Shown here piece after piece: positions 1 to 64,000 of a stretch of 64,000 bases of DNA. Each line of letters opens with the position of its first letter. Position 1 is the first letter of the stretch. Source of the DNA: Cladopsammia gracilis (Eukaryota > Cnidaria > Anthozoa > Scleractinia > Dendrophylliidae). The stretch is taken from positions 352,501-416,500 of the forward strand of contig JAJGOT010000494.1 of the NCBI GenBank assembly GCA_022457155.1, given 5' to 3'. A program made the translations under genes and the position numbers. Under the pieces are notes generated by a model, which was not told where the DNA came from, ran no database searches, and saw only the letters and a program-made list of their open reading frames with translations.

Positions 1-334
1 ACGCTTGTAGTGGTAGTAATGCTTTGCGCTCCCGGGGTATAAATTTGGTCGCTCCGCCTAAAACGTGGTCACCTCCGGGACGACAGTCAACTTTCGCGAC
101 CCACCCACCTCCCCTGGTGGCGGTTGACGAACTCAGTGTATATCCTCGTTGCATGCCCATTGCCTCTGCAGTCGCGGATTCTTCCCATAACTTAGTCTTA
201 CGCGGTGAGGTAATGAGTATGCAGTGAGGATATGGTACTATTGTTTGGCGGTCACTCAAGTGAAGCATTGCATTGTGTTCCGTATGCCAAATCCCAATTA
301 CCAATGACCAACTGCCAAAGCAACCTTTATTGAA

Positions 335-699
335 CAAGAGGCTCCTAGCAGCCTATACTCATGCGCATGCGTAAGTAGGCTGTACCACAATGAAGGGAAT
401 GATTCTTCTAAGACTTATATATACCAAACATGAACATTGCTAATGTAAGTAGGGTTGTAGGAGACGCTGTCGTGACACTTGAGTAACGCTCTTTTACCGG
501 AAGTGAGAGTAGCCGGAAGTCACTAAACAGGAAGTGTAGTGGAAAAGCTATGAACCGGAAGTGTACAAGTTAAAATATGCGTGCATAAATTTGCATGCAA
601 AATCGTGACACAAAAAATAAAAATAATAATAATAATAATAATAAAAATAACAAGAAAAACGGAGCCGAAACCTTACCTCATGCCGCTACGCGCATGAGT
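335..699 (+). mobile_element. CAAGAGG...CATGAGT element, 365-bp copy
   Basis: Unit 2 reads straight through the site (29,980-29,990, attgaattagg), while unit 1 has 365 bp inserted with AA on both sides (333-334 and 700-701). The left end starts CAAGAGGCT and contains a hairpin plus a palindrome around ACTCATGCGCATG. The right end is a hairpin around CATGCCGCTACGCGCATGAG. The two ends are not inverted copies of each other. The superfamily is not recognised. Confidence 0.75.
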
Positions 700-795
700 A
701 ATTAGGTGTATAACGGAGTAACTGGTTAGCTTTCAGTTGAGGTTGGGGGTAGCAGTTTATATAGTGACTATAGTTAAATTTAGGAAGCATTCCGA

Positions 796-880
796 GAAGC
801 TAGATGGTACAGTGGTATGGTAGGCTACGTAAGCCTAGGCCTAGCTGAGGTCACAGGTTCAATCCTGAATGGGGATTTTA
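796..880 (+). repeat. tRNA-like (SINE-type) sequence, family 1
   Basis: An A-box-like stretch (TGGTACAGTGG, 806-816) is followed about 45 bp later by a B box (GGTTCAATCC, 857-866), the layout of an RNA polymerase III internal promoter. The same sequence recurs at 31,636-31,720 and 63,120-63,206, each time inside the TIR element whose ends are GGTTGTGCC-like. It may therefore be a captured part of that element and not an independent SINE. No CCA-ready acceptor stem is formed, so it is not called as a tRNA gene. Confidence 0.55.
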
Positions 881-960
881 GATTTTCTTTTTTACACTTA
901 AAAATTTATTACTCGTGGCGAAGCACACGAGTTGTAAATCCGGCTTTGACTTTTCTTGTT

Positions 961-3470
961 ACTCATGCGCGTAGCGGCATGAGTTATAAAATGGGCTCTG
1001 TTTTTCTTTTTTTTATTATTTTTTTTTTTGTGTCGCGATTTTGCATGCAAATTTATTCACGCATATTTTAAATTGTGCATTTCCGGTTGATAGCTTTGCT
1101 CTTTACACTTCCGGTTTAGTGACTTCCGGCTACTCTCACTTCCGGCAAAACATCGTTACTGAAGTGTCACGGTAGCGTCTCCTACAACCCTACTGACATT
1201 AGTAATGTTCACGTCAGCTATATATTAGCTTCACAAGAATGACTGCCTTCATTGTGGTACAGCCTTCATTTATAAAACATTCAATAGTAATGTGGTTTGC
1301 AGGTACGATGACTGAATGAAAGGAGTAACTCTTCTCCATGTCGGACGTTTTCTTATCTTGTTTAAATTATTAAAATATAAATTACTTCTTTTTTTATATT
1401 ACATTGAAATATGAGACAAATGTTTGATACGCATGCGCATGACAAACATTTTCCGTCATTTGGTCTTATTAATAAGACCAAATGACGTAATAAGTCAGTC
1501 CTGTATTTCTCCCATCGCGGTGAACGTTGCTTTTATACACAGCATATAACTTGAGGCCGAATTTGTCGCGATTCTGAAAAAACTGAGAGCTATTTTTAAT
1601 CAGAGTTCTTCCGAGGCAAAAATGCCAAACATCGATCTTTCGCATTGATAAGCATACTGTCAATTTATTTCCCTTTTTACTGCCGATTCTTTGCAATGTC
1701 TATATCGGAGCAGTCCTCGCTGCCTGCGGTGAGTAATTTCAAGACTTTTTTCAAGAAAGAACAATAGAAACACACGGCAAAACAGCGTCGTTACTTCAGC
1801 CCATCAGATTTAATAAAAAATTTGGACTTCGGGACTGGACTTCTGTGGATTATGGACTGGGGAATGCGTGTCATATTAATGTCGATTTTTACTGACTTTA
1901 TTGCTTTTTGTGGTTACTAGGTTACTAGTAACCACTATGTTGTCACCTGTGTAAGTAAGTCCGACTTTCCGAAGCGCGAAGTTGTGCCGAGTTCACCAGA
2001 TTGCTGTACGATAAGACAGTTCTGATAGCTTCGGATTGGACGACTCGATTGTCAAGGCAGTTATGTTTGTACGTGCGCTCTTTGGATCCGTGGGAAAGGT
2101 AAACGAAGCTTTCTCGTTCTTTTCACTGCTTTACCAAGCACAGCTTTCACAAAATGTGGCCAAGTATTGTTTTCAAAGATTATTTTAGGTGTTTTCGTGG
2201 TTTGGAAAAAGGTTTTAGTGAAAAATCGAGCTGTAAATCGAAGTGTTTGTTTGCGGACCATGAGCCGATCCGAACTCATGATTCAAACGGTCCAAACGCC
2301 GCCAGCACTTTGACCATTCAGAACTGCATTTTTTTTTATTAGCGAAAGCATTATGGGAATCATTTTTCCGGATAAGATTGGGATTGATTCTATTATACAG
2401 GAAAAGTCAGCAATTTTAGAAAGCATAATTAATACAAATAGCTGGTTGCTGAATTGAATTATTTTGTGATGTTTATTATATTTTCGCAGACGCTAGGCGG
2501 TTCCGCGCCGTAATTAGAATACAATAAACTGAATAAATCGCCAAGACTTCCAGAAGCAGAAAATCACTGAATTCTGATACGTGTTTGACTCTTTTAATCA
2601 AAGGAAACACATTTTCATTCAAGGAAATATGAGTTTCATTCAAATGTTTCGACCTTTTATAGAAAATATATTTTGGATTCGGAGGTCAAATAAAAACGCA
2701 GCTTGCTATCAAATTACATTACACATAAAAATTTGCATAAAACAAAATTATATTGTGTATTAATATTTTGCGACAACACCTTGAAGAAACTGTGAAGCCT
2801 GGAAAAAACTTATTATAGATGGCAAAATCGAAGCATTTTTTTAAAGAACCAGTTTTAAGTCATGGAAACATTTCATTTCGATTTGGTCTTAAAATCACGG
2901 AGATATTTTAGTGAATGCGTCACGCAACGTTTATTTACAAAATGTTTGACCAATTCATAGCAATTATAACTAAAGATTTGAAAACTCTAAAAAATCTCGG
3001 ATATCCTGAATGCGATTTCCTGTTTATTTAGGGCCTACAAAAACTTAATGGCAATCCGGGCAGGAGGGGGTCTCTGGGTCAAAAATCAAGGTGCTGCCTG
3101 GCCGGGAAATCCGGGCGGGGGAGGGGTAAAAAAATATTCCATCCGTATTGGGGGGTAGGGGATTTTTTCTGTAATAACCCATTATAAATGGGTTGCATGC
3201 GATTTAGTGACACAGGAATATTAGTGAATTCGTTATATTGATTATCGATTTTCTTTTACCGCATGTGGGCCACATGCAGTCCTCGACTGCCTATTTTTTC
3301 AAGTAGTCTTTTCAAATGTAACAGAAATAATTCACGGCTTGAAAAGTAATAGACGAGTGTGCATTTGATCGGGAATCAATAAATTAAATATTAAAAGCGA
3401 GTACAGAAAAATTGGCAACTTCAATCAACGAGTCTCATGCGCATGAGTACAGGCTAAGTGTAGCCTCTTG
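961..3470 (-). mobile_element. CAAGAGG...CATGAGT element, 2.5-kb copy in reverse orientation
   Basis: Unit 2 has the empty site (tttcttgttttt, about 31,795-31,805). Unit 1 carries 2,510 bp between TT dinucleotides (959-960 and 3,471-3,472). The ends are ACTCATGCGCGTAGCGGCAT at 961 and GTGTAGCCTCTTG at 3,470, the reverse complement of the ends of the 335-699 copy. Positions 961 to about 1,265 form a long imperfect inverted repeat with 335-699. Short open frames inside (1,469-1,696, 2,061-2,342, 2,581-2,763) match nothing I know. Confidence 0.75.
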
Positions 3471-3929
3471 TTTTTTTTTCGTGTCACATTAGGGAATGCA
3501 AATTTATGCATGCATATTTAAGTCTATATCGACGACTATATGGCTTTCGGCCATGAAATACATACCGTAAAATCTCTCCGTGTGTTGCGCGAGAAGCAAG
3601 ATAAAGAACTACTGCGTACAATTGCATCCTTTCATGACAATTCAAGGCGTTCATGGATGGATAGGACCTTTTGATATTGTGTTCGCCGCTTATTCCTGTG
3701 GGATTTTTGCTCTGGCAAGTTCTGTGTTTTATATATTAAACTTGCCATTTGCTTGGCGATCGAGCTCCCCGGGTCGAGCTTAAGTGTCAGCTACTGAATC
3801 TAGTGAATGCAGTGTAGTCTTACTTTTAAACACGTGTATACGTGAAAGCATGATGAACGGGTTATCGGCAAGGGTGTTTAAATAAAATTCACTCCCCCAC
3901 TCACTCACTCGCTCCAATGCTTTGTTATG
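3471..3929. other. Gene-free block with a conserved short frame
   Basis: This block matches 31,801-32,235 nearly perfectly. A 44-codon frame from an ATG at about 3,540 (MAFGHEIHTV...) and an overlapping 67-codon frame without an ATG are both present in the two units. With a single recent duplicate this is not evidence of coding. It ends in a short CACT repeat near 3,895-3,912. Confidence 0.4.
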
Positions 3930-4820
3930 TACCAGTCAATTCCAAGACCGCCCATCCCTCCCCCGGGCAACCCCCCGGGCATTTGACTTTTTTAGAAAAA
4001 AATTGTCAAATGCCCCACTATGTGGGCAGTTTATACGGTCAAATGCCCCACCGTGCAGGGCTTCACAGAGCGTCAAATGCCCCACCGTCCGGGCAAGGAG
4101 GGATTAAAGTAACTAGTTACAGTGGATTTCAGCTTACTTTGGCCTCGCCAGTTGCCAAGTTCATTGGCAAATTTGATACTACGTTGCGAAGTTGTCAATT
4201 ACATTTGTCAGTTTGCCAACCAAATTGCGAACTTTGAAACGAAGTTGGCAACTTCGGTGCCAACGAAGCCTGTATGTAAAGTCTGAAGTTGTTCTTAAAC
4301 GCTATTTGCGAAGTCAAAACAATTTTCAGCCGATCTGGATGGTTTTCTTTAACATTATTTTGTAGACTTGCCAAGACAAATCTATAAACTGGTGCTGTTC
4401 AGATTGTTTTCGTGGTGAGATCACGTACGCTGTAAGATGCATGCCACTATTTCAGTTGTGGTTTTGAATTCGACCAACATATAAATCGTATATTATCTTT
4501 CATGTTCACTTTAAATATCTAAATCTATGCTTGTGCTGTCGTCTGTTGTTTATATATCTCTTAGCTAGATTTAGTTGCAGCGAAAAAATAGAACAGACAG
4601 ATGTTTTGAAATACTAAATGTGAACAAAGATCTTGCTTAGGCACTTTCGTTTTGTGCGTTGATAGAAAAAACAACGCAACAGACACGTGGAACCGGAAAG
4701 AATGGATTACGAAATCTTTTACCTTGCGACCGCTAACCAACGTTTTTGTTGAAGTCAAATGCCCGCCCCGTCGGGCCTCGTTTCACGTCAAATGCCCCAC
4801 CATGCGGAGCTAACCTCTCG
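3930..4820. mobile_element. Unit 1-specific insertion with GTCAAATGCCC repeats
   Basis: Unit 2 reads tttgttacgaac at about 32,285-32,296. Unit 1 has about 890 bp between the two halves. Near both ends the insert carries repeats of GTCAAATGCCCcacc followed by short GC-rich inverted repeats (copies near 4,006, 4,038, 4,070, 4,754 and 4,787). I see no clear TIR or target duplication and no gene. The exact ends are ambiguous by a few bases. Confidence 0.5.
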
Positions 4821-5033
4821 TCATACGAACACGTTTCGTAACAGGAATTCAACGTGAATCCAACGATAACAATAATTAATTTGATGTATACGAATATAGA
4901 CAACAATAAGCTTACAGATGTTTCGCATTTGGAGTTTTTAGTGCAACATTAAAATCGATATAAAAGGATTTTGCAACCTAAACAGGCGTTCTGATGCGTA
5001 TCTAGTTAAAAATAATAAAATTTAGTTGTTAGG

Positions 5034-5115
5034 TAGTATGTGCTCTTGGACAGCGCAGTGATTGAGTTGATGTCTTAGTCCCAGGCGGCCCGAGTTCGAA
5101 TCTCCATAAAGTCCT
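5034..5115 (+). repeat. tRNA-like SINE sequence, family 2
   Basis: A tRNA-like block has a B box GAGTTCGAATC (5,092-5,102) and an upstream A-box-like segment, followed by a T-rich run. A second copy is at 33,614-33,700. The internal promoter layout is visible, but no foldable complete tRNA is, so it is called a SINE relic. Confidence 0.5.
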
Positions 5116-5245
5116 TTTTTTATTGTTCCTTTTTTCTTTTTTCGAACTGGACATTATGAAAGTGATGTACTTTTTTTACGTTCGTCAAAAATCCTTACGT
5201 TTAATTTAAAAAAAGTATATATATACATATATATATATGTATATA

Positions 5246-5376
5246 TACACTGGTTTTCAAAAACATTGCTACTTGAGAAATATATATCTATATATATATA
5301 CCTTTTGTATTCCCATCAAATAGGTGACGTTTTTATATATATTTGTCAAGTAGCAATGTTTTTGAAAACCAGTGTA
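5246..5376. mobile_element. 131-bp MITE with 31-bp perfect TIRs
   Basis: Positions 5,246-5,276 and 5,346-5,376 are exact inverted copies (start TACACTGGTTTTCAAAAACA). The element sits inside TA repeats, so a TA target duplication is possible but cannot be told from the array. Tc1/mariner-type origin is an inference. Confidence 0.7.
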
Positions 5377-5378
5377 TA

Positions 5379-5493
<115 letters not shown>

Positions 5494-5585
5494 CAAAGAA
5501 CTTGTGAGGGGCCTCGCAAACAATGCAGATCCTTAACCAACGTAAAATGCTTGCTGGAGGATCACTAAAGCGATCGTGGACACTT

Positions 5586-5827
5586 GAAATAATCGTAAAT
5601 AAAACCGAAAATGTGAGGGTCAAGAGTCCAACTCCAATGTAGCTAAAGCTAAAGCTTAACGGAAAGAACACACGTGTGTTCTTTCCGTTAAGCTTTTTAA
5701 ATTTCGAATGTTGTAACAGTTAGTATATACCTCAGATGCTCCTGATGAAGACCGTTATGGTCGAAACGTCGAGCGAATAAACCAGCAAAGCTACATTGGA
5801 GTTGGACTCTTGACCCTCACATTTTCG

Positions 5828-5840
<13 letters not shown>
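5586..5840. mobile_element. Penelope-like element terminal fragment with hammerhead-like core
   Basis: Positions 5,598-5,636 and about 5,792-5,833 are inverted copies (CTACATTGGAGTTGGACTCT on one side). Between them lie a perfect 46-bp palindrome (5,651-5,696) and, at 5,742-5,767, CTGATGA, a 4-bp stem GACC/GGTC with a 5-base loop, then GAAAC. That is the conserved core order of a hammerhead ribozyme. Penelope-like elements are known to carry minimal hammerheads in their terminal repeats. Stems I and III were not established. Confidence 0.45.
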
Positions 5841-5881
<41 letters not shown>

Positions 5882-6396
5882 ACCGTGTCAGTGTGAAAAC
5901 GTAAGCTTACGACAATATTGCGTTACGCGTTACGCGTTACGCGTTAGCATTTCTTCTTCTCGGGTTGGCTCTTAGGAGCCTTTGATTAGACATAATTTTA
6001 AGCTTATGTTTCTCTGTAAAAGCACTCAAATCACTTGGGAATCAACGCTGCAATGAGTTAAAGGCGCCACGAGTTCAAGCTGTGTACAGCTTCTTGTTGA
6101 AAATAAAAATTCTAAGTGTCGACATTACGCGTTATGTAAGTCTCAATAAGGTGTCCGACGTCTTTCTGGACGGTATGATTTTGGCACAACCCTTGTCTCA
6201 GGACGTCATTATATTTGCCTTAGATGATAAAGTTCAATCTCGTTCCCAGTGGCCGCGTTCCTTTTGGTCAGTCCGTGAACGTTCGAACGTTCGGTCTCCG
6301 CTGATCTGAAACGTGCGGGCTCTGGGGACGAGATTGGATAAAGTTACCAAATGCAACTCGTGTGGGCATGCGTAGTAGGTTTTGTAGAGTCTAATT

Positions 6397-6886
6397 ACTC
6401 ATGCGCATAGCGGCATGAGTCAAGGTTTCGGTAAGGTTTCTTTTCGTCCCGCTATTTCCTTGTTTTTTTAAAGTTTCCCGTATCCCGCTGGACGACTTTC
6501 ACTGGTCTGATTGGTTGACATGCGACCTCGTGATTTCGGCGTGCCCGTAATCACGTTCTTGTTACCAAATAGCCGAGTCAAGCCACTAGCATTTGGACTT
6601 CCCCGGAAAAGAAATTACATTTTTCGATGGGAATTTATGTTGATATCAATTTGTGATTGAATTTTTCTTTGTGTTGTGGCTAATTTTGAAGAAATGCTTA
6701 TAAAACGTGTTTAAATTCAGTTGTAAATTCAGTCGTAATAAATGATATCTGATATTATGTAAACAAAACAAGACTTACATGTCACGCAAAATTCGTTGAG
6801 AGTGAAGGGTGCGTGACCCAGTTAAAATAAACCATGAAACGTTCTTATGCAAGCGCATGAGTACAGGCTACCCAGCTAGCCTCTGG
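6397..6886 (-). mobile_element. CAAGAGG...CATGAGT element directly upstream of gene A1
   Basis: The ends ACTCATGCGCATAGCGGCAT (6,397) and GCTAGCCTCTGG (6,886, CTCTTG in the A2 copy) match the family at 335-699 and 961-3,470. TT flanks both sides (6,395-6,396 and 6,887-6,888). The A1 start codon is at 6,893, so the 5' region next to the gene is element sequence. Transcription of A1 may start inside it (inference). Confidence 0.65.
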
Positions 6887-6892
6887 TTGAAG

Positions 6893-7942
6893 ATGAAGGT
6901 GCTTTCAAACAACTGTGTTTCCAAAATAAAGATTCCAGAAGGAGTGAAAAGTGGAAACGGAGTTGATTACAACCCGGTTTTGGATTTGTATGCGACTATC
7001 GATTACGTTGGTGGAGTTTCTGTGTGGAGTCCTGTGAGTGGAAAAGTTACGGCCGAATGCCGCGATGCTGATATCGACGGAAAAGTTCACATGCAGTTTG
7101 TGCCTGGTGATCGCATTGCAATAAGCTATTCAGAAATATATAGCTATAGATTTTTAAAGATCTATTCCCTTGAGAAAGGCACATTTGATTCATCTGAACT
7201 TGATATAGAAGTTCCTTCCTTGTCTTATCCTGGGGCGCTCGCACTGTCTCCGGAGAGGAATCTTCTTGTCGCGGGTTGGCCAATTATGGATCGCGGTCTT
7301 TATGAAATCTGTATGGACTGGGATAACCTAAAAGTCCTCAAAACAAGAGAACTTTGTATTCCCGAAAATGAGGAATCTGAAGATGTCGAGGAATTACGTG
7401 GAATTGCAGAGCTATGCTGTTCTCCAGATTTCAAGGTAATTACAGCTGGATTCGATGAAGACTTTTTCAATTTGTCCACTTTATCAGTTGCAAAGGTGTG
7501 TTTTGACTCTGAAGGGGAAGACGAAGAGAAAATTGAAACCAAAGAACATGCGACTATCACTTATTATATGCTTGATGGAGAAGAAATCCCAATAGATGAT
7601 ATAACTGGATTAGTCCATGATGGACAAAATCTGATTATTGGAAATGGAGATAAAATTGTGCTGCTGGATTCAATAACAGAAGGTAGCAATGCACATCCCA
7701 TTGCATCAGGTGTGCAACGTTCAAGCCCAATTCAAGAACGGAGACTGAATTTGAATCATAAAGGACAATTAATGGTATGTGAAAAGAAAGCAATAAAGTT
7801 GTTTGAATATAACTGCAACCCAAGGTCTCTGCAAGATTTATGCCGATGCTGTGTAAGGAAAGCAATTCCTACTGGTTACAGAGATGCAGTAAAGGACTTG
7901 GAAATTCCATCCACACTGAAACGATACTTGCTGTACAAGTAA
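6893..7942 (+). CDS. Beta-propeller SOCS-box protein, copy A1
   Basis: Single-exon gene, 349 residues. I chose the ATG of MKVLSNNC because A and B copies become homologous only there; an upstream in-frame ATG at 6,809 lies in transposon sequence. Residues about 20-305 show six or so degenerate WD40-like blades (for example DLYATIDYVGGVSVWSP, ALALSPERNLLVAG, GDKIVLLDSI), with an acidic loop near residue 210. The C terminus (309-349) is a SOCS box: BC box S312-L-QDL-C317-RCC-V321 and, 19 residues after the Cys, LEIP in the Cul5-box position where LPxP is usual, then a hydrophobic YLLY end. The family role is to hold a substrate on the propeller and bind Elongin B/C with Cullin-5 through the SOCS box, as in WSB1/2. 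The substrate is unknown. It is convergent with TTL exons at 9,070-10,939. Function is inferred from architecture. Confidence 0.82.
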   Translation: MKVLSNNCVSKIKIPEGVKSGNGVDYNPVLDLYATIDYVGGVSVWSPVSGKVTAECRDADIDGKVHMQFVPGDRIAISYSEIYSYRFLKIYSLEKGTFDSSELDIEVPSLSYPGALALSPERNLLVAGWPIMDRGLYEICMDWDNLKVLKTRELCIPENEESEDVEELRGIAELCCSPDFKVITAGFDEDFFNLSTLSVAKVCFDSEGEDEEKIETKEHATITYYMLDGEEIPIDDITGLVHDGQNLIIGNGDKIVLLDSITEGSNAHPIASGVQRSSPIQERRLNLNHKGQLMVCEKKAIKLFEYNCNPRSLQDLCRCCVRKAIPTGYRDAVKDLEIPSTLKRYLLYK

Positions 7943-9069
7943 ACCTAGTGCCGCAACCCTCAACAAGAACATGGCACTTCTACGAAACACTTGAGTTCAA
8001 AGGATTCATTATTCAAAGAGTTAGCTCTGGGACTCGGGAGTTGGAGGAGATGGGGGGGGGGGGGGTGGGAAATTATTAAAGGATCTGAGTGATCATTATC
8101 TTAATTCTTATCATCTCTCTACTTAATAATGCATTGATACTACAATGGGAGATTTGATACTGATTACTATTGGGGCTTAAAGGTTGGTTAGCTGGCTAAT
8201 AGTCTCAAGCTCTGTACTGATAACGTACTCATCACACCAAGTTATTTTATGTCCTGATTGAGACCATGAGCACAGCACTCATGCACCAGACTGCAAAACA
8301 TTTATGGTCAGTGCAAAATGTTGAAAAACGAAAGAGATTCTCATGCCTAGCGGGTGTGTGAAGTGAGAGTGTCTCTCCTCAGTCTCACTCCTGATATTGA
8401 GACACTCCAGATCTCTTCAGCTGCCAGATAGATTTTGCACCCTTTTACAGTAGAATTGCGCAGAAACACACTGAGACTGTTTTGCAGTCTACTCATGCTC
8501 CGAAGGCTCTCATCCCCAGTATCGTGTAAAAATAAAATGTCTGAACGAATTAAATCTTTGGTAATTAACCTTGCAGTCCTCTCATGATGCCTAATGGAGC
8601 AAAGTGATTGGTGATTAATACCCCCAGTATCTAACCACCTCACTTTTTACAAAAGTAAATGTTGTGGGCATTTCTTCTATTCTTTTTAATGTATCTATGT
8701 GAATTTACGAAGCCAAATTTACTTTGGGAAAGTAAGTCACAAGTACTAGATTTATTTTTTCATGGTAAAAGAGTCATTCGTTGCAGTAAAACCATGCCGT
8801 GTGACCGGACTGATGTTTCATTTCATTTTTCATTCATTTATTTCTCCAAACCTTAGCAGATGATAATACAGAATTGAATTATAACAAAAAAAAAAAGAAA
8901 AAAACTTGTAATTTTTTAGTAAAAAAAGTAAAGGAAAACTTATAAAAATAACGTGGTAAATTGTCAAAGAGATGTTTCATTTTCATTCATTGGTTTTATT
9001 ATTCCTTCTGTTCAAATGACAAATTATAACTATTATATAATTATTTCTAGGCCAAGTAATATTGATTAT
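7943..9069. other. 3' flank of A1 and presumed 3' UTR of TTL
   Basis: Non-coding by eye. It has a poly-G run (about 8,051-8,066), a segment shared with the flanks of B1 (from 15,716) and B2 (from 58,164), and A-rich tracts near 8,885-8,905. Short minus-strand frames here do not keep their reading frame in the B copies, so they are not called. Confidence 0.6.
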
Positions 9070-9220
9070 CTACAGCATTATAAAAAATCCTTTAGAGGAC
9101 TCAGATTGTGTTTTGCTCTCAGCTTGACAGCTGTTGCAAGGTTCTTTGTCATCCAGGTTAGGAAAGATGGGATCTATAGCTTTTCTTACAAGATCTTCAG
9201 CCAAGTCTGATAGCAATGCC
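9070..9220 (-). CDS. TTL: Tubulin-tyrosine ligase, terminal coding exon (A1 flank)
   Basis: Minus-strand exon preceded by a pyrimidine-rich acceptor ending in ttcattcag. The first base completes a codon begun in the exon at 10,821-10,939 (phase 2 joined to 1). It encodes 49 residues and a TAG at 9,070-9,072. The segment ALLSDLAEDLVRKAIDPIFP matches the C-terminal helix region expected after the EVNGAPACA motif of TTL, and the protein ends hydrophobically (GFFIML). TTL re-adds the C-terminal tyrosine to alpha-tubulin in the cytoplasm. Two further copies are at 17,469 and 59,901. Upstream TTL exons were not found in the window. Confidence 0.75.
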
Positions 9221-9339
9221 CTGAATGAAGAGAACACAAAAATTATTGTCAGCTGTGTGTATACTTTACCCCTGGGGGGAGGGGGGGGGCTCCAATAAAG
9301 CAGAGTTACTACCCAGGGGAGGGGTACCTTGTGATTTAT

Positions 9340-10139
9340 TTTCAGGAAGAATGATCAGATGGAAAAAATGTTGATAACCTTAAGGCTTTGGTATTGGAGC
9401 AGAGAGAACAAATTGGATTTTAACATAAAGAAATGCAAGATTATGAGGTTATCCAGGAAAAAAACAACCAATCGATTCAGCCCTTTGTATGAATGGATGG
9501 AACAGCCTTGGATTCTGTTACCAAATTCAAAGATCGGGGCCTGTTAGTAACTTGAGATCCATTGCGAAACCACCATGTGGATAGCATCACTTTTTAGGCA
9601 AATGAGATGCTGGGCCTAATCTCATGCACCTGCAAAGGCCTTTCTGATGTATCAACGTCTAAAACATTTTATTGTTCCCTTGTAAGATCGATTTTAGAGT
9701 ACTGTTCAATTGTGTGGTCTCCTCATACTCGAAGGAATATTGACTTGCTTGAGTGTGTTCAGAGAAGGGCTTCTAAGCATATCCTAAAGACTGACTCTTT
9801 CTATGAAGCCCACTTAAAGGAACTGAACTTGAGAACTCTTGAACAAAGATGTTTTATTGCTGACGTTTCTTTTTCGTGTAAGGCTTTTTGTTGTATGGAT
9901 ACCTTAAATTTAGATGTCACTAAGTTATAAAATAATACCTTGAAGATAATCACTAGATCATCCTTAGAGGCTCAACACATCAATTTTAAGAAAAACTATG
10001 CCAAAAGAAATGCATTTAAATTCACTTATTTTAATTGCATTGTTGACAGTTGGAACAGTTTACAGAGCAAAGGTCAGCTTAGTCCTAACTTAAATTCATT
10101 CAAAAAGCAGAAAAAGAAACTACTGAAATTTTTTTCTTA
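9340..10139 (+). pseudogene. Non-LTR retrotransposon ORF2 C-terminal relic (LINE)
   Basis: Broken frames read the region after the RT catalytic core: KKCKIMRLS, then a KDLG-like segment, LGLISCTCK, and the conserved LVRSILEYCSIVWSPHTRRN and ECVQRRASK, ending with a WNSL...FKKQ segment. Frame breaks occur near 9,547, 9,606 and 9,930. It is 5'-truncated and sits in the intron between the two TTL exons, in the opposite orientation to TTL. CR1/Jockey-like by general look; the clade was not resolved. Confidence 0.8.
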
Positions 10140-10820
10140 ATACGTAATAGTATTTGAACTGAGTGAAGTTCAATTCAGGGAGTATTTGCACGATCTATGC
10201 GCTTGGCGAATTTGTGCATTATTACCCCTGAATTGTATGACACAATCATTGGCATCAATGACAAATTTTGAGATTGAAAAGTCCATGTGGTGTGGACTCT
10301 TTTTTACTAAAAACGTATAGGATGTTTTCTATCAATTTAAAAGTAAAGGAAAACAGCAAAAAAGAACCCATTTAAGTGCAACTGATTGATGCGCTCGCAG
10401 CTTAGGTGTCCAATTACAACTTCAAAAAGTTGTAATTGGATAGCAGTAATTGGACATGCACATGACCCAGTGCCAATAAGAGAAATAGCTGCATGGATGA
10501 CCAATCACAATCAAGAATTTTGTTATTGATATGATTATGTTTTTAATTGTACCTTGTAATTGTAATGTTAGTGTAGAAACTTTTATTGATCTTTTTAAAG
10601 TTATGAATGGGGTCCAGGTCAGGACTCTTGCAGGGCTCCTATGGCTACTTCTGGACTACAGTGTATTTTAATGTATTTTGTTTCTTCTAATTACTTGTAA
10701 TCCCATCTTTAGTGCCCTGAATTGTAACAAAAAAATAATAAATCCCTTGGGTGTTCTCTCGGGGTTGGGGGGGGGGATACCATGCTTGGGACATAGACAA
10801 CAGGCTTAGAAGCATCTTAC

Positions 10821-10939
10821 CTTGCACAAGCAGGTGCACCATTAACTTCCAACAGCCAGACATGAAACTGTGTATCAACCATGAAATCAAATCCAAACAG
10901 CTGAAAACTGTGATATCCCAGACCTTCCGTGGTCAATTC
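10821..10939 (-). CDS. TTL: Tubulin-tyrosine ligase, penultimate coding exon (A1 flank)
   Basis: A 119-nt exon on the minus strand, entered by acceptor ...aactgtag|GAATTG and left by donor AG|GTAAG. It encodes 39 codons including [11 protein letters not shown] and [16 protein letters not shown] is the metal/ATP-binding strand motif of the ATP-grasp fold in TTL, and the spacing fits TTL itself better than the longer TTLL proteins. Phase joins correctly to 9,070-9,220. Both splice sites are intact here, unlike the B1 and B2 copies. Either this is a working 3' end whose other exons lie elsewhere or it is an orphan fragment. Confidence 0.78.
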
Positions 10940-11405
10940 CTACAGTTGTGTAAAAATAAAACAATGCCTTAGCAGTTTCCAAAGCATTTTAAGCCTGGAT
11001 TTGGGGGGGGGGGGGGGGGGGGGGGTACTCCCACATAAAAATGAGGGGTGCTCATCAAAAACGTTTAAAAGAAAAACACCCTAAAAGGTACCAGAGTCTC
11101 CTACAGCTACTATGTATGTACAGAATACCGCTGACCTAACTGAGGGCAACTACTATCAACACCACCAATAAAAAAAATTTCATTCAAACTTTTTTTCTTG
11201 TGGAGGAGATCGAGGGGGAGGGGGAGTGTGTGATCACAGATTAAACATATCTCAAACCCTACTGAAGCACTGATAGGGTGACAGGGACTGGGCAGGTAAA
11301 CCTCGTCCCAGGCCCTTCTCCACATTCAAAATGGGGGGCAGAGAAGGGCCTGGACAAGGCTGCCAAAACACTCCAAATATCCTGGTCAGAGTACGTATTT
11401 TGTTA

Positions 11406-11592
11406 AGCCTGGTTAACACTAGCGACAGAAAGAAAAGATCAGTTTTTTCCTTATATATGTCGTTATGTTTGTCATTATCTTTCTATTATGTCGTTATGTT
11501 GTGTTGTTCACACTGGTGACATAAGACATCTATATACGTCATGTTTGGAATTTGCGTGACCTCGCCGTTATGTCGCCAGTGTGAACCAGGCT
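11406..11592. mobile_element. 187-bp PIF/Harbinger-type MITE
   Basis: TIRs AGCCTGGTTaACACTaGCGA and the inverse end in CAGTGTGAACCAGGCT. A TTA duplication flanks both sides (11,403-11,405 and 11,593-11,595). The B1 flank (about 21,393-21,410) lacks it; A2 has it at 42,471-42,665. A 3-bp TTA duplication fits PIF/Harbinger. Confidence 0.7.
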
Positions 11593-13688
11593 TTATGTAA
11601 AACATGATGAAATGTCTTCATTTTATATGAATGGATTTGGATTACCAGAAAAAAAATATGACTGTGCACATATTGCTGGAAATAACCTCTGAAAAAACCC
11701 ATTTCATTGTGTGACACCAGGGGTTTCTATGCCCAATCCTGCCATTTTGAAAGTGGAGGGGGGGGGGGGGGGGGGTGCACTTAAGATTCATAAAGCCATC
11801 TCAAGTTGAGATGTTTCATAAGTGTTGTTTTTGTTTTTACAAATAGCAGTATAAAATTATCATATTATATTATCATATTATTATCATTATTATTGTTGGA
11901 ATAACAATACGGCGGTTCTCACTAGAGCGCTTAAGCGCACTTGAAGTGCACTTGGTACGTACTTGTCGTGTGAACTCCTTTCTGAGAGCATTTTCTAAGT
12001 CTGACTTAGCTTACGTTTCAATAGAAGCACTCATCTCATTTATTTACACGTTTAAATCTCTTTGTAAAATGAATCACACATTCATTTTCTATAAGCTCCA
12101 TATATATTTCTTTTCTTTTTTATCAAAAACGTCTTTTTGAATGATGCGTGCTGTTAGTTTGTGTGGAATCACCCAAGTGTAGCTCGCGTACTTGGAGTGT
12201 GAACGTTTTAATGACCGCACTTTTTTATTTCTTTGTTGCCCTGGCGATAAGCATAAAACAAAAGGATCCAAGTGCACTTCAAAGTAAGGTCTACTCCTTG
12301 CTTGGGAGCGCACTTGACCAATGACAGTACAGCCTTGCAGCTAAAAGCACGTTTGTGCGCAACTTGAATTCCACAGGGAACGAACTCTCTGCGTCTTGGT
12401 TTACGATTCTGGATTCACGGGTGACTTCAAAGAGACTCTCAAGTTTCATTTTAGCTATTGCATTTGAAGGCGTATTTCATGCCGACTTGGGGTAAAAATA
12501 TTCTATACGTTGAGTTAAAGGTTGTAGTCTAATTCTCAGGCTTAGCCAATCAAAAGCACTACAGCCATGCGCCATTCAATACTCACGAGATAAGAAAACT
12601 TGTTTTTCAGACAAGCACGAATAACCTCCTAAAAATTCACAAAAAGTGAGCATAGTATTACACCAGGCTCAAAGACGATTTTTTTGCTGAATTAAGTTCA
12701 AATTTAACTTGACTTGATAAGAAAAATTATTTTTACTATCGACTTAGCGTTTTATGCATATCGTACGCTTTAGTCCTGCAACTTTGTTTATCAAGCTAAT
12801 ATATCAACTGCATACCTACTTGTGCTCGCAAGTAATTTAAGGTGGCTCGACTGGATTTTTTGGGGGCGATAACCCCCAAGTTTGAGCATTAACTACGACG
12901 CAATTAACAATGCTATGGGAAAACGGTCACCACAACTGTGTTAAATAATAAAGATGCAAATTTCTTAAGACCAGTGTTATATTAACATCGGAGATGCAAT
13001 AGCAACGTAATGACGCCATGACGTTTTTTACTTGCCGTCCTATTTCTCGGCACCAGGAGGTTTTTTCGGTAATTGCTTAAGGGAGCTTGTACCTCTCATA
13101 GCCGCCTCGATTATGGCAAAGATTGAACAAATTCTATAAGAGCGTTTTAGAAATTTTCGGGGATGAAGTTTTGGGGATTATAAATACAGTGAAAACATAC
13201 TATCGACATAATTGGCTAATATCTAAAGAAAACGATGCGCTTTGGGAATGCAGTTTCATCTCAGAGTAGTTTGACTCCATCTGAGATCGTGTGTGAAAAA
13301 GTGACGGGGATTGCTTTGGCCGATTGCGAGAAAGAAAGATTTAATTGGTGTGCATTCAGATGCTCTTGTTGCCATTTTTGTATGTAATTTGGTCTACGCC
13401 TTCAAATGTGACGATAATTTGGAAACCGCTTTATAATTTTTTTTTTTTAAATTTGACAATCTCGAAATTAATCGTCAATTTATATGGCCTGCAAGTTTCA
13501 AGGACATTGGAAGCATGTAAGGCAATAAAATAGGGCCTCCAAGTGAGCGTCCTCATTATTCGCGGGTATTGTTTTCAAGTTCCATATGCATGTGCACAAC
13601 TTTAGCAAAAAACTCATTTGCATCGAACAGAACGCTCTATTGCTTTCCGAAGAATTTTCCGAAATATGCTAGTAACTGGCTTGAGAAT
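11593..13688. other. Intergenic region between A1 and B1
   Basis: No supported gene. It holds a poly-G run (11,757-11,775), repeats of GCGCACTTGAAGTGCACTTG type near 11,933 and 12,270 that look like the ends of another inverted-repeat element, and the empty target of the 10-kb transposon at 12,848-12,856 (cgactggat). It is colinear with 42,860-43,897 plus 53,938-54,790 in unit 2. Confidence 0.55.
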
Positions 13689-13872
13689 AGGCCATTTGCA
13701 CGATGACGTCATATGACTACAACTACCAGAATCCTTCAGTTTTTTGTTTTGTAGTGCAAATTAGGGTTATTGTTATTTAAACCGCACTGGGATTACAAAA
13801 TTTAAATAAGAAAGGAAAAACGAAATGAATTCTGGTAGTTGTAGTCAAATGACGCCATCGTGCAATTGTCCT
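13689..13872. mobile_element. 184-bp fold-back MITE, unit 1 only
   Basis: Arms of about 46 bp (start AGGCCATTTGCACGATGACG) are inverted across the element. Unit 2 shows the empty site (gagaattgtaac, about 54,804-54,815). AT flanks the insertion on both sides (13,687-13,688 and 13,873-13,874). Confidence 0.75.
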
Positions 13873-14359
13873 ATTGTAACAACATTACGCACTCGATGTC
13901 ACCCGATTACGCTGTAATGCAGCCATGCCGAGGGTCTCTATGCCGCCCAGAAAACAAAAAGGTGTTATTCCACAGAACAACAGCTAGAGCTGGATTGAAG
14001 TCTAGACCCACGTAATGCCTGAAAATCTATTGTTTCGTCTTTCCAAAGTGGACCTCAAGTCTACTTGATTTTCAAGCGCACCTCACGTGTACTTTGGTCC
14101 CACAGGCGGCCCAAGCTCAATATCAGATAATCGGGACGTGACCCTTGCTTGCTGGAACACCGAAATAACGATAACTCGCCGAAATCGCGTTAAATCACCC
14201 CGAGGAGCAGGCAAATAACAAAGAATACAACACAGCAACGGGGCAAGTCAATTTTATTCACAAAACGTTCGAATTTTTAAGTTTTAAGACAAACCCGTTG
14301 AAATTCCCATACAAACCTTAAAAAAAATCGAATGTTTGTAACGCAATACCGCTCATTTA

Positions 14360-14600
14360 TCGGTTACCTGTGTTTGGTCCCAGCTTTTGCGCTTCGCTAT
14401 CAACATTTTTCGCTCGCCTCCACTATCTGAGAGCCTGGAACAGGCTACTTTTGCGCCAGCTGAGAGCTGGGGTACATACTTCGTGTACTGCACAGATGAC
14501 GTAAAACAATAGGAAACATTGTTTTGGGTAAAAGAATTTTGATGAAGCATTGTTTCCTTTTGTTTTACGTCATTCGTGTCCTCTACACGAAGTAAGAGCA
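14360..14600. mobile_element. Fold-back sequence upstream of B1, absent from unit 2
   Basis: Inverted arms around TACTTCGTGTA and GATGACGTAAAACAA (about 14,478-14,595). The corresponding stretch in unit 2 (55,265-55,365) has unrelated sequence. No coding content is supported. Confidence 0.5.
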
Positions 14601-14716
14601 GATCTGGATGAATGGCGACGAGGAAGTGTTTCATTTTCCCCTTTCGTTTGCTAACTCGTCGCCCGTTCCCCTGGACAAGGGTAACGCGGACTCTGGGAAC
14701 GAGATTGCTAAAAAAG

Positions 14717-15715
14717 ATGAAGGTACTTTCAAACAACTGTGTTTCCAAAATAAAGATTCCAGAAGGAGTAAAAAGTGGAAACGGAGTTGATTACAACCCG
14801 GTTTTGGATTTGTATGCGACTATCGATTACGTTGATGGAGTTTCTGTGTGGAGTCCTGTGAGTGGAAAAGTTACGGCCGAATGCGATCTGGGGGTTGATG
14901 GAGATCTGCACATGTTATTTGTGCCTGGTGATCGCATTGCAATCAGCTATTCAGAAGGAAATCACGGAGGAATTTTAAAGATCTATTCCCTTAAGAAAGG
15001 CACATTTGATTCATCTGAACTTGATATAGAAGTTCCTTCCATGTCTTATCCTGGGGCGCTCGCACTGTCTCCGGAGAGGAATCTTCTTGTTGCGGGTTCA
15101 GCAGGCATGGATGGCGGTCTTTATGAAATCTGCATGGACTGGGATAACTTAAAAGTCCTCAAAACGAGAGAACTTTGTATTCCTGAAGATGAGGAATCCG
15201 AATATGGAATTGATCAGCTATGCTGTTCTCCAGATTTCAAGGTAATTACAAGTCACCATGGAAACTCTTCCACTTTATCAATTACAAAGGTGCGTTTTAA
15301 CTCTGAAGGGGAAGATGAAAGAGAAGACGAACACGGAGAGGAACACGAAGAGAAAATAGAAATGGTAGAACAAGCTACCATCACTTACTATATGCTTGAT
15401 GGAGAAGAAAACCAGATGAATGATATAACTGGATTTGTCCATGATGAACAAAATCTAATTATTGCAGATGGAGATAAAATTGTTTTGCTGGAGTCAATAA
15501 CAGAAGGAAGCAATGCATATCTCATTGCATCAGGTGTAAAACCTTCAGGGCAATTGAGACTAAACCATAAAGGTCAGTTAATAGTCTGTGAGGAGAAAGC
15601 TATCAAGTTGTTTGAATATAACTGCAACCCAAGGTCCCTGCAAGATTATTGCAGATGCTGTGTAAGGAAAATTCCATCCACACTGAAAAAGTACTTGTGG
15701 TACAAAGAAACCTAG
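14717..15715 (+). CDS. Beta-propeller protein with shortened SOCS box, copy B1
   Basis: Single exon, 332 residues from the conserved MKVLSNNC start; an upstream in-frame ATG at 14,612 is in non-homologous sequence. The propeller is closely related to A1/A2 but has its own acidic loop (EDEREDEHGEEHEEK) and a shorter fourth blade region. The BC box survives (S307-L-QDY-C312-RCC-V316), but the 14 residues linking it to the Cul5-box side are missing, so VRK runs straight into IPSTLKKYLWYKET. Elongin C binding may remain while Cullin-5 recruitment through the normal geometry is doubtful (inference). A Mutator-like terminus (reverse complement AATCTCGTTCCCAGAG) ends about 9 bp before the ATG. 3' flank as in A1. 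Confidence 0.8.
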   Translation: MKVLSNNCVSKIKIPEGVKSGNGVDYNPVLDLYATIDYVDGVSVWSPVSGKVTAECDLGVDGDLHMLFVPGDRIAISYSEGNHGGILKIYSLKKGTFDSSELDIEVPSMSYPGALALSPERNLLVAGSAGMDGGLYEICMDWDNLKVLKTRELCIPEDEESEYGIDQLCCSPDFKVITSHHGNSSTLSITKVRFNSEGEDEREDEHGEEHEEKIEMVEQATITYYMLDGEENQMNDITGFVHDEQNLIIADGDKIVLLESITEGSNAYLIASGVKPSGQLRLNHKGQLIVCEEKAIKLFEYNCNPRSLQDYCRCCVRKIPSTLKKYLWYKET

Positions 15716-17468
15716 TGCTGCCCCCCTCAACATGGCCTCCTAGGCAGACATCCTTTGGGCACAATCATCTTATAGATGGCATGACGAGCCTGAAGAACAT
15801 CAACATGGGGTCTTCCCTGAACAAAAACCTGGCACTTTTACAAAACACTTGAGTTCAAGGGCTGCAATTATTCAAAGAACAAGCTCTTGGACCTGGGGGT
15901 TGGGGTGAGAGGGAGGGGGGGGGATTATTACAGGATCAAGGAAATTACTCTTGAGTGATCATTATCTTAATTCGTATCACCTCTCTACTTAATAATGCAT
16001 TGATACTACAATGGGAGATTTGATACTGATTACTATTGGGGCTTAAAGGGTTAACTCTATGGTTGGTTAGTTGGCTTATAGTCTCAAGCTCTGTATATAA
16101 CATTCTGTTCACACCAAAGTTATTTTATGTCCTGATTGAGACCATGAGCACAGCACTCATGCACCAGACTGCAAAACAGTTGGGGTGAGCACAAAAATGT
16201 TGAAAAAGGAAAGAGAGATTCTCATGCCCAGAGGGTGTGTGAGATGTGAGTGTCTCTCCCCAGTGTCACTCTCCATATTGAGACACACTCCAGATTTCTT
16301 CAGCTCCCTGATAGATTTCACCACAGGCAGCCCAACCGTGGTGTGTGAGTCACATCATATTACAGATTCGAAGCCGGTACACAGCAATGAAATATAGGTA
16401 ATAATACGATTTGTCACAGAATTGAGAAGCGATAGAAAAATCAAAAATATTACACAATAAAGACTTCTTACCTTTACTTTATTGTCCCCATTAAAGTGGT
16501 AAAAATGCATTTAAACCAGTCAGGACACATCAAGGGACAATAAAGTAAAGGTAGGAAGTCTTTATTGTGTAATATTTTTTATTTTTTCTCAATTCCGTGA
16601 CAAATCGTATTATTACCTATGTTTCATTGCTGTGTACCGACTTCGAATCTGTAATATGATGTGACTCACACACCACGGTTAGACTGCCTGTGATATCACA
16701 CATTTTTTCAGTAGAATTGCGCAAAAGCACAGACTGTTTTGCAGCTTACTCATGCTCCCAGGGCTCTTATCCCCTGTATCATACAAAAATAAAATGTATC
16801 TGAGCAAATTAAATCCTTTGTAATTAACTTTGCAGTCCTCTCTTGATGCCAAATGGAGCAATGTGATTGGTTGATTAATACCTTTGGGATCCAGGGGTGT
16901 AGCCAGGACTTTTTCAGAGGTACGCACAATCACTGTTTTCAAACACTCCCCCTGCCTCGTTCCCCCACCCTCAAGTCCCAAATCTTTCTTTTTTTTCCGA
17001 CTTTTTCAGGTATGCATGTGCGTATGTGCGTACAGTTAGCTACGCCCCTGGTATCTAACATAACCACCCTAGCTTTTCACATGTCATGAGCATTTCTTTT
17101 GTTCTTTTTAATGTTTCCATGGAGAATTTATCAAGTTGAATTTACGTTGGGAAAGTCAATCACAAGTACTACAAGATTTATATTCCGATAGTAAAAGAGT
17201 CATTTGCTGCAGTAAAGGTGTACTGTGTGACCAGCCTGATGTTTGGTTTTATTTTTCGTTCTGTTCAAATGACAAATTCTATTAAACATAAGAAATTATA
17301 ATTCAATAATTTATACCGGTTATCATTAGATTGCTTTTCCCTGCCTCAAATAGCATTTCTTTGCTAATTTGCAGGGCAACTGTGTTTAGGTTTAATATGT
17401 CTGAATAAAGTTTTTGTTTGTTTGTTTTTTGTTTGTTTTGTATTTCTAGGCCAAGTAATATTGTTTAT
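15716..17468. other. 3' flank of B1
   Basis: Homologous to the A1 flank but with a fold-back insertion (16,327-16,690). There is a G-rich tract near 15,905-15,927. Frames read here (for example 16,185-16,397) span the inverted repeat and are not supported. Confidence 0.5.
16327..16690. mobile_element. Fold-back MITE with about 160-bp arms
   Basis: Left arm (CAGCCCAACCGTGGTGTGTG...) and right arm are inverted over about 160 bp around a centre near 16,510. The A1 flank (8,425-8,455) lacks it. A second copy at about 58,775-59,140 shows it was present before the unit duplication. The target duplication is unclear (attcac-like on the left, atatcac on the right). Confidence 0.7.
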
Positions 17469-17619
17469 CTACAGCATTATAAAAAATCCTTTAGAGGACT
17501 CAGATTGTGTTTTGCTCTCAGCTTGACAGCTGTTGCAAGGTTCTTTGTCATCCAGGTTAGGAAAGATGGGATCTATAGCTTTTCTTACAAGATCTTCAGC
17601 CAAGTCTGGCAGCAATGCC
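17469..17619 (-). pseudogene. TTL terminal exon copy (B1 flank)
   Basis: Same 151-nt exon as 9,070-9,220 with an intact frame (ALLPDLAED...GFFIML, TAG at 17,469) and an intact acceptor. Its partner exon at 20,063-20,181 has lost its acceptor AG, so the copy is probably non-functional. Confidence 0.65.
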
Positions 17620-17729
17620 CTGAATGAAGAAAACACAAAAATTATTGTCAGCTGTGTATACTTTATCCCTGGGGGGAGGGGGGCCGTCCAATATAGCAGG
17701 GTTCCTATCCAGGGGGAGAGATACCTTTA

Positions 17730-19060
17730 TGTCTAGGAAGAATGATCAGATGGAAAAAATCTTGGTAACCTTTGGTATTGGAGAAGACAGAACAAACTGG
17801 AATTTAACATTAAGAAATGCAAGATTGTGAAGTTATCCAGCTGGAAAAAACAACCAATCCATTCAGCCCTTTGTATGAATGGAGCAGCCTTGGATTCTAT
17901 TACCGAATTCAAAGATCTGGGCCTGTTAATAACTCGAGATCTATTGTGGAATCACCATGTGAATAGCATCACTTTTAAGGCCAATAAGATGCTGGGCCTA
18001 ATCTCACACACCTGCAAGTGCTTTTCTGATGTATCAATCAATCAATTAACTTTATTTCAACACGGTAAAACGGCTCAGTAAAACTGTTTTTCAGACATGC
18101 CGTGCACTTAAATATAATCTAATCTAAATAACAATATTAACGTTGAAAACATTTTATTGTTCCCTTGTAAGATCGAATTTAGAGTACTGTTCGATTGTGT
18201 GGTCTCCTCATACTCAAAGGAATATTGACTTGCTTGAGTGTGTTCAGAGAAGGGCTTCTAAGCTTATCCTAAAGACTGACTCTTTCTGCGAAGCCTGCTT
18301 AAAGGAACTGAACTTGAGAACTCTTGAACAAAGATGTTTTATTGCTGACGTTTCTTTTCCGTATAAAGCTTTTTGTTGTATGGATACCTTAAATTTAGAT
18401 GTCACTAAGTTTTTTTAAAATTTTACCTTGAAGATAATCGCTACATCCTTAAGCCGCGGCTACACGTGCGATTTTTTGCTTGCACAGGTGATGCGATTTT
18501 TTACAAAATTGTCGCGTCGCCAGCGCACGGTAAAAATCGCACGTGTAGCCACTCATGAACATGCGACGCGAGAGCTGAAAAAATCGCAGAAAAAAGTTGC
18601 AAGAGTTGAATGTTTCGTGATAAAATCGCGGACATTGTCGCTCGTGTAGCCGCCCTGCAACTTTTTTCTTGCACTTGCGACGCGACAAAAGGGTATCTAG
18701 CCAATAAGATTTAAGAACTAAAGCGAGGCTCATGCTTAATTACCAACCCAGCTTCGCGCAGTCTTTGTTCCAACATTCTGTCACCAAAATTTGTAACGCG
18801 TGTAGCCACCACCGTATGCTGGCGACGCGACAGTTTTTCAAAAAGTCGCATCACCTGTGCAAGGAAAAAATCGCAAGTGTAGCCCCGGCTTTAGAGGCTC
18901 GACAACATAAAATTAAAGAAAAACTATGCCAAAACAAATGCATTTAAATTCACTTATTTTAATCGCATTGTTGATAGCTGAACAGTTTGCCGAGCGAAGT
19001 TCAGCTTGGTCCTAACTTGAGTTCATTCAAAAAGAAACTACTGAAAATTTTTTATTAATA
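17730..19060 (+). pseudogene. LINE relic with two nested insertions (B1 flank)
   Basis: Same LINE fragment as 9,340-10,139 (SITEFKDLGLLITRDLLWNH, LEYCSIVWSPHTQRN). A LINE/SINE tail is inserted at about 18,046-18,137 with TCAA repeats, and a PIF-type MITE at 18,452-18,890; both are absent from the A1 copy. The end of the frame resumes after 18,900. Confidence 0.75.
18452..18890. mobile_element. 439-bp PIF/Harbinger-type MITE
   Basis: TIRs AGCCGCGGCTACACGTGCGA and the inverse end, with long similarity inward (TTGCACAGGTGATGCGA on both arms). TTA duplication at 18,449-18,451 and 18,891-18,893. Empty site tccTTAgag at 9,961-9,969. Second copy at 60,886-61,323. Confidence 0.8.
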
Positions 19061-19278
19061 CGTAATAGAAATTACTCAGGGAGTATTCGGGCGAGTTATG
19101 CGCTCGGCCAATTTGAAATTACGAGCACCATTACCCCTGAATAATTTGTACGACACAAACTTCAATTACTAATTGTTCACATCAATGACAAAATTTGAGA
19201 TTGAAAACTCTATGTGGATTCTTTTTTACTAAAAACGTCTAGGATATTTTCTTGTTATTGATACGATTATGATTTTAA

Positions 19279-19825
19279 AGGCTGGTTCTCATATATCTAT
19301 TTTATTATTTTATTGTGTTTCTATATATTTTTAGGTGATCTGTTTTTATATGGGGTATAGGACTCCTTTACAGTTCATCCTTTGGATTTTTATTTTTAAT
19401 CCATAGATTGAAATAAATAAATATAATCGTCCCGGTCGTTCCGGTCGTCCGAGTCGTTTCAAAAGTTTTTTGCAAACGACTCAGACGATCGGGACGACTC
19501 CTCATATGATCGTCCCGGTCGTCTCGAACGCAGTCGTAAAATGTGTCCGACAATTTGTTTTGGGCAATAATACTGCATTCTGGGGTAGATCTGGGTCGCT
19601 TCGATCGCCTCAGTCGTCCCGGTCGCCCGAGAGTAGTTCTCATATGATCGTCCCCGATTATTCTTGATCGTCCCAGTCCGGATAGAACACAGTTCTATCC
19701 AAGCGACCGCGATCGTCCCAGTCGTCCCGGGTCGTCTCAGAAGTGTTCTCATATAATCGTCCCGGTCGTCCGTGCACTTTTTGAAACGACGCGGACGACC
19801 GGAACGACTATATGAGAACCAGCCA
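19279..19825. mobile_element. MITE with internal CGTCCCGGTCGT repeats
   Basis: Ends AGGCTGGTTCTCATATA and the inverse, TAA on both sides, and many short CGTCCCGGTCGT-like motifs inside in both orientations. A LINE-like tail is inserted near 19,299-19,425 in this copy only. The A1 flank has the empty site (tttttaattg, about 10,540-10,549). The unit 2 copy is 61,711-63,428 with three further insertions. Confidence 0.7.
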
Positions 19826-20062
19826 TAATTGAATCTAGAATGGGAGTCTTAGGACTCTTTTGCGGACCTCCTATGGCTACTTCTGGACTACAGTGTATTT
19901 AAATGTCATTTTTTTCCTAATTACTTGTAATCTCATCTTTAGTGCCGTGAATTGTAATAAGAAAATAAATGAATCCCTCGGGTGTTCCCAAATAGCAGGG
20001 TTGCTACCGGGGTGGGGTACCATGCTTGGGACATAAACAACAGGACCTTAGAAGCATCTTAC

Positions 20063-20181
20063 CTTGCACAAGCAGGTGCACCATTAACTTCCAACAGCCA
20101 GACATGAAACTGTGTATCAACCATGAAATCAAATCCAAACAGCTGAAAACTGTGATATCCCAGACCTTCTGTGGTCAATTC
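20063..20181 (-). pseudogene. TTL penultimate exon copy with destroyed acceptor (B1 flank)
   Basis: The 119-nt exon keeps its frame ([20 protein letters not shown]) and its AG|GTAAG donor. A LINE-like tail (about 20,182-20,305, ending in TATC repeats) is inserted exactly at the intron boundary, changing the acceptor AG to TG. The same lesion is at 63,784, so it predates the unit duplication. Confidence 0.7.
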
Positions 20182-20631
20182 CATAGTTTTTAAGTAAAGT
20201 TTTAAATATATTTTTGAAAACGGCCTCCATGAAAAGCAGTTTTTATTTAGCTGATGGAAATATGGTGTATAAATAAAGTTATCTATCTATCAAGTTGTGT
20301 ATAAAAATAAAAGTGAAGCAAAAAACGGCAAACTGATCCTTACGGCAGGAAAACAGAAGCAGAAGCAGAAGCAAATAAAATAAAATAAAAGTGGAATATA
20401 ATAGTGCCCAATATTTCGCTTTTAAAATAATGCCTTAGCAGTTTCCAAAGCATTTTAAGCCCGGGGGAGGGTTTGGGGGGGGGGGGTACTCCCACATAAA
20501 AATGAGGTGGTGCTCATCAAAATTATTTAAAAGAAAAACACCCTATAAGGTACCAGAGTCTCGTTTGATGGGCGTGGCTCAAATAGATTTTTACCCCTAA
20601 GATCAGGTTCTAAAAGGTAGTAGTGTGCTAA

Positions 20632-20804
20632 TAGCCCATTTCCGAGTTGCTCTTAGCCTCCTTTTCAAACCGAGGCCAAGTGCAAAACCACTCATATGGA
20701 TGTAAGTTTTATTTGCATGTGAAAGAAAACTAATATCCATATGAATGGTTTTGCACTTGGCCTCGGTTTGAAAAGGAGATTAAGAGCAACTCGGAAATGG
20801 GCTA
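20632..20804. mobile_element. 173-bp fold-back MITE
   Basis: Arms of about 75 bp starting TAGCCCATTTCCGAGTTGCT, almost perfectly inverted around 20,718. No coding content. Confidence 0.75.
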
Positions 20805-21483
20805 ACAGTGTTCGTTACAGATTGTGGTACCCTTATGCGTTACCAATCTAGAAATTAGGACCCTAAAATGGACAACGTGCACCCGAGTCATTTTTTTTTT
20901 TCTGATGCAACTATAGGTCGGTTGTTGCTGCAGCCATGTTGGTGATCACAAACAATGGAAATTGTCATATTTGTTTTGATCGCCAACACAGCTCAGCTGC
21001 GCGAACCACTGTTGACCACTAGGCACTTTCACACAATAGGCTTCAGTTCAACGCAACTCTTTATTTACATAGCCATTACTTCGGCCATGCTTTTCCTACA
21101 GCTACTACGCTTGTACAGAATACCGCTGACCTAACTAAGGGCAGCTACTATAAACACGACCAATAAAAAATTTTCATTCAAGCTACTTTTTTTTCTTGTG
21201 GAGGAGATCGAGGAGGGGGGGAGAGGGTGTGATCACAGAATAAACATCTCAAACTCCACCAAAGCAATGATTGGGTGACAGGGCAGGGACTGGGCAAGTA
21301 AACCTCCCCAGGCCCTTCTCCACATTCAAAATGGAGGGCAGAGAAGGGCCTGGACAAGGCTGCCAAAAAACTTCAAAAATCCTGGTCAGAGTATTTTGAA
21401 ACGTAAAACATGATGAAATGTGTTCATTTTGTATGAACAACGGATTCGGATTACGCGAAAAAAATTTGACTGCACATATTGTG

Positions 21484-21914
21484 GCCTGCCAACTTTTCCG
21501 AAGTCAAATGCGTGCGATTTTCGTATCCATATTACCCGAATTTCCGAAAATGTCCGACGACTGCCTGAACATTGCCGAAGATGTTCCGACAACTTCTAAA
21601 CATTTCCGTAGATTCCCGAAGATGTTCCGATGATTTCTGACGGTTGCCGAATGTCGCTGTGCTCAAAAGCTTGGCGCGATCTTGCATTGCCGAGATAGCG
21701 CTTATCTCGACCTTTCAGCTTGTTATTTGGCACTCAAATGCGACATTTAGCGCCGTTAACTGGAGTATTTTGAGTGGAAATTAAATTCAATCTTTCACGT
21801 TAATGGTTAATAAACAAGTAGTCTAGAATTGTGAGTCAGCAAGTCAGGCATGTGAAATTGCCCTGTATGCGTGTGATCGATGTTTTCAATTCGTAGGCGC
21901 GTGAGTTGGCAGGT
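21484..21914. mobile_element. MITE with CCTGCCAAC/GTTGGCAGG ends
   Basis: Terminal motif CCTGCCAAC at 21,486 and GTTGGCAGG near 21,904-21,912, with repeated TTCCGAAGATG-like motifs inside. A relative is at 26,861-27,122. Ends are approximate. Confidence 0.5.
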
Positions 21915-22369
21915 ATAGGAAATTTGGTAAGAAGACAGCGAGAATAAGTGTGTAGTGGCCAACAGAGCGAAAACTTTTGAGTTGGCCACTACCACAGTGA
22001 AATTTTATTTTTGGTTTCCAACATATTGGGACTTGGTACAAATCTCGTGCATTTTGGTGTGACCCGTGTCTCAGGTCAAGCCCAAATCATACCGTCCAGA
22101 AGGACGTCCAACACCTTATTGAGACTTATATACAGTAATTCAATAAAGGTTGCTCAGGTCATTGGTAATTGGGCATTGGGAAGCTATTCTCACTGCATAA
22201 TTAATTAGCTCATAGCGGAAGTTTAAGTAATCTCTTCGCATTCCTCCGTGATTGCGCACGCTTGTAGTGGTAGTAATGCTTTGCGCTCCCGGGGTATAAA
22301 TTTGGTCGCTCCGCCTAAAACGTGGTCATTTCATCGGTACTCCGGGACGACAGTCAACTTTCGCTTAGT

Positions 22370-23002
22370 GTCTAATCGAAAACCGCCACCAGCGTTATGG
22401 CCGACTGTGTTCTTCCTCGTCCACCCGTTTCTGGCGCTGCCCTGACCGTTCAAGGTGCTTTGATAACCCTGAACCTGCAGTTAATCCTCTTCCTGCGCCA
22501 GCATTGTAACCAGAGCCGGTTCCGGCACTTGGAGCTGCAGATGAGGTAATTTTTGGGGTATCCGGTTAGTCCTGCAGCACTAGAGATAATTCCGTTTTTG
22601 TATCCCTTGGTTACCCGCTAGTTTTTTGCTTCCCGGCGTAGTTTGTATCTTTTCCTTCTAGAAGGCCATCTTTTACACTTTCATTTATGTTTTCCTTCTT
22701 GCCGCCACGTGGATTTGCATAGCTTTAACGTGTTTACCGGCAGCCTTTTGTTACTTCGGTGTTTGTTATACATTCCGCGCGCTTTCTTTGGCATAGTTTT
22801 CAAGTTCGTGCTATTTAAGTTTATGGCAGCTTTGTTATTGCTTTCATGTTGGCTTTTGTCATTGCTTTTGCCGTCGCTCTTTGTATGTCCTTTTTTCGGC
22901 GTTTGTTTAGCATCGTCAGTTTATTTTCGTTCGGATAGCTTTACGGGGTACTTCGCCGTGGAATTCTAAGGGTTTGCCGCCGGAGTACGGCATGTTGCGT
23001 TG
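22370..23002. other. Unassigned interior of the 12-kb element
   Basis: No gene supported. A 108-codon hydrophobic, Cys/Leu/Phe-rich frame (22,643-22,969) lies here, but its composition follows a T-rich stretch and there is no second copy to compare. Confidence 0.4.
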
Positions 23003-24107
23003 TTGCGTTCGAGGTACGAGAACGCAACTCCTAATTTGTGTTGGGATTTCTGTGCATTATTGGGTGTCCTGTGCAACTGATAAGGGAGGTTTTTTCGAGA
23101 TTGCTTTGGTTCGTCGTCGTCGACACACATTTGCCTCGCTTTGAGGCACTTTCTTACGTTTTGCCTCACTTTGACGAACTAACTCACGTGGCGAGTTCAT
23201 TCATCTGATCCTTAAAGGTCATTCATCTCATCCTTGCTCACATTGTGTATTTCCATGTGCTTTTCGTGCGTCCTTCTGCTTTCGAAGCTTTTTTGCAGTT
23301 TTCACCGAACTACACGCTCACAACACGCTGGCACAACACGCTTAGTGTGTCCTAAAACATATAAACATATATATTTGCACTTTTCCCAAGGGACCGCCAA
23401 GCACTTTTCTTTACCGACAACTACAACAAACTTCAAAGGATTTAATTTGTTTTTCTGCTACCAAACTTTCCCTACCGTCTTCATACACATAGTAAATACA
23501 GGTTTCATTGGCCCATTTCACACTAGAAGACGGACAAATCGTCTGGACGGACAAGTCGTCCGACGATTTGTTCGTGTAATGAGAATTCTAGACGGACAAC
23601 TCACCTTGTGTTGGTTATCGTAAATTCATATCTGAACGAACAAACAGACGATTTTGAAAGCAAGGGGCCTGGCACTAACAGGCTTGGTTACCTTGCTTTC
23701 TATCCGCCATTTTGATTTTCCCATAAACCATCACTCCCTTTACTAGTTCCATTCCCCTTAGCAAGTACCGGGACTGAGATACAACCATTTGTTCGTCTGG
23801 TGTGAATTTAAGTCGGACTTTGGACGACTTATCCGTCTAGACGAACAAATCGTCCTCGAAAAATCGTCTTAATAGACGGCCAAATCGACGGACAAAGTCA
23901 GACGACTTTTACGTCCAAAATTTTGTTCGTCCCGTTTTCTGTCCGTCCAGACGATTTGTCCGTCTCTAGTGTGAAAACGGCCATTGTACACAATAACCCT
24001 TAATTTGACAATATGCCATAGACATATTCATCTATCCCAATAACCAAAAAACAAAATCCCCCCTTTCAACCGCCGAACGCACTACCCTAATCTCCGATTA
24101 CTCCTAG
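23003..24107 (-). mobile_element. CTAG...GAACGCAA element (family Y), reverse copy
   Basis: On the minus strand it starts CTAGGAGTAATCGGAGATTA and ends with a terminal hairpin TTGCGTTC/GAACGCAA. A forward copy is 32,479-33,604 and a diverged one 55,490-56,357. I see no target duplication. It contains a separate MITE (23,509-23,983) that the 32.5-kb copy lacks. Confidence 0.65.
23509..23983. mobile_element. MITE with TTTCACACTAG ends
   Basis: Ends TGGCCCATTTCACACTAGAa and the inverse (CTAGTGTGAAAACGGCCA). The interior is full of inverted GACGGACAAATCGTC-type motifs. Empty site in the inverted family Y copy near 32,600-32,612. Confidence 0.7.
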
Positions 24108-24293
24108 TTTAGGAATATTCCATTCAAATTGGGGGCGTGGTGCCGGATTGCAGAAAATAATTTGGCATTTACCATCGGTTCGTTTATGGATTTTAGTGTA
24201 CGTCTAATTTTTTGCGATCCCGCGCCTCATTACAGCAAATTAGTAGTTAAATTAAGATTAAGACTGTTCAGGGCAATGAGTTGTTTTAATGCA

Positions 24294-25440
24294 CGAGTAT
24301 CCCACTGGTGAAGACTGCTTAGTGCAGTGAGTTATTATGAGTATCCCACCAGTGAAGACTGATCAGCGTTATGAGTTATTAAAATGCATGAGTATCCCAC
24401 CGGTGAAGGCTGCTTAGTGCAGTGAGTTATTATGAGTATCCCACCGGTGAAGACTGATCGGTGCGGGGTTATTATGAGTATCCCACCGGTGAAGACTTTT
24501 GGTACAGTGAGTTATTATGAGTATCCCACCGGTGAAGACTGATCAGTGTAATGAGTTATTAAAAAGCTTGAGTATCCCACCGGTGAAGACTGTTGGTGCA
24601 GTGAGTTATTACGAGTATCCCACCGGTGAAGACTGCTCAGTGCAGTGAATTATTATGAGTATCCCACCGGTGCAGGCTGATCAGTGCGAGGAGTTATTAT
24701 GAGTATCCCACCGGTGATGACTGATCAGTGTAATGAGTTGTCAAAATGCATGAGTATCCCACCGGTGAAGACTGCTTAGTGCAGTGAGTTATTATTATGA
24801 GTATCCCACCAGTGAAGACTGATCAGTGTATTGAGTTGTCAAAATGCATGAGTATCCCACCGGTGAAGACTGCTTAGTGCAGTGAGTTATTATTATGAGT
24901 ATCCCACCGGTGAAGACTGATCGGTGCGAGGAGTTATTACGAGTATCCCACTGGTGAAGACTGCTTATTGCAGTGAGTTATTACGAGTATCCCACCAGTG
25001 AAGACTGATCAGTGTATTGAGTTGTCAAAATGCATGAGTATCCCACCGGTGAAGATGGTTGGTGCAGTGAGTTATTATGAGTATCCCACCGGTGAAGACT
25101 GATCGGTGTTATGAGTTATCAACTATCCCAACGGTGAAGACCGCTTAGTGCAGTGAGTTATTATGAGTATCCCACCACTGAAGACTGCTTGGTACGGGGA
25201 GTTATTATGAGTATCTCACCGGTGAAGACTGATCAGTGCGATGGCTTATTTAATGTGTACGCCACCGATGCTCACTGCAGCAAATTACTGAAATAGGTAT
25301 GCCACCGGCCAAGACTGCCCAGTGCAGTAAATTATTTAAATGTGTATCCCACCGGTGAAAATTGATCCGTGAAGTAAATTATTGAAATGAGCATCCCACC
25401 AGTTATGACTGCTCGGTGCGGTGGGTTTTCATCATGTCAC
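24294..25440 (+). repeat. Minisatellite, about 25 copies of a 42-52-bp unit
   Basis: Each unit centres on GAGTATCCCACCGGTGAAGA, containing the 8-bp palindrome CACCGGTG, followed by a variable spacer (GCTTAGTGCAGTGAGTTATT or GATCAGTGTAATGAGTTATT types) that tends to alternate. I count 25 units between 24,294 and about 25,400, mean period about 45.5 bp. The 3' units are more diverged. It is not coding: stops occur in all frames. Confidence 0.9.
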
Positions 25441-28400
25441 CAGTCATGCGTCGGCACGTGACTCACCCGCCTGAGATGCTTTATAAATGTTACGTCTTTA
25501 GTTTCTGCGATCTTTAGTTCGTTTCGTTGTGTTTATTTTTACCTGCTAAACCTGCTCTCTTCGTTGACCTTGGGGGGGCCTGCTCAGTGTCTCAATTCCG
25601 GACCTAGTTCGGAGCTCGGGGTCAACGAAGGGGTGGGTCCCCTGCCTTTTGTTTACGCAATATGTCCCTTTGCTTGCTCATTTAGCGTAAGTTAGTCGTT
25701 CATATCAGGGTTGCTTAAGCTACCTCACTTTCTTCTACAATATTCCTGTGTGTGGTATTAGCAGGGGACCTTCCCCTTTCGTTGGCCCCTACCTTCACCA
25801 GGTGTGATTGCTGTGTGTTTCAGCCTAATATCATTGGGTCAGCTACGTTTCATGCCCCCTGTTTTTCGGAGCGGGTGAATTGCATAACCGCGTGTCGATT
25901 TGTATCGCCTGAGTACTACTGTGTTTTGCGACATGTACCTACAGTGCCCGATTTTGTTACGCGCGGCATAGTAGTTTGCATGTTCAGAACTAGGCGGCTG
26001 TGATTGCTTAACATATTAAGCTTGGGAATACTTTATATCTTCCCGAAGTTCAGCTGCTGTCAATCAAACGAATAAAGTGTGAAGTAAATTTCAAGGTGCG
26101 ATTAACTGGATGAGGTAGACAATTGCGTCCTAATTAAGTCGCGCTCCCTCTTCAACCTATAAAAAACGATTTGTCAAGGAGTTCGAGAGTTTGAATGGCC
26201 GGACACCGTACGTGTTAATTAGCTACAATAGCAGGTATTCAAGCGTTAGTGCTCAAAACGCGTCCCGATAAGGGAGAAAGGGCATGAATTTGGTGAAGTT
26301 GGCCGACTAATCGCAGTTATCAGGCGTAGTTTCCCAAGTATTAAGGCCTGATTTTGGTAAAAGAAGGATAAACCTACAATCTTTCATCGAATTAGTAAAT
26401 GAAACTAGAACAAGACGCTGTGGGAGCGTATGCTTGGGCCATGTTGTTGTATTAAGCATATTGGGATATATGTCTGAGGAATCTGCATGCACCTTAGTTA
26501 CTGTTTGATCATAGGAAGTATTGGGATAGTGTGAACAGTCTAACAAAGAAGCGCTTTAACCTTCGAAAAGAAGTAGACGCCGCGCACTTAGCGTGCGATA
26601 TCACACGCAGATTATCAAAATAGCGTGTCCACTGTGTTAAAGACTAGAGCACAAAAAAATACAAAGCAATACCTATTTTGCACTTACCATTGGGAAAATG
26701 GCCGCATATCAGAGACTCCCGATCGTTGTTATTAGTTTTAACTAATCTTGTGGCTGGTTCAATTTATCTCTGTAACTGGTCTGTGTTCCGACACTTTTGA
26801 GGTGAATGCAAATGTAGCCGTCAGTGGCCTTTCGAAGCCATGAATCTTCGGTTTATTTATACCTGCCAACCTTTTTCCGAGTGATAGGCGTGAGCAGTTT
26901 TTGGTGGACGTGCCAGGATTTCCGAAGGCGGCCCGACCAAACCCGATCTATTCCGAAGATGTCCGAAGTTGTATTTTCATGAACGTAGCTATATTTTTGA
27001 TTGGATGTTGCGATCGGTTAAGGCTGATAGCTCAAATCTGCAAATCAGGCGTGAGGAATGGCTCCATAGGCGTGAGTTGGCGTGATCGAAGTTTTGCACT
27101 CGCAGACGTGAGAGTTGGCAGATGTAGTTTATTTTGCCTGGTCCGGACCCAGGATCAAACGACTTTTCGAGTTAAAGTTTTACTGGATGTAGTATTCCCG
27201 CCGTTATTATGATAAATTTTGAATTAAACTTATAAATTTATTCAAAGTTAACGACAGGAGTGATAATTTAGGAGGAGAAAAACAAATTTAGCCTTAGAAT
27301 GTACTTTTTCGCGTTTTTTCAGTTGAGGCGAAATGCTTCAATTTGCACAATGTAGAAAGTAATTTAAAACCTTTCCAGTAATGCATAACGCAGCTATTTC
27401 TTATTCATTTGTATCCGAAACAGAGAAGAAAATTAACTGGAAGAAGTGATCGCTTTAAGGCTATTTTTGGCAGAGAAACATTCACTATCGCAAGCGGGAC
27501 TCGCAGGAAACGTATCGCAAGACGTGTGCACTGTTTGCATTTTTCTATTGACGGTGAATTTTTGCACCCGAAATTACAGTTGGTGGTTCTGTTCCTTAGT
27601 AGTATGAAAGGCAACAACCGTAGGAGGCAAATTAATTGGGATTTCTACCACACTTACATTTCTTCCTGCCCTGTCCAGTGTTCACTTTTTATTAAGCTAG
27701 CGCTATGTCTTATTCTAAATCTTCTTCATGTTCGGTTAAACATGTTTTAGCGGGTTCCCGTCCTGAAGGTTTCGTAGCATTCGTGCGAGAGTGTAAAACA
27801 CTTTCGCAGTGTCTTCTTGAGTTTCCTTACGCATATTAAGTATGCAACCGTTAGATGCAACTGAGAAAACGAAACTCGTGCTTTGTCACGTTCGCCTCGC
27901 ATCGACGAACAACAGGTGAGAAATGGGCAAGCCCATTTGCGCACGAGAGTGTTAGATCCCGATTGCGAATTTGTGCACTGCGAAACTGCATTCCTATACT
28001 TGGCCGCTGCGCCCAATTAACAGGTTGTAGACTTTAAGCTCTCGAAACTGTGTTTTTCCCGCATTTCTAGTGTGGGGAACGATATCATTAAGATCGACCG
28101 AAATAAGCAGCAATTTTATATCAAAGAAAGGAAGGTTGTGAAGTTTTGCGATCGAAAATCTGAGTTTTAAATCTCGCGCGCGTTCCAGATGAAGTTGTTG
28201 TTTCAGTAACGTATAGCAATGGTTCCATTAGTTGGAAAATTACATTCATAAACTGCAGTCGTCTGTAAACGTTAACCCACTGTTTTGTAATTTAAAATTG
28301 TTAAAACAAAAAAAAAATTATCCGCGCGCGAAATTTGAGCACAAGTAGCGCTCGATGATCGCGCTTGCAAACAACACCGAAGATTTCGGTGTGACTTCCG

Positions 28401-28876
28401 CTCGGAAGTAAATGGAAATGCTGTATGGGCATAGCGGAACATAAGGGGAAATTTTAAGGCTATTCGCAGTCCTTCAAGAAAAACATGCGTGCAATCGGCT
28501 ACGGACTGGAGGAGTCTGCCAACCAACGGGTTGATCCGCGAAATTTTACCGCTGCACTACACACCGTGTGCTAAAGTGAAAGCGAAAGACCAGTAATTCT
28601 AGTCACATTTGTTCGTCGTCACTTGTCGTTCTTTTTAGTTTGCATTCTTGTCCGCGCGCAGACCGCTAAATCTAAAGGCGAAATACTGGGGCGATTTTAG
28701 CGACAATCGTCTCACTCGAGCGGTTATATAAATCAGAGCTGGTGCCGGTATTTACTTCGCCCGCACGCCATGCACTAAATTATCGGGAAAATCGGACTGC
28801 GGTTTCAATCAGAGATTACGCTCTTGCAGCGTTATCATTTCTCGGTTTTCTAAGCGGCCACTCTAAACGTACGCAT

Positions 28877-28911
<35 letters not shown>

Positions 28912-29634
28912 AAACCCTGGAAACTTGTGTATTTTTCTTCTTTGTGGAACCTTATGCGTAAATGTGTGATTTTGTGAGATGAAAGAGAAGACAATAGCAC
29001 TATTCGGCTATCGTTTGCCGGTTTATCCCGCCTACTGCATGATATTGAGCAAAGCCGTGCGTTCATGGAAACCAATTAACGAAGCTCTTTCGGAGCGTCT
29101 TTGAATAACAGTGGCCTGTATCATTCTGCGCGATGAGTTTCTCTAATGTAATTATCTAGTTCTAAATCAGGGGTTTCATGCACGTGTGTGTTAAATTGTA
29201 AATGACCTTAAATTGCATTTTCGCTTAATTGTGTTTTTACATGAGCCTCTGGCTAGGGAAATTGGTTGACCACTTGCTACGTTATCGACTTTAAATAAAA
29301 TATTACTGTTACTATTATTACTATGTCTATGGTCATACGAAAGTTGCTTGAAAGTTAATTAGGAGGAATTCTGAGTAATGGAGGGGAATAAGGTATGGTG
29401 TGGGAAGTTTGTGATGTTTGTCGCCATTTTTTGTTCGAAGTTTTTTATTTCCGTAGTTTATCATAAGACCCGTACGGCCCTGCGAACCTTTTCTTTGCAA
29501 AACCATTGATGAAAGTCCCGTATGAGGGCCGTACGCATTTGCGCGAGCGGGGCCGGAAAAAGCCGTACGGCCCTATTACAAGAGCGGACGGCCTCGCGCG
29601 TTAAGATTTCAAGTAATTTTGTCTCCAAATTGGT
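25441..29634. other. Gene-poor interior of the 12-kb element
   Basis: Directly after the minisatellite there is a TATA-like TTTATAAATG (25,481-25,490), which could serve a promoter with the repeats upstream (speculative). A TAAA microsatellite lies at 28,886-28,914. Scattered frames of 60-113 codons (for example 25,752-26,003, 26,901-27,212, 27,409-27,750) have no recognisable motif and are not called. A MITE is at 26,861-27,122. Confidence 0.45.
26861..27122. mobile_element. MITE with ACCTGCCAAC/GTTGGCAG ends
   Basis: Ends ACCTGCCAAC (26,861) and GTTGGCAGA (27,114-27,122). Related to 21,484-21,914. Inner CCGAAG motifs are shared. Confidence 0.5.
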
Positions 29635-29696
29635 CATATGATAAAATACTTATTGACTAAGTTAGGTCGGGCCGGATGGGAAAATATTTGGCTCTC

Positions 29697-29746
<50 letters not shown>

Positions 29747-29802
29747 AGCCAAATATATTTTCCCATCCGGCCCTCCCACTTAGTCAATAAGTACATATTA
29801 TG
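29635..29802. mobile_element. 168-bp fold-back MITE
   Basis: Long inverted arms (ACTTATTGACTAAG...GGGCCGGATGGGAAAATAT) around a CGCTGCGCTCGG centre near 29,722. No coding content. Confidence 0.75.
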
Positions 29803-30144
29803 TCCTAATGATGGGGGCAGGAGCGGATTCTTCCCACAGTCTTACGCGGTGAGGTAATTAGTATGCAGTGAGGATATGGTACTATTGTTTGGCGGTCACT
29901 CAAGTGAAGCATTGCATTGTGTTCCGTATGCCAAATCCCAATTACCAATGACCAACTGCCAAAGCAACCTTTATTGAATTAGGTGTATAACGGAGTAACT
30001 CTCAAATAAAGCAAGGACCACTTGGACAAACAGCACGGCGAAGTGAAGCCGGATCTTGGAGTAGATCAGGATCAGCAGTAGTATTGTATAAAACTTAAAA
30101 CTGAATGCAAGGCTGATCGGACAGCTATAAAGGGTATTTTATTG

Positions 30145-30185
30145 CGCAATATTTCGGTTAGGCAAAACTAACCTTCATCAGGGGC
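30145..30185 (-). ncRNA. Hammerhead-like core in the Penelope-like 3' region
   Basis: On the minus strand CTGATGA is followed by a stem GGTTAG/CTAACC with a six-base loop, then CGAAA and a palindromic TATTGCGCAATA that could be a short stem III. This order matches minimal hammerheads reported in Penelope-like elements. I could not build a good stem I, so activity is doubtful. Confidence 0.4.
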
Positions 30186-30320
30186 TACAAAGAGCTAAGT
30201 AAAAATGGAATAAAACGGTTACAAGATATAAAATGATTCAAATGAAAGATTAAATATGATTGGTTAACAAAAATAAACAGTAGAAACGTTTACAAAAGCT
30301 ACTATAAAAATAGAAATATA

Positions 30321-30623
30321 TTAAGTTTCATCGCGTCTGTTCATCCCATAGGGTTCAAGAGTCTTGCCCTTGGAAATTAAAAATCCTTCTCTGGCCTTAC
30401 GAATGGCGTCTCTGTCAGAGTTAATGAGTTCAAGGGGAATGAGTTCTATGTCATTGATTGAATGGCCAGGAAGAGTAAAGTGATCTGAAACGGCGGTAGG
30501 CTGATGAATGTGATGCTGGTTAATGGCTTTTTCGATTGCGCGTCTGTGTTCGCCAAATCTGTCGCTGAGATGTCGTTTAGTCTCTCCTATGTATTGTACT
30601 TTGCATCTGCAGCACTGTATCAT
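30321..30623 (-). pseudogene. GIY-YIG endonuclease part of the Penelope-like element
   Basis: Open frame of 100 residues. Motif VQYIGETKRHLSDRFGEHRR carries the conserved Tyr, Gly, Arg and His positions of the Penelope GIY-YIG variant; Cys residues (CCRC) precede it. It is separated from the RT frame by a frameshift inside TATATATGATA at about 30,620-30,630, probably slippage in the TA run. It would nick DNA to prime reverse transcription. Confidence 0.8.
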
Positions 30624-31558
30624 ATATATGAGATTCGTAGATGAGCAAGAGATGTGGTGTCGTATTCGTTGTTGTTCGTTTGTAGAGAAAAAGGTGTAAA
30701 ACGTGGTTCCTTCTGAGATAAAAGGACACGTTTTGCACCTATTTCTGTTACAGCGGAAAGCTCCTGGTGTTTGGGGGGGGGTGGTCTGCGGTGTTTGGCT
30801 CTGACTAAAATGTCACGGAGGTTGTTGCATCGGCGGTACGATATGAGAGGAGGAGAAGGGAATGCTTCTTTGCATCGTTGTGAAGAACGAAGAATGTTCA
30901 GATTGTTGAAAATGGTTCGACGTATGTACGGAAGGGCTGGATTAAATGTTACTACAAATGGGATTCTGTTAGACTCTTTTCTCTTAGATGTTTCAAGGGC
31001 TTCGCTGCGAGGAATCAGACGTACTTTCTCTATTTCTTCTTTAATAAAAAGGTGTTTATATCCTCTCTTGATTAAATGGGATGTGAGTGCGTTCGAACGA
31101 GTGTTAAAGTACTCATCCGTAGAACAAATTCTTCTCAATCGTAAGGCCATGCTAAACGGGATGGATTGTTTGGTGTGAGAGGGGTGGCAGGATGATTTAA
31201 GGAGATACTGATGCTTGTCTGTAGGCTTAACATAAAGGTCAGTTTCCAGTCTGCCGTTGATCAGCATTACGTTAACATCAAGGAAGGGGATTTCGTTGTA
31301 GGAGAAGGAACTGGTAAATTTGATTGTAGGATGTAGGTTGTTTAAGTATGTGATAAAATCATTTAATTTTTCTTCTCCATGCGTCCATAGAAGAAAGATG
31401 TCGTCGATGTAACGCCACCAGATAAGGGGAGAATGCGAAGCACCCGCTAGGGCGTGTTCCTCAAATTTTCCCATGAAGAGATTGGCGTAGGAGGGAGCCA
31501 TTTTCGTGCCCATCGCTGTTCCATTAATTTGTCGGTAGTGTTGTCCATTGAAAGTAAC
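30620..31558 (-). pseudogene. Penelope-like reverse transcriptase, 5'-truncated
   Basis: Reads from the element edge (VTFNGQHYRQINGTAMGTKM) through the catalytic WWRYIDDIFLLW motif (YIDD), then IPFLDVNVM and the long thumb region to RISYI. The N-terminal RT motifs are missing because the element is truncated at 31,560. There is no start codon of its own, and it is frameshifted relative to the endonuclease. Confidence 0.88.
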
Positions 31559-31635
31559 TGAGTAACTGGTTAGCTTTCAGTTGAGGTTGGGGGTAGCAGT
31601 TTATATAGTGACTAAAGTTAAATTTAGGAAGCATT

Positions 31636-31720
31636 CCGAGAAGCTAGATGGTACAGTGGTATGGTAGGCTACGTAAGCCTAGGCCTAGCTGAGGTCACAG
31701 GTTCAATCCTGAATGGGGAT
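31636..31720 (+). repeat. tRNA-like (SINE-type) sequence, family 1, second copy
   Basis: Same A box and B box layout as 796-880, almost identical. Confidence 0.55.
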
Positions 31721-32478
31721 TTTAGATTTTCTTTTTTACACTTAAAAATTTATTACTCGTGGCGAAGCACACGAGTTGTAAATCCGGCTTTGAATTTTCT
31801 TGTTTTTTTTGTCGTGTCACATTAGCGCATGCAAATTTATGCACGCATATTTAAGTCTATATCGACGACTATATGGCTTTCGGCCATGAAATACATACCG
31901 TAAAATCTCTCCGTGTGTTGCGCGAGAAGCAAGATCAAGAACTACTGCGTACAATTGCATCCTTTCATGACAATTCAAGGCGTTCATGGATGGATAGGAC
32001 CTTTTGATATTGTGTTCGCCGCTTATTCCTGTGGGATTTTTGCTCTGGCAAGTTCGGTGTTTTATATATTAAACTTGCCATTTGCTTGGCGATCGAGCTC
32101 CCCGGGTCGAGCTTAAGTGTCAGCTGCTGAATCTAGTGAATGCAGTGTAGTCTTACTTTTAAACACGTGTATACGTGAAAGCATGATGAACGGGTTATCG
32201 GCAAGGGTGTTTAAATAAAATTCACTCTCTCACTCACTCACTCACTCGCTCCTTCCATCAGCTGTAAACTTAGTGAGCAAATGCTTTGTTACGAACACGT
32301 TTCGTAACAGGAATTCAACGTGAATCCAACGATAACAATAATTAATTTGATGTAAACGAATATAGACAACAATAAGCTTACAGATGTTTCGCATTTGGAG
32401 TTTTTAGTGCAACATTAAAATCGATCTAAAAGGATTTTGCAACCTAAACATGCGTTCTGATGCGTATCTAGCTTAAAA

Positions 32479-33604
32479 CTAGGAGTAATCGGAGATTAGG
32501 GTAGTGCGTTCGGCGGTTGAAAGGGGGGATTTTGTTTCTTGGTTATTGGGATAGATGAATATGTCTATGGCATATTGTCAAATTAAGGGTTATTGTGTAC
32601 AGTGAAACCTGTATTTACTCTGTGTATGAAGACGGTAGGGAAACTTTGGTAGCAGAAAAACAAATTACATGTGTAAATCCTTTGAAGTTTGTTGTAGTTG
32701 TCGGTAAAGAAAAGTGCTTGGCGGTCCCTTGGGAAAAGTGGAAAAAGTGCACCAAATTTGCATATGTCAAAACGGTAAGCGAAATAGTTCGCAAGTATTT
32801 ATATAAACAGACTATGCGCTTCTACAAATTCTCCGTTTTCTTTGTAGTTTCGCTCGCCAAATTAAGATTAAGCTTTTCCAAACTCCCAGCCTTCATTTCC
32901 AAGTTTTCCATCGCGCTAAAAAATCACAGAAAGTTTGGAGTGTCTCCGGGAATAAATAAGCCGCGTTTGGTTTCGCGGGCGTTCCATCGATCCATCCGCA
33001 TAATCTCCATCAAAGTGAGAAAAACATTCGTCACTTGATTCTTGCTCGTTTTCTGGCTTGAATCTCGCTCGTGTCCGGCCATAAATTTTCGAACGAGATG
33101 GCTTGAATATGGTCCGATTCAAGCTCAGTCAAGCCATCCGAATGTCACGGCGGTACATATGTCTCCCTCTATTCTTGCTCAATTCTCGTTTGTTTGTCTC
33201 GTTCGTGTCAGCCGAATCATCGCCATGATTTGATTCTCGCTGATTAGCATATTTTATATGTTTTAGGACACACTAAGCGTGTTGTGCCAGCGTGTTGTGA
33301 GCGTGTAGTTCGGTGAAAACTGCAAAAAAGCTTCGAAAGCAGAAGGACGCACGAAAAGCACATGGAAATACACAATGTGAGCAAGGATGAGATGAATGAC
33401 CTTCAGCAATCTCGCCACGTGAGTTAGTTCGTCAAAGTGAGGCAAAACGTAAGCAAGCGCCTCAAAGCGAGGCAAATGTGTGTCGACGACGACGAACCAA
33501 AGCAATCTCGAAAAAAACCTCCCTTATCAGTTGCACAGGACACCCAATAATGCACATAACTCCCAACACAAATTAGGAGTTGCGTTCTCGCACCTCGAAC
33601 GCAA
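32479..33604 (+). mobile_element. CTAG...GAACGCAA element (family Y), forward copy
   Basis: Inverted relative to 23,003-24,107 and inserted in unit 2 where unit 1 (5,005-5,030) has none. An extra segment of about 500 bp (32,757-33,255) is absent from the other copy. A 147-codon frame (32,595-33,038) spans the junction and has no recognisable domain, so it is not called. Confidence 0.65.
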
Positions 33605-33613
33605 AAATTTAGG

Positions 33614-33700
33614 TGATAGGTAGTATGTGCTCTTGAATAGCGCAGTGATTGAGTTGATGTCTTAGTCCCGGATGGCCCGAGTTCGAATCACCATAAAGTC
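33614..33700 (+). repeat. tRNA-like SINE sequence, family 2, second copy
   Basis: Matches 5,034-5,115, including the GAGTTCGAATC B box. Confidence 0.5.
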
Positions 33701-35582
33701 CTTTTTTTATTGTTCCTTTTTTTCTTTTTTCGAACTGGACATTATGAAAGTGATGTACTTTATTTTCGTTCGTCAAAAATCCTTATGTTTAATTTAAAAA
33801 AAGTATATATATATATATCGAACCGTGTCAGTGTGAAAACGTAAGGTTACGACAATATTGCGTTAGGCGTTACGCGTTAGCATTTCTTCTTCTCGGGTTG
33901 GCTCTTAGGAGCCTTTGATTAGACATAATTTTAAGCTTATGTTTCTCTGTAAAAGCACTCAAATCACTTGGGAATCAATGCTGCAATGAGTTAAAGGCGC
34001 CACGAGTTCAAGCTGTGTACAGCTTCTTGTTGAAAATAAAATTCTAAGTGTCGACATTACGCGTTATGTAAGTCTCAATAAGGTGTCCGACGTCTTTCTG
34101 GACGGTATGATTTAGGCACAACCCTTGTCTCAGGACGTCATTATATTTGCCTTAGATGATAAAGTTGAATCTCGTTCCCAGAGGCCGCGTTCCTTTTGGT
34201 CAGTCCGTGAAAGTTCGAACGTTCGGTCTCCGCTGATCTGAAACGTGCGGGCTCTGGGGACGAGATTGGATGACCAAATGCAACTCGTGTGGGCATGCGT
34301 AGTAGGTTTTGTAGTGTCTAATTACTCATGCGCATAGCGGCATGAGTCACATTCTCGTCCCCAGAGCCGCTTGGCCCTCTTAACCGCCGGAACCTGAGTA
34401 CGAGAGCCAAGGGGCTCTGGGGACACAGGATTTGATTGGCTAGTTTCAAAACAATAACATCTAAAACGGAAGTAAAAAATCTGGATTAGTTGCCGGGAAA
34501 TCGGTCAAGAAATCGCAAATGTAACTTGCCTTTAAAGACTTTAAACTGTCAGAAGGTATTGGCTTGGGACGCTTATACTTGGGAATCACTATGATGATTT
34601 TCAACGACAAAGACTGCGTGTTTCAAATACTAGATTTTGTTAATTAGAGCAAGAAGTTCGATCGAGGATTCCCTTTGGCTGAGCGTAGCCAACATGGCCT
34701 GGTCACGTTAACAAAACTTCACCGTCCCACCAGGGATTATCAATTACGGCCAGTATCCGGAGAAACTATTTTGTGGATCAGAACATATCAGTAAATCGCC
34801 TGAGCATGCAGCAGTTCACGACGAGTAACAAGCAGCTGCATCGCAGGTCTGGTTTACTAACTGTGGCATGTGCATTTATAAATATCAAAGGTACTGGATT
34901 ATTTCTACCAAAATCCACATTTCGTGATAAAATTTGTCACCCTTTTTGAATTCCAGTATATTACGTGTAGCTGTTCATTTATGGATATTATCTGGCTTCA
35001 CGATTTCATTACATTCCACTGCATTTTATCAGATTTGTCAGTTGGCTATTCCCCGAGCTAGGGTGACCGCTTAATAGAGGCTCCACTGAATATTTTTTAG
35101 ATAACATTCCTTTAACCATCATGATCAGGTATGGACTGTCTTGTGACCCTTTAATTCCACTGTATTATTACGAAGGTGAAATAAACGTTATGATGGTTCA
35201 CTTCACTTTTCTAATTAATTTGTTGTTTTTATAACAGTAATCCATATATTGCAATTTTTTTGTTTATTTTTTATGGAAAATATAATTTGGGCAATTATCA
35301 TACTCAATGGCTTCACACTAGGGCTTCCAAGTATATCCTAAGTGCCCTTGAAACCAAGTTTGAATGTGAAAGAGTAAATTGCGCATACTTGAACCCTTCT
35401 TTGTGATCATGGAAATGTGTCTGGTTATGTCTGGTAGTATGCAAAGAAAATCCACTGCAAGTACTCTTTTCTCAGTTTCCTTGCCTTTCCCTGCACATCT
35501 ATTCCAGTAACTGACTGTTTGTAACAGGCTAACAGAATGCTGATCAGGACATGTGGTGCAGCTATCTGCCAACTTGCTTTCT

Positions 35583-36208
35583 CAGGGACCGCGCAGAGGG
35601 AGGGGGTGGGGGGGCTTTAGCCCCCCCCCCCCACTTTTTTGCAAGAATAAAAATAAATTAAACAAAAAATAATTTAACAAAAGTAACGGAGTGAAAAATA
35701 ATAAAAAATCGTTAATTCAAAAGTGACCAGAGTTACTGGCAAAGACAAACGTGCAGATAAATAGACAGAATGAAGCATTAGTCGTTACAATTGTAAAATA
35801 TTTTTTCGCCCTCGATCTGCATAACTCTTCATATCATACTCAGCCTCGTGCAATAATTGCTGAGTAATTATACAGCGTTGAGTTCAAGGCAGCTCAAGCA
35901 AAATCGTTGGATTTCTGGCTTATTTATAGTAATTAAAGGTTGATATCAGTTACTGGTATAACATAACAATCTATCATATTTCAATTTAGTGATGGTGAAT
36001 TTTCAAACCCGATAGCAACATCACTGAAGATGTGGAAAAAAATCAATAGTTTTATCGTTATAATAGCATTCTCCATCACTTTAGAGAAATTGAATCGAAA
36101 TCCACAAGCATGCCCCCCCCCCCCGTCCACAAAAAAAAAAAAATTCCTTCACGCATTCTTCTTTAGCCCCCCCCCCCCCCCACTCGAAAACTTGCTGCGC
36201 GGTCCCTG
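35583..36208. mobile_element. 626-bp MITE with CAGGGACCGCGCAG ends
   Basis: CAGGGACCGCGCAG at 35,583 and the inverse at 36,195-36,208, with poly-C/poly-G tracts inside both ends. TTTCT flanks both sides (35,578-35,582 and 36,209-36,213). Nested in the Mutator-like element. Confidence 0.65.
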
Positions 36209-36282
36209 TTTCTGCTACAGAAACTGTCTATGTGGGCCATACATGTATGTGTTTTGGGGGAAATAGTTAAAAACAGGGACAG

Positions 36283-37640
36283 ATCCAGGAATTTCTGAAA
36301 GGGGGGGTCTGGGTGCATGCCCCTCGGAAAACGTTTCTGATTTTACGCTCTAAAATGCCACTTCCAACATTCCTGAGACTTGAAAAGCGTTTGTTAAGTC
36401 AAAAACTTGACAATCAGTCAATCGGTGGAAGTGAAACAACTAGGTATAAAACAATTTTATTCTATTATTTTTAAGAACCATATGGGAGACACAGGTCTGG
36501 TAGGGGAAGGGGGTGGATCCAGACCCCCCCCCCCCCCGACCCTCCCCCTGGATCCGCCACTGTAAAATACCCTTGTTTGGTAATGAGGACAAGATAGTTG
36601 TTGGTGTACCAACTACTCTTGCTTTTTTCTTAAAATAATAAAGCTCAGCCTTTTTTAAATGGTGCTTTAAGCATCCAGCACACTAAGTATTTCCTCATTG
36701 ACAAATTATCTGTGAAACTGCTAACACGGTAGTACATGGATACCCTCCATGCCTGGCCCAAATTCAGGTGACGAGGCTTACTAATCTCATACTGGCACCA
36801 ATAAAAGACATGCTTTACTAGGATGTCATCTGAATTTAAATATGCAAGTTCACTCTGAAACATATGCCTCTTTAATTTTGTTTTAAAATCCAGGGTGGAT
36901 ACAGTGGGGGTGGGGGGGTCCTTTAGACATTCAGTTTTAACAGTTTTCTTTTTAATTGCAACAATGAAAAATTTTATTGACCTAGGCAAATACCCGTAGC
37001 CTGCCCCCATAAAAAAATCCTGGATCCGCCTCTGAAATCATTATGACAGTGCTACATCGTGTGGCACAAGAACAGATAGATGATTTCCAGTTCCTGGTAG
37101 GTTGCCTGGGGGAGGGGAGTACTTCCCTTCTGCCGAATGGGGTCGTATTTTCACAACTGGATTGACTATAATGGGGTTACATTTTCAACAGAGTATGGGG
37201 TCGCACATTTTTGGGATTTTTAGAGTAAGAAAATTATGGCAATTTCCTTTTTTTTTGTGGGGGGGGTATTTTTGTTCTAGTATGGATTTGGGGGATTAAA
37301 AACAAAGTGACTAGGTTTGGATCACAAAGTTTACATTTTCACAAAAGTGACAAATATGGGGTCAATAATTGGCCACAGAATAGACTATTTAATAATTGGA
37401 TTATGAGCTTGAGATTTCTATCTCGTGATATAGTTGATAAGTTTTTATTGAATAGCAACTGCCACTGACAACTGCACATACTCACTTTGTACAACAGTTT
37501 AGATAGTGAGTAGAATAGCCAATAAGAGAACAGCATTCATGATAGAATGCTAGTAGATTTATACTAAAATGGAGTAGGGGCTCTGAGAGGCCAGCAGCAA
37601 ATACCCTGGCAGTGGAAGTTGATCCAAGCACCCCCCTGGG
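36283..37640. other. Repeat-rich interior of the Mutator-like element
   Basis: It has CAGGGACAGATCCAGG / CCTGGATCCGCCACTG ends (36,285-36,562) typical of short hAT-like MITEs, another GGATCCGCC end near 37,021, and an array of tatggggtcgc-type motifs (37,130-37,370). No gene supported. Confidence 0.45.
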
Positions 37641-39002
37641 GTAAAACATTGGCATTAGTTCACATACAAACTTTTACTGACTGGATTTTTGAGGATGAAA
37701 TATTAACAAGCTTCTTTAAAAATATCTGAAGATGATGATGATGGATCTTGTTATCTGTCTTGAAAGCCTTTTATCTCTGCAGAGGCTCAAATGGAGTTTG
37801 TGGAAAGGGAGAATCTGTTGAGCGAAGCGAGTGCATGCACAAAGGAACCAAGAAGACAGATGCTGGAGCTCAATCAGTCTTCATGTCTTTTGCATCTGCA
37901 CACATCTTGTTTATCTAAATCACCCTAATCCCTCTGAGCTGATGAGATGATCTAAAGCCAAAAAAGAAATTATGTTTACAGAAACAGAGAACAGTGGAAT
38001 TCAGCAGCCAAATTTAATACAGTGATTAGAAGTAACATATTTCAGTAGTAGTAAAATATATCACTGATTGATTCACCTGCAAGTTTCTTTGACTTTTGGG
38101 ATACTTGTAGATCTCCCTTGATCTTTGCAATACCAGTGGAAATGCTCTGCCTGAGCAAAGAAGTCATATGTAGATGCTAAGAGTGATTTTATTTGACGAG
38201 TTGTGCAGAAAGCCACAACACATTTTTCAACATTTCATAAGAGATAATTTTAATTCTCCTTATTTTTTCCCTGTTCTGTCTTAGATGAATTCAAAATGTC
38301 TGGCTAAGCTTGTACAAAAGGGAAATATTGTACAAGTTTGAAATGTCCAAAAGATGTCATTAGTGAAGTCAAAGATTTGAGTATTAAAACACCATTGATA
38401 TGTGGCCGTAAGTAACATGAAATAATTTACATATCATTGTCAGCACCTGCATATAAATCCACCTTCACATTTCAAACAGATTCCTAGAATAGCCCAGAAA
38501 TTTCTAAATGTAGTCTTAAATTATTATCTATACCTTGACTTCTGGATGCAAAAATCTCGGAATCGGCGAGACTAGCCATAAATTGATGATAAGTTTGAAA
38601 GTCAGCCAGAGTCAGCTGATGTATTAAAGCTTATTCAGCGGGTATTCATAAGCCAAAAATCCTCCAACTATCTGATCGCGACGATTGTTACCATATTCAC
38701 GACTCGGAAACTGCCGAAAGTTTAACGATAACATCTAACTACTCCTCGCGAAAGATAAACGTGCAACTTCTGAAATGAGACAGCCAGAATCCTGCCTTTT
38801 CTTGCACCGTGTTCTTCATATTGAAAGCACGTCCGCCATCTTGAAAAAAACTCTGAGCATGAGCAGAACCAACCGGAAGTCCTAGATTCTAGCCAATCAA
38901 ATCCTGTGTCCCCAGAGCCCCTTGGCTCTCGTACTCAGGTTTCGGCGGTTAAGAGGGCCAAGCGGCTCTGGGGACGAGAATGCATGAGTCAAGGTTTCGG
39001 TA

Positions 39003-40192
39003 CATTCTCGTCCCCAGAGCTCCACGGTTTTTTTAAATTGCGTCTCGTGTAGCTCTGGTAACGGACAAAAATTTGAATTTTTTGATTGGCCGTTTAAAAT
39101 GAATGCGCAACAAGGTAAAAAATTTTACGCCTCTACGCATAAGGTTTTACTTCCGATTGAATTTCAAATGTTGAAGTCCTATGACTACATCAACAAAACC
39201 AACGTTTTAATTTCAACACATTCAACGACCAATGTCACCCAGTTTTGTTTGGTTTAGCAGGTAAAGATACGGCTGCTAAATTTCAAAGTATAACGGGATC
39301 TGATTGTCGCTAAATTCCGAAAATAATCAGTATGTGTCTTGGACGAAGCTATAAGCGGCCACGAATATTAAAAAAGTATGTTGCTTGCAACAGGGACGAG
39401 TATTAATTAAAGGAGAGGCAAAAATCCTGAAGAAAGCCCAAGGGTGAAAAGAAATATTACCACTAGGTTACCCATTTTAAATAACAACAACAACGCTATC
39501 AGCACTCTCGTAAGCAAGTTATATTTTCTTTATTAGGTAGTACTCTTTGCTACAACTTGAAATACAAATCTAGGGAAACGAAGGTCACTCGAAGCCCAAT
39601 TAAAATAACATGAAACAATTGCAAAACAAAAATTCCTCGATATTTCTTACCACTGTTCGATGAAATAAGCCTAATCAATGACCACAGCGTGTCCATCAAC
39701 AAACTTAGCTGTCCCATCAACTGATTTGGTCACCGTGATTGCGTTCAGTGGCGAAACGATAAATACACAGCTCCCAAACGAAAGAAATCGGTTGACTTAT
39801 CGAGGAATTTCTAAAACCAGTAGGCAAAATACAAAGACAATCTTTCTTCTTAATAACAGCAGCACGTAAAGCTTTTCTTCTTTCCTTTTTAGCGAGATGT
39901 TTTCCTGTAATTGTTAAGTCTTGTACAGTCCTTTCGAACGCCATTCCACACACACAACATTCTCGTCTCCAAAGCTCAACCAAACGAAACGAGGGCTCTG
40001 GGGACGAGAATGCGCACACGAAAGATGTTTTTATTTCCGGTTTCTGGCATTGAGCAAGCGCAATAGTACATTAATGCATAAGGCATGCGCTAACGGATGT
40101 CGTGGATTTTACGACATCCGGAAGGCACTGTTACCAGAGCCCTTCGTTTTTTCCGCTGACCAAACGAAACGAAGGCTCTGGGGACGAGAATG
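39003..40192. mobile_element. 1.2-kb Mutator-like element, same TIR family
   Basis: Ends CATTCTCGTCCCCAGAGC and the inverse. Perfect 9-bp duplication GTTTCGGTA at 38,994-39,002 and 40,193-40,201; empty site in unit 1 at 6,425-6,433. A second internal pair of TIR-like ends sits at 39,958-40,013. It lies 11 bp from the neighbouring 4.6-kb element, two independent insertions of one family almost side by side. Confidence 0.85.
39813..39945 (-). pseudogene. Possible RecQ-like helicase fragment
   Basis: On the minus strand a frame reads ERRKALRAAVIKKKDCLCILPTGF, resembling the run into motif I of RecQ-family helicases, where the Walker A glycine-lysine-serine should follow. Here it continues RNSS, so the nucleotide-binding loop is lost. 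If right, the element captured a helicase exon or derives from an autonomous partner that carries one. Short match, low certainty. Confidence 0.35.
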
Positions 40193-40651
40193 GTTTCGGT
40201 ATTAAAGGTTTCTTTTCGTCTCGCTTTTTGTTTTCCCGTATCCCGCTGGACGACTTTCACTTGTCTGATTGGTTGACACGCGACCTCGTGATTTCGGCGT
40301 GCCCGTAATCACGTTCTTGTTACCAAATAGCCGAGTCAAGCCACTAGCATTTGGACTTCCCCGGAAAAGAAATTACATTTTTCGATGGGAATTTATGTTG
40401 ATATCAATTTGTGATTGAATTTTTCTTTGTGTTGTGGCTAATTTTGAAGAAATGCTTATAAAACGTGTTTAAATTCGGTTGTAAATTCAGTCGTAATAAA
40501 TGATATCTGATATTATGTAAACAAAACAAGACTTACATGTCACGCAAAATTCGATGAGAGTGAAGGGGTGTGTGACCCAGTTAAAAATTAACCATGAAAC
40601 GTTCTTATGCAAGCGCATGAGTACAGGCTACCAGCTAGCCTCTTGTTGAAG

Positions 40652-41704
40652 ATGAAGGTGCTTTCAAACAACTGTGTTTCCAAAATAAAGATTCCAGAAG
40701 GAGTGAAAAGTGGAAAAGGAGTTGATTACAACCCGGTTTTGGATTTGTATGCGACTATCGATTACGTTGGTAGAGTTTCTGTGTGGAGTCCTATGAGTGG
40801 AAAAGTTACAGCCGAATGCGATCTCGGGGCTGAGATTGATGGAGATGTTCACATGCAGTTTGTGCCTGGTGATCGCATTGCAATAAGCTATTCAGAATTA
40901 TATCGCTATAGATTTTTAAAGATCTATTCCCTTGAGAAAGGCACATTTGATTCATCTGAACTTGATATAGAAGTTCCTTCCTTGTCTTATCCTGGGGCGC
41001 TCGCACTATCTCCGGAGAGGAATCTTCTTGTCGCGGGTTGGCCAATCATGGATCGCGGTCTTTATGAAATCTGTATGGACTGGGATAACCTAAAAGTCCT
41101 CAAAACAAGAGAACTTTGTATTCCCGAAAATGAGGAATCTGAAGATGTCGAGGAATTACGTGCAATTGCAGAGCTATGCTGTTCTCCAGATTTCAAGGTA
41201 ATTACAGCTGGATTCGATGAAGACTTTTTCAAATTGTCCACTTTTTCAGTTGCAAAGGTGTGTTTTGACTCTGAAGGGGAAGACGAAGAGAAAATTGAAA
41301 CCAAAGAACATGCAACTATCACTTATTATATGCTTGATGGAGAAGAAAGCCCAATAAATGATATAACTGGATTAGTCCATGATGGACAAAATCTGATTAT
41401 TGCAAATGGAGATAAAATTGTGCTGCTGGATTCAATAACAGAAGGTAGCAATGCACATCTCATTGCATCAGGTGTGCAACGTTCAAGGCCAATTCAAGAA
41501 CGGAGACTGAATTTGAATCATAAAGGACAATTAATGGTATGTGAAGAGAAAGCAATAAAGTTGTTTGAATATAACTGCAACCCAAGGTCCCTGCAAGATT
41601 TATGCCGATGCTGTGTAAGGAAAGCAATTCCTGCTGGTTACAGAGATGCAGTAAAGGGCTTGAAAATTCCATCCACACTGAAAGAATACTTGCTGTACAA
41701 GTAA
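40652..41704 (+). CDS. Beta-propeller SOCS-box protein, copy A2
   Basis: Single exon, 350 residues from MKVLSNNC; an earlier in-frame ATG at 40,607 is in transposon sequence. Same layout as A1: blades over about 20-306, acidic loop, SOCS box at 310-350 with BC box SLQDLCRCCV and LKIP at the Cul5-box position (LEIP in A1), ending STLKEYLLYK. By hand count A1 and A2 differ at about 20 residues against about 6 silent sites, many on predicted blade surfaces. Its 3' flank lost the TTL/LINE segment: the junction at about 42,080-42,097 joins what in unit 1 are 8,330 and 11,035. Confidence 0.82.
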   Translation: MKVLSNNCVSKIKIPEGVKSGKGVDYNPVLDLYATIDYVGRVSVWSPMSGKVTAECDLGAEIDGDVHMQFVPGDRIAISYSELYRYRFLKIYSLEKGTFDSSELDIEVPSLSYPGALALSPERNLLVAGWPIMDRGLYEICMDWDNLKVLKTRELCIPENEESEDVEELRAIAELCCSPDFKVITAGFDEDFFKLSTFSVAKVCFDSEGEDEEKIETKEHATITYYMLDGEESPINDITGLVHDGQNLIIANGDKIVLLDSITEGSNAHLIASGVQRSRPIQERRLNLNHKGQLMVCEEKAIKLFEYNCNPRSLQDLCRCCVRKAIPAGYRDAVKGLKIPSTLKEYLLYK

Positions 41705-43897
41705 ACCTAGTGCCGCAACCCTCAACAAGAACATGGCACTTCTACGAAACCCTTGAGTTCAAAGGATTCATTATTCAAAGAGTTAGCTCTCGGACTCGGG
41801 AGTTGGAGGAGATGGAGGGGGGGTATTGGGAAATTATTAAAGGATCTGAGTGATCATTTTCTTAATTCTTATCACCTCTCTACTTAATAATGCATTGATA
41901 CTACAATGGGAGATTCGATACTGATTACTATTGGGGCTTAAAGGTTGGTTAGCTGGCTAATAGTCTCAAGCTCTGTACTGATAACGTACTCATCACACCA
42001 AGTTATTTTATGTCCTGATTGAGACCATGAGCACAGCACTCATGCACCAGACTGCAAAATATTTATGGTCAGTACAAAATGTTTGTACTGACCATACAAA
42101 ATGAGGGGTGCTCATCAAAAACGTTTAAAAGAAAAACACCCTAAAAGGTACCAGAATCTCCTACAGCTACTATGCATGTACAGAATACCACTGACCTAAC
42201 TGAGGGCAACTACTATCAACACCACCAATAAAAAAATTTTCATTCAAACTTTTTTTCTTGTGGAGGAGATCGAGGGGGAGGGGGAGTGTGTGATCACAGG
42301 TTAAACATATCTCAAACCCTACTGAAGCACTGATAGGGTGACAGGACAGGGACTGGGCAGGTAAACCTCGCCCCAGGCCCTTCTCCACATTCAAAATGGA
42401 CGGCAGAGAAGGGCCTGGACAAGGCTGCCAAAACACTCCAAATATCCTGGTCAGAGTACGTATTTTGTTAAGCCTGGTTCACACTAGCGACATAATGACA
42501 TAAAGAAAAGATAAGTTTTTTCCTTATATATGTCGTTATGTTTGTCATTATGTTTCTATTATGTCGTTATGTTGTGTTGTTCACACTGGTGACATAAGAC
42601 ATCGATATACGTCATGTTTGGAATTTGCGTGACCTCGCCGTTATGTTGCCAGTGTGAACCAGGCTTTATGTAAAACATGATGAAATGTCGTCATTTTGTA
42701 TTAATGGATTTGGATTACCAGAAAAAAAATATGACTGTGCACATATTGCTGGAAATAACCTCTAAAAAAAACCATTTCATTGTGTGACACCAGGGATTTC
42801 TATGCCCAATCCTGCCATTTTGAAAGTTGGGGGGGGGGTGCACTCAAGTTGAGATGTTTCATAAGTGTTGTTTTTGTTTTTACAAATAGCAGTATAAAAT
42901 TATCATATCATATTATGATATTATTATCATTATTATTGTTGGAATAACAATACCGCGGTTCTCACTAGAGCGCTTTAGCGCACTTGAAGTGCACTTGGTA
43001 CGTACTTGTAGTGTGAACTCCTTTCTGAGAGTATTTTCTAAGTCTGACTTAGCTTACGTTTCAATAGAAGCACTCATCTCATTTATTTACACGTTTAAAT
43101 CTCTTTGTAAAATGAATCACACATTCATTTTCTATAAGCTCCATATATATTTCCTTTCTTTTTATCAAAAACGTCTTTTTGAATGACGCGTGCTGTTGGT
43201 TTGTGTGGATTCACCCAAGTGTAGCTCGCGTTCTTGGAGTGTGAACGTTTTAATGACCGCACGTTTTTATTTCTTTGTTGCCCTGGCGATAAGCATAAAA
43301 CAAAAAGATCCAAGTGCACTTCAAAGTAAGGTCTACTCCTTGCTTGGGAGCGCACTTGACCAATGACAGTACAGCCTTGCAGCTAAAAGCACGTTTGTGC
43401 GCAACTTGAATTCCACAGGGAACGAACTCTCTGCGTCTTGGTTTACGATTCTGGATTCACGGGTGACTTCAAAGAGACTCAAGTTTCATTTTAGCTAGCT
43501 GTTGCATTTGAAGGCGTATTTCATGCCGACTTGGGGTACAAATATTCTACGTTGAGTTAAAGGTTGTAGTCTAATTCTCAGGCTTAGCCAATCAAAAGCA
43601 CAACAGCCATGCGCCATTCAATACTCATGAGATAAGAAAACTTGTTTTTCAGACAAGCACGAATAATCTCCTAAAAATTCACAATAAGTGAGCATAGTAT
43701 TACACCAGGCTCAAAGACTATTTTTTTTTGCTGAATTAAGTTCAAATTTAACTTGACTTGATAAGAAAAATTATTTTTACTATCGACTTAGCGTTTTATG
43801 CATATCGTACGCTTTAGTCCTGCAACTTTGTTTATCAAGCTAATATATCAACTGCATACCTACTTGTGCTTGCAAGTAATTTAAGGTGGCTCGACTG
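41705..43897. other. 3' flank of A2
   Basis: Colinear with 7,943-8,330 and 11,035-12,853 of unit 1. It holds the PIF-type MITE copy (42,471-42,665, TTA duplication) and a G-rich tract at 42,828-42,838. No gene supported. Confidence 0.55.
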
Positions 43898-43920
43898 CTC
43901 AAGCAGTTTAAGGCCTGGGT

Positions 43921-45278
43921 CATGCAAGAAAAACTGGTTCACAGACAAAAACAGCTACATCTAAGCAATAGTTGACCCGATAACCACGAAATTTTCGTGG
44001 ACGATAGTTCTCCAAGCGCCTTTTTGCCTTAACGTAACAACGTTCACCAAGATGGTCACGTGTCCGGTCACGTGATCAAAACAACATTCGTTTAGCTTTT
44101 ACCGGAATTGGTGAGTTATAACAAGATTCATTGCAAACAAACGAATAAAATCAATATTCATTAAAAAGTTCTAGCCCTCTACGTTTGGAATGAGTGTCCC
44201 TCATTGCTTTCAAGAAAGATGTAAGAGAAAAAAGAGCCGTATAACAACTTTTATAAACTTAATGACATTTCATTCTTTATCAAATCGATTACACGGTTCA
44301 TTCCAAACGTGAGTATTTAGTTCTACAACGTCTTCTTCGATTTTGATAATAATAATTGCCTCAAATAGAAAATTGGGCGCCAACTTGAGCATTTTATTGC
44401 CCCCTATTTGAACGAAGAAAGAAGCCGCCATCTTGTGGCTTTTCGTTCCATAGAGTAGAGCCTGGACCTAACTATTAAATGATACCGCTGAGTAGGTTGG
44501 ATTAGAACGAGGCTCAAAACAAATATGGCGGACAGAAGAAGAAACGAAGAAATCAATTATAAAATGATCAAGTCGTTATCTGTTACAGATTTTTTTGGGC
44601 TCCTACAATTGTCACGGGTTCTTAAATGGTTAATGGTTTTTTACTTGATGTATTTTGTAATTTTCACGCGCTCCTTGTCCGTGATTAAGGCTCATTTAAT
44701 GACGCTATTAAAAAGTAATATATAATAGAGCGTTTGGCAAGAGTTTCTTTTAATTTCGTATCAAGAGTGTAATTTATGATCACTCCATAATGAAAACGCC
44801 GTTCTTAGCCGGGTCCTAAATTAAGGCTAAATGCACTTACGGCCAGCTAGCAATGTTTAGCACAGGAGAGGGTGGGGAAGAGAGTGACAATGGGGCTGAT
44901 GCTGAGCAGTTGACAATTTTTCCATGTCCACAGTGAGAATTTCGAAGATCGACAATCGTTTAGTATGAACTTTACTGAGATAGAAATCAGCCAAGCTTGG
45001 AGAAGGATTGTGAAAACAAAGCTCTTCAAAAAGTCCGATTCCCCCCCCCCCCCCCCCCAATCCCCCCTCCACATCTTCCAAGCCGCATTGCCCTCCCCTC
45101 CCAACTTGACAACGATGGAATTTACATGCGCAGTTTACGCTCATTTCCCGAGGTTAATCCCAAGGTCAGTTGGAGAAAACGTTTTGTGGGGGTAAAACAG
45201 AACTGTAAAAAAAAAGACAAAAGAAAGACAAACAAAAAACAAAAAAAAAAAAACAAAAAAAAAAATGTAATATTAACA
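43921..45278 (+). promoter_or_regulatory. 5' region of the transposon gene
   Basis: It should contain the promoter and perhaps a leader exon. An ATG at 44,525 opens a 66-codon frame (MADRRRNEEINYK...) that has no obvious splice donor joining it to the gene. A poly-C run lies at 45,041-45,059 and an A-rich run at 45,208-45,265. No clear TATA box seen. Confidence 0.3.
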
Positions 45279-45459
45279 ATGGGCATTGACTGTGGATTTG
45301 CAAGAGTTTATTTGTGGGATACAAAATCCCTGGCCAAAAAAAATGTCAGAAAAAAGGAAGATGAAACGGAAAGGGCATACAAATGTCGACTGCTTGATGA
45401 AAGGTATCGGCTGTACATCGACAGATTTAAGAAATATCCACGTTTACATGTCAGCAAAG
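45279..45459 (+). CDS. Transposon gene, exon 1 (start uncertain)
   Basis: Frame MGIDCGFARV...KKYPRLHVSK ends at donor AAAG|GTAAGT (45,460) in phase 1. I took the ATG after the A-rich run; the frame is open further upstream to 44,997, so an earlier start or another exon is possible. Lys/Arg-rich. Confidence 0.6.
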
Positions 45460-45588
45460 GTAAGTTTTTCTAAATTAAATTTTAAACAGCTTTTGAAAAT
45501 TAATAACAAATGAAGTTGTTTTATACTTACAGCATTAATTAATTAATTAATTAACAGCATTAATTAAAAAATTGCTTTTAATTAACAG

Positions 45589-46431
45589 GTCTTTTTCTAA
45601 AGAAATACAAAGCAATTGATCAAAAAATTGCAAACTGGGCACCGCCAAAAAAAAAGCAGCTCTATATGACAACATTTTCCGCAACACAATGGCAGCGGAC
45701 TGCTGAGGGAAGAAAAACACTTCACATCTTGAGTGACTGCAAGTGCTGTGCTGTAATGAATCCAATAGAGAGCAGTCTCTTCACAAAAAACACAGGCTGT
45801 GTGTTGCCAAGCAGAGAACCATTTACTGATTTAAAACAGAAAGCAAAAGAACTAACAGGTGCCACAAGAATTTTCAAGCCATCCCAAAAAGAAATTAAGA
45901 ACATTGGTACAGCCATTTATGGTGAATTCAACTCTGTATGCAAAGAAAAACTCGGTAAGTCCTTTGGAGACGTGTTGGCAGCAGTCCCTGAGTCTGGTTT
46001 ACAAAAAGCACCATCACCTGCAGAAGCAAAGATAAAAAACCGTGAAAAAAAACGAAAATTCAAAAAACAGGTGGAAAATTCATGGAAAACAAATGATGTT
46101 AATCTTCACTTGGCCCAGCGAACATCCTATGCAACACGTAAAAGTCAGAGATTAGAGGAATGTTTTGAGAGCAAGGAAGAAGCTAATGAGAGGTCCAAAA
46201 GAGCTGCAAAGCGACAAAAAAGGGCCCATGGTCCTGCTTCAGTGGATGGAAACCTCCAGCAGCTCATGCAAGATGTAACGCAGTGGAAAACTGTAAACTG
46301 GTCCAAGAAAGCTAAAGAATACCAAATAAGAAAAAAAGGAGAAAGCATCCCACCGCCAAATGCCGGGCAACTGTTGAAAGAATATCTTCAGTCTCAAGGA
46401 GTGGACACTGAAGCATTTGACCAACAGAAGA
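45589..46431 (+). CDS. Transposon gene, exon 2
   Basis: Acceptor ttaattaacag|GT, then in-frame GLFLKKYKAIDQKIANWAPP... to donor AAGA|GTAAGT (46,432), phase 1 in and out. It encodes about 281 residues, mostly hydrophilic and basic, with CKCCAVM and RSKRAAKRQKRA, the latter a possible nuclear localisation signal (inference). The phases on both sides fit the neighbouring exons exactly. Confidence 0.8.
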
Positions 46432-47033
46432 GTAAGTCATTTATTTTTATGGATACATGTAAACTAAGGTATCGGTACCTCAAGACCTAGATTTTACATG
46501 GCTTTACACTAGCAAACTTCTGTCAGATTCATAATATTGATAGCCAATAATCAAACTTTAAAAGTAATCACATTGAAAAACTTCTCACTTACTGTTTATC
46601 TGCATTTATCTTGACTGGATTCAAGACACACATTTTTACATTAGTTTGATTTGTGCTTCTTTTGTTCCAGATTCATTACCATAATCCTAAGACAAAGAAA
46701 AGCACAAATCAAACTAGTTTAAAATCATTTTGACCTAAGATCATTTTAAGCTACAACATATATATCACAACTTAACCCTCATTCGCCCAAAAAATATGCA
46801 GGCTACTTATAGGAGTGTTTAAGAATAATGATTTATTTTGCCATCATAAAAGGAACATAAACCATACAAAAGCTACAAAATAACAAATTACATGTACATT
46901 AAACAAGCATACATCTTAAATGTTTAAATTAAGACAAAAAAAATTCAATTTTAATCATTCAATTCTTGTTTTTTTTCCCCTTTTCAAATCAAGTATAGTG
47001 ATTTATGTATATAGTGATTTATGTATATATATT

Positions 47034-47117
<84 letters not shown>

Positions 47118-47398
47118 TATGGCATTTACATGTGAATTAAGAAAACATGCAAAACTGATTTTTCAATAATTTTTCAGCATGTACATGTACAAGATTACAC
47201 ATAATTTTTAACAACTGTAATTACCAAGCAGAGAAATGACATTTAAATTTTATTACAAATGTATTTTGAAGAAAAATAATATAAATTTATTATTATTATT
47301 ACTTTAACCTTGTAAACAAGATACTGCATGCCACTGCTGGGTCTTTAAAAAGTGCACAAAATATAGTGAACTAAGCTGTTGATTTGTTTGTTACATAG
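46432..47398. other. Intron 2 of the transposon gene with a TA array
   Basis: GT...AG intron of 967 bp. A TA microsatellite fills about 47,036-47,115; the IYIYIY frame across it is an artefact. No branch point assigned. Confidence 0.75.
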
Positions 47399-49531
47399 GA
47401 CCAAGAATTCGCAGGGCGATAAAGAAACAGGAAGGTGGAGAAATATCAATGCCTGTCCATCGGCCAAACAGTCAAATTAAACAAGAGATAATGGAGAAGA
47501 TAGAAGCCGGGCATCTCAGCCTTGGAATTCCAGTACTGGAAACAGAGTATGTGAAACTTGTCATCACAACAGACGGGAAGATCGAGAAGCGCCCATGCAA
47601 GTTAACAGCAAGGAAGCATCCATTATCAGAAATAAGAGAGAAAAGCCTACAGAAAAATGAAAAGTTTATGAGAATCAGGTCAGATGAGGAATACAACAAT
47701 CTGAGCCCCGAAGAACTTAAGGAACGACTTGTCTTTCTTAGTGAGACACATACAGGCAGTCTCGATGATTTACGTGCACAGTTGAAAGAGGCTGAGAGAT
47801 CACGTCACTGGTTGGTGCGGCATGACCATGCTGGCGTTGGAAGCAATGGCCTCCTACTGTTCCTTCTACGTGAAATGTATGATCCTGCTATCCACCTAAC
47901 AAACCAAGAGTACATGGCCAAACACAATACCACAAAGGAAGTTGATGTACAAGCAGCTGTAGAACAGCCTCAGCTTTACATGATGGGTGTGTGTGGTAGT
48001 TCAGATGCTGAGCAGATGCTCTATATACCTACAAGACAAGAATGTTTAAGAGCTCTGTCGAAGCCACTTCAGATTCAAGGTATAAACATCAAGGATAAAA
48101 TGAGATTCATGAATGGAGACAATCCAAGTGTAGAGTTTGAGGATGGGACTCAGAAAGGTGGGCATCGAGGCTGCGTTGGTTGCGATGGAGACATGCGAAG
48201 TTCCATGGACTTTGAATACATGTCACACCGAAAGTACAAGACTCTTGAAGAGAAGAAGAAGCTTGTCTTGGCTGGTCCTGAGGGAAAAAAAGGAGGGCTT
48301 CACCCATTCAAAAACCTAAAAGTGGAGCAGCTAAGAAGAGAACTTCAAGCAAGAAATGAAGATGACAGAGGTTTAAAACAGCAGTTAGAAGGCAGACTGG
48401 CAGAAGTGCTTGGAGGAACAACTCGAGTGCCTGCATTGTTGTATGGAGATAGCCAGTTAAGTTTAGAAGAACTCAACCTGAAACAATATGAAGTTTTATT
48501 CTTTGAGCCACTCCACTGCTGCTTGAATCACATCGCGCATGTGCTACAAGAACTTCCTCATCACATCACAGATGTAGACACACTGGTTGCACTAAAGGAG
48601 ACACTCTCCATAGCATTGAAGAAAGACAAACTTCGCTGCACTGACTATCGTCGTGCACTTCTACAAGTCACCATTCTATTAGCTGGAAAAGCAGAAGGAA
48701 GTGTTATGGAGTTATTGACCACATTGTCTGAGATGATGGGAACATTTTATTCAAAAGAAGACAGCAGAAATCCAAGACAAACATTGCGACTGGCCAACAT
48801 TTCATTCAGACATGCACTCGCAGTGAGGGCAGAATTAACTCCACCTAAGACCATGACCAATCGCAAACTTTATGGTATTTACTACCACAGTGCTGTGCAC
48901 CATGCTGCTGTAATCTACAGGCTGGTATGCCTTTCAAGTATTAATGCAGAACTATTTGAAAGATTTTTCGACAGAATTGTGGACATCACAAGAAAGACGT
49001 GGAGTAAGCATGCAGAAGATTTGGTGCCAAATGCATTCCTCCACATACAAGGAGAAGACATCAATGCTGGAGAAAGCACGGTCATTCTTCAGGAACGGGA
49101 AATTTCGAAGTTGGCAAGCAAATTACCAACAAGAGTCAACACAAGAGTGAGCAAAGATCTCATGACAAAGAAGCCAAGACTATGGCAGGCTCACCTGGAA
49201 ACTATCAGTGATTTCCTCCTTCCAGGACCAGAAGTGTGGTGGCATTGGACAGAAGATGGTTCTGTGGAGTTTTATGATGGTCCAAATGAAGCTAAACACC
49301 ACCCAGAGGGCCCTAATGTCCTGCATTTCAGGTCAAGCTCTATCAAAGAAGTTCAGAACAAGTTGGAAACTTCTTGGCAACAGTGTAACAAGAACCCCAG
49401 TGAACTTCCATTGTACAAGCTACGAAGTGACAGTGGAAAGCTTGTATATGACAAGTTAAATGTTGAAGCTTATTTGCCTTCAGATGAAAAGGATCAGCCA
49501 GAAGAAACTGACCTCAAAGAACAGCAATACG
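47399..49531 (+). CDS. Transposon gene, exon 3: core of an unassigned 1,259-residue protein
   Basis: Acceptor ttacatag|GA, donor TACG|GTATGG (49,532). Joining the four exons keeps one frame of 1,259 residues. The core reads WLVRHDHAGVGSNGLLLFLL, then GDNPSVEFEDGTQKGGH at about 582, a C600-x2-C603 pair, a SAP-like segment (about 648-682, LKVEQLRRELQARNEDD) followed by RVPALLYG, FFEPLHCCLNHI at about 710-718, and SSINAELFERFFD at about 856-868. D582 and E859 are the acidic residues I would test first as DDE-type catalytic residues. The middle acidic position is unclear because EPLH is followed by Cys. I believe similar proteins are common and unnamed in coral and anemone gene sets (memory, unverified). 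Probable transposase, intact, no stops or frameshifts. Confidence 0.78.
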
Positions 49532-50022
49532 GTATGGCGCATTCCATTGACTTGATCATACATGTAAATTATATTTTTAATAATGAAACTTGAAAATTTG
49601 ATTTTTCCATTATACAACAGAGAAATTAAAAGAAAGACAAAAGAAAAGATAACAAATATACAGTATACCCATATGGAAATAATTACGTAACAATACAGTG
49701 TGTGGTACACACACAATGAATTAATGATCAAAAGATAGTCTGTGGCTTACTTTTTGCATGCAAAAATGCACAGATGAAAATTACAGCACTGTAATGATTA
49801 CCATGTCCATGTTTGTTGACTTTGGCCCTATTGTTTTATTGTTCATGATATCCATATTATATATCCATAAGGCACAAAATGAAAATATTCTCACTACTGA
49901 CCAGTGATTAACCAATCTAATAATGTTCCACATTTTTTCCCTATAATACAATGTACTACATGTACATGTGTACTACAGTGTATGAAGGTCCATTAGGAAT
50001 ACTGTACTTCTTTTTTTCTAAG

Positions 50023-50645
50023 AAACACCTTGTGAAGACACTGGCAGTACTGATGGTGATGACAATGAAGTTACTGCAGTGATTTTTGGCGAAGCAATAC
50101 AAGGGGATGACATTTATGATGATCAAGTTGAGCATGATGATACAGGGAAGGCAAGAGACCAAGAACTACATGTAAACCAGATAGGGAGTAAAGAGCCTGA
50201 AGAGCACCACACAGAATGTATTCAAGAGCAAGATCAGCCACTGTGTGAGCCAGAGAAACAGCTTCCAGAGCAAAATATCTGTAACGATGAAAGTGAGCAA
50301 CAGTTGTCCTCCAAAACAGCAAGAGCGACAGAGATTGTGCTTGGAAAAATACCTGATGTTATACAGCTTGACAAACTGCGTACTAGCCTTGCTCGTAATC
50401 CAAAATCACGATACTGTATCAACAGGTATGAAAACCAGCTGACAAAAATACAAGTTCTTGTTTTAAAAGCCATCAAGCAACTGAATGTGGATCTTAAAGC
50501 ATGGGATACATCCTTTCTCATGCAGCATGAGCGGGTTCCAAATTCGACTGACTGCACAACATCCAAGGAAGCAACAGACATAATACACAGAAGGAAAGTG
50601 GCACTGAAATTGCTTGAGTCATGGAAAATTTCAATTCATCTATGA
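50023..50645 (+). CDS. Transposon gene, exon 4 and stop
   Basis: Acceptor ttttttctaag|AA after a 491-bp intron, phase 1. It begins ETPCEDTGSTDGDDNEV, a very acidic and Gln/Glu-rich tail with a region KIPDVIQLDKLRTSLARNPK, and stops at TGA 50,643-50,645. No domain recognised. Confidence 0.75.
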
Positions 50646-50755
50646 CATGTTTTATCCCTGTTTTTAACAGTTACTGTATTTACATGGACAAATACTATTG
50701 TATAAAAATGTCATCACATACATGTACATCAGACACATCAAAAGAGTGAAATAAA

Positions 50756-51643
50756 CAGGGCTTCTGATAGGGTGTAAACAAAATGACCAATTTATTATGT
50801 GGCATTTTCAGGGCAAATTATGCCGTAAGAAAGGCCTATTAAGCAGAAACAATAATTAAGCATCTACATGTAAATTGGGATACAGCTGTAAAATAGATTA
50901 GCATACCATAAAACATAAAAACCGTAAACATTTCACTCAAAATCAGGGATGTGGCTTAAGCTGACCAGACTTTTTGAACCCTAAAATAAAGATTTTCTAT
51001 ATTTCAGGTGTATAACATGTAGCAAAAATTCTACAACTATAGATGGTGTAGGAAAGTGAGTCTTGCTTCTCTTACAGAACTGCCAGAGCGCCTCCAAGAC
51101 CAAAAAAACAAATTGAACAATTAAGATCCGCATCACACACGTAACGTACGAACACGAGCATTGTGTTTATAAATTGTAAAATTAAGCTTCAAATTGTGAA
51201 AATACCCGTGTTAAAACAGTGCTCACTATCTTTGTGGGACATTTCGAAGCTTTTAGCTACGTGTACATGTATGAAGGAACAACCAAAAAAAAAACGAAAG
51301 AATCCAAGCAAGCGGTCATCTTGGTTAACCTTAGTAACCAGGCTAATAGAAACACACACTCAAAAAATTTACAGTTACCAAGTTTGTCGAGCCAAGAACG
51401 AATGCAGTTGCGATTAAAATTGGCAGATTTGTTTATTTGAAACAGGATATTCGATGGAAAGAACCAAATTTTAGCTCACGTTTCATAGCTACATGTAGAA
51501 GCGATAGTTTATTATGTGGTTTGTTCTCATTGTGATTTTGTGCGATTTTTTACGAATTATGCAATTTTTCATTAATTATGTGATTAGATGCAATTTGGGC
51601 CAATTATGTGAAATTGCACCATTGCATAATATCAGAAGCCCTG
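50756..51643. mobile_element. MITE with CAGGGCTTCTGATA ends
   Basis: CAGGGCTTCTGATA at 50,756 and the inverse ending 51,643. hAT-like by the CAGGG terminus, but no clear 8-bp duplication. It lies in the 3' part of the transposon. The 84-codon frame at 51,163 inside it is not supported. Confidence 0.6.
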
Positions 51644-52939
51644 ATTCAAGTCTGTCAATTAGTTGCTTACCTTAAGCATTTTGCTTGACTGGAAGAGAGC
51701 TGTCCTGTCAAACTGTTTTTCTTCTGCTGGATAAAGAAAAAGATGTACATGTAAATAACAAGAACAATGGAGTTTTACTGCAAGTTTTCAATTTAATGGC
51801 TTTGAGTTTATATACTAGACCATACACTCTTGTACAAATGCACATGTTTCTTTTTTAAAAGAACAAATATACATTGTATGTACTGTATTGAGGATTTTGC
51901 AAACAAAAACAAGATGCAACTAAACTTACATGTATGTGACAGTTTAAATGTTGTGACTAGCATTGTGAACTTTAAACATGATTGTCATATACAACATGTC
52001 ATTTTTGACTGTAAATCAATCTACTTTTTGGTTAAAAAAGTGGAAAGTAAAAAAAGCCAGTTTAAAATTGTCTTAAGCAGAATAGTGTGCATATGTACAC
52101 ACAGATATTGAACAGTCAGATGAGTTGTTAGGGATCAAACTACTGTATTGTTGAAATTACATTACATATTTTCAGGGGGGAAGGGCAGTTTAACTGACAA
52201 ATAAGATTTTGCTGATTTTGATTGGTTGAGATCTGATGCAGTGAGAAATAGATGAAACCACCTTCAATGGTTTAAATTTTGCAAAAATTACAAAAATGCA
52301 ACTTACATGCACTTTTATATACTAAGGAAAAAATGTGTTTACTGCATGCTGCTAAATTTTTGTCACGAATATTTTTTCAATGTGGCTGATTAGCTCACTT
52401 CTGCAATTTTATGCACTTGGGATGGTGGTGTAGTGGATTAGAATCTATCTTGTTATGTGAGCATGTAAACAGTATATGGCAGTTTGACTTACAGTAGTGG
52501 TAAACTCTTCCACTACATGTAGGTTCCATGGTAGTCAGCAAAAATATTCTTAACCCACGTGGCTGTCATGCACAGCCTTCAATATCATCTTGTCCAATCT
52601 TCTTTGGCCAATTTTTCATCAATTTCACAACTTAAAGGGAAAAAAAAGTTTTAAAGGCTCTGAGGTTTTATGCTCAAAGAGTTGCTTTTGCAGAATTTAG
52701 TCTAGTGGAAAGGCCTTTTTGTGATTAAGGTCTTGTACCACTGATGCTTTAGCAAATTTGACATCTTTTTGGTTGCCAGTTTATAAACGAATTGCATCGT
52801 TGTTACAGCTTTTGTTGAAATAAATTACTGGTATGAGCCCAAATTGCCAACGGGCCATGACCATTTTAAGCAATGATGTGGGTGTAGAAATGGTAAAAAA
52901 TAAGCCCTTCTTTTATCAAATAAGTACACATTGCAACAT
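51644..52939. other. 3' non-coding part of the 10-kb transposon
   Basis: AT-rich, no supported gene. A 93-codon frame at 51,830-52,111 has no recognisable feature. Confidence 0.45.
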
Positions 52940-53209
52940 ACTGTAAAATTCCAAAAATAAGCCCCCTCCGTGTATAAGCCCCTCAGATTCTTAACACAAA
53001 AAAGCCTTCTATAAAATGCCCCTCTGAATATAAGTCCCTGGGGGCTTATATTTGGGAATTGCAGACACAAATTTCCCTCCAATTATAAGCCCAGCTGATT
53101 TTTTAAATGCAAATTTCCCTCCTATAATAAGCCCCTACCAAACACAAGCTCCTCAAAAAGGTGCGTTGAAAAATATAAGCCCCTGGGCCTATTTTCGGAA
53201 TTTTACCGT
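52940..53209. mobile_element. MITE with TAAAATTCCgAAAATAAGCCC ends
   Basis: Ends ACTGTAAAATTCC and the inverse GGAATTTTACCGTG. The interior has several TATAAGCCCC motifs in both orientations. Nested in the transposon. Confidence 0.65.
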
Positions 53210-53914
53210 GACAAAGTTGAAATTCAGAAAGAGGTCTTGTAATTCATTCAACCACAAAACATCCTTGGTGCATGTACATTAACACATTAAAGCTGAATGA
53301 TTATAATAAACTGAATTTCTTAATTAATTATTTAATAAACCTTCATCTGTTTGATACCTTTCCTATGGTTTCTGGTCCCAAAAATGGCAATTTGTAGAAC
53401 ATAAAATGCCCACAATATTAATCATATCACAATGCGCAGACGACCGTTAGAATATGGGTTCAAACAAGACATTTAAATAACTATCATTTCCTAAAAGCGT
53501 AGACGATAAATGTGGCCGTGGTATGGCATCGAATTTCTTCTGACACAAATGGAAAGTACCTATCACAAAATAAAACGTTTTCATAGTTCAAACAAAATAA
53601 ACCACAATATATGGCCGTACTCAAAATACACAATTGGGTTGTCTGAGACTTCAGGTATGCACGCGTCAGCTTCCTTCGCAGCAAAGGCTGATCTCGAAAT
53701 TAAGACAAAAAGAGCACTCACCTCTGCTGCAGATCACACATGTTTAACGTAAACGTCATCATCTAAAAAGTTCTTGGTCCAAAAATCCATCTTGTCTTTC
53801 TGAAAAGCTAAACGCTCTGGTCAAAACTTCGAACACGCCACGAGGTCACGCCGCCATTTTGTTTACTTCGATTGCGACCTTCGAGCTCTGCTGGGGGTCT
53901 AAATCCAAGGTCAA
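53210..53914. other. Right subterminal region of the 10-kb transposon
   Basis: No supported gene. A minus-strand ATG near 53,790 opens only 17 codons before a stop, followed by a GTGAGT donor-like site, so a non-coding leader is imaginable but unsupported. The inverse TIR occupies 53,915-53,937. Confidence 0.4.
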
Positions 53915-53937
53915 ACCCAGGCCTTAAACTGCTTGAG

Positions 53938-55471
53938 TGGATTTTTTGGGGGTGATACCCCCCCAAGTTTGAGCATTAACTACGACGCCATTAACAATGC
54001 TATTTGAAAACGGTCACCACAACTGTGTTAAATAAAGATGCAAATTTGTTAAGACCAGTGTTATATTAACATCGGAGATGCCATAGCAACGTAATGACGC
54101 CATGACGTTTTTTACTTGCCGTCCTATTTCTCGGCACCAGGAGGTTTTTTCGGTAATCGCTTAAGGGAGCTTGTACCTCCCATAGCCGCCTCGATTATGG
54201 CAAAGATTGAACAAATTCTATAAGAGCGTTTTAGAAATTTTCGGGGATGAACTTTTGGGGATTATAAATACAGTGAAAACATACTATCGACATAATTGGC
54301 TAATATCTAAAGAAAACGATGCGCTTTGGGAATGCAGTTTCATCCCATAGTAGTTTGATTCCATCTGAGATCGTGTGTGAAAAAGTGACGGGGATTGCTT
54401 TTGCCGATTGCGAGAAAGAAAGATTTAATTGGTGTGCGTTCAGATGCTCTTGTTGCAATTTTTGTATGTAATTTGGTCTACGCATACAAATGTGACGATA
54501 ATTTGGAAACCGCTTTATAATTTTTTTTTTTTAAATTTGACAATCTCGAAATTAATCGTCAATTTATATGGCCTGCAAGTTTCAAGGACATTGGAAGCAT
54601 GTAAGGCAATAAAATAGGGCCTCCAATGTACCAATTTTTTCCCGCGGATTTCGTGTTTGCAAGTGAGCGTCCTCATTATTCGCGGGTATTGTTCTCAAGT
54701 TCCATATGCATGTGCACAACTTTAGCAAAAAACTCATTTGCATCGAACAGAACGCTCTATTGCTTTCCGAAGAATTTTCCGAAATATGCTAGTAACTGGC
54801 TTGAGAATTGTAACAACATTACGCACTCGATGTCACCCGATTACGCTGTAATGCAGCCATGCCGAGGGTCTCTATGCCGCCCAGAAAACAAAAAGGTGTT
54901 ATTCCACAGAACAACAGCTAGAGCTGGATTAAAGTCCAGACCCACGTTATGCCTGAAAATCTATTGTTTCGTCTTTCCAAAGTGGACCTCAAGTCTACTT
55001 GATTTTCAAGCGCACCTCACGTGTACTTTGGTCCCACAGGCGGCCCAAGCTCACTATCAGATAATCGGGAAGTGACCCTTTTTTGCTGGAACACCGAAAT
55101 AACGATAACTCGCCGAAATCGCGTTAAATCGCACCGAGGAGCAGGCAAATAACAAAGAATACAACACAGCAACGGGGTAAGTCAATTTTATTCACAAAAC
55201 ATTCGAATTTTTAAGTTTTAAAACAAAACCGTTGAAATTCCCATACAAACCTTTATAACACAATACCGTACCGCTCATGAAGCAGCTTGGGACACCTCCT
55301 CGCGCTCCTCTCGTTAATTGAGAAACGACTGGGGACGAGTCAGCAGCGTCAGCTGTAGAGATCTGGATAAATGGCGACGAGGAAGTATTTCATTTTCCCC
55401 TTTCGTTTGCTAACTCGCCCGTTCCCCTGGACAAGAGTAACGCGGACTCTGGGAACGAGATTGCTAAAAAA
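53938..55471. other. Upstream region of B2, colinear with 12,852-14,290
   Basis: Duplicated intergenic sequence. It lacks the 13,689-13,872 MITE and keeps a 35-bp stretch (about 54,625-54,660) that unit 1 lost. A 149-codon frame at 54,626-55,075 is read through this stretch only in unit 2 and is not supported. From about 55,360 it matches the immediate upstream of B1. Confidence 0.55.
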
Positions 55472-55489
55472 GATGAAGGTACTTTCAAA
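55472..55489 (+). pseudogene. Severed first six codons of B2
   Basis: ATG AAG GTA CTT TCA AAC, identical to the B1 start (14,717-14,734), then interrupted by 1.7 kb of insertions. The rest of the gene resumes at 57,192. Confidence 0.85.
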
Positions 55490-56357
55490 CTAGCAGTAAT
55501 CAGGGATTATTAAGTGCGTTCGAATGTTTGTTATGGGTAAGAAGTGTTTGAGACTTGTTTGAGTGACATTTCGTTCTTTTTTAACTTGTAATATTCATTC
55601 ATGATGTCAAGCATAGATTAGCATACATCACTAAGTAATTCTTCCTGAATTTCACGAAGACGTATTCCAAGTTACTTGATTGATAATTTACATTCGTGAC
55701 GTAGCCCTTACATCACTAATTCCACAACAACCAAGTTTTAACGGCAAAACTTAATAATCACTACACGAGGCCGAAACTAAAACTTCCAAATGTGGCAGCA
55801 CTTCACTTCCCATATGGAACCGCTAGTTGTATTTGTATTTGTGACCGCAATAGGTCAGAGAACAATGACTCATATGATCAATTAGTATTAGTTTGTTTTC
55901 TACCGACTTCTCTCTCATCGATGGCATAACATATCATACTAACTTTACTAACTAACTTTATTATGGCATTATGGCATCTCACAGAACGATAATAGGCGCC
56001 ATATTCGCTTCTTTGTAGCTGGAATAAAGGACTTTCTGTACCTTTCAGAAGCAGTAAACATGTTTCCAATCAAGCTTCGTTGTAAAAACACTGCAGGTAC
56101 TTGCAAAAATGATAGATATTAAACTTACCGAATAGAGCAGAAGTGAAAAAAAATGGCAAACCAATGTGCGCGCGCACCTTGCTGGATGAGTCTATGACGT
56201 ACGCGTAAGGAGAAAAACGTGCGCGCGCACCTTGCCGGAAGAGGCTATGACGTATTTCCAGTACTTGACCCACCCATACATTTCTCTCCCCTAAATGTTC
56301 GTGCCCAGGCCTCTCGCTTGTTAAGTTTAGGTTGCGTTCTCCTAACGTCGAACGCAA
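55490..56357 (+). mobile_element. CTAG...GAACGCAA element (family Y) inserted in gene B2
   Basis: Starts CTAGCAGTAATCAGGGATTA and ends with the TTGCGTTC/GAACGCAA hairpin (56,333-56,357), like 32,479-33,604. It is inserted between codons 6 and 7 of the gene without a visible duplication. No gene inside. Confidence 0.7.
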
Positions 56358-56364
56358 CAACTGT

Positions 56365-56579
56365 GGGTATATACTTCATGGTAATTTTAATTAATGCACG
56401 TCAAAGAATCCGCCACTTACTTAGGGCTAAAAACTCATTTTAAAATGGTTAGCTTTCATTTACTGTTATGGATATCACTACCCATAACAGTAAATAAAAG
56501 CTAACCATTTTAAAATGAGTTTTTAGGATCCCTATATGATAGGATCCCTATATGGTGTGTTACAATGAAGTATATACCC
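56365..56579. mobile_element. 215-bp fold-back element in B2
   Basis: Ends GGGTATATACTTCAT and the inverse, with an inner long hairpin (AAAACTCATTTTAAAATGGT arms, 56,429-56,526). Perfect 6-bp duplication AACTGT at 56,359-56,364 and 56,580-56,585, which is gene sequence (the AAC TGT codons). Confidence 0.75.
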
Positions 56580-56585
56580 AACTGT

Positions 56586-57191
56586 GGGTGCGATCCATTC
56601 GACCAAAAAATCCGGTTTGAATTTCCGAAATTTTCATATGTCGAATGGAACGGTATTTTCCACTTGAATGAACCGATCTCGTTTCGTTAGCACGCGATGT
56701 TGTTGAAACTTGTTGTAATTCTTGCATAGTACCTATTGAAACGTAAGAACACGAGCTCAATTCCACAAACAAGAAATATTCACAACTGGCGGGAATAAGA
56801 ATTCCGTGCATTGTACATTTTTTTTGCTCAAGTTCATTCAGTTTTGTTTTCAACGTATCAACGGCAGGTTCGATATTTCTCGAATCATCGACAGAAATAT
56901 CGAAGAAAGAATTCTGTACCGTCAAACGTGAAGAAACAGACTGCGAAAATAATAAAAATCTCGTTTTGCCGCCATATTGTAGCTTTTCACAAGGCAACAA
57001 CTACGGCTGAATTGTCGCACCGAGTAGAAATGCCAAATGGAACAGAAAATTTCCGGAAATTCCAAATTTCCGGAAAACGGGACAACCTCGAGAGGTTGAC
57101 CAAAATTTCCGAAACGAATTTTTCGAAAATTTCTGTACCATTCGATTTTGTACCGGAATTTCCGGAAATTTTGGTCGAATGGATGGCGCCC
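56586..57191. mobile_element. 606-bp MITE that supplies a new start codon to B2
   Basis: TIRs GGGTGCGATCCATTCGACCA and, read inverted from 57,191, GGGCGCCATCCATTCGACCA. TGT duplication at 56,583-56,585 and 57,192-57,194. The interior has many TTTCCGGAAATT-type inverted motifs. The right TIR contains ATGGCGCCC, which is in frame with the gene body. Confidence 0.75.
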
Positions 57192-58163
57192 TGTGTTTCC
57201 AAAATAAAGATTCCAGAAGGAGTGAAAAGTGGAAATGGAGTTGATTACAACCCAGTTTTGGATTTGTATGCAACTATCGATTACCTTGATGTTGATGGAG
57301 TTTCTGTGTGGAGTCCTATGAGCGGAAAAGTTACGGCCGAATGCGATCTCGGAGTTGATGGAGATCTGCACATGTTATTTGTGCCTGGTGATCGCATTGC
57401 AATCAGCTATTCAGAAGGAAATCACGGAGGATTTTTAAAGATCTATTCCCTTAAGAAAGGCACATTTGATTCATCTGAACTTGATATAGAAGTTCCTTCC
57501 TTGTCTTATCCTGGGGCGCTCGCACTGTCTCCGGAGAGGAATCTTCTTGTCGCGGGTTCAGCAGGCATGGATGGCGGTCTTTATGAAATCTGTATGGACT
57601 GGGATAACTCAAAAGTCCTCAAAACGAGAGAACTTTGTATTCCTGAAGATGAGGAATCCGAATATGGAATTGATCAGCTATGCTGTTCCCCAGATTTCAA
57701 GGTTATTACAAGTCACCGTGAAAACTCTTCCACTTTATCAATTGCAAAGGTGCGTTTTAACTCTGAAGGGGAAGATGAAAGAGAAGACGAACACGAAGAG
57801 AAAATAGAAATGGTAGAACAAGCTACCATCACTTACTATATGCTTGATGGAGAAGAAAACCAGATGAATGATATAACTGGATTTGTCCATGATGAACAAA
57901 ATCTAATTATTGCAGATGGAGATAAAATTGTTTTGCTGGAGTCAATAACAGAAGGAAGCAATGCATATCTCATTGCATCAGGTGTAAAACCTTCAGGGCA
58001 ATTGAGACTGAACCATAAAGATCAGTTAATAGTCTGTGAGGAGAAAGCTATCAAGTTGTTTGAATATAACTGCAACCCAAGGTCCCTGCAAGATTATTGC
58101 AGATGCTGTGTAAGGAAAATTCCATCCACACTGAAAAAGTACTTGTGGTACAAAGAAACCTAG
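57183..58163 (+). CDS. Beta-propeller protein with shortened SOCS box, copy B2, transposon-derived start
   Basis: 326 residues from the ATG in the MITE terminus: MAP joined to CVSKIKIPEG, replacing MKVLSNN. The frame is also open upstream to 56,811 (450 residues), but that part is MITE sequence of low plausibility. The body is intact and about nine residues differ from B1: it has a two-residue insertion in the first blade (YLDVDGVSVW) and lacks five residues of the acidic loop. It has the same 14-residue SOCS linker loss. Without a promoter next to the new ATG, expression depends on the insertions (inference). Could be a pseudogene at the transcriptional level despite an open frame. Confidence 0.7.
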   Translation: MAPCVSKIKIPEGVKSGNGVDYNPVLDLYATIDYLDVDGVSVWSPMSGKVTAECDLGVDGDLHMLFVPGDRIAISYSEGNHGGFLKIYSLKKGTFDSSELDIEVPSLSYPGALALSPERNLLVAGSAGMDGGLYEICMDWDNSKVLKTRELCIPEDEESEYGIDQLCCSPDFKVITSHRENSSTLSIAKVRFNSEGEDEREDEHEEKIEMVEQATITYYMLDGEENQMNDITGFVHDEQNLIIADGDKIVLLESITEGSNAYLIASGVKPSGQLRLNHKDQLIVCEEKAIKLFEYNCNPRSLQDYCRCCVRKIPSTLKKYLWYKET

Positions 58164-59900
58164 TGCTGCCCCCCTCAACATGGCCTCCTAAGCAGACATC
58201 CTTTGGGCACACAATCATCTTATAGATGGCATGACGAGCCTGAAGAACATCAATATGGGGTCTTCCCTGAACAAAAACCTGGCACTTTTACAAAACACTT
58301 GAGTTCAAGGGCTGCAATTATTCAAAGAACAAGCTTTCGGACCCGGGGGTTGGGGTGAGAGGGAGGGGGGGGGGGGATTATTACAGGATCAAGGAAATTA
58401 CTCTTGAGTGATCATTATCTTAATCATCACCTCTCTACTTAATAATGCATTGATACTACAACAAGAAATTTGATACTGGTTACTATTGGGGCTTAAAGGG
58501 TTAACTCTATGGTTGGTTAGTTGGCTTATAGTCTCAAGCTCTGTATATAACATTCTGTTCACACCAAAGTTATTTTATGTCCTGATTGAGACCATGAGCA
58601 CAGCACTCATGCACCAGACTGCAAAACATTTGGGCTGAGCACAAAATGTTGAAAAAGGAAAGAGAGATTCTCATGCCCAGAGGGTGTGTGAGATGTGAGT
58701 GTCTCTCCCCAGTGTCACTCTCGATATTGAGACACACTCCAGATCTCTTCAGCTCCCTGATAGATTTCACCACAGGCAGCCCAACCGTGGTGTGTGAGTC
58801 ACATCATATTACATATTCGAAGCCGGTACACAGCAATGAAATATAGGTAATAATAGGATTTGTCACGGAATTGAGAAGCGATAGAAAAATCAAAACTATT
58901 ACACAATAAAGACTTCTTACCTTTACTTTATTGTCCCCATTAAAGTGGTAAAAATGCATTTAAACCAGTCAGGACACATCAAGGGACAATAAAGTAAAGG
59001 TAGGAAGTCTTTATTGTGTAATATTTTTTATTTTTCTCAATTCCGTGACAAATCGTATTATTACCTATATTTCATTGCTGTGTACCGGCTTCGAATCTGT
59101 AATATGATGTGACTCACACACCACGGTTAGGCTGTCTCTGATATCACACATTTTTTCAGTAGAATTGCACAAAAGCACAGACTGTTTTTCAGCTTACTCA
59201 TGCTCCCAGGGCTCTTATCCCCTGTATCACACAAAAATAAAATGTATCTGAGCAAATTAAATCCTTTGTAATTAACTTTGCAGTCCTCTCTTGATGCCAA
59301 ATGGAGCAATGTGATTGGTTGATTAATACCTTTGGGATCCAGGGGTGTAGCCAGGACTTTTTCAGAGGTACGCACAATCACTGTTTTCAAATGCTCCCCC
59401 TGCCTCGTTCCCCCACCCTCAAGTCCCAAATCTTTCTTTTTTTCCCGACTTTCTCAGGTATGCATGTGCGTATGTGCATGCAGTTAGCTACGCCCCTGGT
59501 ATCTAACATAACCACCCTAGCTTTTCACATGTCATGAGCATTTCTTTTGTTCTTTTTAATGTTTCCATGGAGAATTTATCAAGTTGAATTTACGTTGGGA
59601 AAGTCAATCACAAGTACTACAAGATTTTAATCCCATAGTAAAAGAGTCATTTGCTGCAGTAAAGGTGTACTGTATGACCAGACTGATGTTTGGTTTCATT
59701 TTTCGTTCTGTTCAAATGACAAATTCTATTAAACATAAGAAATTATAATTCAATAATTTATACCGGTTATCATTAGATTGCTTTTCCCTGCCTCAAATAG
59801 CATTTCTTTGCTAATTTGCAGGGCAACTGTGTTTAGGTTTAACATGTATGAATAAAGGTTTTGTTTGTTTTGTATTTCTAGGCCAAGTAGTATTGTTTAT
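58164..59900. other. 3' flank of B2
   Basis: Near-identical to 15,716-17,468, including the fold-back MITE (about 58,775-59,140). No gene supported. Confidence 0.55.
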
Positions 59901-60051
59901 CTACAGCATTATAAAAAATCCTTTAGAGGACTCAGATTGTGTTTTGCTCTCAGCTTGACAGCTGTTGCAAGGTTCTTTGTCATCCAGGTTAGGAAAGATG
60001 GGATCTATAGCTTTTCTTACAAGATCTTCAGCCAAGTCTGGCAGCAATGCC
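59901..60051 (-). pseudogene. TTL terminal exon copy (B2 flank)
   Basis: Same 151-nt exon as at 17,469, intact frame and acceptor (ttcattcag). Partner exon at 63,666-63,784 has the same broken acceptor as B1. Confidence 0.65.
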
Positions 60052-60169
60052 CTGAATGAAGAAAACACAAAAATTATTGTCAGCTGTGTGTATACTTTAT
60101 CCCTGGGGGGAGGGGGGCCGTCCAATATAGCAGGGTTCCTATCCAGGGGGAGAGATACCTTTATGTCTA

Positions 60170-61500
60170 GGAAGAATGATCAGATGGAAAAAATCTTGGT
60201 AACCTTTGGTATTGGAGAAGACAGAACAAACTGGAATTTAACATTAAGAAATGCAAGATTGTGAAGTTATCCAGCTGGAAAAAACAACCAATCCATTCAG
60301 CCCTTTGTATGAATGGAGCAGCCTTGGATTCTATTACCGAATTCAAAGATCTGGGCCTGTTAATAACTCGAGATCTATTGTGGAATCACCATGTGAATAG
60401 CATCACTTTTAAGGCCAATAAGATGCTGGGCCTAATCTCACACACCTGCAAGTGCTTTTCTGATGTATCAATCAATCAATTAACTTTATTTCAACACGGT
60501 AAAACGGCTCAGTAAAACTGTTTTTCAGACATGCCGTGCACTTAAATATAATCTAATCTAAATAACAATATTAACGTTGAAAACATTTTATTGTTCCCTT
60601 GTAAGATCGAATTTAGAGTACTGTTCGATTGTGTGGTCTCCTCATACTCAAAGGAATATTGACTTGCTTGAGTGTGTTCAGAGAAGGGCTTCTAAGCTTA
60701 TCCTAAAGACTGACTCTTTCTGCGAAGCCTGCTTAAAGGAACTGAACTTGAGAACTCTTGAACAAGAATGTTTTATTGCTGACGTTTCTTTTCCGTATAA
60801 GGCTTTTTGTTGTATGGATACCTTAAATTTAGATGTCACTAAGTTTTTTTAAAATTTTACCTTGAAGATAATCGCTACATCCTTAAGCCGCGGCTACACG
60901 TGCGATTTTTTGCTTGCACAGGTGATGCGATTTTTTACAAAATTGTCGCGTCGCCAGCGCACGGTAAAAATCGCACGTGTAGCCACTCATGAACATGCGA
61001 CGCGAGAGCTGAAAAAATCGCAGAAAAAAGTCGCAAGAGTTGAATGTTTCGTGATAAAATCGCGGACATGTCGCTCGTGTAGCCGCCCTGCAACTTTTTT
61101 CTTGCACTTGCGACGCGACAAAAGGGTATCTAGCCAATAAGATTTAAGAACTAAAGCGAGGCTCATGCTTAATTACCAACCCAGCTTCGCGCAGTCTTTG
61201 TTCCAACATTCTGTCACCAAAATTTGTAACGCGCGTAGCCACCACCGTACGCTGGCGACGCGACAATTTTTCAAAAAGTCGCATCACCTGTGCAAGGAAA
61301 AAATCGCAAGTGTAGCCCCGGCTTTAGAGGCTCGACAACATAAAATTAAAGAAAAACTATGCCAAACAAATGCATTTAAATTCACTTATTTTAATCGCAT
61401 TGTTGATAGCTGAACAGTTTGCCGAGCGAAGTTCAGCTTGGTCCTAACTTGAGTTCATTCAAAAAGAAACTACTGAAAATTTTTTATTAATACGTAATAG
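60170..61500 (+). pseudogene. LINE relic with nested insertions (B2 flank)
   Basis: Copy of 17,730-19,060 with the same LINE/SINE tail (about 60,480-60,570) and the PIF-type MITE at 60,886-61,323. Confidence 0.75.
60886..61323. mobile_element. PIF/Harbinger-type MITE, unit 2 copy
   Basis: Same as 18,452-18,890, TTA duplication at 60,883-60,885 and 61,324-61,326. Confidence 0.8.
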
Positions 61501-61776
61501 AAATTACTCAGGGAGTATTCGGGCGAGTTATGCGCTCGGCCAATTTGAAATTACGAGCACCATTACCCCTGAATAATTTGTACGACACAAACTTCAATTA
61601 CTAATTGTTCACATCAATGACAAAATTTGAGATTGAAAACTCTATGTGGATTCTTTTTTACTAAAAACGTCTAGGATATTTTCTTGTTATTGATACGATT
61701 ATGATTTTAAAGGCTGGTTCTCATATAATCGTCCCGGTCGTCCGAGTCGTTTCAAAAGTTTTTTGCAAACGACTCA

Positions 61777-62348
61777 AGCTGCGTTCACATTAAAGCCGAA
61801 ACATGTTTCGAGTAAACATGTTTCAACTAAACATGTTTCGCGTAAACGTGTTTGTTCTTGCATTGTTCACATCAGATGTCGGTTTCAAACACGTTTCATG
61901 CATGGTTGAATCATTTATGCTGTTTTGTGATACTCGCATAAATTTCTTTCACTTCAGCTGCGATGCGGTACGCTTAAAACCATTCTCATTCAGTTTTGCG
62001 GCAATGTTCTCCCATATGTTTGGTTTCCTTCCCATTGCCGCTAATTGTCGTTGTATTTCCTCGTCTGCCCATACTTCGACTAGACATTTGGCTTCATAAA
62101 AGCTCCAATTTTGGTTCTTTTGCACACTCGTGTCTTCTCCGCATCCATCCGCCATTTTGAATGTGTTCAGTCTGATCATGATTGAAACTACCTCGTGAGG
62201 TAGTTTCAATCATGATCAGACTAATCATGTTTCAATCATGATTCAATCATGATTCGCAATGCACTGCCTGATGCGAACACTTTTTATGATGAAACATGTT
62301 TCATTCGTGATCAGACTAATCATGTTTCGGCCTAGTGTGAACACAGCT
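61777..62348. mobile_element. 572-bp PIF/Harbinger-like element with a Myb/SANT remnant
   Basis: Ends AGCTGCGTTCACA and the inverse (TGTGAACACAGCT). TCA duplication at 61,774-61,776 and 62,349-62,351; empty site gactcagacg at about 19,479-19,488. The interior has repeated AACATGTTTC motifs and a large inverted repeat near 62,190. Confidence 0.8.
61949..62209 (-). pseudogene. Myb/SANT-like DNA-binding domain fragment
   Basis: Minus-strand frame: NQNWSFYEAKCLVEVWADEE, then NIWENIAAKLNENGFKRTAS and QLK followed by TGA. This is the trihelix/Myb-SANT pattern of the second protein of PIF/Harbinger transposons (first Trp, LVEVWAD, WENIA). The stop falls where the domain's next Trp codon is expected, so a TGG to TGA change probably ended it. 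In autonomous partners this protein helps the transposase bind the ends. Confidence 0.7.
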
Positions 62349-62582
62349 TCAGACGATCGGGACGACTCCTCATATGATCGTCCCGGTCGTCTCGAACGTC
62401 AATAGCGCAGTCGTAAACTGTGTCCGACAATTTGTTTTGGGCAATAATACTGCATTCTGGGGTAGATCTGGGTCGCTTCGATCGCCTCAGTCGTCCCGGT
62501 CGCCCGAGAGTAGTTCTCATATGATCGTCCCCGATTATTCTTGATCGTCCCAGTCGTCCGGATAGTACACAGTTCTATCCAA

Positions 62583-62920
62583 CAACAACAACAACAATTT
62601 ATTGAGGTATTTCCATTTCTATACATGGCATTACCTTATATAAATTATATAATTATATAATTATGTAAATTTCTAATACAGTTTTACTTGTTATATAACT
62701 TTTTATATCTAGAGTTCATGATTTCATAGACAAAAGCAGCAACTGATCTACAAATAAATGGGTCAATGCTATTAAAGAGGAACAAAATTTTTGAACTAAT
62801 ATCTAATTGTTTAAAAAATTGGTATTTTGCAGTGATTTCATCAAAAAATTTGATTCGAAAGCTATCATAAAAAGTGCAAGAGAATAGAACGTGAGATTCG
62901 TTTTCAACATCATTAACCAT
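62583..62920 (-). pseudogene. 5'-truncated LINE tail
   Basis: Inserted with duplication TATCCAA (62,576-62,582 and 62,921-62,927); the empty site is at about 19,696-19,702. On the minus strand a 78-codon frame reads NDVENESHVLFSCTFYDSFR, the C-terminal part seen at the end of many LINE ORF2 proteins, and the 3' tail is TTG repeats. Confidence 0.75.
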
Positions 62921-62980
62921 TATCCAAGCGACCGCGATCGTCCCAGTCTTCCGGGTCGTTTGCGATCGTCCCGGGTCGTC

Positions 62981-63330
62981 GGTTAAGCCTAAAGAATACC
63001 GTTCAGAAGGACGTCGGACACCTGATTGAAACTTATATAACGGAGTAACTGGTTAGCTTTCAGTTGATACTGTTGATGTTATGGGTAGCAGTTTTTTAGT
63101 TAAATTTAGGCCTGAACAACCCGAGAAGCTAGGTGGTACAGTGGTACGGTAGGCTATCTAAGCCTAAGCCTAGCTGAGATCACAGGTTCAATCCTGAGTG
63201 GGGGATTTTAGATTTTCTTCTTTACACTTAAAAATTTATTGAAAATAAAATTCTAAGTGTCGACATTACGTTATATAAGTCTTAATAAGGTGTCCGACGT
63301 CCCTCTAAACGGTATTCTTTTGGCACAACC
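62981..63330. mobile_element. 350-bp derivative of the 12-kb TIR element
   Basis: Ends GGTTAAGCCTAAAGAATACC and, inverted, GGTTGTGCCAAAAGAATACC. Perfect 9-bp duplication CGGGTCGTC at 62,972-62,980 and 63,331-63,339; empty site in unit 1 near 19,726-19,735. It keeps the tRNA-like block (63,120-63,206). Confidence 0.8.
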
Positions 63331-63665
63331 CGGGTCGTCTCAGAAGTGTTCCCATATAATCGTCCCGGTCGTCCGTGCACTTTTTGAAACGACGCGGACG
63401 ACCGGAACGACTATATGAGAACCAGCCATAATTGAATCTAGAATGGGAGTCTTAGGACTCTTTTGCGGACCTCCTATGGCTACTTCTGGACTACAGTGTA
63501 TTTAAATGTCATTTTTTTCCTAATTGCTTGTAATCTCATCTTTAGTGCCGTGAATTGTAATAAGAAAATAAATGAATCCCTCGGGTGTTCCCAAATAGCA
63601 GTGTTGCTACCGGGGTGGGGTACCATGCTTGGGACATAAACAACAGGACCTTAGAAGCATCTTAC

Positions 63666-63784
63666 CTTGCACAAGCAGGTGCACCATTAACTTCCAACAG
63701 CCAGACATGAAACTGTGTATCAACCATGAAATCAAATCCAAACAGCTGAAAACTGTGATATCCCAGACCTTCTGTGGTCAATTC
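63666..63784 (-). pseudogene. TTL penultimate exon copy with destroyed acceptor (B2 flank)
   Basis: Identical in layout to 20,063-20,181, with the LINE-like tail at 63,785-63,905 changing the acceptor AG to TG. Earlier TTL exons, if present, would lie beyond the window end. Confidence 0.7.
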
Positions 63785-64000
63785 CATAGTTTTTAAGTAA
63801 AGTTTTAAATATATTTTTGAAAACGGCCTCCATGAAAAGCAGTTTTTATTTAGCTGATGGAAATATGGTGTATAAATAAAGTTATCTATCTATCAAGTTG
63901 TGTATAAAAATAAAATAATGCCTTAGCAGTTTCCAAAGCATTTTAAGCCCGGGGGAGGGTTGAGGGGGGGGGGGAATCCCACATAAAAATGAGGTGGTGC

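What the first reader, a model, noticed from the sequence alone, without database searches (positions are those of the whole stretch)
43898..53937. A complete 10-kb transposon with a four-exon gene, bounded by an internal empty-site comparison
The 23-bp perfect TIRs, the TG duplication and the exact unoccupied site in unit 1 (12,848-12,864) define the element to the base. It is unusually large for a cut-and-paste element and its gene has three introns. The termini do not fit any superfamily I can name with confidence.
Basis: seen in the sequence. Interest (0 to 1): 0.88.

Follow-up and report, generated by a model that had tools for sequence, protein, structure and literature searches.

The report
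RAG1-fold jumping gene in coral-like DNA
This is an intact-looking 10-kb jumping gene from a coral-like animal whose cutting enzyme is predicted to share the fold of the vertebrate antibody-gene recombinase RAG1, yet it matches no named transposon family that could be tested here.

The parts
43898..53937 (+). whole element, 10,040 bp
   Evidence: perfect 23-bp TIRs plus flanking TG and an empty site in unit 1
43898..43920 (+). left terminal inverted repeat CTCAAGCAGTTTAAGGCCTGGGT
53915..53937 (-). right terminal inverted repeat (reverse complement of the left)
43896..43897 (.). TG, left copy of the 2-bp target site duplication
53938..53939 (.). TG, right copy of the 2-bp target site duplication
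12852..12853 (.). single TG of the unoccupied site in unit 1
45279..45459 (+). exon 1, from ATG (MGIDCGFARV...)
   Evidence: GT donor; the CGFxRV motif also opens amphioxus homologues
45589..46431 (+). exon 2: N-terminal region with a conserved H-x4-C-x2-C and a conserved segment with NxGQ
   Evidence: 36% identity over 144 aa to amphioxus P0070, E 4e-14 for the single comparison; alignment A3
47399..49531 (+). exon 3: DDE catalytic core with RAG1-like predicted fold and SAP domain (710 aa from 47,401, P0041)
48307..48402 (+). SAP domain (residues 303-334 of P0041)
   Evidence: Pfam PF02037, E 4.1e-5, 23.5 bits against a cut-off of 23.9; hit in 35 of 40 members of A1, best E 7.8e-11
50023..50645 (+). 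exon 4: C-terminal region and stop codon
   Evidence: 46% identity over 112 aa to the C-terminus of Actinostola P0004, ending at the last residue of both
44089..44100 (+). subterminal 12-mer CGTTTAGCTTTT, 192 bp from the left end; an inverted copy lies 124 bp from the right end (53,803-53,814)
   Evidence: possible transposase site, function inferred only

Best explanation
The block is a complete, probably young cut-and-paste DNA transposon. Its single gene encodes a 1,259-aa DDE transposase of the CACTA-Mirage-Chapaev-Transib/RAG1 (CMCT) clade, in a lineage of its own that carries a SAP domain inserted between the C(2)C zinc motif and the LH motif. Shown: ends, empty site, open gene, conserved catalytic and zinc-type residues, RAG1-like predicted fold. 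Inferred: the transposase pairs the two 23-bp ends, cuts them with the active site D142/D240/E517 (probably through a hairpin on one side of the cut, as RAG1 and Transib do) and joins them to a TG target with a 2-bp stagger, leaving TG on both sides. The N-terminal region and the SAP domain probably contact end or target DNA.
Against: No transposase model passed its cut-off in the Pfam rows shown (in one search, 25 of 44 families are shown), and the profile found no RAG1 or Transib sequence in the PDB at E <= 10. Transposase_21 (CACTA) appears only in 2 of 40 members, best E 0.068. Foldseek TM-scores to RAG1 are modest (0.40-0.42 by query, 0.46-0.52 by target), and only residues 1-558 of 710 are covered in those alignments. 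No CACTA, Mirage, Chapaev or Plavaka structure is in the rows shown, so the fold cannot say which CMCT branch is nearest. The ends are CT..AG, not the CA..TG that most CMCT elements share. Only one insertion was seen. Transposition was not tested.
Confidence: 0.85

Rival explanations
1. The element belongs to an already named CMC superfamily, such as a divergent EnSpm/CACTA (animal 'TRC') or Plavaka branch that Repbase may already hold, and only looks separate because Repbase could not be searched.
For: 2-bp TSDs are reported for animal TRC elements (7 of 14 SmTRC1 copies, and one element each in Tribolium and Aedes; PMC1636069 sections 5-6) and for PlavakaA (PMC12730594 passage). Weak Transposase_21 hits in 2 of 40 members; the one in P0019, at residues 228-319, spans the second D at 243.
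Against: No scanned member passes the Transposase_21 gathering score. The ends CTC..GAG differ from CAC (EnSpm), CCC (TRC) and TGT..ACA (PlavakaA). No paper listed by the three searches that used the term 'SAP domain' held it (20 of 273, 15 of 24 and 12 of 52 matching papers were listed).
Confidence: 0.35
2. It is a Transib or RAG-like (RAGL) transposon proper.
For: The best fold matches are RAG1, BbRAGL and HzTransib, with the active-site and zinc residues in matching order.
Against: Transib/RAGL ends begin CAC and TSDs are 5 bp (PMC7204232 passages); here CTC and 2 bp. No further ORF of more than 133 aa (stop to stop) lies in the element outside the reading frames of the four exons, so no unspliced RAG2-like gene; a spliced one was not modelled. 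No Pfam RAG1 match is in the rows shown.
Confidence: 0.07
3. The element was present before the segmental duplication and left unit 1 by precise excision or deletion, or the two units are alleles placed in tandem by the assembler and the insertion is a polymorphism.
For: Unit 1 retains one clean TG, as precise excision would also leave. The units differ at several other large indels, as alleles of a heterozygous animal can.
Against: Insertion after duplication needs a single event, whereas cut-and-paste excision often leaves footprints (general knowledge). Neither alternative changes what the element is.
Confidence: 0.2

Closest known systems
RAG1 / ProtoRAG (BbRAGL) / Transib
   Same: predicted fold over about 390-430 aligned residues, DDE order, ZnC2 and ZnH2 pairs, active-site His
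   Different: 2-bp not 5-bp TSD, ends CTC not CAC, no RAG2-like ORF seen, SAP domain inserted, no sequence similarity detected
Animal TRC / CACTA-related transposons (SmTRC1 and others)
   Same: 2-bp direct repeats at the ends of the described copies (7 of 14 for SmTRC1), 4.5-9.2 kb, spliced transcripts, CMC-type transposase
   Different: TRC ends begin CCC; this transposase does not pass Transposase_21
Plavaka (PlavakaA)
   Same: 2-bp TSD, C(2)C and H(3-4)H motifs
   Different: ends TGT..ACA; described from fungi in the passages read
Chapaev
   Same: C(2)C, LH and H(4)H motifs in animal transposons
   Different: generally 3-4 bp TSD and CAC..GTG ends; the one described in the passage read has a 556-aa, two-exon transposase

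Membership tests
[quoted passage not shown]
   D142 and D240 in 26 of 26 ungapped rows (1 gapped), E517 in 27 of 27; model and RAG1 match. By conservation and prediction, not by assay
[quoted passage not shown]
   C258/C261, H496/H501 and H372 in 27 of 27 rows; criterion from PMC12730594 passages
[quoted passage not shown]
   TG, one insertion
[quoted passage not shown]
   CT..AG
EnSpm/CACTA | CAC ends | tested here: not met
   CTC
EnSpm/CACTA | Transposase_21 (PF02992) above the gathering score | tested here: not met
   best E 0.068, 2 of 40 members; 12.5 bits against 28.6 in P0019
Transib / RAGL | CAC ends and 5-bp TSD | tested here: not met
   CTC ends, 2-bp TSD; criterion from PMC7204232 passages
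Transib / RAGL | RAG1-like fold | tested here: met
Chapaev | 3-4 bp TSD, CAC..GTG ends | tested here: not met
   criterion from PMC4079192 passages
PlavakaA | TGT..ACA ends | tested here: not met
   criterion from PMC12730594
PlavakaA | 2-bp TSD | tested here: met
   one insertion
Animal TRC | CCC ends | tested here: not met
   CTC; criterion suggested from three species in PMC1636069 section 6
Animal TRC | transposase inside the TRC clade | not testable with these tools
   no TRC, CACTA or Repbase sequences reachable
KDZ, Academ, ISL2EU | sequence membership and their TSD and end rules | not tested
   no sequences of these families were at hand; no Pfam transposase model passed in the rows shown

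The most novel reading that the evidence does not exclude
A distinct animal transposon lineage of superfamily rank, present in Cnidaria, Mollusca and amphioxus, whose transposase has the RAG1/Transib fold and all eight active-site and zinc residues but cuts with a 2-bp stagger at CTC ends and carries a SAP domain grafted into the RNase H insertion. It would be an independent branch of the RAG fold, living beside RAG-like transposons in the same animal groups.
Probability: 0.4. Interest if true: 0.68.

Novelty: new variant of a known kind. Interest (0 to 1): 0.52.

Why it matters
RAG1 descends from a transposon, and its deep relatives are still being mapped. An intact-looking, probably recent element whose transposase is predicted to share the RAG1 fold, but with another stagger, other ends and an inserted SAP domain, gives a natural comparison for which parts of the fold set the 5-bp (RAG/Transib) or 2-bp stagger and end recognition. 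It also gives a likely function to a family of cnidarian and amphioxus 'uncharacterized proteins' in which Pfam shows at most a SAP domain. For coral genomics it supplies an exact, bounded element for repeat libraries.

Tried and rejected
Host gene or domestication: rejected, since perfect TIRs with an empty site bound the gene and relatives are multi-copy (P0057 stands for 200 member sequences; 16 of 24 rows are named Branchiostoma).

Plain RAGL or Transib: rejected on ends and TSD (see membership test). DUF6589, on P0033, looked like a link to another family, but the hit lies on residues 14-128 of an Exaiptasia gene model, N-terminal to the part that resembles this family (from about residue 410), so I take it as a fused gene prediction; P0033 was left out of alignments A1, A2 and A3.

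Coral CMITEs (PMC2872659, passages) were checked and set aside: TTAA TSDs and piggyBac-like ends.

A profile of the family against PDB sequences found SAP proteins and weak unrelated hits only (7 sequences at E <= 10): the RAG1 link is structural, not visible by sequence. The viral structure library gave nothing at E <= 0.001. Families not listed in the fold searches are not excluded by them. The N-terminal model (exon 2) came out poor (pLDDT 69, pTM 0.28) and was not used for a fold search; Pfam gave nothing for exon 2 alone.

An exact match to the first 18 nt of the TIR in one IMG/VR contig (L001) is about what chance gives in a collection of that size (my estimate) and was not pursued; no relative of the transposase was found in that collection.

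Tree of 27 members (catalytic region): the window protein pairs with unnamed P0002 (100/100) inside a group of 8 (100/100) that holds two Actinostola proteins and four other unnamed ones; the deepest fork is weak (52/84), so no claim is made on the order of phyla.

Full report
OBSERVATION. The block 43,898-53,937 (10,040 bp) begins with CTCAAGCAGTTTAAGGCCTGGGT and ends with its exact reverse complement; TG precedes and follows it. The duplicated site in unit 1 reads GGCTCGACTG-GATTTTTT with one TG at 12,852-12,853. The two flanks align between units at 97.1% and 96.6%; the left alignment stops at the base before the TIR, the right one runs 7 bases into the TIR by chance resemblance. No other match to the TIR with up to 5 substitutions was found in the 64 kb. 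The reading with symmetric ends is TIR plus a TG duplication; since this is one insertion, a chance TG (about 1 in 16) is not excluded.

GENE. Four exons (45,279-45,459; 45,589-46,431; 47,399-49,531; 50,023-50,645) with GT-AG introns encode 1,259 aa without a stop. Relatives support the model: exon 1's CGFxRV opens amphioxus proteins; exon 2 matches P0070 at E 4e-14; exon 3 is 59% identical over 659 aa to Actinostola P0004; exon 4 matches the C-terminus of P0004 to its last residue (46% over 112 aa). The 3.3 kb downstream of the gene hold no ORF over 101 aa between stops and some short inverted repeats that may be nested insertions.

FAMILY. Three searches of 5.8 billion proteins listed 40 relatives (E <= 0.001), 62 (profile, E <= 10) and 24 (amphioxus query, E <= 10), 90 distinct proteins in all; the first two scored only the candidates sharing most words. 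Named sources: Actinostola and Exaiptasia (sea anemones), Oculina patagonica (stony coral), several Branchiostoma species and Argopecten irradians (scallop); the lineages of Oculina, Actinostola and Argopecten were looked up. Many of the others are unnamed. Pfam shows SAP in 35 of 40 members of A1 (in the window's protein at 22.7-23.5 bits, just under the cut-off of 23.9; 39.9 in P0004) and, weakly, Transposase_21 in 2 of 40, best E 0.068. One search counts 44 families at E <= 10, of which 25 are shown, so such hits are near the noise; but the one in P0019 (228-319) covers the second D (243) and C(2)C. Scans of 8 and 9 proteins (P0019 and P0044 among them) gave SAP in several, the same P0019 hit, weak unrelated families, and no other transposase model.

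ACTIVE SITE. A2 holds the window protein and 26 of the 90 relatives, chosen for length and diversity. Where the window protein has Cys or His, the only columns unvaried in every ungapped row are C258, C261, H372, H496 and H501; unvaried Asp/Glu columns include D142, D240, E369 and E517. Kojima 2025 (PMC12730594; passages) marks the CMCT clade by D, D, E plus 2C and 3H, with C(2)C and H(3-4)H between second D and E. A Chapaev paper (PMC4079192; passages) names the motifs C(2)C, LH and H(4)H: here CVGC, EPLH and HSAVHH. Mouse RAG1 has D600, D708, C727, C730, H937, H942, E962 (PMC4914335, passages) and active-site H795 (PMC7204232, passages). Spacings are close except between C(2)C and the single His (111 here, 65 in RAG1), which is where the SAP domain (303-334) sits; the pairing of H372 with H795 is inferred from order.

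MECHANISM (inferred). Cut-and-paste by a DDE transposase that pairs the 23-bp ends, probably with hairpin chemistry as in RAG and Transib (hairpin-forming complexes of both are among the PDB titles), and a 2-bp stagger. SAP and the N-terminal region are candidate DNA-binding parts. A 12-mer shared by both subterminal regions is a candidate internal binding site; by my estimate (uniform bases) a shared 12-mer in two 500-bp stretches has about a 1.5% chance, more in AT-rich DNA.

COMPARISON. Size and introns are ordinary for CACTA-type elements (PMC1636069 sections 5-6; PMC4158355 passages). 2-bp TSDs are reported for animal TRC and PlavakaA, but with CCC and TGT ends. CAC-ended superfamilies (EnSpm, Chapaev, Transib/RAGL) are not met. 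I therefore file it in the CMCT clade but in no named superfamily. Whether Repbase already lists it could not be tested. In print: the three paper searches that used 'SAP domain' listed 20 of 273, 15 of 24 and 12 of 52 matching papers, none of which held that term; searches on CMC, Plavaka, KDZ, EnSpm, Chapaev and structure-based classification were seen as listings, and no title or abstract start in them described this lineage.

AGE. Perfect TIRs and an open gene suggest a young, possibly active copy. Insertion after duplication is the simplest reading, but excision from unit 1 or misassembled alleles are not excluded.

LIMITS. Genome-wide copies, flanks and haplotypes were unreachable (genome search did not complete). 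The host is inferred to be an anthozoan, probably a stony coral, from the nearest named protein relatives only.

Noticed in passing
6806-7939, 14612-15712, 40598-41701, 56799-58160: ORFs of a repeated gene array; SOCS box (PF07525) found in the three that were scanned (6806-7939 and 40598-41701 strong, 56799-58160 weak), while 14612-15712 was not scanned but overlaps stretches that align to the others. Much of the unit is duplicated at about 94-99% in blocks.
   Followed up: partly
32479-33603 (and inverted at 23003-24110): A second, about 1.1-kb block is present in unit 2 and missing from unit 1 between 5012 and 5017; an inverted copy, 92-99% identical in three pieces, lies at 23003-24110.
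   Followed up: partly
30324-31576 (-): Fragments of a reverse transcriptase (RVT_1, below its cut-off) and a GIY-YIG nuclease side by side, as in a Penelope-like element.
   Followed up: no
24244-25279: Minisatellite of about 44-nt units containing GAGTATCCCACCGGTGAAGACTG.
   Followed up: no
52943-53209 and 50756-51643: Inverted repeats inside the element's non-coding 3' part, possibly nested MITE-like insertions; no clear duplication seen beside the second.
   Followed up: partly
34350-40231 and 8323-11033: Further large blocks present in one unit and not at the corresponding place of the other (5.9 kb in unit 2; 2.7 kb in unit 1), boundaries not resolved.
   Followed up: no
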